This document shows positions 1 to 64,000 of a stretch of 64,000 bases of DNA, in pieces; position 1 is the first letter of the stretch, and each line of letters starts with the position of its first letter. Below the pieces are notes generated by a model. It made no database searches and was not told the origin of the DNA. It worked only from the letters and a program-made list of their open reading frames with translations. Where the stretch lies: contig JACPIU010000038.1 of the NCBI GenBank assembly GCA_016187935.1, forward strand, positions 62,001 through 126,000. The letters run 5' to 3'. Both the position numbers and the translations under genes were made by a program. This DNA comes from Bdellovibrio sp. (lineage in GTDB: Bacteria; Bdellovibrionota; Bacteriovoracia; Bacteriovoracales; Bacteriovoracaceae).

Positions 1-574
1 CTTGCAGATAGGAGCTATTTAAGGAAATCAACATTCCTACGATAAAAACTAAAATGGCCACGGGAACTTTTTTGAAGTGAAAACTAAGCAATACCAGAAG
101 AAAAGTGACAACCCCGGTGGTTAAACTATCAAGGCCGATAAGATCTTTGGTATTACCGATCATTTGTATTCCCTTCACCAAAAGGGAAAGCCCAACCGCC
201 AACTGGATGCCGCGAATCACGCTCTTGGGGATAATACGATTCAACCACGTCACCGCTCCGGTCAGGCCGATCAAGCAAATAAAAACACTGACAATCACTC
301 CCGCCGCCAGAATTTGCGACACGCTCAATCCCTCAGAGATGGCGACAGCGGCAATGGCCTTCATGGGTTGAACCGCCATTGGCAACGCAAAAGAGAGACC
401 GGTGACTAAATTGAAAAACCCGGCAAAAAATAATCCAGCAGCAAAATCAAGTCCATTGGTGGCCGACATCCCAACGAGAAGAGGTAGAAAAGTTCCCAAA
501 TCCCCTAAAGAACCGGCCAATTCGTAGCGATTGAATTTCGCGCTTTTTAAATTTTCTCTGATTTGACTTAACAC
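1..574 (-). CDS. MOT1-type molybdate/sulfate permease, 3' end cut off by window edge
   Basis: Reading the minus strand from a GTG at 574 gives about 191 codons without a stop to the window edge. The protein is strongly hydrophobic. Near the N-terminus it carries the block ELAGSLGDLGTFLPLLVGM, and further on a segment with ALPMAVQPMKAIAAVAI, both typical of the MOT1 family of molybdate and sulfate transporters. An AAGG Shine-Dalgarno lies six bases upstream of the GTG, inside the stop region of the MoeB-like gene, so it is most likely the last gene of the molybdopterin operon. Its place there supports molybdate rather than sulfate as substrate, which is inference. The plus-strand reading frames here are shadows of this gene. 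Confidence 0.8.
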   Translation of the reverse strand, partial: MLSQIRENLKSAKFNRYELAGSLGDLGTFLPLLVGMSATNGLDFAAGLFFAGFFNLVTGLSFALPMAVQPMKAIAAVAISEGLSVSQILAAGVIVSVFICLIGLTGAVTWLNRIIPKSVIRGIQLAVGLSLLVKGIQMIGNTKDLIGLDSLTTGVVTFLLVLLSFHFKKVPVAILVFIVGMLISLNSSYLQ

Positions 575-582
575 ACGGGCCC

Positions 583-1656
583 TTATAATCCTCTCACAGC
601 GCTAAGACCACCTTTCAAAGAATAGGCATTGGCGACACCTTTACGGTGCAACTCATCCACCAAACGCTGACTGCGAATGCCGCGGGCACAAAAGAATAAA
701 TACTTCTTGTGCTTTTCCAGTGCTTCACACAGCCCAGGCACCTTAAATAAAGGCAGGGCCGGCGTATCATTTAAAAATAAATAATCATCTCGCTGTATTT
801 CAGAAGAAGACCTGATATCTATCCACACAAACTGCTCTTTTGCCTTGAGGGCATTAGGGAGATCAATTTCATAGTTGGTTTGATATTCAAGCAGAATCTC
901 TTCCCAAGATTTCTGATGCGTACAATGAGCACAAGTTTCTTTTTTTGCAAAAGAGTGCTTCATGCTTTCCATGGACTTTAAATCAAAAGTCAAAATCTCA
1001 CCGGTCTTGATATTCGGCCGGTCCAGAAGTGCCTCTACCGCCACCATCGCTTGCAAGGAACCAAAGGCCATAGCGGTGGCCCCCAACACTCCCACCTCAG
1101 CACAATTGCCAACACATCCATCGGATAATTTCTCTGGGTAGAGGCAACGCAGGCAGGGTGAGTCTTTTTGGGCATCAAAGTAAAGAATTTGGCCCTCATA
1201 CTGATAAATACTGGTCTGAACTAGTTTTTTCTTTAAGTGCAAACAGGCATCATGGATCAAAAACTTTGCCTTAAAATTATCGCTGCAATCCAAAACCATA
1301 TCGGCCTTTTTGATCAGATCAATAATATTTTCCGGTACAACCATGACTGGCATGGATTCAACGGTGAGAAAAGGCGCCATAACTTCCAAACGTGATTTGG
1401 CAACATCGGCCTTGAAGCTTCCACTGTCCTTGGGACTAAAAAGAAACTGCCGATGCAAATTACTCACATCCACACGATCATGATCCACAATTGTTAGATG
1501 CCCGACACCGGCCAAGGCCAGCGCGACCAGTGCCGGATGGCCGAGCCCACCAGCTCCAACCACAACCACTCTGCTTGCCAAGAGCTTTTCTTGGGAAAGC
1601 ATACCAAAATCCCGCATGATGATTTGTCGTTTGAAATATTCTTTCCTATCAATCAC
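583..1656 (-). CDS. moeB: MoeB/ThiF-type adenylyltransferase with C-terminal rhodanese domain
   Basis: This enzyme should adenylate the C-terminal GlyGly of MoaD and support its conversion to a thiocarboxylate for molybdopterin synthesis. The ATP-binding GAGGLG motif is at residues 34-39. Two CxxC pairs (C168/C171 and C242/C245) form the zinc site of the E1-like fold. Residues from about 255 to 357 are a rhodanese domain with active-site C323 in the loop FFCARGIRSQ. Such fusions can supply the sulfur themselves. The start is GTG, overlapping the moaE stop as GTGA, with a GGGAGG ribosome site inside the moaE end. Length and domain order match known MoeB-rhodanese fusions, so the family call is firm. 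A MoeZ-like role in thiamine or other sulfur pathways is possible. Confidence 0.88.
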   Translation of the reverse strand: MIDRKEYFKRQIIMRDFGMLSQEKLLASRVVVVGAGGLGHPALVALALAGVGHLTIVDHDRVDVSNLHRQFLFSPKDSGSFKADVAKSRLEVMAPFLTVESMPVMVVPENIIDLIKKADMVLDCSDNFKAKFLIHDACLHLKKKLVQTSIYQYEGQILYFDAQKDSPCLRCLYPEKLSDGCVGNCAEVGVLGATAMAFGSLQAMVAVEALLDRPNIKTGEILTFDLKSMESMKHSFAKKETCAHCTHQKSWEEILLEYQTNYEIDLPNALKAKEQFVWIDIRSSSEIQRDDYLFLNDTPALPLFKVPGLCEALEKHKKYLFFCARGIRSQRLVDELHRKGVANAYSLKGGLSAVRGL

Positions 1657-2129
1657 AGATGTTTTCCTCCCTGAGCATGACCATGATCGTGGTCATGACC
1701 AGCACCATGATCAGCACATTGATGACAGGCCACCCATTCGCTTGGTCCGTTTAGGTAATGTTCTTTTTTCCAGATGGGAACACGGTGCTTAATTTCATCA
1801 ATGACGTACTGACATGCCAAAAAGGCTTCATGGCGATGGGGCGCAGAAGCCGCGACTCGAATCGCCACTTCACCAATTTCCAAGTGCCCATAGCGATGAA
1901 TAGCGTAAATGTCCTTTACACCAAATTTTGAAATCGCTTCATTAATAATTTTATTTCCTTCACTCTGGGCCATCTCCTCAAAGCACTCATACTCAAGCGA
2001 ACGAACCGCCTGGCCTTCATTATGATTACGCACCAGCCCTTCAAATAAAACAATCCCACCGTTTTTGGGCGCTTTGAGATGCGCAGGTATCTCAATTTGA
2101 TTGATCGGATTCGTGGTTAATGCAAACAT
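1653..2129 (-). CDS. moaE: Molybdopterin synthase catalytic (large) subunit MoaE, with His-rich tail
   Basis: MoaE and MoaD form the synthase that inserts the dithiolene sulfurs into cyclic pyranopterin monophosphate. The 158-residue protein has the family landmarks: GIVLFEGLVRNHNEG near the N-terminus, EYECFEEMA, HRYGHLEIGE and PIWKKEHY near the C-terminus. After the usual MoaE end there is an extra tail of about 23 residues with seven His and two Cys, written like a metal-binding tail. The start has an excellent AGGAGG six bases upstream. It lies two bases after moaD and overlaps moeB, so the three are translationally linked. Confidence 0.95.
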   Translation of the reverse strand: MFALTTNPINQIEIPAHLKAPKNGGIVLFEGLVRNHNEGQAVRSLEYECFEEMAQSEGNKIINEAISKFGVKDIYAIHRYGHLEIGEVAIRVAASAPHRHEAFLACQYVIDEIKHRVPIWKKEHYLNGPSEWVACHQCADHGAGHDHDHGHAQGGKHL

Positions 2130-2131
2130 CT

Positions 2132-2371
2132 CTAACCTCCTGCCACTGGGGGAAGAAAAACAATCTCATCATCGGCCTTAATTCCATAATCCCAATCTTG
2201 GTAATGGCGATTAATCGATACCTTGAGATGACTTGAATCCAAGGGAAAACTATGGCGCTTGTTCAGTTGATGAAAAAGCTCGATGGCATTCTTGGCATCG
2301 GTCTCAACCATCTCTTCGCCCGCTCCGACCTTCTCACGCAAGGCCGCAAAATATCTTACTTTCACTTTCAT
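2132..2371 (-). CDS. moaD: Molybdopterin synthase sulfur-carrier subunit MoaD
   Basis: MoaD is the ubiquitin-like carrier that donates thiocarboxylate sulfur to molybdopterin. The 79-residue sequence starts MKVKVRYFAALREKVG, has the typical DDEIVFLPPVAGG ending, and finishes with the GlyGly that MoeB adenylates. A GGAGG site sits seven bases before the ATG. The start overlaps the stop of mobBA as ATGA. Its direct partners moaE and moeB follow immediately. Confidence 0.95.
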   Translation of the reverse strand: MKVKVRYFAALREKVGAGEEMVETDAKNAIELFHQLNKRHSFPLDSSHLKVSINRHYQDWDYGIKADDEIVFLPPVAGG

Positions 2372-3498
2372 AACTGGCCCTCCAATTTCTGCAATATAGT
2401 GGAATAATCTTCGGGTGTATTGGCATTCATTAATTTATTGATATCGGGATTACTCAAGGGATGAAAGAGAGAATTCAACAACATTTTCCGAGGACATTGA
2501 ATACCATGGCCCAAAAATTGAAAAAGCTTCTGCTTAAATTCCGGCCGATAGATGGCCGACAAAGGTTCCGGTAAGCCATCCGCATCAACATGACCAGAAA
2601 CTAAGGCCAAAGGATGACTGTTCTCGATGAGATGCTGAACGTGTTGATCATCAACCAAAGGTAGATCACAGGCCATTACCAGCCACCGCGCCTCAGGATA
2701 AGTGAGCATGGCAGAAAGAATCCCTCCCGCCGGCCCCAAATTCATCACCCTGTCATGAATTTGAGGCAAGGCCCGTAGATGATCGGCGTTCTCCTGATCA
2801 GGACGGCAGGAGACGAAAGTTTTGCTGCAATATTTTGCCAGCAATTGGTAAACATATTCTCCCTGGGTTTGACCGTGATACGAAAGCGCGCCCTTGTCTT
2901 GTCCCATGCGGGAACTCATTCCCCCCGCCAAGACCAGCCCATAGAGCGGCGCCTTATTGGCCTTTTCCAGGATGATATTGAACACATACTGAGCGATACC
3001 TTCCAGGTCGTCTCGATGAAAAGTCGGCACATCATCTGGAAGTCGGAACTTTGTTTTATCAGAAACAATAAAGGCCTGGACATTGGTGACAGTGCCTTCT
3101 TGAATCCATTTCAAGATTTCACCTTGCTCATCCACGACAATAATTTTAGGAGCAGAAACAGTTTTATGCCCTTCCACCAGAGCAAAGTGGCAGTTGGCGA
3201 TTTCTTCTCGCAAAGAAAAGGCGTTGAGAGAACCATTTTGGGTAAAAGCGTAATGGTTTGGATCAGAAATCAAAACAGCATGGGCCCCGGCGGAGCGGCC
3301 ACGATGACTGTCTTTACCGGGATGATCCATCTCGAACTTGTGGGCATCATGCTTGATATAAGCGACTTGGTATTCGCCAGAAAACTTGGCAATTAATTTT
3401 TCCACCAGTGTCGTTTTACCCGAGCCCGAAAGGCCCGAAAAAACCACTTCAAAAGGGTGGTAGAGATAAGCTCTGGGGGCATGCTTTTTCTTTTTCAT
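2368..3498 (-). CDS. mobBA: MobB-MobA fusion, molybdopterin-guanine dinucleotide synthesis
   Basis: The N-terminal half (about residues 1-175) is MobB, a GTP-binding protein with the P-loop GLSGSGKTT at 22-30 and the HDAHKFEMDHPGKDS segment. The C-terminal half, from about 184, is MobA, the guanylyltransferase, with the nucleotide-binding motif LAGGMSSRMGQDKG at 190-203 and the MACDLPL motif. Together they convert Mo-molybdopterin to the guanine dinucleotide form used by DMSO-reductase family enzymes such as the one encoded downstream. The ATG at 3498 is chosen over an upstream start because AAGGAA lies just before it and it forms an ATGA overlap with moaC. MobAB fusions are known in other bacteria. 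Confidence 0.92.
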   Translation of the reverse strand: MKKKKHAPRAYLYHPFEVVFSGLSGSGKTTLVEKLIAKFSGEYQVAYIKHDAHKFEMDHPGKDSHRGRSAGAHAVLISDPNHYAFTQNGSLNAFSLREEIANCHFALVEGHKTVSAPKIIVVDEQGEILKWIQEGTVTNVQAFIVSDKTKFRLPDDVPTFHRDDLEGIAQYVFNIILEKANKAPLYGLVLAGGMSSRMGQDKGALSYHGQTQGEYVYQLLAKYCSKTFVSCRPDQENADHLRALPQIHDRVMNLGPAGGILSAMLTYPEARWLVMACDLPLVDDQHVQHLIENSHPLALVSGHVDADGLPEPLSAIYRPEFKQKLFQFLGHGIQCPRKMLLNSLFHPLSNPDINKLMNANTPEDYSTILQKLEGQL

Positions 3499-3974
3499 AC
3501 AATTCCTTCCCGATGATAGTCTTTTTTTCCACCACTTTTTTCCACCAAGTAACATTCAGAAATTTCCATCCCATGCCCGGCCGACTTGCACATATCGTAA
3601 ACCGTTAAGGCGGCCACCTGCACGGCCGTCAGCGCCTCCATCTCGACACCGGTTTTACCCGTGGTTTTTACCTTGCCATCGATTTGAATGAACTCACTAT
3701 CCAGGACCTTGATTTCAATCTTCACATCCTCAAGAAAAAGCGGGTGGCAAAAAGGAATCAAGTCCGAAGTTTTCTTCGCCGCCAAAGTTCCCGCAACAAT
3801 CGCGGTATTAAACACCGGCCCTTTTTTGGTAGTAATGTCCACGCCATTAAAAGCGTTCATCACCGATGGTGGTAATTTCATTTTCGTTCGTGCCCATGCC
3901 ACCCGTGTGGTCACGCTCTTCTCACCTACATCGACCATGGATGGACGATTATTTTTATCCACATGAGTAAACAC
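3495..3974 (-). CDS. moaC: Cyclic pyranopterin monophosphate synthase MoaC
   Basis: MoaC works with MoaA to turn GTP into cyclic pyranopterin monophosphate. The protein has the family's N-terminal MVDVGEKSVTTRVA, the FCHPLFLEDV motif and the C-terminal run TGKTGVEMEALTAVQVAALT followed by YDMCK. A GTG at 3974 preceded by GGAGG at good spacing gives 159 residues, close to the 161 of the E. coli protein. A TTG at 3986 would add four residues and cannot be excluded. The gene starts directly after the moaA stop and overlaps mobBA by four bases. Confidence 0.95.
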   Translation of the reverse strand: MFTHVDKNNRPSMVDVGEKSVTTRVAWARTKMKLPPSVMNAFNGVDITTKKGPVFNTAIVAGTLAAKKTSDLIPFCHPLFLEDVKIEIKVLDSEFIQIDGKVKTTGKTGVEMEALTAVQVAALTVYDMCKSAGHGMEISECYLVEKSGGKKDYHREGIV

Positions 3975-3975
3975 C

Positions 3976-4920
3976 TTAGCCTCCAATTTGATACATGGGT
4001 TCGTGAATTTCTTTTATGCGAGTGAGGGGCTTCATAGCGGCAATTTCTTGCAGAAGTGCCGGATATTCGTGACTAGGTACACCTCTTAAATTTTTACCAT
4101 CCTCTTTCATAAGACAGGCCCGCAAAATACCTTTGGAAGAAAGTCGCAATCTGGAACAGCTATCACAAAAGGGCATGGATTCAGACGCAATTAATCCTAT
4201 TCTACCGCCCTTGGCGGTAGAAAAAACTTGCGCCGTGGAGTCAGCGGCAACCTTAACAGAAGAAAGCGTAAACTCGCTTTCAATCTGGCGTAAAATGTCA
4301 CGGCCGGAATAATACCACTGTTTAAAATGGGAACGAACCACTCCGATATTCATCACTTCCAGAAAACGCACTTCAATTTGTTCTCGTTCAGCAAAACGTA
4401 CAAAATGATTAATTTCATGGTGGTTCAACCCTTTCATCACCACCATGTTGATTTTGATTTTAAAACCCAATGCTCGGGCACGCTCAATTGCATCCAGCAC
4501 TCTGCCCAAACCATCATGGTTGGTAATTTTTTCAAAGTTACTTGGTTCCAGACTATCCAGACTAATATTGAGCGAGCGACAAGGCCCATCGGCCAGCGCC
4601 GGTAAAAATTGCAATAGTCGAGAGGCATTGGTGGTGATCGAAATTTTTTTTAAGGGAAGCTTTCCTAATTTTTCCGCCACACAGGCAAGATCATGGCGCA
4701 AAGTAGGCTCGCCTCCAGTCAGACGAACTTCTTCTATTCCGTACTCAACAAGATTACCAACAATCCCGACGATTTCATCTGGAGATAGATAATCTTCCTT
4801 ATTGCAAAATGCGGCAGTCTCGGGCATACAATAGACACAGCCAAAATTACAAGCATCCAACAGCGAGACACGCAATTTAAGTAACGGCCGGCCGAATGAT
4901 TTCACTTCTAAACTCTCCAT
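3976..4920 (-). CDS. moaA: GTP 3',8-cyclase MoaA (radical SAM)
   Basis: MoaA performs the first step of molybdenum cofactor synthesis, the radical-SAM cyclisation of GTP. The N-terminal cluster motif CNFGCVYC (C24, C28, C31) binds the SAM [4Fe-4S] cluster. A second set of cysteines in FCDSCSRLRLSSKGILRAC near residues 250-270 binds the substrate-side cluster. The protein ends in the conserved GlyGly that is catalytically important. At 314 residues it is slightly shorter than the usual 325-340. The start overlaps the moeA end by 13 bases. Confidence 0.95.
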   Translation of the reverse strand: MESLEVKSFGRPLLKLRVSLLDACNFGCVYCMPETAAFCNKEDYLSPDEIVGIVGNLVEYGIEEVRLTGGEPTLRHDLACVAEKLGKLPLKKISITTNASRLLQFLPALADGPCRSLNISLDSLEPSNFEKITNHDGLGRVLDAIERARALGFKIKINMVVMKGLNHHEINHFVRFAEREQIEVRFLEVMNIGVVRSHFKQWYYSGRDILRQIESEFTLSSVKVAADSTAQVFSTAKGGRIGLIASESMPFCDSCSRLRLSSKGILRACLMKEDGKNLRGVPSHEYPALLQEIAAMKPLTRIKEIHEPMYQIGG

Positions 4921-6110
4921 GAAAACACCAAGACCTCTTCTCCTGCCTTAATTTCACGGTCAGGAGGAAATTCAACGAAACCATCGCTTCCACATAGTGA
5001 TAAAAGATCACCAGAGCCATTAGTATTATAATAACCGGCGGTCTTTTGTTTAATCAGGCAAGGTCTAAAAAAACTCACACCTTTCGATGGCCTATAATCG
5101 GATTCGGCCAGAACTCTCTCCCCTTCAAAAATACCTTTTAATTGGCCTCCGGAAATTAACCAACCCAGAGCTGTGATGACATAACGACGACAACAAAAAA
5201 GGGCAGAAATAGGATTGCCGGGCAGTCCAAATACCAACTGTCCTGCGGGGCCTTGTCCGAACCAAAGAGGTTTGCCTGGTCGTTGTTTAATTTTATGAAA
5301 AATTTCCTGAACTTTTAGATCGCGCAAAACAGTCGGCACGAAGTCAAACTTGCCTGCGCTGACTCCACCGCTCAACAGCACCATCTCATATTTGTCCAGA
5401 ATCCCTTGCACCTCTTTCAGCATGAGTTCTTTTTGATCTTTAAGATGAAAGAGGTCGACTTGAAACGGACCAAAAGATTCAATGAGGGCCTTAATAGCAT
5501 AGGAATTGGATTTTCTAATTTGGAAATCTTCCAGATGAGTCGCATTAATATCCACTAATTCATCACCCGTGCAAATCACGGCAATTTTTGGTGGGGAGAA
5601 AACTAACGGTGTGTGTTTGCCCACGCTGGCCAACGCGGCAATCTCCGGTGCCAGGATTCTCGTCCCACGTTTTAAGATCACATGGCCTTGCAAAACATCG
5701 CTGCCCTTTTGATGAATGTTCATCATAACGGCAACCTTTAAATCTTGGGCAATGCTGGCCTGTTTATGAGTAATGTTAACTTGCTCATAGGGCACGACCA
5801 TGTTTGTTCCGGCCGGCAGCATGGCACCTGTCATGACTTCAAGACAAGCATCGACAAACACCAAAGGTTTTGGTTTTTCACCGGCCCGAACACTTCCTTC
5901 TATCGGAAAACTGCGCAGGCCTTTATTATAAGCGGCCATATTTATGGCAATCCCATCCATGGCGACACGATGATAAGGAGGAAAATCCCGATCGGCCAAA
6001 ACATCTTCCGCCAGATAAAGACCATGCGCCTTTTCTAGGGCCGTGTTTTGAAGCTTATAGGTTGGGAGTGAATTTGCAATCAGCCCGAGGGCCTCTTCTA
6101 CAGTGATCAT
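4908..6110 (-). CDS. moeA: Molybdopterin molybdenumtransferase MoeA
   Basis: MoeA inserts molybdate into adenylated molybdopterin. The protein begins MITVEEALGLI, a usual MoeA N-terminus, and contains FPPYHRVAMDGIAI, GAMLPAGTNMVVPYEQ, the ICTGDEL segment, LLSGGVSAGKFDFV and FGLPGNPISALFCC. I chose the ATG at 6110 because AAGGA sits six bases upstream of it. The in-frame ATG at 6116 has no room for a ribosome site. The product is about 400 residues, the usual length. It is the first gene of the operon and lies about 140 bases behind a strong predicted promoter. Confidence 0.95.
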   Translation of the reverse strand: MITVEEALGLIANSLPTYKLQNTALEKAHGLYLAEDVLADRDFPPYHRVAMDGIAINMAAYNKGLRSFPIEGSVRAGEKPKPLVFVDACLEVMTGAMLPAGTNMVVPYEQVNITHKQASIAQDLKVAVMMNIHQKGSDVLQGHVILKRGTRILAPEIAALASVGKHTPLVFSPPKIAVICTGDELVDINATHLEDFQIRKSNSYAIKALIESFGPFQVDLFHLKDQKELMLKEVQGILDKYEMVLLSGGVSAGKFDFVPTVLRDLKVQEIFHKIKQRPGKPLWFGQGPAGQLVFGLPGNPISALFCCRRYVITALGWLISGGQLKGIFEGERVLAESDYRPSKGVSFFRPCLIKQKTAGYYNTNGSGDLLSLCGSDGFVEFPPDREIKAGEEVLVFSWRV

Positions 6111-6254
6111 CAACATTCCTTTTCCAAAGAGGGAAGTGTGGCCGTTTCCAATCACACCGTAACGTCTTGATCTCATCGGCCCATTTGTAAACTAAGCGGC
6201 CATTAGAGAAGACAAGATTAGGAATCAATATCATTTCCAAAGTTGACTAATGCT

Positions 6255-6284
6255 ATTATGGCCCAAGGTTCATGAGAATGACAA
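6255..6284 (-). promoter_or_regulatory. Sigma-70-type promoter of the moe/moa operon
   Basis: On the minus strand TTGTCA and CATAAT are separated by 18 bases, each matching five of six consensus positions. Transcription would start near 6247, leaving a leader of about 137 bases before moeA. Confidence 0.6.
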
Positions 6285-6292
6285 TTATCAAT
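6274..6292. promoter_or_regulatory. Fur-box-like 19-bp site overlapping the moe/moa -35 element
   Basis: The plus strand reads GAGAATGACAATTATCAAT, matching 13 of 19 positions of the Fur consensus GATAATGATAATCATTATC. It covers the -35 box of the minus-strand promoter, where a repressor would block polymerase. The match is moderate and the region is AT-rich, so chance similarity is possible. Confidence 0.3.
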
Positions 6293-6445
6293 TAAGAAAA
6301 ATTTCTCTCAAGGAATTTGAATGTGAGCTTTGCCTGAGTAAGATCTCCCCCATCATGCCTTTTTTTGCTCAATCCCGTTTATTATAGTATGAGTTCTAGC
6401 ATGTTTAGATATTTTTAGAATATGAGGAGATGACATCTGAAAGAG

Positions 6446-7189
6446 ATGAGTTTAATCGAACATTTGGAAGAACTTAAAAAATCGGCCATTAATGTGCTTA
6501 TCATCATCATCGTGGCCTTTTTTGTCGCCTATGGATTTAGCGATCAGTTGGCGGAAATCATCTTATCTCCGTTGCGTATTGCCTTGAAAAATACCGCCGC
6601 CTCAGGCGGGGGGGAAATCATCTACCTGGGCCTTTTAGATAAAATGCTCGCACAATTGCAGTTGTCTCTCTGGTGCGCCGTGATCCTTTCAGGCCCAGCT
6701 TGGTTCTATCAAATTTGGAGGTTTGTCCGCCCCGGACTTCACGAACATGAGGCCCGCGCCGTGAAACCTTTTTTAATGTTTGGCCTTTTATTATTCTGGG
6801 CCGGTGTTTGTTTTACTTATTTTGTGGTTTTCCCTTTTGGCTTCAAACTGTTACTCGAATATGGCGTGACCGATGTGATGGCGACTATCTCGATGCGAGA
6901 GTACCTGGCCTTAGCGGTAAAACTCATGCTTTCGTTTGCTTTTCTTTTCCAAGTTCCCAATGTCATGCTGATTTTGGGTTTTATGGGCATCATAAACCCA
7001 GAGAAACTGCGTATGTATCGCCGCTATATTTATGTCGGTCTCTCCATCCTTGCCGCTATCTTCAGTCCACCCGACATCTTTAGCATGATGATTGTCTGGG
7101 TCCCCATGGTAGTTCTCTATGAAATTGGTGTGTTGGGCGTGGCCTTAATTGTACGCCCATACCTAGACAAAAAGGCCCAATTGCCCTAA
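6446..7189 (+). CDS. tatC: Twin-arginine translocase subunit TatC
   Basis: TatC is the multi-pass inner-membrane receptor for twin-arginine signal peptides. The protein begins MSLIEHLEELKKSAIN, the classic TatC N-terminus, has six hydrophobic segments, and carries FVRPGLHEHEARAVKPF in the first cytoplasmic loop and FSPPDIFSMM near the end. At 247 residues it has the normal length. A GAGGAGA lies rather far upstream, and GAAAGAG immediately before the ATG is a weak alternative ribosome site. It is followed by tatA, and nearby genes encode two Tat substrates. Confidence 0.95.
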   Translation: MSLIEHLEELKKSAINVLIIIIVAFFVAYGFSDQLAEIILSPLRIALKNTAASGGGEIIYLGLLDKMLAQLQLSLWCAVILSGPAWFYQIWRFVRPGLHEHEARAVKPFLMFGLLLFWAGVCFTYFVVFPFGFKLLLEYGVTDVMATISMREYLALAVKLMLSFAFLFQVPNVMLILGFMGIINPEKLRMYRRYIYVGLSILAAIFSPPDIFSMMIVWVPMVVLYEIGVLGVALIVRPYLDKKAQLP

Positions 7190-7237
7190 GGTCAATCACG
7201 CAAGTAAATCGATTTCCCGAGTGAAAAAGGATTGTTT

Positions 7238-7480
7238 ATGTTTGGTCTTGGCATGGGTGAACTGGTTATTATTACTTTTATTGTTGTGCTTCTCTTTGGA
7301 GGCAGTAAATTACCTCAATTGGGTGGTGCGCTTGGAAAGGCCATGACAAATTTTAAGAAAGGCCTGCGCGATGGCAATGAAGACCAAAACCTGCTAACTG
7401 GCCAGGGATCGCTCCAGGAATCACCTCAGAAATCACCAAAGATAGAGAATGAAAAATCTAAAAAAGTTTTTGAAGTTTAA
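7238..7480 (+). CDS. tatA: Twin-arginine translocase pore subunit TatA
   Basis: TatA oligomerises to form the Tat pore. The 80-residue protein has an N-terminal hydrophobic helix with GMGELVIITFIVVLLFGGSKLP, the FGxxKLP hinge, the amphipathic helix LGGALGKAMTNFKKGLRDG and a short polar tail. The ATG at 7238 has AAAAGGA six bases upstream; a TTG two codons earlier lies inside that spacing. No separate TatB is visible, so this may be a minimal TatAC system or TatB lies elsewhere. The stop overlaps the convergent stop of the TorD-like gene. Confidence 0.93.
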   Translation: MFGLGMGELVIITFIVVLLFGGSKLPQLGGALGKAMTNFKKGLRDGNEDQNLLTGQGSLQESPQKSPKIENEKSKKVFEV

Positions 7481-8142
7481 CAACCTTCAACCGCAAGGTC
7501 CGTTTTTTCATTGAGTAATTCCACTTCGGCCGAAATAAAGGCCTTTCCCACCGTGGCAATCTCGCGATAAAAATCCAGTTTGGCGGTTTCAATAATCTTA
7601 TCAAAAAATAACGGGACCCATTTTATGATGTGCTTATTAAAGAAAGTTCTTGCCACTTCGATACAGCGCTTTGCGGTTTCTTGATCATTTCTACCCCAGG
7701 AAAGATATTCCTGTTCGACAATTCTCTGCATAAACTCAAGTTCAATGCTGATATGATCTGGGATTGATTCAAATTTTTCAGAAATCTTCAATCCATAATG
7801 ATCCACCCATTTCTTCATATCGGCGGTACACTCGCCCCAGTAATAACCCATTTTGCCCGTACTGTCCGGAACGTAAATGGATTCATGGAGACTGATATGC
7901 TTACCTGGGCCGATAAAGAGTGCGGTATATTCAACGGCCAAGTCTTCTTCAACCTCTTTAAGTGGCCGGTTAAAGAATTTATGGTCAATCTTTGCGTCTA
8001 ATCCCACGAGCATTTCCAACACGCCGCTATCCATCAGAGTCTTGATCTGTTCGGCATTGATTTCCTGACTGAAAATGGTTGCCAGAAAAGCATAAATGTC
8101 ACATCTGCTTCTTGCACTTTCTTTAAACGAAGCTAAGGTCAC
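7477..8142 (-). CDS. TorD/DmsD-family molybdoenzyme chaperone
   Basis: Proteins of this family bind the Tat signal or the apo-form of a molybdoenzyme and hold it back from export until the cofactor is inserted. The 221-residue, helix-rich sequence has the family features RSRCDIYAFLATIFS near the N-terminus and the EYTALFIGPGKHISLHESIY segment with the Y-x-x-L-F-x-GP pattern. It then shows DHISIELEFM and a late HIIKWVPLFFDKI. I chose the GTG at 8142 because GGGGAGG precedes it; the earlier GTG has no site. It lies downstream of the molybdopterin oxidoreductase, its likely client. Confidence 0.85.
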   Translation of the reverse strand: MTLASFKESARSRCDIYAFLATIFSQEINAEQIKTLMDSGVLEMLVGLDAKIDHKFFNRPLKEVEEDLAVEYTALFIGPGKHISLHESIYVPDSTGKMGYYWGECTADMKKWVDHYGLKISEKFESIPDHISIELEFMQRIVEQEYLSWGRNDQETAKRCIEVARTFFNKHIIKWVPLFFDKIIETAKLDFYREIATVGKAFISAEVELLNEKTDLAVEGC

Positions 8143-8187
8143 GCTTCCTCCCCTGATAATGATCACATCTTATAGCTTGAAAACTTA

Positions 8188-8222
8188 AAAGAGGGAAGAG
8201 AGTCTTGCTCTCCTCCCTCTTT
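8188..8222 (-). terminator. Stem-loop between the molybdoenzyme gene and its chaperone gene
   Basis: Two 15-base arms with one mismatch flank a five-base loop. On the minus strand the stem ends in CTCTTTTAAGTTTTC, so it could act as a leaky terminator that lowers chaperone expression relative to the enzyme. Confidence 0.55.
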
Positions 8223-8257
8223 CCTCTACAAAGAGATCTGAAATGAAAACTGAAAAC

Positions 8258-10765
8258 TTAAACCTTTCTAACCTTGACAACTGTATCCATCCATCTCTGT
8301 TGTCCGCCAATGGGGTCTGTTGAGTTTGGAATGATCCAGTTCGGGTGCTCCCCGTTATCCTTCCACCACTTGAGCTTAAGATCACTATCACTATCATGCG
8401 CGCCTACTTCAATAGGAGATTTGTTATCTGACGCATATCGACCATAATTCCAGTGTCCGCAGTGGTGGGAGATAGAGATGGCCGAAGGATGCACACTATT
8501 GGTTACCTTCGCCTTAGTCTTTATTTTGCCAATGCGCGAACTCACTTCGATATCATCACCATTTTTGATACCGAGTTTAGCAGCGGTCTTTGGGTTAATC
8601 CAGGCCGGATTGGAATGATAATCCTCACTCAGAAGCTTGCAGTTCTGTGACCTTGACTGCGTGTGACTTCTTACCTTGTACGTCGTGAGTATTAACTCAT
8701 CTCCAGACATTTTCTGATGCTCAGGAATAGGATAATAGGATGGCAAAGGATCCCAGTTTTTCTTCTTGAGTGGCTCAGAATAGATGGCCAACTTTCCAGT
8801 TTCCCGATTTATGACATCGTAAGGAAACCCTTTATAGGCCACACCATCGATCATCTGTCCGACATAGTTTTTCTCATTTGACTCTGGGTTCTTCTCATCA
8901 GGTTTAAAGATTACGCCCGACTTTGCATCCACCTTTGTGCCTTCCAAATCCTTTTCAGAAAGTTTCTTCTCTTGTTGATTGTAGGCCGGCTTCTCATTGG
9001 TATCATACCAGGCACCGTGTTTCAGCATGTAATCAAATCCGCCTGCTTCCTTGACACCTTTCGTGTTCTCGCACATCACACGCACCAGCTCCTCATGGTT
9101 TTTAAATGGCATCTGGATACCCAGCATCGGCGCAATCTCATCCACAAAGTCTGTAATAGGCTTTGCTTCGCCAAGCGGTTTTACCACTGGTTGCCTGATG
9201 AAAAACTCGGCAATCTGATCGCCTGAGGCATGCCCCATGGCATCCCATCTTTCAAGATAAGTTGCGGCAGGCAAGATCATATCTGAAAGCGCGGCGGCTT
9301 CACTGTAAGCCACATCATAAGCAATAAAATGAGGGATCACTGCTTCATCCTTCAAGATGGCAATATTTTCCTTAGCATTTCCAGTAACATAAGGAGGGTT
9401 AAAGCAATAAGTCATATACAGTTCAGGCCTGCCATGCTTGCCTTCCTTGATGACTCCGAGGACATCCTGGCATACACCATGGGTCGGATAGGCCACAGCA
9501 CCCTCATAACCATAACCGATCTTTAGCTTCTTCACGTCCTTAGCAACTTGGGTTTTTTTGAAGTTGTCCTTAAATGGGTCACTCCACTTGGGCCCGACAG
9601 ACTGACAGAAGCCGCCGGGAACATTGATGTAGCCGCAAATGGCATTCAGCATAATCACGGCCCTTTCATTGTTTGCTCCCGCATAATGGGCCACAAGTCC
9701 TCTGTAGGAAATGGCCACACCAGGTTTTGCCTTGGCAAAAGCAATGGCCAACTCAGTGATCTTCTTGGCAGGAACTCCACTTTCATCCTCGGCCCATTTT
9801 GGAGTGTACTTTTTTAAGTGATCAGACAGTTGAGCAACCGTCACATTGGTCCATTTCTTGATGAAATTTTCATCATAGAGTTTCTCACTCATGATGACAT
9901 TGGCCATCGCAAGGATGACGGCCGTATCTGTGCCAGGTTTTACAGGTAGCCACTCGGTGGATTTGGCCGCGGTATTTGATAACCGAACATCAAAGGTATA
10001 GAGCTTAGCTCCTCTGGCAATACCCTCAACAAGTCTCTGGGCCACAGGGATGTGGTTGGTGTGGGTTTCCATGACGTTTGAACCGAAGTTCAAGATCAGA
10101 TTGGTGTTCTTAAAATCCCAGTTTTCATAATGCTTGCCCCAGGTAAGCTCTTGGGCAGTCCATTTGCTCCCTTCGCATATTGAGGTGTGCCCTGGTATTG
10201 TTCCTGTGCCATAGGCCGGCAGAAAATAGCCCTTAACGTAAGCGTCAGTCGAATCCTTCATTCTGCCATAATGGAAACAGAAATTTTCCGGATGTCCTTC
10301 GGCCTTCATTCTCTTTAAATGACCTACGAATTCAGTCTTCGCGTCATCCCATGAAATCCTCTTCCACTTTCCGGCCCCTCTCGCACCTACTCTTTTCACA
10401 GGATAAAGCATTCTGTCCGGATCATAGACTTGTCCCATTCCGGCTTGGCCTCTTGCACACAAGACGCCATTGGTTCTGGGAAGCTTTGGGTTGCCTTCGA
10501 TCTTGACAAGTCTTCCATCCTCCACATAGGCCACGATACCATCCCGTGTCACACATTGCCAGCAGGCGGAAGGAACCGCCGTTCGCTCTTTTCTGGTACT
10601 GGGTGAAATGTCTTTAAACCCCCATTGAAGGGAATCCATATCCCCCATAAGGGCCACCGCACCCGGCTTATTTGTTTTCTTACCGGTGCTACACGCAACG
10701 GCAAGGGCGCTCAAGGCGCCAAGTTTTATAAGAAGATCCCTTCTATTCATTGCTTTAATTGTCAT
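8258..10765 (-). CDS. Tat-exported molybdopterin oxidoreductase, PhsA/PsrA/TtrA-like catalytic subunit
   Basis: This is a DMSO-reductase family enzyme, about 835 residues, probably a periplasmic respiratory reductase for a sulfur, arsenic, selenium or similar oxyanion. A twin-arginine signal MNRRDLLIKLGALSALAVAC is visible; the Cys at its end may be a weak lipobox. The expected N-terminal [4Fe-4S] motif reads C68-x2-C71-x3-D75-x27-C103, so the third Cys is replaced by Asp. C197 in GHTSICEGSK is the likely molybdenum ligand, as in PhsA/PsrA-type enzymes. The C-terminal dinucleotide-binding domain has ISISHHCGHWNYGRYA. The ATG at 10765 lies 11 bases after AGGAGG. The ferredoxin subunit is encoded just upstream. 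No NrfD-type membrane anchor is present, so the quinol link is unknown. The substrate cannot be told from sequence. Confidence 0.85.
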   Translation of the reverse strand: MTIKAMNRRDLLIKLGALSALAVACSTGKKTNKPGAVALMGDMDSLQWGFKDISPSTRKERTAVPSACWQCVTRDGIVAYVEDGRLVKIEGNPKLPRTNGVLCARGQAGMGQVYDPDRMLYPVKRVGARGAGKWKRISWDDAKTEFVGHLKRMKAEGHPENFCFHYGRMKDSTDAYVKGYFLPAYGTGTIPGHTSICEGSKWTAQELTWGKHYENWDFKNTNLILNFGSNVMETHTNHIPVAQRLVEGIARGAKLYTFDVRLSNTAAKSTEWLPVKPGTDTAVILAMANVIMSEKLYDENFIKKWTNVTVAQLSDHLKKYTPKWAEDESGVPAKKITELAIAFAKAKPGVAISYRGLVAHYAGANNERAVIMLNAICGYINVPGGFCQSVGPKWSDPFKDNFKKTQVAKDVKKLKIGYGYEGAVAYPTHGVCQDVLGVIKEGKHGRPELYMTYCFNPPYVTGNAKENIAILKDEAVIPHFIAYDVAYSEAAALSDMILPAATYLERWDAMGHASGDQIAEFFIRQPVVKPLGEAKPITDFVDEIAPMLGIQMPFKNHEELVRVMCENTKGVKEAGGFDYMLKHGAWYDTNEKPAYNQQEKKLSEKDLEGTKVDAKSGVIFKPDEKNPESNEKNYVGQMIDGVAYKGFPYDVINRETGKLAIYSEPLKKKNWDPLPSYYPIPEHQKMSGDELILTTYKVRSHTQSRSQNCKLLSEDYHSNPAWINPKTAAKLGIKNGDDIEVSSRIGKIKTKAKVTNSVHPSAISISHHCGHWNYGRYASDNKSPIEVGAHDSDSDLKLKWWKDNGEHPNWIIPNSTDPIGGQQRWMDTVVKVRKV

Positions 10766-10802
10766 ATATTTCAATGCCTCCTATCTCTTAATTTAAGATT
10801 GG

Positions 10803-11627
10803 TTAAGATTCTTTGGCGTAAGGCCCTTCAAGCCAAACCTGTCTTTGATATTCAGTGTTGGCTTCTTTCCTTATGTCCTCACCGTTTTTCCAGGCAGAAT
10901 TAATTTCCTTCGCCTTGGCCCCGATATAATAAACCTGAGGTTGCGTACTCTTCTCGGGAAGCAGAACCTCACCCTTGTGCTTCTTCAGAAGCTGTGAGAT
11001 TTCGCTGTTAGGATCATTCAAATTACCAACAATTCTGGCCCTGGCCTGACAAGTATTCACACATGATGGCACAACACCTGCCTCAAGTCTGTGTTCGCAC
11101 AATGTGCATTTGTCTGCAGGGTTGGCCGAATCATTGCCTCCGGCCTTTCTGCCTGGGTCAAAAGATCTAACGCTGTAAGGACAGTTGCGAATACACTCAC
11201 CGCAACCGATACATCTATCTTGGTCCACCAGCACCACACCATCAGGTCTTTTGTATGTGGCCGCCTTTTTATATTTAACACCTTTAAAATCAGCATCAAT
11301 CTCATCTACCGGGCATACAGGAGTACACGCCGGGTTCTCACAGTGATTGCATAGCCATGGAAGTATATCCCTCTGTGAGTTAGGAAATGTACCGTGATCA
11401 TTGTACACAACCTGTGATCTGAAAACACCCAATCTGGTATCGAATTCAGTCTTGCAAGCGATAGCGCATGCTTTGCACCCTATGCACCTGTCAAGATCGA
11501 TAACCATTCCCCATCTTTCACCTTTTTTTGCGCCAGCATCTTCTGCAGCAGAAAGAATTCCTGCTGATGCCATCGCTGCACCTGTTACAACCGCCCCTTT
11601 CAGGAAATCCCTTCTTTCGATTCCCAT
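10803..11627 (-). CDS. Tat-exported four-cluster ferredoxin subunit of the molybdoenzyme
   Basis: This should be the electron-transfer subunit that passes electrons to the catalytic subunit. The Tat signal is ERRDFLKGAVVTGAAMASAG. Four ferredoxin-type cysteine sets follow: CIGCKACAIAC (from C48), CNHCENPACTPVC, CIGCGECIRNC and a CTLCEHRLEAG region ending CVNTC, as in TtrB, PhsB and DmsB proteins. Having its own Tat signal is a TtrB-like trait; many DmsB-type subunits ride along with the catalytic subunit. The 274 residues are slightly longer than most. It is the first gene of the reductase unit, with the porin gene upstream on the same strand. Confidence 0.88.
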   Translation of the reverse strand: MGIERRDFLKGAVVTGAAMASAGILSAAEDAGAKKGERWGMVIDLDRCIGCKACAIACKTEFDTRLGVFRSQVVYNDHGTFPNSQRDILPWLCNHCENPACTPVCPVDEIDADFKGVKYKKAATYKRPDGVVLVDQDRCIGCGECIRNCPYSVRSFDPGRKAGGNDSANPADKCTLCEHRLEAGVVPSCVNTCQARARIVGNLNDPNSEISQLLKKHKGEVLLPEKSTQPQVYYIGAKAKEINSAWKNGEDIRKEANTEYQRQVWLEGPYAKES

Positions 11628-11748
11628 ACCTTCCTCCCCATTAATAAATTATTCTGTCACTTTCAAAGTCTTAACGATCCCCAAAAAAAAAGACTGCACC
11701 AAAAGTCTTCTTAAAATCAATGTATCAAATAAAACATCACAAACAACC

Positions 11749-11781
11749 ACAGTGCAGAATGCACGCGGCATCCTGCACTGT
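11749..11781 (-). terminator. Long stem-loop between porin and reductase genes
   Basis: Arms of 14 bases (ACAGTGCAGAATGC and its partner, one mismatch) enclose a five-base loop, just behind the porin stop. The minus strand after it is T-rich (GGTTGTTTGTGATGTTTT) without a clean U-tract. It may be a terminator, or a partial terminator or processing stem if porin and reductase are co-transcribed. Confidence 0.6.
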
Positions 11782-11792
11782 TAAGTTAAAGT

Positions 11793-12851
11793 TTAAAACT
11801 TATAGGAGAATGTAATTCTCGCTATTTCATCGGCCTTAGGTTTTGTCGTCGTCACAGTTGATTTCTGAGTACTGTATCCAACGCGCTCGTAGTTAGGAAT
11901 GATATGGAAGTTGTCACTGTCTTTATAGTCAGCTCCCAGAATCATCAAATTATACTTTTTGGCGTTAGAGCTACTGGTTACATAATACAGGTTAGCGGTA
12001 CCAACAGAGGCATCCGTTTTGGCCTCAATCATGTCGTAGCGTGCGAATGCTGACCATGAATCGGTCAACTCTTTAGCAACGTGCGCGGAAGTAAGAGTTC
12101 TTTTGACATCAGCAGTGGCCGTACCACCACTCTGGGTACCCAACTTGTAAGTGGCATACTGAGCACCGACGCGTAGACCGCTCATCTTATAACCAACAAA
12201 GAGTTGATTGACAGTGGCGTCAGTTAAGCCTTTAAATGATTCCTTTTTGTCATAGTACACTTCCACCAAAAGATCTTTAATCGGTGCGACACCCAGAGAA
12301 ACATAGTAGAGCTTATATTTGTCGGTTTCCTGCTGGCTCTTTGAACCGTTTCCATAAAGGACATGGTACATCAACATTTTTTCCATGAAGGAGCCTTTTA
12401 CAGCAACTCCACCGTCAGTGGAACCAACCCATCCCAATAAATCAAGAGGTGTTTTTTCGACATCACGATACCCCCAGCTTGATTCCGCTGCCGATAATGA
12501 AGGCGTTCCCACAATACCAATGGAAGCGGCGTGATCTCCAAATTTCCTAGTGACATTGGCCTGCTTCACAAAAGGAGTCATGTTAGCTCCCGTTGCTGGG
12601 CCTGTTCCTGTCCATGATGCCTGATTGGCTTCTAGCTGAACTTTAGCGCTGTGATCTTCATCTAAGGCACTGTCTAAATTCATGTAAATTCGACGGAACG
12701 ATAAACCATGTTGTCCATTGCTGGTGGCCGTATCAGTGTGCTTGACCCAATAATAATCACCGAAGAACAACGTCGATACTTTCATCTCTGCTGCAAACGC
12801 CGCCAGAGAACCTAAGGCGAATAAGGCCAAAATTAACATCTTCTTAACCAT
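11793..12851 (-). CDS. Outer-membrane porin, copy 1
   Basis: The 352-residue protein has a clear signal peptide (MVKKMLILALFALGSLAAFAA) and then alternating hydrophobic/polar strands typical of a beta-barrel, ending in ARITFSYKF with the terminal Phe used for outer-membrane assembly. I recognise it as a Gram-negative general porin type but not as a named family member. It is closely similar along its length to the protein encoded at 20174-21220, starting with the shared mature end AEMKVSTLFFGDYYW. An AGGAGG ribosome site is present. The upstream FNR-type box and the reductase genes downstream suggest it admits the substrate of the reductase under low oxygen; that is inference. Confidence 0.8.
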   Translation of the reverse strand: MVKKMLILALFALGSLAAFAAEMKVSTLFFGDYYWVKHTDTATSNGQHGLSFRRIYMNLDSALDEDHSAKVQLEANQASWTGTGPATGANMTPFVKQANVTRKFGDHAASIGIVGTPSLSAAESSWGYRDVEKTPLDLLGWVGSTDGGVAVKGSFMEKMLMYHVLYGNGSKSQQETDKYKLYYVSLGVAPIKDLLVEVYYDKKESFKGLTDATVNQLFVGYKMSGLRVGAQYATYKLGTQSGGTATADVKRTLTSAHVAKELTDSWSAFARYDMIEAKTDASVGTANLYYVTSSSNAKKYNLMILGADYKDSDNFHIIPNYERVGYSTQKSTVTTTKPKADEIARITFSYKF

Positions 12852-13256
12852 ACGAATTTCCTCCTAGTTGTTATCGATCAATCGTTACTATAAAAAAATA
12901 ATTTTATAATTATTGTTTTTTTCCACTTAATCTAATTGATTGATATCAAGTATACAGATAGATAATTATCGTTTGCAATTGTCTCGCGCTGATTTTTGCT
13001 TGATAAGCGACATGATATTTAGCAGGTTACGATTTTTGAAAAAATAAAAAAAAATACACTTTGGAAAAAATATTTTCCGCTGAACTCCAATCGTACACGC
13101 GCTCTGCGAACTTAACGTTGACCAGAAAATTTAAGAATGTTTTTGTAGTTCAGTTGGATACTGTGACAATTGCGCAACATCCATGTTACAACTGCGTGAC
13201 ATCTGCGCGCCCTTCCCCGATTCGTTTAAAAGGAAATTGTCCGAAAGCAGGCACAC
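12852..13256. other. AT-rich intergenic region upstream of porin copy 1
   Basis: No supported gene. It contains the porin ribosome site, a candidate -10 element near 12908-12913, the FNR-type box and about 200 bases of featureless AT-rich sequence between the box and the end of the gene at 13257. Short plus-strand frames here lack ribosome sites and look random. Confidence 0.5.
12936..12949. promoter_or_regulatory. FNR/CRP-type box TTGAT-N4-ATCAA upstream of porin
   Basis: The 14 bases TTGATTGATATCAA match the FNR consensus TTGATNNNNATCAA exactly. Placed at -41.5, it puts the start of transcription near 12901 with an A/T-rich -10 (TAATTAT on the minus strand) correctly spaced, as in class II FNR-activated promoters. 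The start codon is about 50 bases further on. Confidence 0.65.
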
Positions 13257-15068
13257 TCAACGAAAGTATCGACCTCTGACAACTCCCCTCACCATAATAT
13301 TGGGTTCGGTGGCAATCTCAATCATCGATCGATGCAAAAAACGGCCTCGACTTCCCCTCTTCAGATATCCAAGCATTCGCTTGGCCTTATTCAGAAGTGT
13401 CTTAGGGTTACGAATGCGTTTGATCCATTTTTCCATTTTTTGGGCCCGCTTTAAGAGACGCTTTCGCTCTCGGGTTTCGGAATTATTCGCCCCGCGCTCA
13501 AGATAACTTTGGCGAGAGTCAGACGAATTCCAAACCATCGGATCGGGTAGTCCGGAAGCACGAGCAAGAGAAATCCACAGATTCTTCTGATCCATGGTCA
13601 ATACCTTTCTTACCGAATCCACCGGAAATTTAACATCCAGATGGATTCGCACATCACCATAATCTTTCTTTTTGGCGACTAAAAGAGGGATCGACAGATG
13701 GGTTCCCATTTCCTGCACTTCTTCCATTATATTTTGCAGCTCTTTTCCTTTGGTTTTACTGTCACCATATTGATAGGTAAAATCGATTAAAAAAGACGGT
13801 ACTTTTTCATCTTCCGTATCCTCAGTCAAAGGAACCAGTACGGCAAATCTGCGGGAAATTGTCTCATCTCCCGAAAAGCCTCCCCAATCCCAAATATTCT
13901 CAACACCAATTTCGGCATATTCAAATTTTCTTCCGTCAGACGTGGTGGTGTTATAGCGAGAGCTGAGAAAGATATTTCTAAATCCGGCGCGAAAGAGCAA
14001 AAGATCAATCGCACCATTCACTTCGAGAGAATTTTCATGCCCCACTTTGACCATCTCTCTTGAGACACTTTTTTGCCCCAAATCGGCCAAATCCTCTGCC
14101 AGGGTGAAATCGCGATGATGAATAAGTTTGAGATAGGCCCGAAGTCCATTGGCATCAGTAAGATCAAATTTATAGATAACACTTTTGTACTGGTTACGGT
14201 TTGCCTTGATATTAAACTTAATAGGGTTATAACCATTTCTTGAATTGATCCCAATGGAAATGGGAACATCGGCCAAATCTTCAAAGAGAATTCCCATGGA
14301 AAGTCCGATCCCCCCCCCTACATCACTGGCATTTTCAACCGCCACCATGGCAAAATTTTCGCCTTCACGCGAGACTGAAAATTTGAGACTTCGTTGTACA
14401 TAGAGTTTGGCCTTAGGCCCGATATCAAAATCCAGAGGAGTTTCCACGCCAAGAAGTTTCAAAATGCCAAGACCGGCACGAACATAAAACCCACCGGTGG
14501 TTTTGGTGGTGATAATTTCGCCATCATTTAATTGCTGAAAAAGGCCATAAGTCAGTGGCATTTTAGTAAATTTGAAAATAGGCGCCAAGAGAGCATCTTT
14601 GTATTCGGCGACATGGCGAATATTAACAAAATTCTTATGTGTAATCGGGCCGGCGGAAATGTAAGGCACCCAATAGTGCAGGAGCAAATTACCCGCCAAC
14701 ACCGCCCCTTGCAGAACGATATCTTGCCCGATATCGACGGTGTCAACCACCAACCAGCCTTTATCTTTGTCAGGAACAATACTGCGGGTGACAACCGGCC
14801 CGAGCATGCCCTTTTGGTAGATAACGCCTGAAATTTTGAGACGATCTTGCTCTTTCACCCATTCTTCATTGGTCTGCCAACTAAGATACTTCTCCCATTT
14901 GGAGACAATTCTTTTATCCAGGTCGGCCAGCATGGCCTCCTGATCCCAATTTAAGGCGGCAATTTCTTCTCTCTCCACTTCTTCTAAATATGGATCGACA
15001 ACAACCTGCGCTTGGATGCTGAGGGAGAAAAATAGGCAAAATGTGAAGATTAAATTTCTCAATATCAT
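13257..15068 (-). CDS. Large secreted protein of unknown family, partner of an Omp85 protein
   Basis: I do not recognise the family. The 603-residue product has a signal peptide (MILRNLIFTFCLFFSLSIQAQ). It then has an acidic, Trp-containing stretch, and long alternating segments such as GGFYVRAGLGILKLLG and GGIGLSMGILFE that read like beta-strands. The C-terminal 110 residues are strongly basic (many RKRLLKRAQK-type runs), which is odd for an exported protein. It overlaps the Omp85 gene by four bases and is the last gene of a three-gene unit, so it is likely an outer-membrane or periplasmic partner of that protein. Confidence 0.7.
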   Translation of the reverse strand: MILRNLIFTFCLFFSLSIQAQVVVDPYLEEVEREEIAALNWDQEAMLADLDKRIVSKWEKYLSWQTNEEWVKEQDRLKISGVIYQKGMLGPVVTRSIVPDKDKGWLVVDTVDIGQDIVLQGAVLAGNLLLHYWVPYISAGPITHKNFVNIRHVAEYKDALLAPIFKFTKMPLTYGLFQQLNDGEIITTKTTGGFYVRAGLGILKLLGVETPLDFDIGPKAKLYVQRSLKFSVSREGENFAMVAVENASDVGGGIGLSMGILFEDLADVPISIGINSRNGYNPIKFNIKANRNQYKSVIYKFDLTDANGLRAYLKLIHHRDFTLAEDLADLGQKSVSREMVKVGHENSLEVNGAIDLLLFRAGFRNIFLSSRYNTTTSDGRKFEYAEIGVENIWDWGGFSGDETISRRFAVLVPLTEDTEDEKVPSFLIDFTYQYGDSKTKGKELQNIMEEVQEMGTHLSIPLLVAKKKDYGDVRIHLDVKFPVDSVRKVLTMDQKNLWISLARASGLPDPMVWNSSDSRQSYLERGANNSETRERKRLLKRAQKMEKWIKRIRNPKTLLNKAKRMLGYLKRGSRGRFLHRSMIEIATEPNIMVRGVVRGRYFR

Positions 15069-17383
15069 AAGTCATACGCCGGGTTATAGTCACCAATCAT
15101 AAAGTAAAATGGCTTCAGATCATCTCCTGGTTGTGACAAGAGCGGAAAGGCCACCCCCGCCTCAATATTGTTTCTCAAGAAAGTATTTTTTAAATTGGCG
15201 CGCAAACCAAAACCGGCGGCGACTCGCACATCAGACAAATCGGCCAAGGTATTTCCAACTGTCGCGGCCTCAACGAAGGCCACCCCTTTTAAATTATTTT
15301 TCCAGATGGGGAAAGAATAATAGAGCCCCCCACTTATGGATAAATTTCCACCGACTAAGCCGCTGGAACTGGAAGCGGGTGCAATACTCTGGCTTCCAAA
15401 TCCCCGAATAGTCCCCATGCCACCGTTGAAGAACTTTTCATAGAAGGGAGCATTTTCCGAGGCATAGCCAAGAGTAATTCGACCGGTCAGCACATGGTGC
15501 GAGCCACCGTTAGTCGTCCCAAGATTCACATTCCCAATAATTTCGGCGTAACTTCGTAAATACACTCCTTGATCAGCGTAACTTGGCATCAGCACCAGAC
15601 GAAGTCTGAATCCACTATAGACATCTCCCGATTCATCAAGTTTTTCGGCCTTATATACCAAGGTACTGACCATTCCCACAATCACATCATTACCGGCGGC
15701 ATCCACCACCTCACTGGCAATGGCGGCGGCGACATCACGAATATTAACAAATTCGATTCTGGTTCCCAATCCTAACTTCAAATTATCCGTGATCATCTTA
15801 CCAATCATCAACTGAGAACCGATCATTCGTCGCGAGTAACCATCGTAATCGCGATCGTCGTAGTGTACGTCTGTGGACATTTGGAAATTTGTTCCGAACA
15901 AATGCGGATCGTTGTACATGACAGAGAGACGAAGCATTTCCTCTGATTTCGTCCCCATAATGGACATGGCCTTTCCGGTATTAAACAAGTTGGGATTATT
16001 ATATGCGACTTCCCCGCCAAAGCCCACGGCGCTATAGCCGCCACCAAATTCGATATAATGGTTAGAAGCCTCGGTCACTTCAATGATAACGGCACCTGTG
16101 GTGTCGGTTTTGGGTTGATAATCCACTCTTACATCATCATAGTAACCCGTTTTCTGCATGGCCGATAAGGTCTTTCTAATTTCCTTGACGTTAACAATTT
16201 GTCCGGGAACAAAAGTGACATCGCGGAGAATGATACTTTCCTTCATTTCCATGTTGCCCACAATTTTGATTTCATCAATAATGTGCTTTTTGCCTTCATC
16301 GATTTTGATCGTCACCACACCATCTTTACTTTGATAGTCCATGAGGACTCTCGCCATGGCATAACCCCTCTCGCCATAGAACTCACGCACTTTTTGCAGC
16401 TCTTGGCGCAAGATCTTGCCACTATAGAAAGTACCGAGTTTGTATTTAACCAGCGCTCGGATGGTTTCTAGCTTGAAATCTTTTGGGCCCTCAACTTTCA
16501 TCTGATGAACTTTAAATTGCTCACCCTCATCAATTTTCAAAGTGAGAACAGCATTGGCCCCCTTCTTTTTATTCTTATGATCTGTGAGTGCGAACTCAGA
16601 TTCAATTTTAACATTGGCAAAACCCTTATCATGATACGCTTCCACCAATAGTTTGATGTCTTCTTTAAGTTGATTAATATCAAAAATTCTTCTCTTAAAG
16701 TCCAGAAGATACCAAAGATTCTTCCGAACCTTCATCATCTTAAGTAAGGCCAATTTTTTGAAATTTTTGTTGCCATTGAAAATCACATCATGCACGAAGG
16801 CCTGACGTGACTTAGGGATAACGTTAAAAATAACGTTGACGGTTTTTTCCGCTTCATCGGCAATATTGATCTGCTGGGTAACTTCAACGTTAGGGTATCC
16901 CATCTTGATATACTCATCTTTCAGCATTTGTTTATCGCTGTTGAGGTTGGTTCCTCGAAGTAAATTACCCTTGATGGTACGGAGTTTTTCGGTGAGTTTG
17001 TTATTCTCAACCGCTCCATCATGAATGATGATCCGGACTGACTCCACCTTTCTCTTGCGCTGAAATTCAAAGACTAAGGTGACGGATTTATCATCTTTAC
17101 CCGGGTCTACCCTAACCGTAACGTCCTCGTATTCGGGAAATCTTTTCATCAGCTCATTGGAGTCTTCCATCAATTTTTCGGCGTTCAGTTCTTTGCCCGC
17201 TTGATGCGCAATGATGAGCGGCATGGTAGGATTCACTAGACGAGTACCTTCATCATCTTCAAAGAAGATGGATTCCACCATGATCTTTTCCTCTGGTGTG
17301 GTATTTGGATCATCCGCCACAACATGAGTGGATAAAGTGATTAACATTGCAATTTGCAAAAAATAGAAAGATAGTATTTTCAT
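15065..17383 (-). CDS. Omp85/BamA-like outer-membrane assembly protein with POTRA repeats
   Basis: The 772-residue protein has a signal peptide, an N-terminal half made of about five POTRA-like repeats, and a C-terminal 16-strand-type barrel. The barrel contains GGMGTIRGFGSQ, the conserved R-G-F motif of the L6 lid loop in Omp85 proteins. The repeats show phrases such as VHDVIFNGNKNFKKLALLKM and KIVGNMEMKESIILRDV. It could be the main BamA, a TamA, or a specialised exporter. The operon partners are unlike a standard bamA context (no skp, lpxD or fabZ), so a dedicated role is plausible. It does not end in the usual Phe. Confidence 0.85.
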   Translation of the reverse strand: MKILSFYFLQIAMLITLSTHVVADDPNTTPEEKIMVESIFFEDDEGTRLVNPTMPLIIAHQAGKELNAEKLMEDSNELMKRFPEYEDVTVRVDPGKDDKSVTLVFEFQRKRKVESVRIIIHDGAVENNKLTEKLRTIKGNLLRGTNLNSDKQMLKDEYIKMGYPNVEVTQQINIADEAEKTVNVIFNVIPKSRQAFVHDVIFNGNKNFKKLALLKMMKVRKNLWYLLDFKRRIFDINQLKEDIKLLVEAYHDKGFANVKIESEFALTDHKNKKKGANAVLTLKIDEGEQFKVHQMKVEGPKDFKLETIRALVKYKLGTFYSGKILRQELQKVREFYGERGYAMARVLMDYQSKDGVVTIKIDEGKKHIIDEIKIVGNMEMKESIILRDVTFVPGQIVNVKEIRKTLSAMQKTGYYDDVRVDYQPKTDTTGAVIIEVTEASNHYIEFGGGYSAVGFGGEVAYNNPNLFNTGKAMSIMGTKSEEMLRLSVMYNDPHLFGTNFQMSTDVHYDDRDYDGYSRRMIGSQLMIGKMITDNLKLGLGTRIEFVNIRDVAAAIASEVVDAAGNDVIVGMVSTLVYKAEKLDESGDVYSGFRLRLVLMPSYADQGVYLRSYAEIIGNVNLGTTNGGSHHVLTGRITLGYASENAPFYEKFFNGGMGTIRGFGSQSIAPASSSSGLVGGNLSISGGLYYSFPIWKNNLKGVAFVEAATVGNTLADLSDVRVAAGFGLRANLKNTFLRNNIEAGVAFPLLSQPGDDLKPFYFMIGDYNPAYDL

Positions 17384-18714
17384 AATTTTCTCTTTATTTT
17401 CTTTTTAAGACGGTTAAGTTCTTTAATTTGTTTTTTAGTCAGTTCGGCGGCCTGTTTGCTTTCGATCTCGGTGATCAGATCATCGGCCGATTTATATTCT
17501 TTATTGAGATAACGGGCCTTGACCAACAGAATGCCCCCCTTAACATCAAGGCCAACACCAGGATAGGTAATCAACATTCGACTTAAGATCTGGATAGCAC
17601 TCTTGACACTGTCCTTACTTCTCATGCGTTGTCCGAACGAAAGATAGAACTGGCCTTTTTTGAACATTTTCTCTGCCGCCTGAACTCGACAGGCCAGCAA
17701 TCTGACAGGTATCAATTTCTGTATCTCTTCGTCCATCCCTTCGGCGGGGAGCAGTTCAAGAATCTCGTAAGCCGAAACGCAGATACGTGTTTGAAGATCA
17801 TCATAATCGGCCTTTTTCGCAAGGTTGGTGAAGGCGAATTCTCCAATATCGATCAGGGGTTTCACAAATGGCCCCTTGGCCTCGATCACGCTCTTTAAAT
17901 ATTTGATGTTCTCTTCCATCTCTTTATCGTCAATATAAAGAGAGATGAATTCGGAAATCAAACGTAATGATTTAATGTCGGCCATGCCGGCCTTTAAACG
18001 TCTCTTGAGTTCATCAAAAGTTTTCTTTACCCACTCCGCCACATTGGGATCAGAATTAGGATTTTCCGACTCTTTTTTCAGAGCATCTTGTGCATCCATT
18101 TCGATTAATGCTTCAGAGATGGCAACTTTGATCTGAGGGACAGTTTCTGTCGCGAACATAAGAATCAAACTCTCTGCCGCCGCAACATAATGCCTTTTAC
18201 CTAAAGTCTTAACGGCCATAAAACGCAAGTTTGGATTTGGGTGGGGAAGAAGAGTTTGAATTCCAGTATTGGCGACTTCATCAGTCTTCTTATACTCCTC
18301 TTCGTTGGGCAACCCAGGTTCATAGTAAAATCCGCCTAAGGCGCTCACGCAGAGAAAGCGATATTTCAAATTATAGTTGGTACTGGTGACAGCTTCGGCA
18401 AAATGCTTAAGCACGATCAGGGACTGCGACACATTCAATAATTGAAAATAAACACTTTGAAGTGACTGTTCAGTCTCAACAACAGAGTAGGCAATAATTT
18501 TTTGGATGCTTGCGAGATCGAGAACTTTAGGTGTCTTCTTGGCATATTCGAGCAGTTCTTTAAGAGCGGTGCTGCGAGCATCGATGGTGCTGGTCTGGTC
18601 AAAGGAGCGACGGATCGTATCTTCCAAAGCTGAATCCTGCGCTCGTGCCACAAAAATATTCGTGGTTAGTAATGATAAAAATAAAACTACGATAATGGTT
18701 AGTTTGTATTTCAC
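17380..18714 (-). CDS. Secreted helical-repeat (HEAT-like) protein, first gene of the Omp85 unit
   Basis: I do not recognise a named family. The 444-residue product has a signal peptide (MKYKLTIIVVLFLSLLTTNIFVARA) and then an all-alpha sequence with HEAT-like repeats. One example is the segment HPNPNLRFMAVKTLGKRHYVAAAESLI, followed by IKVAISEALIEMDAQDAL. The C-terminus has TPR-like spacing and a Lys-rich end. The GTG at 18714 is chosen because ACAGGAG lies eight bases upstream and it gives a clean signal peptide; the upstream in-frame ATG does not. It overlaps the Omp85 gene by four bases and may be a periplasmic scaffold for it, which is inference. Confidence 0.72.
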   Translation of the reverse strand: MKYKLTIIVVLFLSLLTTNIFVARAQDSALEDTIRRSFDQTSTIDARSTALKELLEYAKKTPKVLDLASIQKIIAYSVVETEQSLQSVYFQLLNVSQSLIVLKHFAEAVTSTNYNLKYRFLCVSALGGFYYEPGLPNEEEYKKTDEVANTGIQTLLPHPNPNLRFMAVKTLGKRHYVAAAESLILMFATETVPQIKVAISEALIEMDAQDALKKESENPNSDPNVAEWVKKTFDELKRRLKAGMADIKSLRLISEFISLYIDDKEMEENIKYLKSVIEAKGPFVKPLIDIGEFAFTNLAKKADYDDLQTRICVSAYEILELLPAEGMDEEIQKLIPVRLLACRVQAAEKMFKKGQFYLSFGQRMRSKDSVKSAIQILSRMLITYPGVGLDVKGGILLVKARYLNKEYKSADDLITEIESKQAAELTKKQIKELNRLKKKIKRKL

Positions 18715-19055
18715 TTCCAAGACTCCTGTGACATCAAAAACATTCAAAGAGCAAGCTAGCATAATCGAACTATTACTCGGACTTCAGATGCGCTGGCCTG
18801 TATTTTTTTCACGAAAATGCTTTCCATGGTCAATAACTTGTTGAAATCTGCTTTTTTATTTCTAAATCTACACAAAACAGTGCAGACATCTTGTAATTAA
18901 GGCCTTATAAGATCGCCGCTGCGTAACATTTACATCAGATTTTGGTAACGGTTACGTCACGTTTGAAAGGAATTTTAGTCAGTTTAATAATTGTAAGTAT
19001 CTGTTTTCTGGAGAATATTGAGAGAGCAGGTCATTTAACTTAAAGGAGAATGCGT
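18715..19055. other. Divergent promoter region between the Omp85 unit and an outer-membrane protein gene
   Basis: No gene is supported. The plus-strand side has a good sigma-70 promoter. The minus-strand side has only a weak -10 candidate (TATGCT) in the first 60 bases, and I could not place a convincing -35 for the Omp85 operon. Confidence 0.5.
18963..18991 (+). promoter_or_regulatory. Sigma-70 promoter of the outer-membrane protein gene
   Basis: TTGAAA and AATAAT are separated by exactly 17 bases, predicting a start near 18998 and a leader of about 58 bases ahead of the ATG at 19056. Confidence 0.65.
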
Positions 19056-20081
19056 ATGCAAAAGAAACTGTGGGCCTTGATCATCGGCCTTATGATGATC
19101 GCTCCTGTGGCCATGGCCGCAGAAGAAGACACATCCCTTGGAGACGCTTTTGACGTATCCATGGTGACAAGATGGGATAATTATTTCAAACCAGACGGTA
19201 ATGGGGATTATCGCTTTAACTCTAGACTTAGATCTTCTTCACTTACCTTAACTGCAAACATCTCTAAAAATATTAAGGCCGTATTGCAGATGAAACTCGA
19301 CCAATTTATCATTAAAAATGGCTCTCCTACAGCGCAAACTTTTGACCTCGAAGGATTCATTAAGCAAGCTTATGTGGAAATTGCCAATATCGGCGGACAG
19401 CCAGTCGCCATCATCATCGGTAAACAATTGATACACGCTGACTTGTTCTATGGAAAACCCATGCTCCGTAATCAAGATGATCCATTGCATCCTGTTCGCG
19501 ACATGAATGAGGTTTTCGGATTTGCCGTACGTCTTGATTATGAACTCATCGGCAAAATCGAAGCCGCTGTTTTCGAAAACATGGACGCCAAAGGCGATCT
19601 TGATCTTGGAACTATCGGTTCAGTTTCAGTTCGTTGGTCACGTGAAGTTTATGAGAACTTAACTGTCGGCGCTGGTTACACTCATTTAGGTGATGATGCT
19701 AACCCAGATGCAGACACAGTTGACGTAAGTGCCGTTTATAAATTGGGTGATCATACTTTTTATGCAGAAGGTATGTATTTCCACAATAACCCTAAATATC
19801 CAAATGCTGACTTCACAGTGGCCGCTGGTTACACCTACAAATTCATCAAGTGGGGCGAAGTAACTGCTCAAATGACCTACATACATAACTACTTGTTCCA
19901 AGTCGCTGCTGGTATGAACTTCAAAGTTAACGATAGCTTAACAATCGGGCCGGACATTCGCTGGAACGTGTACGACACCAGTTTAAAAAATGACTGGGAA
20001 TTTGGTGTTAGAACTCAAGTAAAATTGGCAAGCAAGAAACCTAAGAAAAAAGTGACTCTTTTTGGCAAGAAGCCAGAATAG
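19056..20081 (+). CDS. Outer-membrane beta-barrel protein (porin-like), unknown substrate
   Basis: The 341-residue protein has a signal peptide (MQKKLWALIIGLMMIAPVAMAA) and then amphipathic strands throughout, such as TAQMTYIHNYLFQVAAGMNF and FGVRTQVKLA. This points to an outer-membrane barrel or porin. It lacks a terminal Phe and instead ends in a Lys-rich tail (KKPKKKVTLFGKKPE). The ATG at 19056 is preferred over 19050 because AAAGGAG sits seven bases before it. It is a single-gene unit with its own promoter and a strong terminator, which suggests high expression. It is not clearly related to the two paired porins. Confidence 0.72.
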   Translation: MQKKLWALIIGLMMIAPVAMAAEEDTSLGDAFDVSMVTRWDNYFKPDGNGDYRFNSRLRSSSLTLTANISKNIKAVLQMKLDQFIIKNGSPTAQTFDLEGFIKQAYVEIANIGGQPVAIIIGKQLIHADLFYGKPMLRNQDDPLHPVRDMNEVFGFAVRLDYELIGKIEAAVFENMDAKGDLDLGTIGSVSVRWSREVYENLTVGAGYTHLGDDANPDADTVDVSAVYKLGDHTFYAEGMYFHNNPKYPNADFTVAAGYTYKFIKWGEVTAQMTYIHNYLFQVAAGMNFKVNDSLTIGPDIRWNVYDTSLKNDWEFGVRTQVKLASKKPKKKVTLFGKKPE

Positions 20082-20112
20082 TTCGCTTGCCTTTTAAGTA
20101 TAGTTACTCTCT

Positions 20113-20142
20113 GGCCGGGGTTATTGCCCCGGCCTTTTTTTT
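20113..20142 (+). terminator. Strong intrinsic terminator
   Basis: A perfect eight-base GC stem (GGCCGGGG with CCCCGGCC) and a six-base loop are followed by eight Ts, directly behind the outer-membrane protein gene. Confidence 0.93.
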
Positions 20143-20173
20143 GCCCAATTCTGTTCAGGCCACAGTTCGATGC

Positions 20174-21220
20174 TTAGAATTTATAAGAGAAAGTGATACG
20201 GACGATCTCGTCGGCCTTTGGCCTTACTGTGGTCACAGTTGATTTTTGTTCACTATAAGTCACACGCTCAATGTTTGGGATAATGTGAAAGTTCTCGCAA
20301 CTTTTGTAATCGGCCCCAAGAATCAGCAAATTATATTCCGTGGCATTGGCGCTCGTGCTGAGATAATAAAGGTTCGCAGTATTCACAGAGGCATCGGTGT
20401 AGGCCTCAACCATGTCGTAACGTGCAAGCGCTGACCATGTTTCAGTGAGCGTTTTAGCAGCATGGGCCGAAATAACTCTTCTCTTGATGTCAACACTGGC
20501 AACACCACCTGACTGAGTTTCAAGTTTGTAAGCAGCGTATTGGACACCAGTACTCAAACCTTCCATCTGATAGGCAATATAAAGCTGGTTTACAGTTGCA
20601 CCGGTCTGACTCTTAAACGAGTCTTTTTTATCAGAATAAAGCTCAATTAGAAGACCTGAGACAGGGGAAAATCCAAGCGAAGCATAAAATTGTTTGTATT
20701 TATCCGTTTCTTGGCCTGTCTTGGCACCGTTGCCGTAGAGAACATGATACATCAACATTTTATCCATGAATGACCCTTTTAAAGAAACACCGCCATCGAC
20801 AGCACCACCCCACCCTAAAAGATCCACAGGAGTTTTCTCGACGTCACGATAAATCCAATAGGTCTCAACGGTACTCCAAGTAGGAGTCCCCACCATACCG
20901 ATAGAAGCGGCATGACTTCCAAACTTTCGAGTGACGTTGGCCTGTTTTATGTAAGGAGAACTGTTTGCGGCAGGCGCGGTTGGTGATGCCTGATTGGCCT
21001 CTAATTGCAGTTTCGCGTCATGTTTTTCATCCAAGGAGCTATCCAAAGTTACATAAATTCGCCTAAGGGCCAGACCATGCAGACCGTTATTGGCGGCCGT
21101 GTCGGTGTGTTTATTCCAGTAGTAATCGCCGAAAAATAAAGTCGATACTTTCATTTCTGCGGAAAAACTTCTGGAAGAGAACAAGACAAGTAAAACTAAA
21201 ACTGATTTTTTATTCAACAT
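20174..21220 (-). CDS. Outer-membrane porin, copy 2
   Basis: This 348-residue protein is a close relative of the porin at 11793-12851: the same mature start (AEMKVSTLFFGDYYW), the same KQANVTRKFG and YRDVEKTP segments and the same terminal RITFSYKF. The signal peptide (MLNKKSVLVLLVLFSSRSFSA) differs, so the copies diverged most there. The ATG at 21220 has AGGAGA upstream; the earlier TTG has none. It lies only about 78 bases behind hypE on the same strand and may be read through from the hydrogenase maturation operon. The shared ancestry with copy 1 is visible; a shared substrate is inferred only. Confidence 0.8.
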   Translation of the reverse strand: MLNKKSVLVLLVLFSSRSFSAEMKVSTLFFGDYYWNKHTDTAANNGLHGLALRRIYVTLDSSLDEKHDAKLQLEANQASPTAPAANSSPYIKQANVTRKFGSHAASIGMVGTPTWSTVETYWIYRDVEKTPVDLLGWGGAVDGGVSLKGSFMDKMLMYHVLYGNGAKTGQETDKYKQFYASLGFSPVSGLLIELYSDKKDSFKSQTGATVNQLYIAYQMEGLSTGVQYAAYKLETQSGGVASVDIKRRVISAHAAKTLTETWSALARYDMVEAYTDASVNTANLYYLSTSANATEYNLLILGADYKSCENFHIIPNIERVTYSEQKSTVTTVRPKADEIVRITFSYKF

Positions 21221-21274
21221 ACAAATCTCCTGCAAATATCGACCTCAAAAATCATTCCAATCTGCCCACCACAC

Positions 21275-21288
21275 TTAGGACGTCCTAA
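21275..21288. promoter_or_regulatory. Perfect 14-bp palindrome between hypE and porin copy 2
   Basis: TTAGGACGTCCTAA reads the same on both strands. It sits about 55 bases upstream of the porin start codon, a position suited to an operator of a dimeric regulator. It has no loop, so it is a poor terminator. Confidence 0.4.
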
Positions 21289-21298
21289 AGAAAACTCA

Positions 21299-22312
21299 CT
21301 AACAAATGCGCGGAAGGGAATCACCCTCTTGCCACATCAATAATCGTTCGCCCCCATATAAAGTTTGCAACTCAACCTGGCCTGAGCGAGAAGTGACTTC
21401 TCCAATCACATTGGCCTCTTTTCCCAAAGGATGGTTTCTTAAAAATTGCAACACGGATTGGACCTCTGAGGCGTTACAAAAAATAATCATCTTGCCTTCA
21501 TTGGCCAAGGTCAGCGGATCAAGGCCCAAAATGTCACACAGACCATGAACAGGAGGAGATATCGCAATATTCTCTTCCAACAGATGAAAGCCTATGGAGT
21601 TGTCACGGGACTCATGAATCAGTTCATGCAAACATCCGATGAGGCCGCCACGAGTAGGATCACGCATGCATGTGATACTCGGAAAAACTTCCAATAGAGG
21701 TAAAATCAATGGTTGCAAATTGGCGCAATCACTTCTTAGGTCTCCCTCGAAAGCTAAATCTTTGCGCGCGGCGAGCACAGTGGCACCGTGATTTCCCAAT
21801 GGACCGGTGAGAATGATTTTTTGTCCGGAGTGCAAACGACGAGGATGGGGAGCACTTTTGTTTTCCAATTGACCAAGAGCAGTGACTGAAATAAAAATCT
21901 GGTCGCCTTTATTTTTTTCCACCACCTTAGTGTCACCGGCAACGATATTGACTCCCGCCTCCCGTGCCCCTTCACCCATACTGCTTACAACTTTTTTCAA
22001 AGTGGCAATCTCAAGCCCTTCTTCCAAAATAAAGGAGACAGAGAGATAGAGGGCCCGTGCTCCCATAGCGGTCAAATCATTGAGCGGGCCGCAAATCGCA
22101 AGCTTACCCAAATCTCCCCCTGGAAAAAATAGAGGACGCACAACAAAGGCATCGGTCGCCATGACTTGAGGATAAGTTGAGGGCGCAAGCACCACGCCGT
22201 CCGCACCTTGCTCTAGCAAGGGATTACGAAAGGCCTTAAAAAATACCTCGCGGATAAGCTCATGACTTTTCTTGGCACCACTGCCATGAAAAAGTTCAAT
22301 AGTTTCGTTCAT
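21299..22312 (-). CDS. hypE: Hydrogenase maturation protein HypE
   Basis: HypE receives the carbamoyl group from HypF on its C-terminal Cys and dehydrates it to a thiocyanate, the source of the CN ligands of the [NiFe] site. The 337-residue protein ends in LPRIC with the essential Cys as last residue. The N-terminus has the HGSGAKKSHELI segment and the metal-binding DAFVVRPLFFPGGDLGKLA, followed by CGPLNDL. DPTRGGLI, also conserved, is present. The start overlaps the hypD stop by four bases, and it is the last hyp gene of the unit. Confidence 0.96.
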   Translation of the reverse strand: MNETIELFHGSGAKKSHELIREVFFKAFRNPLLEQGADGVVLAPSTYPQVMATDAFVVRPLFFPGGDLGKLAICGPLNDLTAMGARALYLSVSFILEEGLEIATLKKVVSSMGEGAREAGVNIVAGDTKVVEKNKGDQIFISVTALGQLENKSAPHPRRLHSGQKIILTGPLGNHGATVLAARKDLAFEGDLRSDCANLQPLILPLLEVFPSITCMRDPTRGGLIGCLHELIHESRDNSIGFHLLEENIAISPPVHGLCDILGLDPLTLANEGKMIIFCNASEVQSVLQFLRNHPLGKEANVIGEVTSRSGQVELQTLYGGERLLMWQEGDSLPRIC

Positions 22313-23433
22313 ACAAAATCCTTTTCATTTTTTTGCCCATATCCATAATAAGCAGCACAACTCCCCTCACCCGAAACCATACAGGCCCCCATGGGATTAT
22401 CCGGGCGGCAGACTTTGGCAAACAAGACGCAGTCCCAAGGTCTCTTTTGCCCCTTAAGTATTTTAGAGCAGAGACATTTGGGATGGTCATCTACTTTGCT
22501 TAAACTCAAAGGAAAATGTCTTTCCAAATCATAAACCGCATACTCTTGTGAGAGCATGAGCGCGCTCTTTGGAATCTCCCCCAAACCACGCCAGCTAAAA
22601 TGCGATCGCATAGAAAAAACTTCTTCGACTGCACTCTGTGCCGCCAGGTTGCCATGGTCCCTAACCGAGCGTGGATAGGTATTGGCGACTTGATAAGTTT
22701 TATCATGGCATTGCTGAACTAAATTCTCGAGCCCACGCAAGAGATCGAGAGGAAAGAAGCCTGAAATGGCAACTGGGATTTTAAAATCGGAAGCAACCCT
22801 CTGAAAGGAATGGGGACCGATAATGGTACAAACATGGCCGGGACCAATAATACCATCTAACGAAATGGGATCGCGATCATCGCTCAACAACGCCGACGCT
22901 GCGGGCGGAGTGAGAACATGGTTACAATAAACTAAAATATTTGAAAGCTTGAGCGCCCGCGCCTTTTGAAGAAGCAAAGCACTGGCAGGAGTTGTCGTTT
23001 CAAAGCCTATGGCAAAAAAGACATGGATCTTATCTGTTTCAACTTTGGCATGCTCCAAAATTTCCAAAGGATCGTAGAGCATTCGAATGGCCAGGCCGCG
23101 GCCCCTGGCCTTTAAAAGATTGTCGCGATTCTCGCCAGGAACGCGCATAAGGTCCCCATAGCTATAGAGGATGAGGTGGGGTTCTTGTTCTATTAATCGA
23201 AGAATGGCGGTGATTCTTTCGGCCGGAAGGACACAGACAGGGCAACCGGGGCCGTGAATCAATTCTATATTCCGGGGTAAGAGAGAAGTAAGGCCATAAC
23301 GAAAGAAAGCATGGGTATGGCCACCGCAGAATTCCATGAAACGATAGTGTCTTTTGGGTTCAAGTTGTTCTTGTATTTCGGCCAATTTTCGCATGACAGG
23401 TTCTTTGGCGTGATACTCTGAATCAAATTTCAT
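22309..23433 (-). CDS. hypD: Hydrogenase maturation protein HypD
   Basis: HypD is the iron-sulfur scaffold that, together with HypC, assembles the Fe(CN)2CO unit. The 374-residue sequence has the conserved EFCGGHTHAFFRYGL and HGPGCPVCVLP motifs, FFAIGFETTTPA, and the C-terminal cysteines around CLCSKILKGQKRPWDCVLFA and CMVSGEGSCAAYY that bind the [4Fe-4S] cluster. Length is standard. It overlaps hypC and hypE by four bases on each side. Confidence 0.96.
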   Translation of the reverse strand: MKFDSEYHAKEPVMRKLAEIQEQLEPKRHYRFMEFCGGHTHAFFRYGLTSLLPRNIELIHGPGCPVCVLPAERITAILRLIEQEPHLILYSYGDLMRVPGENRDNLLKARGRGLAIRMLYDPLEILEHAKVETDKIHVFFAIGFETTTPASALLLQKARALKLSNILVYCNHVLTPPAASALLSDDRDPISLDGIIGPGHVCTIIGPHSFQRVASDFKIPVAISGFFPLDLLRGLENLVQQCHDKTYQVANTYPRSVRDHGNLAAQSAVEEVFSMRSHFSWRGLGEIPKSALMLSQEYAVYDLERHFPLSLSKVDDHPKCLCSKILKGQKRPWDCVLFAKVCRPDNPMGACMVSGEGSCAAYYGYGQKNEKDFV

Positions 23434-23639
23434 GCCTTCTCCCAGGTTTTAAGATAGTCTTCCACTTCACTCTCTTCTAAAACTGAGATGGCCAATCCGG
23501 CATGCACCAGAACATATTGGTTTTCTCGCGCCTCAGGGACAAAATCCAATGCAATGGATTTTTGAATTCCCTTGAGATCGATGATGGCCTTGTTATCAGA
23601 GCAGATTTTTATTATTTTTGCCGGGACACACAAGCACAT
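23430..23639 (-). CDS. hypC: Hydrogenase maturation chaperone HypC
   Basis: HypC carries the Fe(CN)2CO unit from HypD to the large subunit precursor. The 69-residue protein begins MCLCVPAKI with the functional Cys at position 2, and has the family end HAGLAISVLEESE. The ATG at 23639 directly after the hypB stop is the true start; a longer in-frame reading would place 49 unrelated residues, overlapping hypB, in front of the essential Cys. The CLC rather than the more usual CLA/CLG at 2-4 is a small deviation. Confidence 0.94.
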   Translation of the reverse strand: MCLCVPAKIIKICSDNKAIIDLKGIQKSIALDFVPEARENQYVLVHAGLAISVLEESEVEDYLKTWEKA

Positions 23640-23640
23640 A

Positions 23641-24312
23641 TTATTTCTCCTTGAGCCAATCAACCCATGCTTCCATTCCCATTCCTGACAAGGCCGAAAG
23701 CATGATGACATGGGCCTTATGATTAATTCTCCTAAGGGATTCCAGCGCCTTCTCACGATTCCAAGAAAGAAAAGGTTCCAGGTCAATCTTTGTGATCAAA
23801 ATTAAATCGACCTGATGAAATAAGGCCGGATATTTAAGAGGCTTGTCTTCACCTTCGGTGATCGAGAGCAAGGCAACTTTATATTGCTCACCCAAATCAA
23901 AGGCCGCGGGACAAACAAGATTGCCCACATTCTCAATCATGAGAAGATCCTCTTCACCGGTAACAAAATTGCCTAATTGCCTGGCAATCATGGCAGCATC
24001 TAGATGACAACCATTCCAGGTATTGATTTGTTGCGCTTTGGCACCGGCGTTTCTTAAGCGGTCAGCATCAATTTCAGTTTGAACATCTCCCACCAAAATG
24101 GACATTTTCCCGAAAGGTTGAATCGCTCGGGTAGTTTTCTCGAGCAGAGTGGTTTTACCTGAACCGGGAGAACTCATCATGTTGATGGTACGAATGCCAT
24201 GGGCCTTAAACCAAAGACGATTTTGTTCCGCCAGGTCACTATTCTTTTTAAAAATATTCCTTTCCATAGACAAAATTTTTGTTTCATGCCGGCCACATTC
24301 ATCACACATCAT
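23641..24312 (-). CDS. hypB: Hydrogenase nickel-incorporation GTPase HypB
   Basis: HypB uses GTP to drive nickel insertion with HypA. The 223-residue protein has the P-loop MSSPGSGKTTL, the VGDVQTEIDADRLRNAG segment and ENVGNLVCPAAFDLGE with the metal-site Cys between subunits. Late in the sequence ALLSITEGEDKPLKYP is typical. The N-terminus has a short CDECG pair but no His-rich nickel-storage stretch, so nickel storage must be elsewhere. It overlaps hypA by four bases. Confidence 0.96.
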   Translation of the reverse strand: MMCDECGRHETKILSMERNIFKKNSDLAEQNRLWFKAHGIRTINMMSSPGSGKTTLLEKTTRAIQPFGKMSILVGDVQTEIDADRLRNAGAKAQQINTWNGCHLDAAMIARQLGNFVTGEEDLLMIENVGNLVCPAAFDLGEQYKVALLSITEGEDKPLKYPALFHQVDLILITKIDLEPFLSWNREKALESLRRINHKAHVIMLSALSGMGMEAWVDWLKEK

Positions 24313-24650
24313 TCGATCTCCATATTCGTGATATTGAATTCTTTACCCTTCCGCACTTCGATTTTTACCTCCTGACATCTTGGGCATAATGGAAATGGGC
24401 CTTCAACTTGTTCTTCCCTTTGACACTGGGGGCAATACACCAAGAGCGGTATTTGATTGATGTGAAGACGACATCGTTCCAAACATGTCCCCAATATTAC
24501 TTCGGGAAAGCAAAACTGCAGCGCCTCGGGAGACACTCCGCTTAGAATGCCTATATCCAAGGTCAAAGCAAGCACTTTTTTTCCCCCCATTTTTTTTAAA
24601 ATATCCGCGGCCTCCTCTACCACACTGACTGCCAAGCTGAATTCATGCAT
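24309..24650 (-). CDS. hypA: Hydrogenase nickel-incorporation protein HypA
   Basis: HypA binds nickel at its N-terminal MHE motif (His2) and zinc at two CxxC pairs, here CPQC and CPRC, and hands nickel to the hydrogenase large subunit with HypB. The 113-residue length is normal. The start overlaps the hypF end by eight bases, consistent with the single hypFABCDE unit. Confidence 0.95.
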   Translation of the reverse strand: MHEFSLAVSVVEEAADILKKMGGKKVLALTLDIGILSGVSPEALQFCFPEVILGTCLERCRLHINQIPLLVYCPQCQREEQVEGPFPLCPRCQEVKIEVRKGKEFNITNMEIE

Positions 24651-27027
24651 GATCCGACTCCATGGCCAAGAGTGTCTGCCCGAGGGAAATACTACCGTCT
24701 CCCACGGAATAGCTTTTTGGTATAAAAATTTCCAAACCGTGGGCAGGAAATATTTGATGAATCAATTGCACCAGGATTTCATTGCAAAAGACCCCTCCCG
24801 ATAAGGTCACTCGATTGAGACCTGTTCTCTCGCGCCCCCAAAGGCATTGCTGAAGCGCCATTTGCACAATGGTAAAATGAAAATCCAGGGCCAAATCCTG
24901 GCACCTGTCATTGTTGTCCTTAGTTTTCGATAATAATTCCTCGATCATTGGTTTCGGATCCAGAATTATTTTTTCTCCCATGATTTCTTTGGTAAAAGAA
25001 AACCCACGAGGTGGACGCGTGGCCTTGGTTGCCAAACTCTCCAAACGGATGGCGGCCTGGGCCTCATAACTTATTTTGTGATTAATCTTGCCACTATGAG
25101 CGCCTAAAATGACCGCCACCAAATCAAAGAGCCTGCCCACCGAAGAGCATTGAGGTGAGTTAATTCCCTTATCGCAATTTGAAAAGAGGCAATCTGTTTG
25201 ATGCAAATCTTCACTCATAAAAATACTCGGGAAATCTCTCCAATCTAACCCCTGTTGCTTTAAATATCCCAGGAGAATTCTTGCCGGGTGCCAAATGGCC
25301 TGCTCACCTCCAGGCAAAATCATCGGACGAAAGCCTCCCACATGCAGCATGATTTTTGTCTTACCCCAAGCAAATAATTCGCCTCCCCACAAAGTACCGT
25401 CGTCACCCAATCCGGTACCGTCATACACGAGATTTAAACATTCCTCCCAGTTAGCAAAATGGGCGGTGGCGCGAGCATGGGCGCGATGATGCGCAATTTC
25501 GATCAGCGTAAGATTTCGCTCTCGTGCCAATTGCGCCCCCCATTGGTGAGAGGCATATCCGCTATGGCGGTCCACCACAATTAAATCGGGAGTTACAGCT
25601 AAATATTGCAAAAAATCTAAAGTATTTTTTTTAAAATTATTCAGCGCTTTGAGATTTTCCAAATCACCTTGGTGGGGAGAGGTCCAAATCGAATGGCCAT
25701 GGCCAATCGAAAAGGTATTTTTGAGATCGGCCCCCAGGGCCAGAATATTTTTGCTTGTAATCTGGGGAATATGAGATTTAAAAGGTGCCATACCTCTGGC
25801 CAGACGCCATGGACGGTTGCCACTCTCAGATTGCCTTATAACCGTATCATCAATAGGCCGTGCGATGGCGCGATCGCAAAATAAAAAATAATCGGCGATT
25901 CCTGCCAGACTCTGAAAAGCTTCTGTTGGTTTATGCGCCAAAGGCTCTCCATGCCGATTACCACTGGTATAAACGATATGAGAAAGTGTTGAATCTGGGC
26001 CACCAAAGAGAAGGGACTGAAAGGGATTCGAAGGCAGCATGACACCCAAGGTTCCGCTGTCGGGGTTGAGATTGTTGTGGGTCACTGGCAAAGGAAGATG
26101 GCAGGGAGCAATAACAATAGGAGCAACCTGAGAATGCAAATTCTCTTGGGACTCGGGGGAAAGTTGCACCCATTTTAAAAGTTCTTGCAGGTTTTTTCCC
26201 ATGACCGCCAGGGGTTGATGAGGGCGTCTTTTGCGCTCACGCAAGGCGCTGATCGCTTCGGCATTATTGGCATCACACACCAGAGCAAATCCACCGATAC
26301 TTTGAAAGGCCAAGAGAGCACCGGCCTGTAATTTATCTGCCACGCTCTGGCCGAGATCTGCATAATTGGCATAGGCCAGCTCCGCTCCTTGGGCGGTGGT
26401 AAACACGGCACGAGGGCCGCAACTTGGGCACACGACGGTCTGGGCATGGAATCTACGATTGGTGTGATCTTCATATTCCGAACGACAAAAAGAGCACAAA
26501 GGATAATCCCTGAAGGTTGTACGTTCACGATCGTAGGGACTTTGCAAAAAGACGGAATAGCGCGGGCCACAGAGGGTACAACTTAAAAAAGGATACTGCC
26601 ACCGCACCCCCGCAGGTGCACGATACTCTTGCCAACATTCAAAACAAGTGGAGAGATCGGTAGGGATCGAGGGAGAGGATGATTCCCCTTCTACACTTGC
26701 AATGATTTCTAATTTCTCCATGCCACAGGGATCGGACCACACAATTTCCTCTTTCTCGAACTGTGCCGCGGCAGGCAGAATAGAGCGGTAGGTATCTAAA
26801 AAGGAAATGAGAGAATGCTTGGGCCCTTCCAGGATTATACGTAATCTGTCACCTCGGTTTTGCAAGGTTCCAAACAGTCCCAAATTTTGAGCATGACAAA
26901 AAAGCTTGGGGCGCAAACCTAATCCTTGGGACAACCCGAAAATATCCAACTGGAAATGACAAATATGATGGAAAGTTTTCTCTAAATTATTATTATTCTG
27001 CGAAAAATGGCGTTTCATGAAATACAT
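24643..27027 (-). CDS. hypF: Carbamoyltransferase HypF
   Basis: HypF makes the carbamoyl group from carbamoyl phosphate and ATP and transfers it to HypE. The acylphosphatase-like N-terminus is divergent (SQGLGLRP in place of VQGVGFRP). It is followed by the paired zinc fingers CFEC/CTLCGPRYS and CSFC/CPSCGPRAVF, the YrdC-like domain and the Kae1-like C-terminal domain with HHRAHARATAH and VYDGTGLGDDGTLWGGE. I placed the start at the ATG at 27027, about 794 residues, because longer readings run into the divergent hoxF start. An ATG three codons later is equally possible, and no strong ribosome site is visible for either. Confidence 0.93.
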   Translation of the reverse strand: MYFMKRHFSQNNNNLEKTFHHICHFQLDIFGLSQGLGLRPKLFCHAQNLGLFGTLQNRGDRLRIILEGPKHSLISFLDTYRSILPAAAQFEKEEIVWSDPCGMEKLEIIASVEGESSSPSIPTDLSTCFECWQEYRAPAGVRWQYPFLSCTLCGPRYSVFLQSPYDRERTTFRDYPLCSFCRSEYEDHTNRRFHAQTVVCPSCGPRAVFTTAQGAELAYANYADLGQSVADKLQAGALLAFQSIGGFALVCDANNAEAISALRERKRRPHQPLAVMGKNLQELLKWVQLSPESQENLHSQVAPIVIAPCHLPLPVTHNNLNPDSGTLGVMLPSNPFQSLLFGGPDSTLSHIVYTSGNRHGEPLAHKPTEAFQSLAGIADYFLFCDRAIARPIDDTVIRQSESGNRPWRLARGMAPFKSHIPQITSKNILALGADLKNTFSIGHGHSIWTSPHQGDLENLKALNNFKKNTLDFLQYLAVTPDLIVVDRHSGYASHQWGAQLARERNLTLIEIAHHRAHARATAHFANWEECLNLVYDGTGLGDDGTLWGGELFAWGKTKIMLHVGGFRPMILPGGEQAIWHPARILLGYLKQQGLDWRDFPSIFMSEDLHQTDCLFSNCDKGINSPQCSSVGRLFDLVAVILGAHSGKINHKISYEAQAAIRLESLATKATRPPRGFSFTKEIMGEKIILDPKPMIEELLSKTKDNNDRCQDLALDFHFTIVQMALQQCLWGRERTGLNRVTLSGGVFCNEILVQLIHQIFPAHGLEIFIPKSYSVGDGSISLGQTLLAMESDHA

Positions 27028-27071
27028 GTTAATCTTATTTAATTCGAATTGTCGTTTTTTTTGGAGCGGTT

Positions 27072-28844
27072 TTGGATACTTTTTTGCCATCGTTCATTGA
27101 GAAGCTGGTCATCCAATATCAAGGTGATAAATGCACCCTTCTCAATATGCTTTGGGACATTCAGAAACACTTCGATTATGTTTCAGAAGAGGCCGTGGCA
27201 CATTTGGCGCGCAACTTGAATATAAGTCAAATCGACTTACAGGATACATTAACTTTTTATCATTTTTTTCACACCCGCCCGGCCGGAAAAGTGAAAATAT
27301 ATTTGGATACATCTGTAACCGCTGTCCACCAAGGGCAAGCTCAAGTACAGGCGGCCTTTGAAAAAGAACTTGGGATTGTTTTGGGCGAAGTCTCAAAAGA
27401 TTATGACATCGGTCTCTATGCCACACCCTGTATTGGACTTAGCGATCAAGGACCGGCATGCCTGATCAATTTTCTGCCTTTCACCCAGATGACTGCCAAA
27501 CGCGCAGTTTTTATCGCGCGCCAGCTCAAAAAGGGAATTTCTCCCCAGAAACTTTTAGGATGCTTGGGAAGGAAGAGCAAAAAAAGATTGCGCCAAGGCC
27601 AGGAAGTGACCAACCTCATCCAACGCAAAGACTTTCTTTTGAATGATCGTGTCGCAGGAGCAGGTCTGAAGAAGGCCATGCAAAAAACGCCTGAAGATAT
27701 TATCAACAATATCAAAATTTCTGGCCTGCGAGGCCGTGGCGGTGCAGGTTTTCCCACCTGGAAAAAGTGGGAACTCTGTCGCAACACCGAAAGTGATACT
27801 CATTATGTCATCTGTAATGCTGATGAAGGTGAACCGGGAACTTTTAAAGATCGCTTGCTTTTAACCAAGCACGCTCCCATGCTCTTTGAGGGAATGGCGA
27901 TCACAGGTCGGGCCATTGGCGCGCAAGAAGGAATCATCTACTTAAGGGCGGAATATCAATATTTACTTCCCAGGCTAAGTCGTGCTCTGACGATTTTTCA
28001 TAAAAAATATCTTTTTCGCATCCGCATCCAGATCGGCGCGGGGGCCTATGTTTGCGGTGAAGAAACGGCCTTACTCGAATCCTTGGAAGGCAAAAGAGGT
28101 GAACCGAGAATCAGACCTCCCTTCCCGGTTGAGAGTGGATATAAAGGCCGCCCCACCGTCATTAACAATGTGGAAACTTTTTGCACAGTAACCCGCATCA
28201 TGGAGAAGGGGCCGAAAAAATTTTGCGATAAAGGTACAGAGCAATCTTCCGGCACACGCCTCTTCAGTCTTTCTGGCGACATTTTGAAACCAGGTATCTA
28301 TGAATGGCCTTTCGGCATCACGATTTCACAAATATTAACGGAAGTCAGGGCCCGAGATGCCCTTGCTCTGCAAATTGGCGGTCCCTCGGGAACACTTATA
28401 AGCGCCCATGAAAAAGAGCGCAAAATTTGTTTTGAAGATCTGGCCACGGGTGGCGCTATTACAGTATTCTCGAAGAAGCGGGATCTCTTACAGATTATCC
28501 AAAAGCATATGGAATTTTTCGTGAACGAATCTTGCGGATGCTGTTCTCCTTGTCGCGCAGGAAACGTCATGCTGCTGGAATTTGTGCAAATGCTTAAAGA
28601 CAGGAAAGCACACGCGCGTAATTTGAAAAATGTACTACAGTGGTGCCGCATTATCACTCAAACGAGTCGTTGCGGCCTTGGGCAAACCTCATCCAACCCA
28701 ATCCTTACAGCGTTGAAGTCTTTTCCTGAACTTTTTCATAATTTCCTTATACCTGATCCCAAGGATGGCGTCTGGAATTTTGATTTAAAAATGGCCACTG
28801 GCAAATATGATCAGATTTTTGAAAAGAATGAGCACGGAATATGA
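27072..28844 (+). CDS. hoxF: NAD-reducing hydrogenase diaphorase subunit HoxF
   Basis: HoxF binds FMN and NAD(H) and connects the hydrogenase module to NAD. Residues 1 to about 150 are a NuoE-like domain. The rest is NuoF-like with the FMN site GLRGRGGAGFPTWKKW, NADEGEPGTFKDR, the NAD site GAYVCGEETALLESLEGKRG and the [4Fe-4S] ligands in ESCGCCSPCRAGN plus a later RCGLGQ. In the NuoE-like domain the first two cluster cysteines are missing and CIGLS replaces CxGxC, so its [2Fe-2S] cluster is probably lost. The start is TTG with TTGGAG five bases upstream; the only in-frame ATG nearby would delete conserved sequence. Confidence 0.95.
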   Translation: MDTFLPSFIEKLVIQYQGDKCTLLNMLWDIQKHFDYVSEEAVAHLARNLNISQIDLQDTLTFYHFFHTRPAGKVKIYLDTSVTAVHQGQAQVQAAFEKELGIVLGEVSKDYDIGLYATPCIGLSDQGPACLINFLPFTQMTAKRAVFIARQLKKGISPQKLLGCLGRKSKKRLRQGQEVTNLIQRKDFLLNDRVAGAGLKKAMQKTPEDIINNIKISGLRGRGGAGFPTWKKWELCRNTESDTHYVICNADEGEPGTFKDRLLLTKHAPMLFEGMAITGRAIGAQEGIIYLRAEYQYLLPRLSRALTIFHKKYLFRIRIQIGAGAYVCGEETALLESLEGKRGEPRIRPPFPVESGYKGRPTVINNVETFCTVTRIMEKGPKKFCDKGTEQSSGTRLFSLSGDILKPGIYEWPFGITISQILTEVRARDALALQIGGPSGTLISAHEKERKICFEDLATGGAITVFSKKRDLLQIIQKHMEFFVNESCGCCSPCRAGNVMLLEFVQMLKDRKAHARNLKNVLQWCRIITQTSRCGLGQTSSNPILTALKSFPELFHNFLIPDPKDGVWNFDLKMATGKYDQIFEKNEHGI

Positions 28845-29539
28845 AAGAAGTTTCTTTTAAAATTGATGGGAAAACATACAAGGCCCCTCTCGGTGAAAAT
28901 TTAATCATGGCCGCCAAAAGAAATGGTGTCTATATTCCAACCCTTTGCTATTTAGAAGGCCATCCATGCCTTGGTACCTGCCGCGTCTGTACTATTCGCG
29001 TTAATGGCAGAAGTATGGCCGCATGTACTCTCACTCTCACGGAAAATATGCAATTGGAGGTCAACACATCTGAGCTTCAAGACATGCGTAAGGCCATCGT
29101 GGAATTGATTTTTGTTGAAGGAAATCATTTCTGCCCGGCGTGTGAAAAAGGCGGCGATTGCCAACTTCAGGCCGTGGCCTATGCCATGGACATGAGAGTG
29201 GCCCGTTTTCATTATAGCTTTTCTCCCTATCGCATTCATTATGAAGGCAAAAATATTATTCTCGAACATAATCGTTGCATGCATTGCAAACGATGCACCA
29301 ACTTATTTCAAGATGACCAAGGTTATAAAATCTTCAGTTTCATCAATCGAGGATCGAAAACTCGCGTTATGATTGACCTAGATCGAGAAAAATTACTATC
29401 GGCAGAGAAATTGCGAGAGGCCAAACAATTATGCCCGACTGGTGCCATTTTACTGCAAGGAGGCGGTTTTGATCGTGCCATTGGAACACGCCAGTATGAT
29501 CAAAGACCGATAGGCGTGATTCCGAAGGGAGAAAAATAA
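28841..29539 (+). CDS. hoxU: NAD-reducing hydrogenase ferredoxin-like subunit HoxU
   Basis: HoxU links the HoxYH hydrogenase to the HoxF diaphorase by iron-sulfur clusters, like the N-terminal part of NuoG. The 232-residue protein has a [2Fe-2S] set (CYLEGHPCLGTCRVC with a later Cys in AACTL), the FCPACEKGGDCQLQ motif with the preceding EGNH His, and a CMHCKRC set with a late CPTGAI for a [4Fe-4S] cluster. It overlaps hoxF by four bases. Confidence 0.95.
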   Translation: MKEVSFKIDGKTYKAPLGENLIMAAKRNGVYIPTLCYLEGHPCLGTCRVCTIRVNGRSMAACTLTLTENMQLEVNTSELQDMRKAIVELIFVEGNHFCPACEKGGDCQLQAVAYAMDMRVARFHYSFSPYRIHYEGKNIILEHNRCMHCKRCTNLFQDDQGYKIFSFINRGSKTRVMIDLDREKLLSAEKLREAKQLCPTGAILLQGGGFDRAIGTRQYDQRPIGVIPKGEK

Positions 29540-29540
29540 T

Positions 29541-30089
29541 ATGCCGCCAAAAAGAGTCATCGGCACAATTAGCTTAGCAGGCTGCTTTGGATGTCATATG
29601 TCCATACTTGATATCGACCTGAAATTCCTGGAGTTAATCGAATTAGTTGAATTCAATCGCTCCCCACTTACAGACATTAAAACATTCACCAAACATTGTG
29701 ATATCGGAATTATCGAAGGAGGATGTTGCAACGATGAAAATGTGCACACTTTAATCAGCTTTAGAAAGAACTGCGATATTCTCGTAAGTCTTGGTGAATG
29801 TGCCATCATGGGCGGATTGCCAGCGCTACGAAATAAAATCGACTTGTATGATTGTCTGAAAGAGGCCTATCTTAACGTTCCCAGTTCGGTGCCCGGCAAT
29901 CAGATGATCCCCCATCATCCCGACCTTCCCAAAATTCTCGATCGTATCTACCCTTGCCATGAAATCGTGAAAATCGATCACTTTATTCCGGGATGCCCGC
30001 CTTGTGACGAAATTATTTGGAAAAGTCTGACCAATCTTATTACGGGAAAAAGTGAGACTATCCCCTATCCATTCCTTAAATACGATTAG
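29541..30089 (+). CDS. hoxY: [NiFe] hydrogenase small subunit HoxY
   Basis: HoxY carries the proximal [4Fe-4S] cluster next to the active site. The 182-residue protein has the short group 3d form: SLAGCFGCHMSILD near the N-terminus, GGCCNDEN, LGECAIMGG and FIPGCPPCDE, which supply the cluster cysteines. No Tat signal is present, so the enzyme is cytoplasmic. It follows hoxU by one base. Confidence 0.95.
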   Translation: MPPKRVIGTISLAGCFGCHMSILDIDLKFLELIELVEFNRSPLTDIKTFTKHCDIGIIEGGCCNDENVHTLISFRKNCDILVSLGECAIMGGLPALRNKIDLYDCLKEAYLNVPSSVPGNQMIPHHPDLPKILDRIYPCHEIVKIDHFIPGCPPCDEIIWKSLTNLITGKSETIPYPFLKYD

Positions 30090-30097
30090 GGCCCGCT

Positions 30098-31546
30098 ATG
30101 AGCAGAAAAATTACTATCGATCCCATTACCCGCGTTGAAGGCCATGGCAAAGTTACAATACACTTGAATGATCAAGGCGAGGTACAAGAATCACGATTTC
30201 ATGTTGTTGAGTTTAGAGGCTTTGAGAAGTTTATACAGGGACGCCCCTATTGGGAGGCACCAGTTTTAGTTCAAAGATTATGTGGCATTTGTCCTGTCAG
30301 CCATCACTTATGTTCAGCTAAGGCCATTGATGAAATCGTCGGCGTCTCTCAGAGTGACCTTACAGCAACGGCCGTCAAAATGCGACGGCTCATGCATTAC
30401 GGACAGATTTTACAAAGTCATGCCCTGCACTTTTTTTATCTCGCCTCACCTGACCTACTTTTGGGAATCCAAAGCTCTTTTGATCGCCGAAATATTGTAG
30501 GAGTTGCCTTAGATTACCCGGACCTTGCCAAAAAGGGTATCTTGCTTCGAAAATTCGGCCAGGAGATTATTAAAGTCACTGCGGGAAAAAAAATCCACGG
30601 AATTTCCGCGGTTCCCGGCGGCATTCATAAAAATCTTTCCCTCTCTGAAAAAAATCTCTTTTACCAAGGCGGCGAGATTCCCACCATTCACGAAGTCATG
30701 AAATGGGCACAGGAAACGTTAGAATTTTACATTGAATATCATAAGAAAAATAAATCTTGGCTCGAAGGTCTTGCTCTCTGTCAATCGAACTATTTAAGTC
30801 TGGTGCGCCCTGATGGGGCGATGGATTTGTATCATGGTGTCTTGCGCGCCATCGGCCCAAATGGTGAGAGAATACTCGACGATGTGGATTATCACACCTA
30901 TCTCGAACACTTTGCTGAAGATGTCAAACCATGGTCCTATATGAAATTTCCCTTTCTAAAAAAACTGGGAATCGACAGAGGCTGGTCGCGGGTGGGACCA
31001 TTGGCCAGAATCAATACCTGTGATTTCATCCCCACTCCTCTGGCACAAGCGGCGCTGGAGTATTTTCGTTGCTATCATGGATCAAGAATTTGCCACACAA
31101 CACTTTCATACCATTGGGCAAGACTGATCGAGCTTCTTCACGCCGCCGAAGTGATTGCTCAACTTCTAGACGACCCCGATCTCCAACAAAGTAGTTTAAT
31201 AGTCACAGGCCAACGTGCTAAAACAGGAATCGGTTTTTTAGAAGCTCCCCGCGGCACACTTATTCATCATTATGAAGTCGATGAGAAAAGTGCTATCACC
31301 ATGTGCAACCTGATCGTCTCTACCACACATAATAATGAGGCCATGAATCGAGCAGTCAATGCAGTTGCCACCCAATATTTAAAAAATAATCAAGAGTTAA
31401 GCGAGGGCATGCTCAATCATATCGAAGTCGCCATTCGCGCCTACGATCCGTGTCTCAGTTGCGCCACTCACGCCATTGGAAATATGCCTCTGCATGTTTC
31501 ATTGTTTAATTCTCAAGGTCACCTTATTCATGAACGATATAAATGA
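30098..31546 (+). CDS. hoxH: [NiFe] hydrogenase large subunit HoxH
   Basis: HoxH holds the Ni-Fe active site. The N-terminal ligand motif is RLCGICPVSHHLC and the C-terminal one DPCLSCATHAIGNM, the four cysteines that bind nickel and iron. About 15-20 residues after the last motif (from HVSLFNSQG) form the extension cut off by the HoxW protease. RVEGHGKVTIHLND at the start is typical. At 482 residues it is a standard HoxH of the bidirectional NAD-reducing group. Confidence 0.96.
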   Translation: MSRKITIDPITRVEGHGKVTIHLNDQGEVQESRFHVVEFRGFEKFIQGRPYWEAPVLVQRLCGICPVSHHLCSAKAIDEIVGVSQSDLTATAVKMRRLMHYGQILQSHALHFFYLASPDLLLGIQSSFDRRNIVGVALDYPDLAKKGILLRKFGQEIIKVTAGKKIHGISAVPGGIHKNLSLSEKNLFYQGGEIPTIHEVMKWAQETLEFYIEYHKKNKSWLEGLALCQSNYLSLVRPDGAMDLYHGVLRAIGPNGERILDDVDYHTYLEHFAEDVKPWSYMKFPFLKKLGIDRGWSRVGPLARINTCDFIPTPLAQAALEYFRCYHGSRICHTTLSYHWARLIELLHAAEVIAQLLDDPDLQQSSLIVTGQRAKTGIGFLEAPRGTLIHHYEVDEKSAITMCNLIVSTTHNNEAMNRAVNAVATQYLKNNQELSEGMLNHIEVAIRAYDPCLSCATHAIGNMPLHVSLFNSQGHLIHERYK

Positions 31547-31973
31547 TCTTCTGATTCAGGCGATCGGCAATCCCGCCCGGGGAGATGACGGACTAGGCCC
31601 ACGATTTATCGAGGAACTTAGCAAAAGAGCAATGTTGGCCACCCACACCCAATGGGACTATCAACTTAGCATTGAGCACGCCGAACTCTTTTCAAAATAT
31701 AAGCGTGTTTTGATTGTAGATGCATCCAAGTCGGGCAACGGGCCGTTTCAATTTTCCACCGTGCTGGCAGGCCAAAACACTTACATCTCCAGTCATATCC
31801 TATTACCGCAAAATATCTTGGCCTTAACTCAACTTCTCTATCATGCCTACCCACAAGTTTATTTGTTGGCCATCAAAGGGGAAATTTTTAACTTATCAGA
31901 GAACTTAAGCAAGGTGGCCGAATTCAATCTCTATGAGACAATGAGATTCGTACAGACTACTTTCAATCTTTAA
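31530..31973 (+). CDS. hoxW: Hydrogenase maturation protease HoxW
   Basis: This endopeptidase should remove the C-terminal extension of HoxH after nickel insertion. The 147-residue protein has the family motif AIGNPARGDDGLGPRFIEEL near the N-terminus, where the Asp contacts nickel, and VLIVDASKSG with the second metal-binding Asp. A later SSHILLPQNIL supplies the His of that region. The ATG at 31530 is chosen because it starts just before the protease motif. It overlaps the hoxH end by 17 bases. Confidence 0.9.
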   Translation: MNDINDLLIQAIGNPARGDDGLGPRFIEELSKRAMLATHTQWDYQLSIEHAELFSKYKRVLIVDASKSGNGPFQFSTVLAGQNTYISSHILLPQNILALTQLLYHAYPQVYLLAIKGEIFNLSENLSKVAEFNLYETMRFVQTTFNL

Positions 31974-32071
31974 CTATCCGAAATTATAACTAACCTAATG
32001 TAATATTTACCTTCATCATTCCTTTTTTCAGTAGAAAAGATACATTGCGCGACTATTAACCAGGTGTTTCT

Positions 32072-34414
32072 ATGCCAAAAAAAGCAATTCAAACTTTGAT
32101 GGTTCTCTTGTCTTTTGTCTTGATCACGTTACCAAGTTTACAGGCAGTGGAAAAGGGTCGCGATATGAACAATATCACTCTTGTTCCTCATGCTGAAAAC
32201 ATCTTTCTTTTTTACCGCTGTGGAGATGCCCTCTATTTTAACTATGATATTAAAAAACTACGCCGGGAAAGAGATGGCTCTGTCAGCTTTAATTGGTACA
32301 CTAATCAAACCATGATCGGGTTTATGTATTGTGATGGTTTTGGATTCCCTCTGATCAATGAAAAAGTGGCGGCCAAAGACATAGAGGTCACCATTCTTCC
32401 CAACCAAATGGATGTTTTCTATTCTCCACTTTCCAATAAAAATTTAGTGAAAAAAGTTTCCTATAAAAGAATTCCAGGGGATATGCCGCGAACTCAAGAT
32501 TGGACCGCCGCCGAACTCTTGAAAAGCAATGATGGCCGTGAAATTCTGGCCGATTCATACCAGGCCTTTGAATTTAACGGAAGATCTTATCTCCTCTATA
32601 GTTATATGGGGAAATTGGCCATTCTTACGCCGGAAAAAAAGGCCTTGCAGTTTGATCTCGATGTTAACATCGATCGCCACGCACCTATAAAAGGTGCCGT
32701 GAGTTTAAGTAAAGGCAAAGCGACACTCTATGCCCTCCTCCCCACTGGCGATAAGTTCACATGGTTTAAGCTGGACTTAATGGGACTTCACAAAGGTATT
32801 ATCCGCCAATTTTCTGATCCCGTAAAATTTTTCCCTTCTCCCACAGAATTATCCTCTTATGAACTAAAGGCACCCTTAAACGGCAAGGTAGTGGTGTACT
32901 ATATTCCTCTTCATCAAGGAATTAAAAGCAAGGCAGAATTTGATGTGGACAATGCTTACCCCAAACTCTTTAGTGATCATAAAGGGTTTGTGCGACCTTT
33001 TGATCCCACGAAAGAAGATAAGTGTTTTGATCTCTTCCAAATGCCACTGAATTGCCATCAAGATCGCGATTGCATGTTGGTTGATTTTTCCTATCCCAAA
33101 TCTGCAAGTTTTTTTGCCAATCCCTCTGCGCTTCTTCATGCCACCTATGGAGGGAAAGTGGTGGCCGTCCCCCTCAATACCTTACCAACAAAGCAAGAAA
33201 AAATGGAATTAATTGGCATAATTGAAGGGCCGCCACCAGTTCCATTGGCCAATGTCATGTCTTCTCTCAAAGGCAGTTCTGGAAACGCTATGATGGATGG
33301 TGCCCGCGATCTCTCTCGCTGGATTTTTACCCAAGTCGATCAATCCATGACCTTTACTCTGGGCAGAGGAAATACTTCCATAAAAACCACCACCCATATG
33401 GTACAGGCCGGTGCCAATATTCCCACGGCCGTTCCAATTACTTTATCCGCCATGGGACAATTTTCTTCCAAACTTATGCGTGAAGATTTTGTTGAGACCA
33501 CAGGCACGATTAAGAAAACTTTTGTGAATGAAATTCAACATGTGTTGGGTGTCAACAAGCGACTCCAAATGCGTCCTATCGGCAAGCTTATTTTCTTAAA
33601 ATACGATTTAAAGGCCTATCGCTATGTCTTTAAGGACGAGCACGATAAAGTTCTTGCCGACGGGCCACAACTTTTTTCTATCACTAAAACCAACTATCGC
33701 CCGATCGTTCGGCCTTATGAAATCATTGCTAAACAAGTTAATCCCGGTAAATACCCTCATCATTTCGTCGTAGGAGATATGGCAAGCTATGCCTCTCTTC
33801 ATCGCCGCAGAACACTTTTAGATAAGGCCAGTATCCTCTCACCCGGTCACAACTACCTGTCTTATACTTATAACAATTTGCTGGATTTGAGCACTCAATT
33901 TGAAATGACGGCCACCAATCGTATCACGCGTGAAGACACCGAGACCGTGACCGCTGAATTAGGCGGGGGAATCGGTTCCGAAGAAACTCCTATTTCACTT
34001 AATTTTTCCATCAAAAATGAGGAAGAACGAATCTATACTCTGGTAAACCAAAAGTCTCAAGGCATGGCCATTAGTGCAGAAATCGGAATGCCTCTCCTGG
34101 CCCAAGACCCCAAAGTTAAATCCTATGATTTTGAAATTTATTATCTGGCACCTGAAAATCACATCGCCACTGATCTGATTGAAGAATTGAAAGATACCCG
34201 TTCCAAATCCCACATGAACAAAAAACTATCTGAGATGATTATCCCCACTTCCAAGCCCTGGAAAGTAACCTATAGCGTTTCTGAAATCAGGGATGCTATC
34301 GCCACTCCCGGCGTGGGCAACCGCCGTAGCACCAAGTACATTGACACCATCCCAAACCCTGATCAAGAGAGTGAAAACGGAGAAGGGGAACCGATCATTC
34401 GCTGGAATTTTTAG
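32072..34414 (+). CDS. Large secreted protein of unknown family
   Basis: I recognise no family. The 780-residue product has a signal peptide (KKAIQTLMVLLSFVLITLPSLQA) and a soluble, strand-rich sequence with few Cys. It looks periplasmic or surface-exposed. It has no membrane segment apart from the signal and ends in an acidic, Gly/Pro/Asn-rich stretch. It is separated from hoxW by about 100 bases and probably has its own promoter, so a link with the hydrogenase is not implied. A second secreted protein gene follows on the same strand. Confidence 0.65.
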   Translation: MPKKAIQTLMVLLSFVLITLPSLQAVEKGRDMNNITLVPHAENIFLFYRCGDALYFNYDIKKLRRERDGSVSFNWYTNQTMIGFMYCDGFGFPLINEKVAAKDIEVTILPNQMDVFYSPLSNKNLVKKVSYKRIPGDMPRTQDWTAAELLKSNDGREILADSYQAFEFNGRSYLLYSYMGKLAILTPEKKALQFDLDVNIDRHAPIKGAVSLSKGKATLYALLPTGDKFTWFKLDLMGLHKGIIRQFSDPVKFFPSPTELSSYELKAPLNGKVVVYYIPLHQGIKSKAEFDVDNAYPKLFSDHKGFVRPFDPTKEDKCFDLFQMPLNCHQDRDCMLVDFSYPKSASFFANPSALLHATYGGKVVAVPLNTLPTKQEKMELIGIIEGPPPVPLANVMSSLKGSSGNAMMDGARDLSRWIFTQVDQSMTFTLGRGNTSIKTTTHMVQAGANIPTAVPITLSAMGQFSSKLMREDFVETTGTIKKTFVNEIQHVLGVNKRLQMRPIGKLIFLKYDLKAYRYVFKDEHDKVLADGPQLFSITKTNYRPIVRPYEIIAKQVNPGKYPHHFVVGDMASYASLHRRRTLLDKASILSPGHNYLSYTYNNLLDLSTQFEMTATNRITREDTETVTAELGGGIGSEETPISLNFSIKNEEERIYTLVNQKSQGMAISAEIGMPLLAQDPKVKSYDFEIYYLAPENHIATDLIEELKDTRSKSHMNKKLSEMIIPTSKPWKVTYSVSEIRDAIATPGVGNRRSTKYIDTIPNPDQESENGEGEPIIRWNF

Positions 34415-34551
34415 TTCTCTCCCCTAATACCATGTAAAAATGACCTCACTTCTTCGATGTTGGAAGATGTAAGATGGTTTTTCCTAATTTTCCTCTATAT
34501 TACGGCAATATTTTTATGAGCAAAATGGCGTCCTAAAAATAAGGAGTTCCC

Positions 34552-35826
34552 ATGCGAAGCAGATCGGTAACAGGGTTGACCATCTCGTTAATTTTAGGAC
34601 TTTCTTGTACTTCCATGGCAAAAGACCTAACCTCCGATAAAGTCATCTACGGCACGGACAACCGCCAAGATCTCAAAGAATCTTCTTTAGTCGACTTCCA
34701 AAAGCTTGCCCTCTCCACCGCGGTTCAAATTAAGCCTAAGTATTTTACAGTTTTAGAAAATGGGAATTTGCAATTGAAAGCGGACGAAACCTTAAAGGCC
34801 CAATATGACGTCTGCGATGACGAACCGTTCGCCCAACAGTTGGCGGTGGGTAATTGTTCCGGTTTCCTAGTGTCGTCTGACTTGCTGGTAACTGCAGGCC
34901 ACTGTATGGACAGCGAATCCGATTGTGAGGATTTCATCTGGGCCTTTGACTATGCCGAAGGCAAAATAAAGGACGCCCAAATCGTTAAGGAAAATGTTTA
35001 TCGCTGCAAAAAAATTCTGAAACAATCTCTTGATGAGACAAGCATGAATGACTATGCCGTCATCCAACTTGATCGACCAGTGACCAATCGAGCACCGCTT
35101 AATTTTCGATTAAATGGTTCGGTCAAAGTTGGTGATTCTCTTGTTGTCATCGGCCATCCCAGTGGATTACCCACCAAGATCGCCGGTGGTGCGACAGTAC
35201 AGCAAATTGACCACCCTGCGTACTTCCAGGCCGACCTCGATACCTATGGCGGCAACAGTGGCAGCGCGGTTTTTAATACCAAGACAGGTGAAGTGGAAGG
35301 GATCTTAGTTCGTGGTGCCAAGGATTATGTATACAATTTAGAAAAAGGCTGCTTGGAGTCTAATCGTTGTGAAAAAATGGACAAGGAAAATAAAACCTGC
35401 GAAGGCGAAAGCGTTAGTAGAATCTCCGCCGTTGAGATTATTGCACTGGAAAGAGAAGAATTGGTCAAACAGGAACCATCTCTGGTGCCCGCTTTAGCTG
35501 ATGTCTCTTTTGCCGATAACAAAGGTGAAAGCCTTCTCACCGCCGCCGCCAAGTACGCTAAATATCCTTTGGTGCGGGACTTAGTGCAAAATGCCAAAGT
35601 GGAATTGAATAAAAAGAACTCCCAGAGAGACACGGCCTTACACCTTGCGATAAAGGCCAATGATTATTACACCACCAAATTGCTATTGGAAAAAGGTGCC
35701 GATTTTACCATCAAGGGAAAAGAGAAACTAAAGGCAAAAAAGCTCGTAAAAAAACTTAATCGCGATCCACGTTTCCGTCAGCTCATGGTGAAATACGATA
35801 AATGGTATTTGCCAGGCAAACATTAG
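34552..35826 (+). CDS. Secreted trypsin-like serine protease with C-terminal ankyrin-like repeats
   Basis: The 424-residue protein has a signal peptide (cleavage likely after SMA at 23). The S1-type catalytic triad is complete: H117 in TAGHC, D167 in MNDYAV and S236 in GGNSGS. Six or more Cys suggest disulfides in the periplasm or outside the cell. Residues from about 320 to 400 form about two ankyrin-like repeats (GESLLTAAAKYAKYPLVRDLV, then DTALHLAIKANDYYTTKLLL with EKGADFT). Ankyrin repeats mediate protein binding. A protease of this layout could act on a specific target, such as prey or envelope proteins; that is speculation. Confidence 0.82.
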   Translation: MRSRSVTGLTISLILGLSCTSMAKDLTSDKVIYGTDNRQDLKESSLVDFQKLALSTAVQIKPKYFTVLENGNLQLKADETLKAQYDVCDDEPFAQQLAVGNCSGFLVSSDLLVTAGHCMDSESDCEDFIWAFDYAEGKIKDAQIVKENVYRCKKILKQSLDETSMNDYAVIQLDRPVTNRAPLNFRLNGSVKVGDSLVVIGHPSGLPTKIAGGATVQQIDHPAYFQADLDTYGGNSGSAVFNTKTGEVEGILVRGAKDYVYNLEKGCLESNRCEKMDKENKTCEGESVSRISAVEIIALEREELVKQEPSLVPALADVSFADNKGESLLTAAAKYAKYPLVRDLVQNAKVELNKKNSQRDTALHLAIKANDYYTTKLLLEKGADFTIKGKEKLKAKKLVKKLNRDPRFRQLMVKYDKWYLPGKH

Positions 35827-35845
35827 AAGTTAAGCGAATTTCCTA

Positions 35846-36310
35846 TCACTGATGGCCCGCATCCGAAAGCTGCGTTCTCTCATCGAACCATTCAATGAGT
35901 TGCTCTTTCTCCGCGGGGTCGAGTTCATATCCAAGAGGCATATGCAAGTCCGAATCAGTTGTCCTCGATCGAAAAAGCAGTATCTCGAATGTCTCACGCT
36001 GATCCAGTTGTGTGCCATCCGGTGCCACATGAGGAAATGTCACTGCGCCGTTTGGCAAAACGAGCCAGCGGCCCAAATCCAGTCCACCGAATCTCTGAGA
36101 GAGATCGCTATGGCAGGTAGCACATCGGTTATCCAACACACAGGCCACCCGTGGTGGTGGGGCCTGCAAAAGTGGCCTTGTGCTTTTGCATTGGGCCTCC
36201 ATCGGTGTGATGATTCTTTTTGAAATCGCCTCCACGTCCGCAAAGCATAAATCCGTATGCATGAAAAAAAAGCACATAAATAACACAATTGAAAACATAA
36301 ACCTCATCAT
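35846..36310 (-). CDS. Small periplasmic c-type cytochrome-like protein
   Basis: The 154-residue protein has a signal peptide and one haem c motif, C63-A-T-C66-H67. M124 in HMPLG lies about 57 residues later, a plausible sixth ligand in a Met/His haem. Extra Cys before the haem motif (C41 and C57) could form a disulfide. It would act as a small electron carrier in the periplasm. It overlaps the upstream 136-residue gene by four bases. It is not a close match to a named cytochrome I can identify. Confidence 0.72.
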   Translation of the reverse strand: MMRFMFSIVLFMCFFFMHTDLCFADVEAISKRIITPMEAQCKSTRPLLQAPPPRVACVLDNRCATCHSDLSQRFGGLDLGRWLVLPNGAVTFPHVAPDGTQLDQRETFEILLFRSRTTDSDLHMPLGYELDPAEKEQLIEWFDERTQLSDAGHQ

Positions 36311-36717
36311 GATTGGCTTCCGTTTATTGAATATAAATGAAAATAATTTTTGGCATAATTAGATTTCAGCAAAGACAGTTCGTAAGCTTGCCCGGTTTCA
36401 CGATAAAGAAAACAAAGCTCATCTACAATCTTTTTCAAAATGTCTCGTGCTTTTCCACGAATAAAAGGTGCGAGTTTATTATCATGCAAAATCCTTTGAA
36501 CTATTTCCTGACCTTGAACAAGCTGTTTTTCAGCACACTTATTACAGCCTCTTTTTTTGCAACACTCAACAAATAAAAGAAGCGTTGGAGCAAGCAATTC
36601 GATGGCCAATATTTTTTCTGAAATATCACCTGATCTATATTTTTCGCCGATCAACTCACGACAGACAACGGCATCTTCAAAGGCTCCTTGTATATCGTTG
36701 AAATTCCCAATAATCAT
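36307..36717 (-). CDS. Small cytoplasmic Cys-containing protein of unknown function
   Basis: I do not recognise this 136-residue protein. It has no signal peptide, is mostly helical, and has a Cys cluster in ECCKKRGCNKCAEKQ that could bind a metal. A perfect TATAAT sits 27 bases upstream of the start codon on the minus strand, but the -35 is weak and no ribosome site is clear. Overlap with the cytochrome gene by ATGA suggests a linked role, such as in redox or haem handling; that is inference. Confidence 0.6.
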   Translation of the reverse strand: MIIGNFNDIQGAFEDAVVCRELIGEKYRSGDISEKILAIELLAPTLLLFVECCKKRGCNKCAEKQLVQGQEIVQRILHDNKLAPFIRGKARDILKKIVDELCFLYRETGQAYELSLLKSNYAKNYFHLYSINGSQS

Positions 36718-36789
36718 CAGGTCCGCGTTTATTTAAATCTTTCATTATAATTCACTCGCATCTCAAGAACCTGGACACACGACCACTTT

Positions 36790-37320
36790 TCAATTATGGA
36801 GATAGGCACCCAAAATCATCATGATGAGATGAACTGAGAAACCATAACAGGCCTCACCTGCTTCAACTTTAAACTCAACAGTCTTGCCATCAACCACAGT
36901 CCGATAGCTTGGATTCATAAAGTGACCATTTTGAAAATCTTCGCCTTCGATTTGAACGACATAATTTTTTCCATCCGCTGTCATGGTGATTTGCTGTAGA
37001 TCGGTGTCAATTTTTTCCACTCGGACTTCCGTGCTAACCAACACTCCGTTATCCAAATGAGAAATCGTTCCGCCAATTCCATTCGCTAGTTTCCCAAAAG
37101 TTGCGCGAATAACCTGGCCATGTTTTTTCATAATCAGTTCGGATGAAAACGTTTCTTCATCCTTATTACCAAAGATAACAAAATCCTTCACCGAACCTGC
37201 AATTGCATGATCATAAACTTTGAGATCAATAGCGGTTCCTTTGATTGTTGAAAGAGAATGATCATCGGCCAGTGCAGAAAAAACTAGAAACAGACAGAGT
37301 AGCACCAATAAGCTTTTCAT
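36790..37320 (-). CDS. Small secreted protein of unknown function
   Basis: The 176-residue product has a signal peptide (MKSLLVLLCLFLVFSALA) and a strand-rich body. It ends in a hydrophobic stretch (GFSVHLIMMILGAYLHN) that could be a membrane contact. I know no family for it. The ATG at 37320 has AAAGGGAG upstream and starts the signal peptide; the reading frame is open further upstream but without a start signal. It lies behind dmeF on the same strand, with a possible promoter (TTGACT-17-CAATAT) near 37400. Confidence 0.6.
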   Translation of the reverse strand: MKSLLVLLCLFLVFSALADDHSLSTIKGTAIDLKVYDHAIAGSVKDFVIFGNKDEETFSSELIMKKHGQVIRATFGKLANGIGGTISHLDNGVLVSTEVRVEKIDTDLQQITMTADGKNYVVQIEGEDFQNGHFMNPSYRTVVDGKTVEFKVEAGEACYGFSVHLIMMILGAYLHN

Positions 37321-37473
37321 AAATCTCCCTTTTTTTACGGACTTCACAGTCTTATAGTTAAAACTATTGTTTGAATAGGCAAACATATTGGAGTAATACT
37401 GCTTATAAGTCAAGTAAGGAAAAAGAGCTGGTATGTTCTTGGGAGATTTTTTTGGCGAACTCCAGATCAATGA

Positions 37474-38436
37474 TCATGGGGTTCTAATCTTCTCTATTGA
37501 GAGATGCAATCCCTTGGCATGGTGTCTAAAGTAATCTCGAAAATCGGTGCCTTCGAGCTGCTGCGGATTCTCCGCAACTGCCAACATACAGACAATATTG
37601 CTTGGGCCGGTATGCCAGGCGTGCAGATCGAAAACGCGGTGGCCGTCTCTCTCAATATCTTGTTTGATCTTAGAGAGGGACATTCCCTTTGGATGGGCAT
37701 CAAGAAGCTCCCGAGCGGTGGCGCGACTAAGGGAATACGCCCATCTCAAAATGACTGCTGAACCGATGATTCCCATCATAGGATCAGTCCACACGGCGGA
37801 AAAATACTTTCCGATCATAAGAGCAAAAATCGCCAAACCGGAAGTTAGAGCATCGGCCAGGACATGAACCAAAGCACTCCGATGGTTGTGGTCTTCTACC
37901 TGATGATGAGAATGGCCATGATGGTCTGATTCGTGTTGCTCATCGTGATGATCATCATCGTGTTCGTGATGGTGACGAAGGCCGAGAATACCGGCACTGA
38001 CGATATTGACCAGCAATCCAATTCCAGCAATCACAATCGCTTCATTAAATTCAATTGATACAGGGTGAAGAAGTCGTTGGACTGATTCAAAAGCCATCCA
38101 AACGGCAATAATGCCTAGGCCTACGGCACTTGTGTATCCACCAAGAGGAAGGAGCTTTCCAGTTCCAAAATTAAGCTTGCTGGATAATTTATGGGATCGG
38201 GCCAAACGATAGACCAAGTAAGCGATACCAAGTGCTCCGGCATGGGATGCCATGTGGTATCCGTCGGCAAGAAGCGCCATTGATCCCGTGATATGGCCAG
38301 CAGCAATTTCGACGGCCATCATGACAGTCGTGAGCAAAACGACCCATAAAGTACGCTTTTCGTTGCTTGAAATTTCCGCAAAATCTACTGCAAGTTCATT
38401 GGCCTGATTGCAAAAATCGAATTTCTGCGATTTCAC
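37474..38436 (-). CDS. dmeF: DmeF-type cobalt/nickel cation-diffusion efflux protein
   Basis: The 320-residue protein is a cation diffusion facilitator with about six membrane helices. It has the metal-site motifs of the DmeF subfamily, LADGYHMASHAGAL in the second helix and HVLADALTSGLAI in the fifth, plus a cytoplasmic His/Asp-rich loop with HDDDHHDEQHESDHHGHSHH. DmeF exports Co(II) and Ni(II). The regulator gene dmeR is directly upstream, four bases away, with a matching operator in front, which fixes the metal class fairly well. Confidence 0.85.
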   Translation of the reverse strand: MKSQKFDFCNQANELAVDFAEISSNEKRTLWVVLLTTVMMAVEIAAGHITGSMALLADGYHMASHAGALGIAYLVYRLARSHKLSSKLNFGTGKLLPLGGYTSAVGLGIIAVWMAFESVQRLLHPVSIEFNEAIVIAGIGLLVNIVSAGILGLRHHHEHDDDHHDEQHESDHHGHSHHQVEDHNHRSALVHVLADALTSGLAIFALMIGKYFSAVWTDPMMGIIGSAVILRWAYSLSRATARELLDAHPKGMSLSKIKQDIERDGHRVFDLHAWHTGPSNIVCMLAVAENPQQLEGTDFRDYFRHHAKGLHLSIEKIRTP

Positions 38437-38440
38437 AGAT

Positions 38441-38713
38441 TCACCTCCAGAAACTTTTCATAATTTCAATGGTCTGTTCTCCGGCCTCACTTGCATCTTT
38501 TGCGCTTTTTGCGGCGACCACATGCTCTCGAATATGTCCCTCGATGATCTCACCGATCAGCCCTTGAAGCGCCCCGCGTGCTCCGGCCAGTCTTTGAAGA
38601 ACAATGTAACACTCGTCTCCCTTTTCGAGAGAACTCGCAACAGCACCGAGTTGCCCTTGAATTCTCTTGATACGAACGAGGAGTCTTTCTTTGTTTTTTG
38701 CGGTGTGTGGCAT
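38441..38713 (-). CDS. dmeR: DmeR/RcnR-type nickel/cobalt-sensing repressor
   Basis: The 90-residue protein belongs to the CsoR/RcnR family of all-helical DNA-binding metal sensors. The ligand set H3, C35, H60 and H64 is exactly that of the Ni/Co sensor RcnR, rather than the Cys-His-Cys set of the copper sensor CsoR. This start is supported because it places H3 correctly. No Shine-Dalgarno precedes it: the operator directly abuts the ATG. It should repress itself and dmeF until nickel or cobalt binds. Confidence 0.88.
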   Translation of the reverse strand: MPHTAKNKERLLVRIKRIQGQLGAVASSLEKGDECYIVLQRLAGARGALQGLIGEIIEGHIREHVVAAKSAKDASEAGEQTIEIMKSFWR

Positions 38714-38731
38714 AGTATAGTGGGGTATACT
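38714..38731. promoter_or_regulatory. RcnR/DmeR-type operator, G-tract between inverted repeats
   Basis: AGTATA, GTGGGG and TATACT follow each other, a short G-tract with perfect six-base inverted repeats, the layout of RcnR/DmeR operators. It lies between the dmeR start codon and the end of the ATPase gene, and a candidate -10 (TATAGT on the minus strand) is inside it. Confidence 0.75.
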
Positions 38732-40835
38732 ATACTTTACTTAGGCCGTCCATCTTAAAGGGCCGAAAGGAATTGCTGGCGACTAAAATCGTCGAGAAGT
38801 TGTGCAAAAAAGAGGAACGAGATGGTGACAATCGTCCCATCATGCCGAGAAGAAGGAAAATTGAGTTTAATGTGAGAATGGCGGTATTATTGTGACTAAT
38901 CCTACTTAGGGCTTTTTTAGCAAAATGGCGTCCGCTGATGAGAGAGGAAAGTTCGCCATTAAGCAAAATGACATGGGAAGTTTCTTTCGCCAAATCAGCA
39001 CCATGATGAAGGGCCACACCGATATCAGCGCTTGCGAGCGCCAGAGAATCATTCATCCCATCGCCCACCATGACAACAGAACTTCCATTCTTTTTTAGCT
39101 TCTCAATAATGGCCTTTTTCTCATCGGGAAGTACTTCAGCATAATATTCTTCGATATCTAATTCTTGCGCCACTGCTTTGGCCGTTTTTAATCCGTCCCC
39201 GGTCAGCATGACAATATGTTTAACGCCAATTTCCTTCAGATCTTTGATGAATTTTTTGGAACTCGGCCCGATAGGATCGTAAATGGCAATCAGCCCCTTC
39301 AGCTTTCCTGCAACGGCGAGATAAAGAAGAGTATGTCCTTGTTCTCCATGACGATTGATCTCAGATTGAGCAATGGAGATGTCAATCTCGCCATGATCAT
39401 GAACAAAGTGCTGGCTCCCAAGAAGGACATCCTCATCTTGAATTCTGGCAGAAATGCCGTGAGACATGACATATTTGATCGCCGTGTGTTCCTCCTCATG
39501 GAGGAGATTTAAATCATGCGCATATTTGGTCACGGCGGTGGCGACAGGATGGGGAAAATGCTCCTCAAGGCAGGCGGCGATTTTCATCACTGTCTCATTT
39601 GAAACTCCATGATAGCTGTACACTCCACACACCGAAGGACGGGCCTGAGTGAGGGTGCCTGTCTTATCCAACACCACAACATCAAATTTATTAAGTTTTT
39701 CAAGATACCGGCCACCTTTGATTAATATCCCTTGTTTGGAAGCATCAAGCATGGCCCTCCTTAGGGCAAGAGGTGTGGCCAGCTTGAGGGCGCAGGAATA
39801 GTCGATCAAAAGAAGAGACGAAGCACGGTTGAGATTGCCTGTAAAAAAGTAAGTTAAGGCACTCAAGGCAAAAATAGTAGGAACCAATTTATCGGCCAAT
39901 TGTTCGATTCGCCCTTCGAGTTCCCCTTTATAGAGAGGTGAACTTTCAATGATATTGATAATTTTGGCAATTTTTGTGTCACAACCAACGGCAGTGGCCT
40001 CGATCACCAGTTGACCATCTTCAATTACAGTGCGGGCAAAAACACTTTTTCCGGTTGTCTTAAATGCCGCCTGGAATTCTCCTGTCATGAGACTCTGATT
40101 TACAGAGGCCTCACCGCTTACAACTTTCCCATCGACTGGAATAAAATTCCCGGCATGCACGACTACGTGATCCTGGACTTTAAGTTCACTGGCATCAATT
40201 TGCACCTCATTTCCATCACGCAACACCCACACCTGGTTGTTATCGCTCTCTAAAAGAGATGACAGTGCAATATGGGAATGGTGCCTGGTTAAATCCTCCA
40301 GGTATCCACCCAGAAGCAATAGGAAGGAAGTATTGGAGACAGTTCTATAGTCTTTTTTAAGAAAAGAGCACAAAATGGCAGAAAAATCTAAAATGCGGGT
40401 ATCAAATTTCCTTTCTGAAAAAGCGATCGCAGCTTCATGAAAGTAGCTCTTAAGCGTGAATGGTGCGAAAAGTGCCCCCAGAAAATTAGGCAGAACAGGT
40501 CTGAGTAGAATCAAAAGCCCTTTATAGAGAAGGGTATCTTTTTTTTTCTGGAGATTATCCTTCTTCGGCTGACCTGACCTGGCATAAGGAATCTGGTCAA
40601 GCTTTTTAACACCTTCAAAAATGCGCTCACGATCTTTTTTAGTTCCACTGTATTCAACAAGAAGGCCGCCGGTGCGATGGTTAAAGCTGACTTGAGGACG
40701 AGAGTCTGCGGTAAATGCAAAAAGCTCATCGAGTTTTTTAGAATCAAGAGGGCCTAGGAAGGACTTGCGGAAATTGAAACGCAATCTTTTTGGAAGTTCA
40801 TGAACGAGATCAAACTCAATTGACAGTGGTTTCAT
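38730..40835 (-). CDS. HMA_2-type heavy-metal P-type ATPase, noncanonical metal motif
   Basis: The 701-residue protein has the P-type signatures DKTGTLT (phosphorylation), MTGE in the actuator domain and GDGMNDSLALASADIGVA in the hinge. In place of the CPC or SPC of known P1B pumps, the sixth membrane helix carries SCALKLATP. The N-terminus has HELPKRLRFNF, like the HMA_2 domains, and no GMxCxxC metal-binding repeats. Membrane helices before the actuator domain are few, so the topology is reduced. Neighbouring nickel/cobalt genes suggest a transition metal substrate, direction unknown. It overlaps the small membrane protein gene upstream by 20 bases. Confidence 0.82.
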   Translation of the reverse strand: MKPLSIEFDLVHELPKRLRFNFRKSFLGPLDSKKLDELFAFTADSRPQVSFNHRTGGLLVEYSGTKKDRERIFEGVKKLDQIPYARSGQPKKDNLQKKKDTLLYKGLLILLRPVLPNFLGALFAPFTLKSYFHEAAIAFSERKFDTRILDFSAILCSFLKKDYRTVSNTSFLLLLGGYLEDLTRHHSHIALSSLLESDNNQVWVLRDGNEVQIDASELKVQDHVVVHAGNFIPVDGKVVSGEASVNQSLMTGEFQAAFKTTGKSVFARTVIEDGQLVIEATAVGCDTKIAKIINIIESSPLYKGELEGRIEQLADKLVPTIFALSALTYFFTGNLNRASSLLLIDYSCALKLATPLALRRAMLDASKQGILIKGGRYLEKLNKFDVVVLDKTGTLTQARPSVCGVYSYHGVSNETVMKIAACLEEHFPHPVATAVTKYAHDLNLLHEEEHTAIKYVMSHGISARIQDEDVLLGSQHFVHDHGEIDISIAQSEINRHGEQGHTLLYLAVAGKLKGLIAIYDPIGPSSKKFIKDLKEIGVKHIVMLTGDGLKTAKAVAQELDIEEYYAEVLPDEKKAIIEKLKKNGSSVVMVGDGMNDSLALASADIGVALHHGADLAKETSHVILLNGELSSLISGRHFAKKALSRISHNNTAILTLNSIFLLLGMMGRLSPSRSSFLHNFSTILVASNSFRPFKMDGLSKV

Positions 40836-41115
40836 TTTCAGATGTCATCGTTGTTGCTTGAGTTGTCACCAGGCCCTTTTCTTTTTCATAGTGATGGACA
40901 GCTTCCGCCCACATATCGGAAAAATCTTCCCGGGCCTTCTCGAATTCTGTCAAAGTCCATTCCTTCACAGCATAACTTTTCTTCATGCCCATGACGAGAA
41001 AGGGCCGCAATTGCTTGCGATATTTAATAATGGCCAGCAGAACAATAATACCGCCGGCCCCGATGGCCCAAGGAAGCAGAGAACTTTTTCGATTGTTGGA
41101 AGGGCCCTGTAACAT
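40816..41115 (-). CDS. Small membrane protein linked to the P-type ATPase
   Basis: The 99-residue protein has one membrane helix near the N-terminus (LLPWAIGAGGIIVLLAIIKY), a basic middle and an acidic, helical C-terminus ending in a Thr/Glu-rich tail. I cannot assign a family with confidence; small proteins of this type often precede HMA_2 ATPases. It starts ten bases behind the CbiX-like gene and overlaps the ATPase start, so the three are one unit. Confidence 0.65.
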   Translation of the reverse strand: MLQGPSNNRKSSLLPWAIGAGGIIVLLAIIKYRKQLRPFLVMGMKKSYAVKEWTLTEFEKAREDFSDMWAEAVHHYEKEKGLVTTQATTMTSENETTVN

Positions 41116-41124
41116 TAACGCTCC

Positions 41125-42048
41125 CTAAAACATGTTAAGAATGACTGTTTGAAAGAATAGATCGGGTAGAATCATTTCACCAGTCCAAATGTAATCAAGT
41201 CCATCTAAACGTTTAAGAATTCCGGTCTCAATTCCGCCTTTTGAGATCAGGTATGGTAACACCAGGGCCACACCACCTTTTTCCTGTGCCCCACTTACAA
41301 ACTGGCGAAATATTTTGGTGGCCTCATCACGTGTTGGGCGGTCAGCATCATCGCGCAGACTGACGATATGAAATTTTCCAACTGGCAAAAGATAGCTTAG
41401 ATCGCGAAGATATTTTTGGGCCATCTCAACCCAGTGGGTATTGTCTTCTTCCGAAATCGGGCCGTGCATCACGAAGACGACTTCCATTTGTGACAGAGAA
41501 TAATTTTGCTCTCTAGCAAGTTGAATTAAATGCTGGAGGCGATTACTCAAAATCATTGAGAGATGAGGGTTATAGTCAATGGCCGGGCGGTAATCAATCG
41601 GTCCTTGAAAAGCAATGCGCGCTGTAGGAATGGGAAGAGGAAGATCAGGTCTCTTCCCAAAAATATATTTCTGCATTTCAATTACAGGAGAATAGGATGA
41701 GAGATAAAGGGGGATAACTCGCAATGAGTCCAGTGTCTTACCTCGTGCCGCCATTTTCTCCCTTAGTCGTTCTATTCCAAGATTAAAACAATCTGTTGAC
41801 CACATACCGAAGGCCACTTCGATGTCCTTGGTCGATTGGCCACGCAGAGATTCGATCATTTCAAGCACACTTTGTTCCCAAATTGGGGGATGATGATAAC
41901 CACAGGTATGGGGATCAGCCACGCCATGGCCATGACCATGACCACCACCATGAATCGAACCATGGGCCAAAAATAGAACACCTTCATCGGCCAGGGCGAT
42001 ATTCATAAGAAGGGTAAGAGAAAATAGCAATAATTTTATTTTGCACAT
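41125..42048 (-). CDS. Secreted CbiX-like (sirohydrochlorin chelatase family) protein with His-rich stretch
   Basis: The 307-residue protein has a signal peptide (MCKIKLLLFSLTLLMNIALA) and then two CbiX-like halves: VLFLAHGS near residue 24 and VVFVMHGPISEEDN in the second half. These HG motifs are the metal-binding centre of class II chelatases. Just after the first is an HGGGHGHGHG run that could bind nickel or cobalt. Class II chelatases insert Co, Fe or Ni into sirohydrochlorin, and periplasmic versions are known from sulfate reducers. Export to the periplasm and the metal-homeostasis neighbours suggest metal storage or delivery instead of B12 synthesis, but no activity can be proven here. 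Confidence 0.78.
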   Translation of the reverse strand: MCKIKLLLFSLTLLMNIALADEGVLFLAHGSIHGGGHGHGHGVADPHTCGYHHPPIWEQSVLEMIESLRGQSTKDIEVAFGMWSTDCFNLGIERLREKMAARGKTLDSLRVIPLYLSSYSPVIEMQKYIFGKRPDLPLPIPTARIAFQGPIDYRPAIDYNPHLSMILSNRLQHLIQLAREQNYSLSQMEVVFVMHGPISEEDNTHWVEMAQKYLRDLSYLLPVGKFHIVSLRDDADRPTRDEATKIFRQFVSGAQEKGGVALVLPYLISKGGIETGILKRLDGLDYIWTGEMILPDLFFQTVILNMF

Positions 42049-42098
42049 GATTTGTACCTTCGGTGTATGCGGTCAGATTATCTGCCACTTTTTTGGGA

Positions 42099-42127
42099 AT
42101 ACTAGACATAAAAGTTTTGGTTGTCAA
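42099..42127 (-). promoter_or_regulatory. Promoter of the CbiX-like/ATPase operon
   Basis: On the minus strand a perfect TTGACA is followed after 17 bases by TAGTAT (four of six). Transcription would begin near 42092, about 44 bases ahead of the start codon. Confidence 0.7.
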
Positions 42128-42135
42128 ACTTTTAT
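42108..42135. promoter_or_regulatory. Inverted repeat operator over the -35 box of the CbiX-like operon
   Basis: Perfect ten-base arms (ATAAAAGTTT and AAACTTTTAT) are separated by eight bases, and the -35 box is at the centre. This geometry is that of a repressor operator for a dimeric regulator. It does not match the RcnR-type G-tract operator downstream. Confidence 0.6.
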
Positions 42136-42200
42136 ATGAAGGGCGAAACACACTGCTAATATAACCGCGTTGCATCCTGTTGCTCTGGTGGTATGACAGG

Positions 42201-42228
42201 AGAAAACAGTGCCGAAGCACTGTTTTCT
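42201..42228 (-). terminator. Intrinsic terminator with C(UUCG)G tetraloop
   Basis: A perfect 12-base stem (AGAAAACAGTGC and GCACTGTTTTCT) closes on a four-base loop that reads UUCG on the minus strand. The stem's A and T ends give the U-tract. It terminates the lipoprotein gene upstream of the CbiX-like promoter. Confidence 0.85.
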
Positions 42229-42272
42229 CGACCCAAGAGCGGTCGAAGATCGCCCAAAGTGTGAGCAATAAC

Positions 42273-43124
42273 CTATTTCTTATTTAAAGCATCGCTAAAT
42301 TCTTCAACAAAGAGATTCGCGGTTTTGATTCCGTGTTGTGCAAATAATTTGTCTTGCTGAAGAGGGTTAACCGCTCCTGCCACAATGGCAGCGCTACCGG
42401 GAGATGTTCCAAACCATTGCCTGAGATTGAGTAGTTCTTTCCCCTCTTTATCAATGAGAGTTACAGTAAATGCCGAGCCAGTAGAAGCAGAACCGGTTCC
42501 TCCGACACAAGCTTCACAGCTAAATGAAAATCCGGGATCATTGATAATCAAAACAGCATCCACACCAAGCGCTTCGATGCTTTTTTTAATGTACTCGGCT
42601 TCATCACTCGTACCTGTGGAAGCTTTCCCGTCCCACCAATTATTAACCAGGCCAAAATTTTGTAAATATTCCGGGCCAGCACAAAGTGGTTGACCTCCTC
42701 CGGTATAACTCGCCACCGTAGTCATAAAGCTACTGAAACCGGATTCCTCTTTTTTAGCAGGAGCTGGGGCCCTATAACTTCCCAGGTCAACAAATTTTTT
42801 GTTTTTTTTCATATCGTCATAAGAAACGAATTTGAATGGGAGTTGAGAGGTATTGGCAGTGTGGATGAATTCTTTTAATGCCTTATCGGAGGCCTTAACT
42901 CCGTCGCCAACAGAGGCCTCTTTGGCAATCATTTTCACCACATCGGTCAATGACGTTCCGCTCTTTTGGCCTCTGGGATCTTCTTTGAATTCGATTCTCT
43001 GTGGCACCGAATAAACCACAACGGCAACAGTTTTAACTTTGCTAATCCGATCCTTGTCGATTTTTTTTGTACTGCCACAGCTCGCTAACAACATGATAAC
43101 CAATGCTAATAAAACTAACTTCAT
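42273..43124 (-). CDS. Lipoprotein of unknown function
   Basis: The 283-residue product has a lipoprotein signal (MKLVLLALVIMLLASC) with a good lipobox. The body has a YTGGGQPLC segment, a SFSCEACVGG pair of Cys and a KTVAVVVYSVPQRIEF strand after the lipid anchor. I do not know the family; the fold could be like that of outer-membrane lipoproteins that carry metal or peptidoglycan ligands. The ATG at 43124 has GGAGGAAAGA immediately upstream; an ATG 12 bases earlier lies before the ribosome site. It has its own promoter and terminator. Confidence 0.7.
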   Translation of the reverse strand: MKLVLLALVIMLLASCGSTKKIDKDRISKVKTVAVVVYSVPQRIEFKEDPRGQKSGTSLTDVVKMIAKEASVGDGVKASDKALKEFIHTANTSQLPFKFVSYDDMKKNKKFVDLGSYRAPAPAKKEESGFSSFMTTVASYTGGGQPLCAGPEYLQNFGLVNNWWDGKASTGTSDEAEYIKKSIEALGVDAVLIINDPGFSFSCEACVGGTGSASTGSAFTVTLIDKEGKELLNLRQWFGTSPGSAAIVAGAVNPLQQDKLFAQHGIKTANLFVEEFSDALNKK

Positions 43125-43228
43125 TCTTTCCTCCATGAATTTTTTACTTGCTCGTGTGACATCCCATAAATTTTCTATGCAAAAATTTACTGGAGGCCAT
43201 CCAAATTAAACGAGTAATTGTGATTTGA

Positions 43229-43256
43229 ATTATAGATAAATGAAAAAATTGTTCAA
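43229..43256 (-). promoter_or_regulatory. Sigma-70 promoter of the lipoprotein gene
   Basis: TTGAAC and a perfect TATAAT are 16 bases apart on the minus strand. The start is expected near 43222, giving a leader of about 98 bases. Confidence 0.7.
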
Positions 43257-43329
43257 CCCGAAAATATTGTTCTCAGGGCCATAACGGACTAAAGCTATCA
43301 CCTAATTTGCATGGAATAGTTGATCATGT

Positions 43330-44577
43330 TTAAAAAAATAACTGCATAATATCGTTGATCAGGGCCGTGGTAGTCAAAAGGATGATGAAAGATTGTCCTA
43401 ATAAAAAGGCCAACCGCATCCCCTGCGCACTAAGACGTTTTTTCATCAGCATTTCATAGAGACATAAAAAGACGTGTCCTCCATCCAAAACAGGTATTGG
43501 CATAAGATTGATGATTCCCAAATTGATGGAAATCACCGCCAGAATGAAGAGATAAGTGGCGAGACCAAAATCCATGGCCACAGTCACCAACTTACCAATC
43601 ATGAGGGGACCGGAAATTTGTGTCAGCTCAAGCTCACCAGTAAAAAGTTTTTGGTAATCTCTCAACAATCCCAGCAGCAGGCCGGAAACACCGAACTCTT
43701 TGTCATTATCAATTACAGGCATCTGCCGCTTCCCTTGCAGATTGTGATAAAGACCGGCGCTATGAATTCCTAATTTTTTATCTGAAGATTTTATATCCCT
43801 TTCGAGTATGTTCCCCTCCCGCAGCAGCCGCAATGTAAAAAATTCTTTATGTGTCAGAATCTTTTTTACCATCTCTTCAAAGGATTTGAGGCGTTCACCA
43901 TTCACACCCACAATTACATCCCCCGGTCTTATATCCATGCGATCAGCAAGAGAACCTGCTTCCACTTTGCTGATCTTCAAATCCAGGGGATAGAACCCCT
44001 GATCCATCATATGATTGAGATTGTGGATATTAACGTGCATGATTTTACTTCCCGTACTTTCGTGCAGATAGAAGAGTCCGCCCAAGGGGGCTTCATCCAG
44101 TTCTTCAAGATAGGTTTTTAAATAATGTTTTTGTGGATGTGTGGAAAGTATAAACTCATTGCTGTGGGCATCGACGACAATGGGCAGGCGCTTGAGTTTT
44201 ATCGTTTCGGACCATGATCCATTTTGCAAAAGCGCCACCAAGAATAAGGCCGGCACAATATTAAATATCGGACCTCCCATGCCAATAAGCATTCTCTTCC
44301 AAGGTGGTTGGTGGTGAAAACTTTTATGATACTCAGCAGGTGGGAGACCGCTCGCTTCGCCGGGATCCTCACCAGTCATTTTAACCATACCGCCCAAGGG
44401 CAAAAGCCGCCACTCATAGGCGGTATCACCTCGGGAAAAGACCAAAAGGCGAGGCCCAAACCCCACGGTGAAACGTCTGATTTGCACCTTAAACAGGCGC
44501 GCCATGAGAAAGTGGCCCAGTTCATGAATAAGAATCAACAAAAGCAAAAAGAACCAGAAGGCCAGGAATTTCATCAT
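43330..44577 (-). CDS. rseP: Site-2 membrane protease RseP
   Basis: RseP cuts anti-sigma factors and signal peptide remnants inside the inner membrane. The 415-residue protein has the zinc motif HELGH (H18, E19, H22) in the first helix, a PDZ domain in the middle (AGSLADRMDIRPGDVIVGVNG) and the second metal motif NLMPIPVLDGGH in a late helix. It has the usual four membrane spans. A GGAGA ribosome site lies before the ATG. It is the only gene of this function in the window and stands downstream of the pilus genes on the same strand. Confidence 0.93.
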   Translation of the reverse strand: MMKFLAFWFFLLLLILIHELGHFLMARLFKVQIRRFTVGFGPRLLVFSRGDTAYEWRLLPLGGMVKMTGEDPGEASGLPPAEYHKSFHHQPPWKRMLIGMGGPIFNIVPALFLVALLQNGSWSETIKLKRLPIVVDAHSNEFILSTHPQKHYLKTYLEELDEAPLGGLFYLHESTGSKIMHVNIHNLNHMMDQGFYPLDLKISKVEAGSLADRMDIRPGDVIVGVNGERLKSFEEMVKKILTHKEFFTLRLLREGNILERDIKSSDKKLGIHSAGLYHNLQGKRQMPVIDNDKEFGVSGLLLGLLRDYQKLFTGELELTQISGPLMIGKLVTVAMDFGLATYLFILAVISINLGIINLMPIPVLDGGHVFLCLYEMLMKKRLSAQGMRLAFLLGQSFIILLTTTALINDIMQLFF

Positions 44578-44684
44578 GACATTCTCTCCTGTGTGGCCTG
44601 CCGGTCGGACGCCTAATTATGTTAACACAGATAAAAAATTCTTTCTGCCAGGTTTAAATTTCCACTTGTGCTGGTCTTAGAGTC

Positions 44685-45701
44685 CTAAAATCTTGATAGG
44701 ACTTGGGTAAGCGGTTCCAGCGCCACTCCCTTGATGATTGAGCCAATTAAAATGATACAAAACAAAAACATGAAAACTTTGGTCAGCATAAAAGTGGCGT
44801 CCTGGATTTTTTCCAAGTGATTTTGGCATTCCAGACGATATTGATGGCACAAACGCTGCATGGCCTGAGGGATGTTTCCCGAGCGTTCGGCATGCTTGAG
44901 AGTCTGGACAAATTTTTCCGGAAGCTTGCGGTGCTTTAAAAAAGAATTGCATAAACTATCTCCGGCATTGATTCTGGCGAGCACTCGCGGAAGATATCGT
45001 TTAAAATTAAAACTACCACTTGACTGATACGTCAAGGTCAGGGCCTCTTGGATTTCCATACCCGCCCTAAAGACCTCACTCATGACAAAGGTTACCCGGT
45101 ACATGAGAAAGCTCTTCATACAACCGCCGAGATAGGGCCATTTCATCATGAACATTTCCAGCAGAGGTGCATTTTTGAATTTGTACAGAATCATGATGAT
45201 GGAGATGAGCAAAATTTGAAAAAGTCCTGTGTATTTCAAAAATGTCATGGCCCCTGACATTCCGTGCAATCCCAATCCCAAAAAATCAATATCGGCACGA
45301 CCGATTTTTGCCAACAAGAGCATACTGCCCGCTAAAAAAATTGCCACGGCCGAAATTTTGACAAAAAGACCGACGATCATGGATTTAATCTTGCTCTGGT
45401 ATCGATCTTCAAAGCGGATGAAGTCCGCAAGAACCCGCATAGCTTGAGGAAGTCTTCCGGCGACTTCCGAGGCGTGAAAAACGATCGGATAAAAACTGCC
45501 TTTGCCTTCGCCCCGAGGAAGCACTAACGCTTCACTTAAAGAGGGACCCTTAGCAATTTCTTTTTTGATTTTCTGATTGTATTTTTTCAAGCGCATGCCT
45601 TTGCCATTGAAATCTTCCAAATAGGTATTGAGGTCCATCCCCGCATCCAGATAGTCTGAAAGCCCTTCACACCAGTCGGCGAAAGTATTTTTTGAAATCA
45701 T
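44685..45701 (-). CDS. PilC/GspF-type inner-membrane platform protein in the pilus locus
   Basis: The 338-residue protein has two T2SF domains separated by membrane segments: one with GPSLSEALV and FYPIVFHASEVAGRLPQAM, the other with MSEVFRAGMEIQEALTLT and LKHAERSGNIPQAMQRL. This two-domain layout is that of PilC and GspF, unlike the single-domain TadB and TadC encoded further on. The gene overlaps the TadG-like gene by four bases. It may be a third platform protein that serves the pseudopilins of this operon, or a remnant of a type II-like system. Confidence 0.8.
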   Translation of the reverse strand: MISKNTFADWCEGLSDYLDAGMDLNTYLEDFNGKGMRLKKYNQKIKKEIAKGPSLSEALVLPRGEGKGSFYPIVFHASEVAGRLPQAMRVLADFIRFEDRYQSKIKSMIVGLFVKISAVAIFLAGSMLLLAKIGRADIDFLGLGLHGMSGAMTFLKYTGLFQILLISIIMILYKFKNAPLLEMFMMKWPYLGGCMKSFLMYRVTFVMSEVFRAGMEIQEALTLTYQSSGSFNFKRYLPRVLARINAGDSLCNSFLKHRKLPEKFVQTLKHAERSGNIPQAMQRLCHQYRLECQNHLEKIQDATFMLTKVFMFLFCIILIGSIIKGVALEPLTQVLSRF

Positions 45702-47302
45702 AATCTCTCCTTCATGTACTCAATCACTTCAAGTTCTCTAGAAGAGATCACATTGCGGGATTTCCAGGCGGGCCAGAAGAAGCTGGCCTTGTAGGCCGAG
45801 AGGTCATTGGGATTTTGAGGCACGCCAATCTGGGGATCATCAAGGCCTGGGGAAAAATAGGCCACCGCCTCTGAGGCCGACCATAGCATCCGCTGCCATA
45901 ATTCCTTTCTGGGAGATTCTGCTAAAAGCGAGTCCGATGCCTGCAAAGTGAAATGGCATTTGTTTGTAAAGCTGTCACTCCAACCTTCGGGGCAAGTTTT
46001 CGGCAACTCACTTTGGTAGGCATTGGGAGACCCCACGACTACGCCAACCCCCAAGGATTTTGTGAAATCAATCACCGCCTCATCAGTATCAATTTGGGGA
46101 TAGATAAAACCAATGGCGAATTCCTCATCCAGCTTGACCGCCGTTTTGCAAGGCCCCAAATAATCATCGCGATGGTTGGGAATATGGCCGCTAAAATAAC
46201 CCGAATCGTCGGTGGTGATAGTGTTGAGCAGATTTCCATTGCCATTGACATGACAAAAGGTCACTTTGTTAGATTTTTTTTTCATTGTACTTGCACCTTC
46301 CACATTGACATTGCGATCAATCGGCTCAAGGTTCGCAAAATACTCCAGCTGATCGGCCAATTTGCCGCCTTGATTAAGACCGCATTCTGCAAACATGGGA
46401 GTCTCCAGCGCCAGATTAGGGTCTGCCCAATAGGAATATGTTTGACACCATTTTTGATTCTCTTTTTGAATGCTGTGGCCGGTGCACTTTTGGGTATATT
46501 CTTCGTTAAAACTGGCAGTGGAAAGCTTGGCATTGACACTGGTCTTGAGCTGATTAAAAACCATTGTCGTGGCCTTTTGCAGTTCGACCAAATCATCCAG
46601 TCCGCCAAAATCAAGGCCTAAACTTTGAAGCGGTCCCTTGAGCCAGGTTACAAAATCATTTCGTCCAACCATGGATTGTGAGGCCTGGATAGTCTGGCAC
46701 ATGGCCCCTTTGGAAGTGGATTTTGTCAGATGGGGAATAGAAATGACGGTGGCCCCCATGACCTTGTCATTTTGATAAGGAAGACCTAGGCCACCCGGTA
46801 GATTGAGCCCTACCAACTCCAAGGCGCGTTGGTAGGAAGCTTGAATCCAGGCATCTGCCAATTGGCCATTGAGTGTCGTCAAATGGGCGGCAGCTAGAGT
46901 GTAAACGCTGGCAAGTCTGGCAACGTCTTCAAAGTGCTTTTGGTTGTCCTGCAAAAAAATTTCTTTGTCGCTTTTTCCAAGATCATCTTGATCATATAAG
47001 AGGGCGTTGATCAATGTTCTATGGCGCCCCACAAACTGGGCCGAGGCGGCCATATGCAAACTCGCCCCGATCGCCAGATTATTGAGAGCAATACTATTTA
47101 AGGCAAAGCTCATGTCACCGGCCATGCTGGACGCCACCACATCCGCGGTCTGTTGCAATTTCATTTTTTGATCTGTCATGCGTCCCATTTCCAGAGAAAA
47201 TTGCACGGCCCCATAGAGCAATGTCATGAGAAATAAAAAGGCAATGGTAATATTGCCCCTGTCATTATGGAAAACCATCGAAGGTGCTTTTGATATGTTC
47301 AT
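45698..47302 (-). CDS. TadG-like pseudopilin of the Tad pilus
   Basis: The 534-residue protein has a short basic start (MNISKAPSMVFHNDRG) and then a hydrophobic helix (NITIAFLFLMTLLYGAVQF), the class III prepilin layout with cleavage after Gly. The usual Glu at position 5 of the mature protein is missing, as in TadG. The rest is a large soluble domain with several Cys pairs, longer than the TadE-like partners. The ATG at 47302 forms an ATGA overlap with the preceding gene. It belongs to a four-gene unit with two TadE/TadF-like genes and the PilC-type gene. Confidence 0.78.
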   Translation of the reverse strand: MNISKAPSMVFHNDRGNITIAFLFLMTLLYGAVQFSLEMGRMTDQKMKLQQTADVVASSMAGDMSFALNSIALNNLAIGASLHMAASAQFVGRHRTLINALLYDQDDLGKSDKEIFLQDNQKHFEDVARLASVYTLAAAHLTTLNGQLADAWIQASYQRALELVGLNLPGGLGLPYQNDKVMGATVISIPHLTKSTSKGAMCQTIQASQSMVGRNDFVTWLKGPLQSLGLDFGGLDDLVELQKATTMVFNQLKTSVNAKLSTASFNEEYTQKCTGHSIQKENQKWCQTYSYWADPNLALETPMFAECGLNQGGKLADQLEYFANLEPIDRNVNVEGASTMKKKSNKVTFCHVNGNGNLLNTITTDDSGYFSGHIPNHRDDYLGPCKTAVKLDEEFAIGFIYPQIDTDEAVIDFTKSLGVGVVVGSPNAYQSELPKTCPEGWSDSFTNKCHFTLQASDSLLAESPRKELWQRMLWSASEAVAYFSPGLDDPQIGVPQNPNDLSAYKASFFWPAWKSRNVISSRELEVIEYMKERL

Positions 47303-48393
47303 GGCAACACCTCTTCTTTTAAACACAGCTTGTCTTGCAATCCTTGGAGCATGCTGACATCCGGTAGGGAAAGGCCTTCCTTAAGATGCAACAATTTACT
47401 CGCCACTTCCAATTGCTGGCGGTTTGCCTGCCCTATCACCTTGTTAGTATGGGCCTCATCCAAAAAGGTGTTTTGCATACCCGAAAGACTTCCGCCTATA
47501 GCTAGGAGGGAATCCTGAAGCATCTTCATCTCGGCCTCTCCCAGGAGATCATAGAGGGCCATTTTCTTTTGTGCCAGGTTATAGGAGTACTGAGCAAAAT
47601 TAGAGGGATTGTCCATCCATAAAAACTCAATATCCCCACAAATCGTGCTCGACCCAAGATTGGCCATGCAATAGCTCTGAAAATGGGCCTCCTCAAGATC
47701 AAGAGCGCCAGCCATTCCGTAGGGATTTTCCACTTCCACTGCCAACAACTGGGCCAGCAGGGACCAATCACCCGGCCAATCGGCGTGGTATGTACTGCTC
47801 TTTTGAAAGAAAAGCTGGGCCGCTTCTCCAAAAGATGCCGGAGTGTTTTCTTCATACGTCGCAAAAACGGACAACAGTTGATGGGTGGAACCCGCAAACG
47901 TGTCTCCCTCTTGATCGGCGGGACACAAAGTGGTCATTTGGATAATACCCTGCTGAGACTTTGGAAAGGCCGAGAGAATTGTAGCGCCTATCTGAGTTGC
48001 ATAACTTGTCGCTAGTTGTAACTGCGACTGTTGCAGAGATTGGTATTGCAAGAAAAGCGTGGCATCATCTTCACCGACAAGCTTATTGTTTGACAAGCGC
48101 GCCAAGAGCTTCGCCTCGTCGGGTTTATGTTCCTCCAAGAATATTTGAATCTCACATTTGCCTCCCATTTTTTTTAGCACCGTTTTTCCAAAATCCTGGA
48201 GTGCCTTTTCATCCGCAAGATTAGATTCAAACATAGTCTGATTCGTAAGATAAAGATTTTGTTTATTTGTAAGTTGAACATTGAGATCATGAGAAAAGTA
48301 CATAAACGCGGCGACCAGTGGCATGAAGATCAAAAATTCCACCGTGGTGGAACCTTGTTGCTGTTTATGACAAGGTCTTTTTCTGTCCATCAT
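47299..48393 (-). CDS. TadE/TadF-like pseudopilin, second of the operon
   Basis: The 364-residue protein has a basic Gln-rich N-terminus followed by G-STTVEFLIFMPLVAAFMYF, the class III prepilin motif with mature Glu5, and a large soluble domain with Cys pairs such as C145-type positions that are not clearly conserved. TadE and TadF form minor pilins. At 364 residues it is twice the length of most TadE proteins, which are 150-200 residues. It overlaps its neighbours by four bases on both sides. Confidence 0.78.
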   Translation of the reverse strand: MMDRKRPCHKQQQGSTTVEFLIFMPLVAAFMYFSHDLNVQLTNKQNLYLTNQTMFESNLADEKALQDFGKTVLKKMGGKCEIQIFLEEHKPDEAKLLARLSNNKLVGEDDATLFLQYQSLQQSQLQLATSYATQIGATILSAFPKSQQGIIQMTTLCPADQEGDTFAGSTHQLLSVFATYEENTPASFGEAAQLFFQKSSTYHADWPGDWSLLAQLLAVEVENPYGMAGALDLEEAHFQSYCMANLGSSTICGDIEFLWMDNPSNFAQYSYNLAQKKMALYDLLGEAEMKMLQDSLLAIGGSLSGMQNTFLDEAHTNKVIGQANRQQLEVASKLLHLKEGLSLPDVSMLQGLQDKLCLKEEVLP

Positions 48394-49415
48394 AAAGCTC
48401 TCCCATCCTTGAGAAAACCTGCTTGGTCATTGCCAAGCTCGAAGGCCCACTTGGAAAAATCACCGGACACATTCAAAACTCCCCCCAGCCTTCCCGGCCA
48501 AAGCTTCTCAATCGTCGGATTCATAGAGTCGGGATTGAAAACTCTGTCGGACCGCACCTTACTTACGCTGACCGTGACAGGCAATTGAACCAACGGCCCG
48601 GGAAGAACTTGGTTAACTCGGACAAAAAGCTTTTCCAAATCTTCCTGTGTGGCCTCTTCCACTTGAAGATCTTGCATCACCAAGTCCAGCAGGCGAGCAG
48701 CTTCATTTTTGTATTCCAAAAGGGCACGATCCATCTCGGCGGTCATGCTGGCAATCTCCTGGTATTCCGGAATCACAATCAAATGCTCCAAAGACTCAGC
48801 GGAATTAATTTGCATGTTGGCGATGCGTTCTTTTAGGCTTTGAAAATAGATGACAAGTTTGTCTTTGTCCGTTAAGTCTTCATTTCCCTGGGGAGCAAAA
48901 TATTGCTGGGCCTTTAAAATCACTTCCCCGGCCAAGGGAAGTTTCGGCGCGCGATTATAAATCAACTTCACATCCACCTGCCGATCGGCAGCAGAATAGG
49001 AACAATCAATCCAGGCGGATACGGCAGCATAAACATATCCCTGGAGATTTTTCTTGATCCCTGATGGAAGAGTGCTTTGCTTTATCAGTGAACTGATTTG
49101 TGATTGAAAAGCGAAGTTTTCCAAGGAATACTCCAGGACATCTATCCCCGGTGCAATGGAAGAAAGGTGTTTGAGCATTTCATAGCGGGCACGCTTCTTG
49201 AGATTCTCATCCAAACAGGGATTGGCGATTTCCGGGCCGGCAAAAGCATACACCCGTGAGGCCTCAAAGGTGGCAAGCTTTAAAATGTGCTTGTCAGACC
49301 ACATCAAGTTCGTTTCCATTGAGAACAAGGCCGCCACCAAAAATAGTGGGAATAAAAATAAAAACTCAGTGGTCGCCATTCCCCTTTCATGCAGTCTATT
49401 TTTTTCCAGCGACAT
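48390..49415 (-). CDS. TadE/TadF-like pseudopilin, first of the operon
   Basis: The 341-residue protein begins MSLEKNRLHERG and then shows MATTEFLFLFPLFLVAALF, a class III prepilin motif with mature Glu5. The body is helical and amphipathic with few Cys. The ATG at 49415 is supported by GGGGGCG just before it; a start 12 codons upstream lacks one. It is the first gene of the pseudopilin operon and faces a divergent secreted-protein gene with shared regulatory sequence between them. Confidence 0.78.
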   Translation of the reverse strand: MSLEKNRLHERGMATTEFLFLFPLFLVAALFSMETNLMWSDKHILKLATFEASRVYAFAGPEIANPCLDENLKKRARYEMLKHLSSIAPGIDVLEYSLENFAFQSQISSLIKQSTLPSGIKKNLQGYVYAAVSAWIDCSYSAADRQVDVKLIYNRAPKLPLAGEVILKAQQYFAPQGNEDLTDKDKLVIYFQSLKERIANMQINSAESLEHLIVIPEYQEIASMTAEMDRALLEYKNEAARLLDLVMQDLQVEEATQEDLEKLFVRVNQVLPGPLVQLPVTVSVSKVRSDRVFNPDSMNPTIEKLWPGRLGGVLNVSGDFSKWAFELGNDQAGFLKDGRAL

Positions 49416-49431
49416 AAACGCCCCCTGTTTT

Positions 49432-49463
49432 ATTGTGGGCGATAATCCCATTCATCATTTGAC
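49432..49463 (-). promoter_or_regulatory. Candidate Tad-type promoter for the pseudopilin operon
   Basis: On the minus strand GTCAAA is followed after 20 bases by CACAAT (four of six). Three other promoters of this locus show the same GTCAAA spacing, which supports the call despite the weak -10. The expected start is about ten bases ahead of the ATG. Confidence 0.45.
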
Positions 49464-49491
49464 TGCAATTGTTGTGATTTGGTCATTTCCG

Positions 49492-49522
49492 GTCAAATGG
49501 CCATCACCTCGTCGGGTATATT
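49492..49522 (+). promoter_or_regulatory. Candidate Tad-type promoter for the secreted-protein gene
   Basis: GTCAAA is followed after 19 bases by TATATT (five of six). The start would be near 49529, only about nine bases ahead of the ATG. Confidence 0.5.
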
Positions 49523-49537
49523 CAGCTTGAGGTTTCT

Positions 49538-50053
49538 ATGAAAAAGTATCTTTTTTCCCTGATTCTCTTGCTATACCCTTCGCAGTTTGGTTTTCAAGTA
49601 GGCGGACAAGACGCGACGCTGAGGCGTGCTTCCAGCACGTCGCAGGCGTCGAGTCCGCAGGCCAACGCCCTGGAAAATCAAAATCCGAAGGGTATAAATT
49701 TCAATTGCCTGGCAAGTGACTTTTATGAAGGATACGTTGAAACCGCAACCCAACGTTTTCCCATCTCTGTTTCTAAAGGACTCATGAGCGCCTCTGAAAT
49801 AGTCCGTCATTTCGCGGGAAAAAAAGTTCATTATATTAAACGTTCGGGAATAGTCGCTTTGATTATTGATCAAAGCGACCCAAGAGACCCAGTTATCTAT
49901 AGTGCCATTTTGGTGGATGGTAAATCGCTTATGCTGGGTACCAAGTCTTCTGACTTACAAAAACTCTTTGAAGAGAAAGCAACAACCCTCACTTATCATT
50001 TCAATCGGCAATCGATTGATGTAGGTCCGAAAGACGAATCATTACTCTACTGA
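49538..50053 (+). CDS. Small secreted protein carrying a palindromic DNA insert, unknown function
   Basis: The 171-residue product has a signal peptide (MKKYLFSLILLLYPSQFG) and a soluble domain from about residue 50. I know no family. Residues about 22-41, directly behind the signal peptide, are encoded by a GC-rich imperfect palindrome and read as a Ser/Ala/Gln-rich linker, unlike the rest. The domain has FNCLASDFYEGYVETATQRFP and a late DLQKLFEEKATTLTYHFN. Its stop overlaps the convergent end of the AraC-type gene. It starts from a Tad-type promoter, so it may be part of the pilus regulon. Confidence 0.65.
   Translation: MKKYLFSLILLLYPSQFGFQVGGQDATLRRASSTSQASSPQANALENQNPKGINFNCLASDFYEGYVETATQRFPISVSKGLMSASEIVRHFAGKKVHYIKRSGIVALIIDQSDPRDPVIYSAILVDGKSLMLGTKSSDLQKLFEEKATTLTYHFNRQSIDVGPKDESLLY
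49602..49658. repeat. REP-like imperfect palindrome inside a coding region
   Basis: A 57-base segment folds into a long imperfect hairpin: outer arms GCGGAC/GTCCGC, then GACGC/GCGTC, CTG/CAG and inner arms CGTGCT/AGCACG around a three-base loop. It is much richer in GC than the sequence around it. It lies in frame in the secreted-protein gene, right after the signal peptide. Confidence 0.6.
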
Positions 50054-50502
50054 GTAAAACAATTAAATTCCATATAACGAATATTTAAGAATTTATTTTC
50101 CAAATTCAGATAAGCAGTTGGAGCCGTGCTGTTTATAGTGAAGAGAAAATTTTCTTTTCGAAATTTGGATGGGGTTACACCGAATACCTGTTTGAAGAGT
50201 CTGGAGAAATGGGCGGAACTGGAAAAACCGCAGGCAAAGGCGATATCGGTCAGACAGAATTCTTTTTTGGATGTCACATAAGCACCGGCGGCCCAGGTTC
50301 TTTGTAACCATAACCACTTCATGGGGCTTAAATTAAACTGCTCTTTAAAGAGGCGGCAGAGATAAAAAGTGGTAACCGAGGCGGCACTCGCCAGATCATC
50401 GAGAGTTAAAAAATTATTCAAGTTTTGAAGAACATAGTGAGTGACTTTCCTGACGGTTGGGTGGTGAGTATCCAAAGTGGGAATGTTGATAGACCAATCC
50501 AT
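50047..50502 (-). CDS. AraC-family transcriptional regulator, DNA-binding domain only
   Basis: The 151-residue protein consists almost only of the AraC double helix-turn-helix: LDDLASAASVTTFYLCRLFKEQF, then ISFACGF-like IAFACGFSSSAHFSRLFKQVFGVTP. A sensor domain is absent; the first 20 residues are the only extension. Such short forms often respond through a partner protein or act constitutively. It faces the secreted-protein gene tail to tail and stands in the middle of the Tad locus, so it is a candidate regulator of it, which is inference. Confidence 0.85.
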   Translation of the reverse strand: MDWSINIPTLDTHHPTVRKVTHYVLQNLNNFLTLDDLASAASVTTFYLCRLFKEQFNLSPMKWLWLQRTWAAGAYVTSKKEFCLTDIAFACGFSSSAHFSRLFKQVFGVTPSKFRKENFLFTINSTAPTAYLNLENKFLNIRYMEFNCFTQ

Positions 50503-50567
50503 ACATACATCCTTGTTGGAGGTTGGTTATTAGACATAAAATTTGATGGGAACCGAGGTGCAAAAAA

Positions 50568-50591
50568 AGACGCCTATGGGTTGGGACGTCT
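50568..50591 (-). terminator. Terminator-like hairpin at the 5' end of the AraC transcript
   Basis: On the minus strand AGACG, a bulged T and CC pair with GG and CGTCT around an eight-base loop, followed by at least seven Ts. It starts almost exactly where transcription from the promoter just upstream should begin, so it may be an attenuator or a protective 5' stem. Confidence 0.5.
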
Positions 50592-50597
50592 AAAATA

Positions 50598-50626
50598 ATC
50601 ATAACTCACTGCATTATTTTTGTCAA
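50598..50626 (-). promoter_or_regulatory. Near-consensus sigma-70 promoter of the AraC-type gene
   Basis: A perfect TTGACA and TATGAT (five of six) are 17 bases apart on the minus strand. The start would be near 50591, about 90 bases ahead of the ATG. Confidence 0.75.
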
Positions 50627-50698
50627 CTAAAGCGACATCCACAACAAGGATCATGTACAAAACTTAACCATTCGAACTCTATCTACTGGATTTTACAA

Positions 50699-51862
50699 TT
50701 AGAATTTGATGCTCCAACGAAATCCCGCCTTATATCCTCTTTCCATAGGTTGCAACGGGTTAGGGCCATTGGATTGATTTTTGACGTTCAAATTGTGTTG
50801 ATAGCTGACACCTAATCCGAAAGCGTATTTGTTTTGCACTCGCCATAATAGCGCCGGGCCGATTTCTCCCACGATATTCAACTCTCTGCCAGTCGAATCC
50901 ACTTCATCCACGGCAGAGGCCTTGGCCTTGGTGTCACTTTGAATCAGTGAAAGGCCGATGGGGAGTTCCCAAATCAGCGAGTGAGCGGCAAAGGTCCGGG
51001 GAGCAAATTTTATTTCCATCCCAACTTCTTGGATCAGAAACTGTTGATCGCGATACTGACCGAAGATCGCCCCCAATCCGAAAGAATAGTTTTCATTTTC
51101 GTGCAGCAAGCTGAGACCGGCCCCCGGCAAAGTCTTGTTAAGATTGGTGGCCAAAAAACGCTTACCCCAAATTTCCATTCCCATGGCCTTTTGCATGGGA
51201 GATTCCATCTCGTCTGTATAAGTCAGGACCTGCTCCAGCTTTGCCTGGGTTTTGACTTCTTTAGTGTGTTTGATTCCCTTGTCCAGGGCCTCGATCAAAT
51301 GCTCAGACCAGTTGGTGGCATCGGTCACACCCGCACGGAAGTATTTTCTGGACGATGCCACCACTTTCCCTCTGGTGCGATCATAATAATAAAGACCACA
51401 ACCCAAAACAACCTGTGCTCCTTGAGGCAGACAGTCCACGATCAAAGCTCCTTCGATTGCCAAGGTGTCTAAAATGATCTGGACACTTTTAATGACCGGA
51501 TTCTCGCTGGGTGGGACCGCTTCCTCAGGCAGTCGGGTCTGGGCCTGGGGATGGGCCTTGACCAACTCTCCCCGGTCAAATGAGGGAATCGCTCCCAGAT
51601 CGGGAAGTTTTTCCTCTTCATCCTGTCCTTTGAGATTGTGCTTGACGGTCCAAGTAGGCGCAACAATCCACAGGTCGGATTTGTCGACGCTCTCCTTGAT
51701 TTGGCGGTAAAGTTCAATACTGGGAATATTAACTGTATCCGGTGATTGCGCCAGCACCACCGCCACTGTCTTGTAATCAACGGAAATGTTTTCCGCCATG
51801 GCCTTGTTGTACAGGCCCAAACCTATGGTCAGGATAATGATCGGAAAAATGTTTTTGAACAT
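50699..51862 (-). CDS. Outer-membrane protein with periplasmic N-terminal domain, pilus-linked
   Basis: The 387-residue protein has a signal peptide (MFKNIFPIIILTIGLGLYNKAMA), an alpha/beta domain to about residue 200, and then strands typical of a small outer-membrane barrel ending in GFRWSIKF with a terminal Phe. I do not recognise the family. It follows tadC on the same strand with about 70 bases between, and a candidate Tad-type promoter lies in that gap. It may be an outer-membrane partner of the pilus secretin. Confidence 0.68.
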   Translation of the reverse strand: MFKNIFPIIILTIGLGLYNKAMAENISVDYKTVAVVLAQSPDTVNIPSIELYRQIKESVDKSDLWIVAPTWTVKHNLKGQDEEEKLPDLGAIPSFDRGELVKAHPQAQTRLPEEAVPPSENPVIKSVQIILDTLAIEGALIVDCLPQGAQVVLGCGLYYYDRTRGKVVASSRKYFRAGVTDATNWSEHLIEALDKGIKHTKEVKTQAKLEQVLTYTDEMESPMQKAMGMEIWGKRFLATNLNKTLPGAGLSLLHENENYSFGLGAIFGQYRDQQFLIQEVGMEIKFAPRTFAAHSLIWELPIGLSLIQSDTKAKASAVDEVDSTGRELNIVGEIGPALLWRVQNKYAFGLGVSYQHNLNVKNQSNGPNPLQPMERGYKAGFRWSIKF

Positions 51863-51892
51863 GATCACCTCGGGGTAAATATCCCGATGACC

Positions 51893-51923
51893 AGGATATC
51901 AAAAGCGCCAAAGTAGGTTTGAT
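51893..51923 (-). promoter_or_regulatory. Weak candidate Tad-type promoter ahead of the outer-membrane protein gene
   Basis: On the minus strand the block AATTTCAATCAAAC, nearly identical to AATTTCAGTCAAAC at the cpaC promoter, precedes TATCCT at a spacing of 19 bases. The -10 is poor. Confidence 0.35.
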
Positions 51924-51931
51924 TGAAATTG

Positions 51932-52792
51932 CTATAGACTCAAAGCATATTGCATCACCATGGGACCCATAAGAATAATCATCACCGCCGGCATCACGAA
52001 GAGCATCATGGGAATCATCATCTGAACTGAAATTCGCCCGGCCCCTTCTTCGGCCTTTTGAAACTTGCGGCCTAAAAATAAGCTGGAGAGAGTTTCCAGA
52101 GAAGTCATGATATCAGTTCCGGTTTCAATGCCTTGAACCAAAGTTTGAATAAAAAGGCGCAGTGAGGGTACGTCCATGCGCTTTTGCAAATCCATCAAGG
52201 CATCCTTACGGCCCATGCCCAATTTAATGTTCTTGATCGTAATCCTCAATTCCATGGACAGATCGGACTGGGGAGCAGTTTCAAGCACTTTTGACAGGGC
52301 ACTGTTGAAGTCCAATCCCGCCCCCATACAAAGGGATAGAAAGTCGATGAAATAGGGCAACTCCCTATCACAACTCTGACAGCGTTTTTTAGCAACTTCC
52401 GAAAGCTTCAAGTAGGGAACAAAAAAAAGCAGAAGAGCGATGCTAACAGCATAGAGCGGATTTTTATGCATCAAAACCACCATCAGAAAGTGACCGAACA
52501 GGAGTCCTAAGATTCCCAATAAAAGTCCCGACGCAAGAAGATGGTCTGCCTGCCAGTTTCTTTTATTTCCTGCTTGTAAAAGTTTATTTTCAATGTCCTG
52601 CCGCCACTTGTCTGCCTTGATCATTTTGGCCACAGGTCTTAAAAATCCGATCCAGATATCAAAGAGCGTCTCTCGATCCTGCACCTGATAAAGATAGGTA
52701 TGCTCCCGGTAGGTGTACACAAAAAGTTTCATGATCAAATATAAGAACAGAAAGTTCGAAAGAAAACTGGTGACAGTGATCAACTGTTCCAT
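51932..52792 (-). CDS. tadC: Tad pilus platform protein TadC
   Basis: TadC is an inner-membrane protein of the T2SF family that with TadB forms the platform for pilus assembly. The 286-residue protein has the single T2SF domain (ELPYFIDFLSLCMGAGLDFNS and LVQGIETGTDIMTSLETLS) and two to three membrane spans, ending in helices FVMPAVMIILMGPMVMQYAL. The ATG at 52792 has TAGGAG upstream; the frame is open further but overlaps tadB without a start signal. It follows tadB by eight bases. Confidence 0.9.
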   Translation of the reverse strand: MEQLITVTSFLSNFLFLYLIMKLFVYTYREHTYLYQVQDRETLFDIWIGFLRPVAKMIKADKWRQDIENKLLQAGNKRNWQADHLLASGLLLGILGLLFGHFLMVVLMHKNPLYAVSIALLLFFVPYLKLSEVAKKRCQSCDRELPYFIDFLSLCMGAGLDFNSALSKVLETAPQSDLSMELRITIKNIKLGMGRKDALMDLQKRMDVPSLRLFIQTLVQGIETGTDIMTSLETLSSLFLGRKFQKAEEGAGRISVQMMIPMMLFVMPAVMIILMGPMVMQYALSL

Positions 52793-52800
52793 GGGAACTC

Positions 52801-53619
52801 CTAGTATTTCAATTCCATGATTTTGCGGGTGACAAAAATTCCGATAATTTCCAAAATCACAGCCAAGGCCAGAAGACAATTGCCCAAAAAATTCTGGGTT
52901 AAAAGTGCCATTCTCTTGGGATCGTAAAAACTCATAAAGACAAACAAAAAAGGCGGAGCTGATGCCACTAAAATGGCCTGCATCCTTCCCTGAGCGGTGA
53001 GGGCCTTGAGTTTTCCGGCGATACGTTCTCTTTGATTGATGGTGTTGCCTATTTTTAGAAGCATGGCAGGCAGATCACCACCCTGGCGGTTGGAAATGAT
53101 CATGGCCCCTAAGGCCAAATTGGCAATGGGTGTGTTCACTCTTTTGCGCATTTCCATGAGGGCGTCTTCCATGGACACCCCCAGTCCCAAATCCCGTAGA
53201 ACCGTCTGGATTTCATCGCCAAAGGCACGGGGAGAACTTTTTACCGACGCCAGAAGAGATTCCCTTAGGGTTAAACCTGCCCGGAGCGAAGTTGAAATTA
53301 TTTGAATTCCCTCGTTCAAGGCCTTATCGAAGGTTTGCATCTTTTTCTTTTGCTCAAGTTTTTTTATAAATGAATGGCAAAAAATCAAGGTCGCGGAGGA
53401 GATCACCGTGCTCATAATCATGTTGATTCCAACCCCATTCAAAATAATAAAAACGAAAAGGGATACCACGCCAGCTTTGATCGTCTGGTGGTAATTCACA
53501 GCGCTGCCATGGGCGTGTTCAAGATAATATCGAGATTCGCCATATTTATAAATCGCCAGAATGACACAAGCAAGTGCCATAAAAATGAAAAAATCGAAAA
53601 TAAAAAAATGAATTTCCAT
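52801..53619 (-). CDS. tadB: Tad pilus platform protein TadB
   Basis: TadB is the partner of TadC in the inner-membrane platform. The 272-residue protein has two N-terminal helices, the T2SF domain with LNEGIQIISTSLRAGLTLRES and AMIISNRQGGDLPAMLLKI, and C-terminal helices. The ATG at 53619 is eight bases behind the tadA stop and no strong ribosome site is visible, so translation is probably coupled. The long upstream extension overlaps tadA and lacks signal, so I left it out. Confidence 0.9.
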   Translation of the reverse strand: MEIHFFIFDFFIFMALACVILAIYKYGESRYYLEHAHGSAVNYHQTIKAGVVSLFVFIILNGVGINMIMSTVISSATLIFCHSFIKKLEQKKKMQTFDKALNEGIQIISTSLRAGLTLRESLLASVKSSPRAFGDEIQTVLRDLGLGVSMEDALMEMRKRVNTPIANLALGAMIISNRQGGDLPAMLLKIGNTINQRERIAGKLKALTAQGRMQAILVASAPPFLFVFMSFYDPKRMALLTQNFLGNCLLALAVILEIIGIFVTRKIMELKY

Positions 53620-53626
53620 AGACGAC

Positions 53627-55264
53627 TCATTGATAAAAAAGGTTGATGTCACCGCAAAGGTTTTCCTGCTCCCAAACCGATTGAAAATTTTCAGCGTGAA
53701 AAACCACCTGGTCATTTTTATCCCTGCTAAAGAGTAAGACCAGTTTGTATTCGCCTGTCTGACGGTCCAAATCGCTGACGTAGGACACATCCATCACCAG
53801 TCGCTTGCCATTTTTTCTTCGCGTCTGCTGAATGACGAAGGTAATGGCAGAGGCCACCTGCTCCCTGATCGCAGGCAGAGGAAGTTCCATTCCCGCCATC
53901 ATCACCATAGTTTCCAGACGCCTGAGCATATCCAGGGGGGTATTGGCATGGGCCGTGGTCATGGAGCCATCGTGGCCAGTATTCATGGCCTGAAGCATAT
54001 CGAGTGCCTCGCCTCCTCGGCACTCCCCCACGATGATTCTGTCCGGTCGCATACGCAAAGTATTTCTGATCAAATCGCGGATATTGACCGAACCTTTGCC
54101 TTCCATGTTGGCGGGACGGGTTTCCAATGAAATGACGTGCTCTTGCTGGAGTTGAAGTTCGGCGGCATCCTCAACCGTGATAATGCGTTCGCCTGAGGGA
54201 ATAAAATTGGAAATGGCATTGAGAAGGGTGGTTTTACCAGAACCAGTTCCGCCTGAAATGATGATGTTCTTGTGCGATTCCACAAGCGTCTTTAAGAAAA
54301 AGGCCATATGTCTGTTTAACGATTCATATTCCACCAGTTTTTCCATTGTGATCGGAATTTTTGAAAATCTTCGGATCGTGAGGTTTGGGCCTTTGAGTGC
54401 CAGCGGAGGAATGACGGCATTGACTCTGGAACCATCAAGCAAGCGGGCATCTACGATAGGGGAAGATGAATCTATCCGTCTGCCCACTTGAGAGACAATG
54501 CGCTCGATGACGTTCAAAAGTGCCAGATCGGTTGAAAAGGTCACGGATGAAAGGGTCAACTTGCCGTGTTTTTCAACATAAATCTGATCCTTACTATTAA
54601 CCATGATCTCGCTGATAGCACTATCGGCCAGCAAATCTTCTAATGGCCCGAGCCCCAGAACCTCATCCAGTACCCTCTTTCGAATTTCCTGCGCAGTCTG
54701 GGGAAAATCGGCAGGAAACTTCAAGCTAAAGAGCATCTTTCCTAACTTTAAAGAAACCTTGATTTTAAGCTCCTCGCTTTCCAATTGAGAAATATCATAA
54801 TGACTAAGATCCAAATCCGATTGCAATCTTTTTGATAAATCTTGCACCAGCAAGGTAGGATCATTTTTGATAAACCACAATGGATTGTCTTCACGGCCCT
54901 TTGAAATCTCAAAATTATCGCTGGCCCCTGCAATTTGCGGACTCAGAATTATTTTGGTTTTGCCCAGAAAGATTTTACATTCCTCATCAATAATAACCGT
55001 TTCACCCGGACGCAATTTATTACCCCTTACGTACAAGGTAGGATGAATGGCAATACATTTCAAGTGAATGGACATGCTATTAACCAGCAGAATGGCACAG
55101 ATGGATGTTTCGCTCTGGGAGAGAGACAAGGCACAGTGAGGTCCACTTCCCACAAAATGTTTTCCCCGCTCCAAGGTGATGTGCTTTTCTCCGGTAGGAG
55201 TGGGCCAGCTGGCCTTGAGTTCAATAATGGTTTTAGTCTCATTATCTTCAAATTGTGATTGCAT
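53627..55264 (-). CDS. tadA: Tad pilus assembly ATPase TadA/CpaF with N-terminal FHA-like domain
   Basis: TadA powers pilus extension. From about residue 140 on it is a type II/IV secretion ATPase with the Walker A GGTGSGKTT at 338-346, the Asp-box ITVEDAAELQLQ, the His-box and Walker B RPDRIIVGECRGGEALDMLQAM, followed by TTAHANTP. Residues 10-110 are a strand-rich domain that reads like a divergent FHA domain (HFVGSGPHCALSL in the phosphopeptide loop). The usual GR there is GS, so phosphothreonine binding may be lost. At 545 residues it is about 100 longer than most TadA. It lies between the small pilin and tadB. Confidence 0.9.
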   Translation of the reverse strand: MQSQFEDNETKTIIELKASWPTPTGEKHITLERGKHFVGSGPHCALSLSQSETSICAILLVNSMSIHLKCIAIHPTLYVRGNKLRPGETVIIDEECKIFLGKTKIILSPQIAGASDNFEISKGREDNPLWFIKNDPTLLVQDLSKRLQSDLDLSHYDISQLESEELKIKVSLKLGKMLFSLKFPADFPQTAQEIRKRVLDEVLGLGPLEDLLADSAISEIMVNSKDQIYVEKHGKLTLSSVTFSTDLALLNVIERIVSQVGRRIDSSSPIVDARLLDGSRVNAVIPPLALKGPNLTIRRFSKIPITMEKLVEYESLNRHMAFFLKTLVESHKNIIISGGTGSGKTTLLNAISNFIPSGERIITVEDAAELQLQQEHVISLETRPANMEGKGSVNIRDLIRNTLRMRPDRIIVGECRGGEALDMLQAMNTGHDGSMTTAHANTPLDMLRRLETMVMMAGMELPLPAIREQVASAITFVIQQTRRKNGKRLVMDVSYVSDLDRQTGEYKLVLLFSRDKNDQVVFHAENFQSVWEQENLCGDINLFYQ

Positions 55265-55266
55265 AT

Positions 55267-55446
55267 TTACACCGGCAACTTAAGGATTTGAATCATGTCC
55301 GCCAAAGGGGTCTCAAAGAGCAAAGTACGGGTTTGATCCATGATGCCCAGAAAATGAAGGGCCAGGCCTAAGATCAAGGCCAGCATGAGATATTCAACTG
55401 TACTCTGACCAGACTGACATTGAATTAATTTCCCGCAATTTTTCAT
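55267..55446 (-). CDS. Small Flp-like prepilin, 59 residues
   Basis: The short frame begins MKNCGKLIQCQSG and continues QSTVEYLMLALILGLALHFLG, the class III prepilin motif with cleavage after Gly, mature Glu5-Tyr6 and a hydrophobic helix, as in Flp pilins. It ends LKLPV. GAGAAAGGAA precedes the ATG, and the start overlaps the cpaB stop as ATGA. The position directly after cpaB and before tadA also supports a real gene. It is smaller than the main pilin of the locus and may be a minor pilin. Confidence 0.85.
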   Translation of the reverse strand: MKNCGKLIQCQSGQSTVEYLMLALILGLALHFLGIMDQTRTLLFETPLADMIQILKLPV

Positions 55447-56321
55447 TTTCCTTTCTCCTCTTTGTGAACAGCACTCGCTTTGAAAATAATCTGGTCTTTG
55501 ATAGTCACTTTAAAGTTTCCACCTCCAGAAGCACTTCTGATAATCTTACTATCCAAAAATTTTCCCATATCCACACCGTCCGCTCCCAGTGTTTCCTTAT
55601 CGACAGAGTTGGCAATGTCTTCCGGGTTTCGAAGAGACACAGAAAAACTGCCCTTTTTCTCGGCAAAACTCAAAAGTTCAAATTCATCGGGAGTGACAAA
55701 AAAACCAATTTCCGAACCTGTCGGTCCCTTGGAGGTGCTCCAACTTGTATTCTTCCCGACCGTCACCAAAGTGACATTTTGCAACAGACTAAAAGTGGTT
55801 TCACCACGATCCGGCAAGTTCATGGTGGTAATAATATCCACATGATCATTGGGGCGCACCCAGCCTTGGCCTAGCATTTTATCGTTAATGCTCATGGTAT
55901 AAAAACGTTTGCCTAAAGGGATTTTCATGGCAATGGCATCTTTGTCCGAATCCGCCATGTTTGTGAGCAACAGGGGATCACCTTTTTTGACATCCGCAAG
56001 CAGTCGGCGATTTAAAATTCGTTGATACTGATCACCCGGAATCATGTTTTCTGTAATACTGACGGCCAAAAAGTTTTTAACATTCAGATGCTGTTTGCCA
56101 ATCAGCGTATCGCGATTCATGTCTTCGGCAAAAACCACGATGCTTTGGGTTTTATTGAGGTTTTTATAATATGAAATTTTTTGACTCTCGTAGCCTTTAC
56201 GCAGCAATCCTGACAGGATGGACAGCGCGAATGCCAGCCCTATTAAGAGTGATTCGACTCTCCATAAAGGAGATTTTTTCAAATTTATAAGTTTTGCAGT
56301 CAATAACGATGTGGATTCCAT
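55443..56321 (-). CDS. cpaB: Tad pilus protein CpaB/RcpC
   Basis: CpaB is a periplasmic membrane-anchored protein that supports the secretin. The 292-residue protein has an N-terminal membrane helix (LLIGLAFALSILSGLL) and the SAF-like/RcpC domain with the GDPLLLTNM, AMKIPLGKRFYTMSIN and GWVRPNDHVDII motifs. The ATG at 56321 is chosen because GGAGGA precedes it; the earlier in-frame ATG has no site. It is the first gene of the cpaB-flp-tadA-tadB-tadC unit. Confidence 0.9.
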   Translation of the reverse strand: MESTSLLTAKLINLKKSPLWRVESLLIGLAFALSILSGLLRKGYESQKISYYKNLNKTQSIVVFAEDMNRDTLIGKQHLNVKNFLAVSITENMIPGDQYQRILNRRLLADVKKGDPLLLTNMADSDKDAIAMKIPLGKRFYTMSINDKMLGQGWVRPNDHVDIITTMNLPDRGETTFSLLQNVTLVTVGKNTSWSTSKGPTGSEIGFFVTPDEFELLSFAEKKGSFSVSLRNPEDIANSVDKETLGADGVDMGKFLDSKIIRSASGGGNFKVTIKDQIIFKASAVHKEEKGK

Positions 56322-56351
56322 ACTGTCCTCCAACGAAAGTTTCCGCCTCTC

Positions 56352-56383
56352 ATTATGCTCCAATCGCCCCCTTCAGATTTGAC
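56352..56383 (-). promoter_or_regulatory. Tad-type promoter of the cpaB operon
   Basis: On the minus strand GTCAAA is followed after 20 bases by CATAAT (five of six). The start would be near 56345, about 24 bases ahead of the cpaB ATG. Confidence 0.6.
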
Positions 56384-56464
56384 CATGATTGCACAGCAAT
56401 TGCAGATAAATGATTGAATAATCCCGGGCGTAAAGTTAACTGGCCTTTTTGGGAGGTGCTTGTG

Positions 56465-57133
56465 ATGAAAATTCATCTATTTTTGACATTATTGATTTTG
56501 ATCGCCGGCCATTTTTTTCTGATCCCAAAAAGTTTACGATACTACTGTCTTGAGTATTTTTCTTATTGCCCCCTTCACCGTCATCTGCTCTTGCGTGTTG
56601 TTCGATATTTTGCATTTTCCTTGGCCGGGGTGGCGCTGTCAGCATGGCAATTTCCATTGACATCCATGCCCCTTTTGGGTCTGTTTGCCATCTTATTTAG
56701 CGCCACAATTATTTTCGATTTGGAACTTCAAATCATTCCTGACTGGATTCACTGGCTCGGTATTCCGGCCACGATGACGTTCATATTAACCAAGCTGCCG
56801 CTAGTGGGAAAAGGCGATCTTTTTTCCATGGCCTTAGCGATCGGACTTCCCCTTGGTCTCCTTACTATCAATTTCATTTTTTCTAAACTGACCAAGGGTG
56901 AGGGATTGGGGTCTGGTGATATCAAACTTCTGTTCTGGCTTTCGTTACTCGCCGGCCCATCCATTTATTCTGTTTTCGCTCTTGCGGTCGTGATTGCCCT
57001 TTTGCAAAACATTTTCCGCATTATAAGGAGGCGCAAAGAAACTTTTCCTTTTGGGCCGGCAATCATCTATGCCTTTTGCCTCTTTTTTATCAAACATGCA
57101 CTTTGGGTCAATCCCAGTAAATTTCACCTTTAA
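56465..57133 (+). CDS. cpaA: Prepilin peptidase CpaA/TadV
   Basis: This membrane aspartyl protease cuts the class III prepilins of the locus. The 222-residue protein has six to seven membrane segments and both catalytic Asp motifs of the A24 family, FDLELQIIPD and GLGSGDIKLLF. The zinc-type CxxC loop of PilD is absent, as expected for the Tad subfamily. The ATG at 56465 has GGGAGG eight bases upstream; the upstream 17 codons have none. It is divergent from cpaB and next to the main pilin gene. Confidence 0.9.
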   Translation: MKIHLFLTLLILIAGHFFLIPKSLRYYCLEYFSYCPLHRHLLLRVVRYFAFSLAGVALSAWQFPLTSMPLLGLFAILFSATIIFDLELQIIPDWIHWLGIPATMTFILTKLPLVGKGDLFSMALAIGLPLGLLTINFIFSKLTKGEGLGSGDIKLLFWLSLLAGPSIYSVFALAVVIALLQNIFRIIRRRKETFPFGPAIIYAFCLFFIKHALWVNPSKFHL

Positions 57134-57193
57134 TTTTCAGCTAACCTGTTTACAGGTCAGCACGACGCTGAATTAAACTTCAAGGAGATACTG

Positions 57194-57478
57194 ATGAAAA
57201 ACATGAAAAAAATGGCCGGACAAGGAACAGCTGAGTACTTGGTACTTTTGGTTCTGATTGCAGTGGGCACCATTGGCATTTCCAGCTACTTTGGCAAAAC
57301 CATCGAGCATAAAATGACTCAGGTTACTTCCGCCATTTCCGGCAATGATGCTGGAGTTGCTTCGGCCCGTGATGCTGCTACCGCCAGCGCACAGGAAGCC
57401 GTTACCACCTTCCAAAATACAAGACATGGTATGGATTTAGACAAACCATTGAACTACGCCGGTGTTCAAGAAGAATAA
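57194..57478 (+). CDS. flp: Main Flp-type pilin
   Basis: The 94-residue protein has a short basic leader (MKNMKKMAG), the cleavage site G-QGTAEYLVLL with mature Glu5-Tyr6, a hydrophobic helix and an Ala/Thr/Ser-rich soluble tail (ASARDAATASAQEAVTTFQ). This is the layout of the major Tad pilin. AAGGAG lies before the ATG. A strong terminator directly behind it and a 14-base palindrome (57145-57158) ahead point to a separately controlled, highly expressed gene. Confidence 0.92.
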   Translation: MKNMKKMAGQGTAEYLVLLVLIAVGTIGISSYFGKTIEHKMTQVTSAISGNDAGVASARDAATASAQEAVTTFQNTRHGMDLDKPLNYAGVQEE

Positions 57479-57500
57479 CTTGAAAAATCCGGTCGGACGC

Positions 57501-57536
57501 AAAGGGCCTTGCATTTATGCAGGGCCCTTTTTTTTT
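57501..57536 (+). terminator. Intrinsic terminator of the Flp pilin gene
   Basis: Arms AAGGGCCTTGCAT and ATGCAGGGCCCTT pair with one mismatch around a very short loop and are followed by at least six Ts. Confidence 0.9.
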
Positions 57537-57578
57537 GACCTTCTGATCTAAGCTGCTTGCCAGAAGAGGTAAATTTCA

Positions 57579-57610
57579 GTCAAACGCCTCATCTGTAAGA
57601 AGCCTATAAT
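57579..57610 (+). promoter_or_regulatory. Tad-type promoter of the cpaC operon
   Basis: GTCAAA is followed after 20 bases by a perfect TATAAT. The start would be near 57617, about 38 bases ahead of the ATG. Confidence 0.65.
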
Positions 57611-57654
57611 GGATTGAGGCAAGTTTCGATTGCCGTCTTCAACCAGGATTTCTT

Positions 57655-59085
57655 ATGCTAATTTTTCGAATAATTTTCACTCTCGTTTTCATTATTGTGG
57701 TCATCCATGAGGCCTACGCTATCGAGCAAGTCCGCCTGGAAATCGGTCAGTCTCACGAAATAAAATTCGATTCCACTATCAAGGAAATTGAGCTGGATAA
57801 GGAAAATGTGGTTTTGGTGCGAAAGGGAGACAACAAAACCAGCGCCATTTTTGCCGCAAAGAATAACGGTGAGATCAACGCAGAGATCATATTGGACGAT
57901 AACAGTAGCAAGAAATTTCATTTCACTATCGGCGCTTCCGATTCAAAACTAAAATTGCTTCAAAGTATTGAAAAAGAACTTGGATTCATACCCGGAATTA
58001 ATACCAGCATCTCAAAAAATCAGGTTTTCATTTCGGGAAAACTGCTGAAAGAGTCCGCCATTGATCAGTTGAAGGAAATCAAGCAAAAATATCCGAGTTT
58101 GATTGTGGATGGAACTGAACGGCTGATTTCGAGGCCTGAAGTCATTGTGGATACCATCAATCGAATTCTGAAAAAAAACAAAATACCAAATATCCAGGCA
58201 AAAAACTATGCAACATATATTCAACTGATCGGAAGTCCCAAAAGTGAATCGGAAAAAAATCTTGCCCTGAAACTGGCCAGAAGTATTGATCAAGGCATCG
58301 AGGATGCCATGGACGCCAAATTATCAGCGGCACCTGCCGTGGTCATTGAAATGATGTTTGTGGAAGTCAGTAAAACCGACAATCTCCGACTGGGATTAAA
58401 GGGCGACCCCATTAGCGGCAAAGACACCGCCTATGCCTTTGCCACAGGCACGATTCCCTTAAAAAGCGGCAATACCGGACCTATTCATTGGCAGCTTACT
58501 GATCTCTCGCTCTTTTTGGAGCTGGTTAAAACCAGCGGAAGAAATCGGGTCTTATCACGCCCCAAGCTCATTTCCCGCTCGGGAGAAAAGGCCATATTCC
58601 ATTCAGGCGGTACTTTCTACATGGAGAGCATCCAATTTGCAGAAGGTAAGAAAGAAATCGTTATCACCAGTGTCCAACATGGCATTGAACTGGAAATTGA
58701 GCCCAAAGTCGACGGTCTGGGACAAATTGACGCCAAAATCCTGGCCTCGGTCAAGGATATTACCGAACCTAAGGTGGAAGGCGGACTTCCCTCTCTCGCT
58801 GTCAACAAAGTGCAAACCGCAGTCACGCTGAGAGACGGTCAGAGTATCCTGCTAAGCGGCCTGAGCAAAAAAAGAAATAAGAAGGAAGTCAGCAAGGTGC
58901 CTTTTTTGGGAGATGTCCCGCTCATGGGAGAACTCTTCAAAAGTCGCAAGTTTGAGGATGAAGAAGTCGAACTTTTGGTCCTCGTTACCATGAAACTGGC
59001 CGAACCTTCAAATGACGGACTGGCGGCCTCCGAAAAGATGTGGGACAAGGCCGAAAGTGATGTGGAATTCAGTGTATTTGACTGA
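57655..59085 (+). CDS. cpaC: Tad pilus secretin CpaC/RcpA
   Basis: CpaC forms the outer-membrane channel for the pilus. The 476-residue protein has a signal peptide (MLIFRIIFTLVFIIVVIHEAYA), an N-terminal periplasmic domain, and a C-terminal secretin domain with VPFLGDVPLMGELFKSR, the family signature, and LLVLVTMKLAEP at the end. AGGA lies six bases before the ATG. It is followed at once by two single-pass membrane proteins that may belong to the inner-membrane ring. Confidence 0.93.
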   Translation: MLIFRIIFTLVFIIVVIHEAYAIEQVRLEIGQSHEIKFDSTIKEIELDKENVVLVRKGDNKTSAIFAAKNNGEINAEIILDDNSSKKFHFTIGASDSKLKLLQSIEKELGFIPGINTSISKNQVFISGKLLKESAIDQLKEIKQKYPSLIVDGTERLISRPEVIVDTINRILKKNKIPNIQAKNYATYIQLIGSPKSESEKNLALKLARSIDQGIEDAMDAKLSAAPAVVIEMMFVEVSKTDNLRLGLKGDPISGKDTAYAFATGTIPLKSGNTGPIHWQLTDLSLFLELVKTSGRNRVLSRPKLISRSGEKAIFHSGGTFYMESIQFAEGKKEIVITSVQHGIELEIEPKVDGLGQIDAKILASVKDITEPKVEGGLPSLAVNKVQTAVTLRDGQSILLSGLSKKRNKKEVSKVPFLGDVPLMGELFKSRKFEDEEVELLVLVTMKLAEPSNDGLAASEKMWDKAESDVEFSVFD

Positions 59086-59102
59086 CACGAGGAAATATTT
59101 TG

Positions 59103-60272
59103 ATGTCCATGAAGGAACATGACACAGCGTTCATCAAAGTCTCCTTGAAAGGAGACTCACGGATACACTATTTAAAGCTCCCGATGAGCATGGGTGGCAA
59201 AGGCTGTGATGTTATCCTCCACTCTCGCCCATCGACCACACCCGAATTCCATCTTCAAATACATCAGGGGAAATTGGTAGCGCGCTATCAAAAAACCGGG
59301 CTTGCGGTTGATCTACAGTTCTTTACCTGTATGGGTGTTTTAATCGAAGGACCATTTTTTAAAACTCCCCCCAAAAAAGACGATTACAAAACCAAAGTTC
59401 AGCTTAGGCAAAAATTTTCCCTGTCAAGAAAAGTGCGCATTATTTTGCTCGCCAGTTTTCTATCCCTCATTTTTGCAGGAGTAATTGTAGCGCTAAAACA
59501 AAAACTGCGATCACCGTCACCGGAGCTGTCTCAAATACCGATCATCTTAGAAGAGGGAGTTCTACAGCAAAAACCTTTTGGGTATACCCCGATGATTGCC
59601 GGCCATCAGAGCGCGATTCATTTCCAATGGTCAACAAAAAACCAGAATGTACCTTATCTTTTTTCCTTTTTTGCAGGATCGCTGGATATCAATCACGAAC
59701 TGCTCGTGGCCATCAATTCACGTGTCATCTATCAATATTCTCTCGATATTAATTGTATCGAGAGTTTCTGTCCCATTGAAATCATCATTCCGGCGGCCTA
59801 TTTACAAAAAAAAATCAATCGCCTGAGTGTGCTGCACAAGCAAAAGGAGAGCTTCTATCTCATCAAAGATATACTTTTAACTCCTCTCCCTTCAGCCTCA
59901 GAGGACGAACAAGTAGAAATTCAGCGAAAAAAAGAATTGGCCCGCAGCTATTTTAAAGATCGTCATATCTCCTACGCTAATCTGATGAGCGCCCATTCTC
60001 AAATCATCCCTGCTTTGGAGTTGGTCAAAAAAAGGCAAGTTCCCGAGGAACTGCAAATTGAAGTCAAGATTTTGGCCAAAAATATTGAAGATCAATTGCA
60101 CCAGACCATACAAAAGCTGGAAAATGAAATGACCAATCAACTGAAACTGCAACTTCATCATGAGGCGATAAAGAGCGGTGAACAGTTGATCAGACTTTAC
60201 GCGGAATCCGACTATATAAAACGCAATCGGCTGATCGCCTTGATGGCGCGACTTAAAATGAAAAAAATATAG
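59103..60272 (+). CDS. Single-pass membrane protein with FHA-like N-terminus, pilus-linked
   Basis: The 389-residue protein has a cytoplasmic N-terminal domain of about 90 residues that reads like a divergent FHA fold (MSMGGKGCDVILHSRPSTTPEF). A single membrane helix follows near residue 110-130 (IILLASFLSLIFAGVIVAL), then a periplasmic domain and a long helical, charged C-terminus. This layout recalls the inner-ring proteins of secretion systems, such as the SctD type. The ATG at 59103 follows GAGGA at a spacing of nine bases; a TTG one codon earlier is less likely. It follows cpaC by 17 bases. Confidence 0.68.
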   Translation: MSMKEHDTAFIKVSLKGDSRIHYLKLPMSMGGKGCDVILHSRPSTTPEFHLQIHQGKLVARYQKTGLAVDLQFFTCMGVLIEGPFFKTPPKKDDYKTKVQLRQKFSLSRKVRIILLASFLSLIFAGVIVALKQKLRSPSPELSQIPIILEEGVLQQKPFGYTPMIAGHQSAIHFQWSTKNQNVPYLFSFFAGSLDINHELLVAINSRVIYQYSLDINCIESFCPIEIIIPAAYLQKKINRLSVLHKQKESFYLIKDILLTPLPSASEDEQVEIQRKKELARSYFKDRHISYANLMSAHSQIIPALELVKKRQVPEELQIEVKILAKNIEDQLHQTIQKLENEMTNQLKLQLHHEAIKSGEQLIRLYAESDYIKRNRLIALMARLKMKKI

Positions 60273-60281
60273 GATAAAACT

Positions 60282-61346
60282 ATGGATTCATTTACCGTGC
60301 AAACCAACGATGGCGAGATTACAACCGATCTGATGACAGAAGACTTATCCCTCGCAGAAGAAGCATCAGCTTCAAAAATTTTCGGACTGATTTGTCTGAC
60401 CGAGACTAGTGAAAGCTTTGATCTGGCGTCAGGACAAAATGAAGAAATTTTGCCGGGACTGATTCTTAAGGTCAATGAACAGGGAAATGGAATCTTGGAA
60501 CTGACCCAACCATCCGAACTGGATGTCAAAATATCCGGCAAACGTGTGGCCGAAGTGGCCCAATTCCAAGGCAATGATCTGATCAGTATAGGGAAAAAGG
60601 ATTTTCTACTGACGGCAAAAGAAGGTGCCGTAATCAGTCCCGATGCCTTCGAGTTAGAAATCGACAATGACGAGCATGCTGATGAGGAGAAAATCGAGTT
60701 TGATAATGGATTTGAAATAAAACCGTCTCATGCCCAGTATACCAACGATAAGCATAAGAATGAATCATTGGAAGTTGAAGGCGAGGGCCGGAGCGACAGC
60801 AATAGATATGCAGAAAACAAGCAGTGCCGAAAAAGAAATATTTTCTCTCTCTTTGTGTATGGTATGACCTGCATGATCATTGCCTCTTTTGGCTTTCTTC
60901 TATTCATGAACAGTAAAATCAGCGACTTTAATCGCATGGCAGAGATGGCCAATATTTTCCAACACAAGATGGCGCGGTTACTCAATCGCAAACCAAAAGT
61001 TGTGGTTAAACCAATTCAAATTCAAATGGAACAAATCATTGAGGAAGTACCATCTCCGGCACCACAACCTGAAGAGACAACCATCAAGAAGAAAAGAAGA
61101 TCAAGCTCCAACAGTAATTCCAGCTCCCTTGCGCCAAAAACAGATCGGGCCGAAAAGTCCAAGAAAAAACCGTCCATGACTCTCGGACAAAAGGATCGCG
61201 AACGCGTTTTCAAGGAGATCGAAATGTTGAAACTTGAATATAAGCTTGATCCCTTTAATGTGCGCAAATCCTTACAGGAGATGCGGGATTCGATCAGTGA
61301 TCTATCTCTCAGAAGAAAAATCGACATGGTTCTGCAAAAGCTCTAA
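60282..61346 (+). CDS. Single-pass membrane protein with acidic N-terminal domain, pilus-linked
   Basis: The 354-residue protein has an acidic, strand-rich N-terminal domain of about 125 residues that could again be FHA-like. A charged linker leads to one membrane helix near residue 190-207 (LFVYGMTCMIIASFGFLLFM), followed by a Ser/Lys-rich linker and a helical end. I cannot name a family. It follows the previous gene by nine bases and is the last of the cpaC unit, so it most likely belongs to the pilus machine. Confidence 0.65.
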   Translation: MDSFTVQTNDGEITTDLMTEDLSLAEEASASKIFGLICLTETSESFDLASGQNEEILPGLILKVNEQGNGILELTQPSELDVKISGKRVAEVAQFQGNDLISIGKKDFLLTAKEGAVISPDAFELEIDNDEHADEEKIEFDNGFEIKPSHAQYTNDKHKNESLEVEGEGRSDSNRYAENKQCRKRNIFSLFVYGMTCMIIASFGFLLFMNSKISDFNRMAEMANIFQHKMARLLNRKPKVVVKPIQIQMEQIIEEVPSPAPQPEETTIKKKRRSSSNSNSSSLAPKTDRAEKSKKKPSMTLGQKDRERVFKEIEMLKLEYKLDPFNVRKSLQEMRDSISDLSLRRKIDMVLQKL

Positions 61347-61379
61347 CAATTTATCTTAACCTTCATGATAAAAAAATGA

Positions 61380-62636
61380 TCAGAATTTGATTTCAAATAC
61401 AGACTTTTTCGCGCCATCAACGGCAAAATCATAAAAGCATTGCAACTCGTCGGTAGCAACCTGGCCGCACATAACTCCGAAACTGGTGCTTTGAGCAATA
61501 TCACTCACTGTGCTCTTAAATGGCACAAGAAAATACTTTTCTTCGGGACTTGTGGCATATCTGTAAACCTTCCCAGACTCTGACAACAAGAATTCATGGG
61601 TCATTTTAGATATCTTTTCCGGTGAGTTAAATCGCTGCAGGGATTTTATATTGGCAATCATTTCCATCTCATTGTGCACTTTGGGAGCATACCAATACTC
61701 TCCATTGCTTTTGAGCACGCCCCAAGGATATGGGGTCATTTCTTTGATTCCTTCCAGATAGACTGGAGAGCGGCGGGAGAATTCAATATTGGGAAGAGCG
61801 CAATCCGTACTTTGCCCTGGTTCATCCATCCATTTGCAGGGAAAGGGTGCGCAAATCAGTTGATGGGCAGTGCTAATAATACAGATGTAATTTGCCGGAT
61901 TGAGAACACTTCTAATCGTGATCCCGCCCGAAAAATCATCTTTTTTAAAGGTCACGGGAATCGGTTGTCCGATTGGGCCGGAGGGAAATGTTTGAAACGC
62001 ATATCTTCGCAATTCCATTGATGCATCCTGATACACTATTGTTAAGAATTGATAATTTCTAAAAATCGCTGCGATCGGATTGTCCAATCTCACCCATCCC
62101 GTAGTTTGCACCAGTTTAAAGTCATCAATCAGGGAAACATCGTAAGGAAATTTGTCATAAAAAAACAGCTTACCGCCCTCAAGCGCGAGCAGAAATGAGC
62201 TTTGCTCGCGGAAAAAAGAGGTTATTTTTCCCTCAATCGGAAATTCTAACGGCCTTGTTCTCGTTAATCTTTCTTTGTAAAAACTGTTGCAGTGTAATTT
62301 CCCTGCTTGGTTCAAATGACAGATCAAATTTCGCGCAACAAAATAATTTGATTTTACCGTCGGGGCAAGGGCGGTATGTTTGGTTTGATTCTCATCGGGA
62401 ACGGCCACCGCCAGATCATTTTGATAATATTCTTTTTTGACAACATTGCCGGTCTTGTCCTTTTCTATCTTGGGGCCATGCTGAATGTATTTGCCGTCCC
62501 TCTTAATCTGACAACTCTCCACGCGATTGCCTGAAACTGGAGAATCATAGGCAATAAGAAGGCCCTCACCGCAATTCAACGCTTCTGCTGACTGTCCCTC
62601 AATAATGGCAAGGAAAAGGAAAAATAGAATAATCAT
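61380..62636 (-). CDS. Secreted protein with weak RCC1/MORN-like features, unknown function
   Basis: The 418-residue product has a hydrophobic signal-like start (MIILFFLFLAIIEGQSAEA) without the usual positive residue. The next 70 residues resemble a MORN-type repeat (YIQHGPKIEKDKTGNVVKKEYYQND). The main part is strand-rich with paired Cys and repeated units that could be a beta-propeller. No family can be named. No ribosome site precedes the ATG, and the predicted transcription start falls on it, so it may be a leaderless gene. Confidence 0.6.
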   Translation of the reverse strand: MIILFFLFLAIIEGQSAEALNCGEGLLIAYDSPVSGNRVESCQIKRDGKYIQHGPKIEKDKTGNVVKKEYYQNDLAVAVPDENQTKHTALAPTVKSNYFVARNLICHLNQAGKLHCNSFYKERLTRTRPLEFPIEGKITSFFREQSSFLLALEGGKLFFYDKFPYDVSLIDDFKLVQTTGWVRLDNPIAAIFRNYQFLTIVYQDASMELRRYAFQTFPSGPIGQPIPVTFKKDDFSGGITIRSVLNPANYICIISTAHQLICAPFPCKWMDEPGQSTDCALPNIEFSRRSPVYLEGIKEMTPYPWGVLKSNGEYWYAPKVHNEMEMIANIKSLQRFNSPEKISKMTHEFLLSESGKVYRYATSPEEKYFLVPFKSTVSDIAQSTSFGVMCGQVATDELQCFYDFAVDGAKKSVFEIKF

Positions 62637-62642
62637 GAAAAC

Positions 62643-62672
62643 AGTATAAAGACTCCCATCAAGGCCTGTCTA
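62643..62672 (-). promoter_or_regulatory. Promoter giving a probably leaderless transcript
   Basis: On the minus strand TAGACA (five of six) and TATACT (four of six or better) are 18 bases apart, and the start falls at the ATG at 62636, only six bases behind the -10. Confidence 0.5.
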
Positions 62673-62698
62673 TTTCAAATCAGCCATTCGTAGGGAAT

Positions 62699-62730
62699 TT
62701 TAGCTTTATTCTTTAGCTTTCTTTAGCTTT
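62699..62730. repeat. Three direct repeats of (C)TTTAGCTTT
   Basis: TTTAGCTTT occurs three times, the last two as exact adjacent ten-base units (62711-62720 and 62721-62730). The repeats run from the intergenic gap into the last codons of the GrpB-NUDIX gene. Confidence 0.6.
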
Positions 62731-63691
62731 TGTGATTTGACTCCGAAAGTCTTTGATGAAGCATCTCAAGCGAGACTTTATTGTTCTGCCATTTTAGAAG
62801 ATGTAAACATCGCTCATAAGAGCACCATTCATAACTACAGTGCTCTGCACTCAGAACTGGTGTCATTTTCTCATCCACTTCGCCATAGAAAACGTGTTCG
62901 ACAATTTGCTCGACTTCGGTACGATAGGATTTTTTCCATTCGCCCATGAGAGGGAAACAATAGGCGTAATCAAGGAAATGAAGGGCCGGGACCATTATTT
63001 TAGTTTCTTCTTCTAGTTCACGAACAGCGGCCACCTTGAGTGTCTCACCGACAAAGGGGGCCCCGGTGATTCCTTGCCAAAAAGCACCAGATTCCTGAGT
63101 TCTCTGCATCAGCAAATATTGAACTTGAGCGCCCATGCGCCGAAATATCCATACGTAGACTTGAACAGGCAAACGATATCGAACCTCGACTTTCAAAGCA
63201 TCATCCGTAATCTGAGCAATAAAAGCGGACTTACCCTCTTGATAGAGCTTGCGCTGGCCGTTAACTTGAGTGAAAAGGGTTTTCTTGAGTTGAGAATACT
63301 GCTGAATAAGTGGAGGGCTTGATCGTAAGTAATCACGAAAGGCCAAGTGTTTTTCCACTTGCGGATTGTCGGCCTCAAAGATATGGACATGGCAACGATC
63401 ATTAATTTCACCGTTAAGTTTGAGATAACGACGCCCTTCAATCCCATACTCTCCTTTCCATTCATAACCGGCCCTTATAAATTGATCCTTCACTTGATCA
63501 ACTTGCGATAGTTTAAACACCGTCGGCATAATATCGATAATAGGCTTGGACAACAATCCGGGAACTGAAGTACTGCCCATATGATAGATGGCGGTTAAGT
63601 TATTGCTGAAAATTGGACGTAAATTCTGCTCAAAAGAGCGAAAGGTATTTCGCCAATCGGAGCGATAATTTTCTAAAGTAAAATCCTGCAT
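62723..63691 (-). CDS. GrpB-like nucleotidyltransferase fused to a NUDIX hydrolase
   Basis: Residues 1 to about 165 are a GrpB/UPF0157 domain with the HMGSTSVPG motif at 37-45 and the D53 in KPIIDI, the nucleotidyltransferase fold. Residues from about 175 to 322 are a NUDIX domain with the box GX5EX7REL-EE (GAPFVGETLKVAAVRELEEET), which hydrolyses nucleotide diphosphate derivatives; the final Gly-Ile of the box is Lys-Ile. GrpB proteins act on small molecules, perhaps dephospho-CoA. The joint suggests the two domains act in one pathway. No neighbours hint at the substrate. Confidence 0.82.
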   Translation of the reverse strand: MQDFTLENYRSDWRNTFRSFEQNLRPIFSNNLTAIYHMGSTSVPGLLSKPIIDIMPTVFKLSQVDQVKDQFIRAGYEWKGEYGIEGRRYLKLNGEINDRCHVHIFEADNPQVEKHLAFRDYLRSSPPLIQQYSQLKKTLFTQVNGQRKLYQEGKSAFIAQITDDALKVEVRYRLPVQVYVWIFRRMGAQVQYLLMQRTQESGAFWQGITGAPFVGETLKVAAVRELEEETKIMVPALHFLDYAYCFPLMGEWKKSYRTEVEQIVEHVFYGEVDEKMTPVLSAEHCSYEWCSYERCLHLLKWQNNKVSLEMLHQRLSESNHKS

Positions 63692-63720
63692 ATTGGCCTC
63701 GTTGATAACTTCTGAATGTC

Positions 63721-63729
63721 ATTATATCA
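63721..63729 (-). promoter_or_regulatory. Extended -10 promoter of the GrpB-NUDIX gene
   Basis: The minus strand reads TGATATAAT, a perfect TATAAT with the upstream TG of extended -10 promoters. No good -35 is visible. The start would be about 23 bases ahead of the ATG. Confidence 0.5.
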
Positions 63730-63801
63730 CTTAAATTAGAATTTCACTTTAGTCATCGTACTGAATTGGACATGTTTGACTGGCACGACGAGACTGGAAT
63801 T

Positions 63802-64000
63802 CTACATATCGACGATCGGTTGTCGAGGTACATTTCCGCGCCGTTCTTCCGAGGAAGGGCCAGGTGGGTCGCCACTTCTGGTGCCATCATGAATATGCCT
63901 GGCATCGGTCTCCCTCTCTCTAAACATATAATCAAGGTAGTCCCGGGCGACATTTTCAAAATTACCGGAAAGGGCGCGCTCTTCCCAATATTCTTTCCAG
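63802..64000 (-). CDS. C-terminal end of an unidentified protein, cut off by window edge
   Basis: On the minus strand one frame is open from the window edge to a TAG at 63802, giving 66 codons. It ends GNVPRQPIVDM and begins WKEYWEERALSGNFENVARDYL. The composition, rich in Glu, Arg, Asp and Gly, is natural for a hydrophilic protein tail. I do not know the family. I preferred this reading to a shorter out-of-phase frame in the same stretch because it runs through the window edge and has a plausible helix. Confidence 0.5.
   Translation of the reverse strand, partial: WKEYWEERALSGNFENVARDYLDYMFRERETDARHIHDGTRSGDPPGPSSEERRGNVPRQPIVDM

Follow-up and report, generated by a model that had tools for sequence, protein, structure and literature searches.

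It is still an open question how BamA-type proteins recognize their clients, and one reason is that BamA is essential and deals with all of them. BamA has five POTRA domains and a 16-strand barrel with an RGF motif in loop 6 and a last strand of the form FxFxxG, and it ends in GQLF; this C terminus is located at the lateral seam, the site at which client strands pair. Among the other described systems, TamA-TamB consists of a three-POTRA Omp85 protein and an exported partner encoded in one operon, and FhaC/FhaB two-partner secretion consists of one Omp85 protein with two POTRAs and one large exported protein. In the Bacteroidota BAM of F. johnsoniae, the transmembrane outer membrane protein BamG is a subunit, and the BamA that is modified is the main, essential one (PMC12611786). 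Extra BamA-type proteins beside BamA include Klebsiella BamK, which can replace BamA (PMC13059784), and other paralogs; the available parts of the two sources describe no obligate partner family for any of them (PMC13059784, PMC4104836). The main text of the 2014 superfamily survey does not mention Bdellovibrio (PMC4104836), and a limited literature search found no work pairing Omp85 with Bdellovibrio and paralogs or with Halobacteriovorax.

The locus described here encodes an extra BamA-like protein together with a constant exported partner family, which suggests a small dedicated assembly or export device. The host is a member of the Bacteriovoracaceae (Bdellovibrionota) with a genome of 4.40 Mb that is 99% complete (G000). 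In the window, i.e., the whole 64,000-nucleotide stretch of DNA that was analyzed, three head-to-tail genes on the minus strand run from 18714 or 18762 down to 13257 in the order HEAT, OMP85X, PARTNER:

17380..18714, minus strand: HEAT, exported HEAT-repeat protein with a putative TPR-like C terminus, an optional and probably periplasmic component (Pfam, profile, synteny)
15065..17383, minus strand: OMP85X, BamA-like Omp85 paralog of 772 aa with five POTRAs and a 16-strand barrel (Pfam, NCBIfam, AlphaFold, Foldseek)
16070..17281, minus strand: residues 35-438 of OMP85X, with its five POTRA domains (model secondary structure, Pfam)
15095..16057, minus strand: residues 443-763 of OMP85X, forming its 16-strand barrel with the loop-6 motif GTIRGF (Pfam, model, motif search)
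15068..15094, minus strand: near-invariant C-terminal tail of OMP85X, GDYNPAYDL, residues 764-772 (ortholog alignment)
13257..15068, minus strand: PARTNER, exported protein of 603 aa, apparently a new family (no family match; co-occurrence)
13626..14516, minus strand: residues 185-481 of PARTNER, predicted beta-rich core made up of ten strands, each 13-23 residues long (AlphaFold, Foldseek)
13299..13622, minus strand: residues 483-590 of PARTNER, C-terminal region that is basic and predicted to be helical (model, charge count)
13272..13295, minus strand: residues 592-599 of PARTNER, predicted final short strand, followed by the conserved RGRYF end (model, alignment)

An earlier note on this DNA had given the coordinates, strand, and reading frames of the three genes correctly. 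It had also described ATGA coupling on both sides of the Omp85 gene, and both junctions are indeed ATGA overlaps (HEAT/Omp85, ...AAATTATGAAA...; Omp85/603-aa protein, ...GACTTATGATA...). All three proteins have Sec-type signal peptides with no lipobox, as read by eye from the N termini. The HEAT frame could start at ATG 18762 or at GTG 18714, of which the latter is likelier because it gives a proper signal peptide. The G+C content of the unit, 0.41-0.46, is similar to that of its surroundings and so gives no sign of recent import, and repeat and promoter scans around the unit returned nothing worth naming.

Three Omp85 proteins are encoded in the host genome: BamA, a TamA-like protein, and OMP85X. 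The canonical bamA gene lies on C6 beside skp, lpxD, fabZ, lpxA, and lpxB (neighbor names read from the protein sequences); the OMP85X gene is a different one and lies outside this skp/lpx cluster. The 958-aa TamA-like protein (C19) adjoins a protein of 1330 aa that carries a TamB domain (PF04357; 1.7e-23), and BamD is encoded elsewhere in the genome. Given these separate bamA, BamD, and tamA-tamB genes, OMP85X is the third Omp85 paralog of the genome. The score of OMP85X against the NCBIfam BamA equivalog model TIGR03303 was 324.5 bits, above the cut-off of 297.15 (canonical BamA, 613.7), so automatic annotation would name both proteins BamA, and this annotation hides a distinct system.

Several known identities of the unit were considered. 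The ordinary BAM locus was ruled out by the separate bamA and bamD genes, as the earlier note had supposed. TAM was ruled out as well, since neither PARTNER nor HEAT matched PF04357, the host has its own tamA-tamB, and OMP85X has five POTRAs where TamA has three. Two-partner secretion was ruled out on domains: PARTNER had no match to the TPS hemagglutination domain, and OMP85X lacks the two-POTRA architecture of TpsB proteins. The partners are not known components of these three systems, in agreement with the earlier note. No patatin domain was found by Pfam fused to the POTRA-barrel protein, which removed the patatin-type (PlpD) class. Finally, nothing supported an LptD identity for PARTNER; PF04453, the LptD model of Pfam, had no match in the host genome (99% complete).

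The middle protein is BamA-like, as had been proposed. Pfam matched POTRA at 5.4e-40 in four stretches and Omp85 at 1.5e-29, and an AlphaFold model based on 11 sequences (mean pLDDT 72, pTM 0.38) showed five beta-alpha-alpha-beta-beta units, i.e., POTRAs, followed by 16 strands. The best Foldseek match of this model was BamA (3e-47). POTRAs, a 16-strand barrel, and an RGF motif, the criteria of the Omp85 superfamily, were therefore all found in OMP85X; the loop-6 motif, as RGF or RGY, was present in 13 of the 14 orthologs and was not found in that of G102. The C terminus is unusual. The last strand, PFYFMFG, keeps the FxFxxG form shared with E. coli BamA and the host's own BamA, and it is followed by a tail, (D/E/S)-Y-(D/N)-P-(A/S)-Y-D-L, that is near-invariant in 14/14 orthologs although their overall identity is about 40%. 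All 14 OMP85X proteins end in YDL, compared to F in all 14 BamA proteins from the same genomes. Since the end of BamA sits at the seam where clients pair, the tail is a candidate recognition element.

The distribution of the genes was followed in 129 genomes of the family and, at phylum scale, in 369 genomes. A contig scan using a single protein as the query found nothing, and an alignment-based scan of GTDB genomes brought up ten loci, whose records carry the names Halobacteriovorax, Bacteriovoracaceae, or Halobacteriovoraceae or, less precisely, are labeled as Bdellovibrio sp., Oligoflexia, or Deltaproteobacteria metagenome-assembled genomes. Within the family, some trends stood out. First, the OMP85X profile scores were sharply bimodal, with 14 of the 129 genomes at 785-1244 bits and all others at 186 bits or less, the level of ordinary BamA. 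The absence of OMP85X from the other 115 genomes argues against essentiality in this group. Second, all 14 genomes with OMP85X, which span nine genera, also hold PARTNER, full length in 13 of them and cut by a contig end in the remaining one (G034). The PARTNER profile gave two more partial cases, one in a genome that is 56% complete (G100) and the other in G002. The chance of two such 14/129 sets matching is about 5e-19, a figure that is overstated because the genomes are related. Even so, two genera are of mixed content (2/5 genomes in g3 and 1/7 in g60), and within them the two genes vary together. Third, the genes are adjacent and codirectional in 13 of the 14 genomes, at gaps of -89 to +20 nt, while the flanking genes differ between genera; in G094, they lie 20 kb apart on one contig. 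Finally, the correlation between pairwise distances is 0.876 for OMP85X with PARTNER, compared to 0.68-0.71 for each of them with BamA, and the divergence of both proteins is more than double that of BamA from the same genomes. At phylum scale, no further OMP85X scored above 206 bits and no PARTNER ortholog was found outside the family. In G002, of the same genus, the assembly contains no OMP85X and two C-terminal fragments of PARTNER, 96.5% identical in DNA, at the ends of two contigs (L023 end, L024 start), which is most simply a duplicated unit broken in assembly.

These patterns bear on the reading of OMP85X as a second BamA that is redundant or regulated by stress, in the manner of Klebsiella BamK, with PARTNER as a hitchhiking neighbor. 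The precedent of BamK (PMC13059784) and the BamA name that NCBIfam would assign speak for such a reading. It nevertheless appears very improbable, since OMP85X never occurs without PARTNER in 14 genomes and nine genera, the pair stays together while its flanks change, G094 keeps both genes though apart, and OMP85X is far from its own BamA at about 24% identity. The earlier note had named two outcomes that would count against a dedicated unit, namely a genome without a second bamA, in which the trio was the ordinary BAM locus, and neighbors that vary at random among relatives. With a separate bamA and a pair conserved amid changing flanks, neither was obtained.

The HEAT gene behaves differently. 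The note's description of a HEAT-like secreted protein held, in that a three-sequence profile matched alphaRep/HEAT structures at 4e-24 (Pfam HEAT_2, 4e-4, was below the cut-off). A weak YfiO (BamD) match at the C terminus (E 0.036) hints at TPR-like repeats and is not evidence of BamD orthology. Strong profile matches to HEAT occurred in only 3 of the 129 genomes (G000, G091, and G102), and in each of them the gene immediately precedes that of OMP85X. This ruled out the fixed three-gene unit that had been proposed: HEAT is present in 3 of the 14 pair-bearing genomes, though always at the same position, so the conserved unit is the pair and not the trio. The synteny that the note asked to look for was therefore found for the Omp85 gene and the 603-aa protein gene, which are kept together with differing flanks, but not for HEAT, which is optional. 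The three carriers and G094, the genome with the split pair and no HEAT, form one clade with support of 0.997 in the OMP85X tree and 0.983 in the PARTNER tree, a clade that the BamA tree does not show. This means that HEAT joined one lineage of the unit.

PARTNER had no significant Pfam or NCBIfam match and no match to solved PDB chains by sequence or profile, and by these comparisons it appears to be a new protein family. Its AlphaFold model (10 sequences; mean pLDDT 78, pTM 0.67) places an N-terminal helical and small beta part first, then ten long strands, a helical region, and a last short strand. The top 50 PDB matches in Foldseek were all outer membrane barrels, none below E 1e-3 and at a TM of about 0.2. 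As a control, OMP85X gave TM values near 0.3 even against a family to which it certainly belongs, which makes the E value more telling than TM for PARTNER. Matches to a viral structure library were only weak and included phage maturation proteins. The long meandering strands of the model thus weakly resemble outer membrane barrels, and PARTNER is best called barrel-like, unproven; the suggestion of an accessory barrel in the earlier note finds weak structural support in these matches (E of at least 1e-3). Amphipathicity was strong in some predicted strands and weak in others, and several were not amphipathic. A terminal Phe was present in 11 of 13 complete proteins, but residues at -2 and -4 were mostly polar and the canonical alternating beta-signal was not seen at the C terminus. 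The last 118 residues contain 30 K/R compared to 9 D/E, so the basic C terminus that had been noted is real in this protein, but the corresponding stretch in its relatives ranges from 27/8 to 16/15. Judged by these counts, a pronounced basic C terminus marks some members and is not a family trait.

Distant, mostly larger relatives of PARTNER (open frames of about 640-1130 aa) were found in several families of the phylum (L028, L030, and L031, for instance), and these had no Pfam or NCBIfam family where tested. The host itself has one at L084:7408-10092 (C39) and probably another at L085:5392-7605 (C38). Profile-profile comparison with the larger relatives gave probabilities of 99.2 and 99.6% over about 400 columns. 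Together, these proteins make up a new family of exported proteins that is spread across the phylum Bdellovibrionota. The larger relatives adjoin no Omp85 gene at the loci inspected and extend C-terminally beyond the point where PARTNER stops. The Omp85-linked PARTNER therefore seems to be a derived offshoot of an older family of exported proteins, and the fold itself does not need OMP85X. These longer homologs would also fit a two-partner-type exporter, in which PARTNER is a soluble or surface-released passenger and not an outer membrane protein, as would the modest amphipathicity of many PARTNER strands and a gene order of one Omp85 protein and one large exported protein. We consider this unlikely, given that OMP85X scores as BamA and not as TpsB, with five POTRAs instead of two, and that PARTNER has no TPS domain match.

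The reading that we favor, with confidence that is no better than even, is that OMP85X is a BamA-derived outer membrane insertase or translocase dedicated to PARTNER. All the proteins of the unit would be exported by Sec, and the five POTRAs of OMP85X would receive PARTNER, helped in some species by the HEAT protein as a periplasmic scaffold. The barrel, with its lateral seam marked by the C-terminal tail, would then place PARTNER in or through the outer membrane, where the two proteins probably remain together as a complex. With such a device, it makes sense that the two genes are always paired, that the pair moves freely between loci, and that the HEAT gene is optional. In its favor are the coupled genes, the constant co-occurrence and correlated divergence of the pair, the single clade of HEAT carriers in both trees, the BamA-like architecture of OMP85X, the separate BAM and TAM genes, the barrels that fill the top 50 matches of PARTNER, and the terminal Phe of most PARTNER proteins. 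Against it are the weakness of these barrel matches (best E 1e-3), the predicted strands that are not amphipathic, the lack of a canonical beta-signal in PARTNER, the larger relatives that occur without OMP85X, and the 20-kb separation in G094. Obligate pairing suits a subunit as well as a client, however, and PARTNER may instead belong stably, as an accessory subunit, to an alternative BAM complex that has OMP85X as its core and assembles several client outer membrane proteins. BamG provides a precedent as a transmembrane partner of a BamA-type protein (PMC12611786), although the Omp85 protein here is an extra one and the barrel of PARTNER is predicted; OMP85X retains the five POTRAs and RGF motif of a general insertase, and porin genes adjoin the unit in two genera. 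Yet the pair, whose flanks vary, is not accompanied by any conserved set of client genes, and profile searches matched PARTNER to no PDB chain, which leaves it without a sequence link to BamG. This alternative is thus possible but doubtful.

A more specific form of the dedicated device is put forward tentatively, as a proposal that may well be wrong: a private outer membrane machine in which an Omp85 protein split from BamA serves a single barrel-like client family, recognizes it by the invariant tail at the seam strand, and uses an exchangeable periplasmic HEAT scaffold. If true, this would be a new class of machine and an example from nature of a BAM with one client. Compared to BamA, OMP85X is a third paralog beside a complete bamA locus, with an obligate partner gene, a patchy distribution, and faster divergence. 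A patchy, probably nonessential paralog with a single obligate partner would open the recognition step to deletion and swap experiments in Halobacteriovorax relatives that can be cultured.

Some features of the surroundings were also recorded. Two paralogous porin-like genes (11793-12851 and 20174-21235) bracket the three-gene unit in the same orientation; they share 241 of 352 aligned residues and have no Pfam match. Divergent from HEAT, a porin-like protein (Porin_4) is encoded at 19050-20081, and a homolog of this gene adjoins HEAT also in a genome named Halobacteriovorax marinus (L039, L080); in G091, the porin-like neighbor of HEAT is conserved. A molybdenum cofactor riboswitch (RF01055, 44.7 bits) at 6101-6235 lies upstream of molybdopterin synthesis genes and near a molybdopterin oxidoreductase gene at 8258-10774. 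Finally, genes for a bidirectional-type [NiFe] hydrogenase (NuoE/F-like proteins and the small and large subunits) occupy 21299-31973 together with hyp maturation genes, a cluster that was unexpected to us in a relative of bacterial predators.
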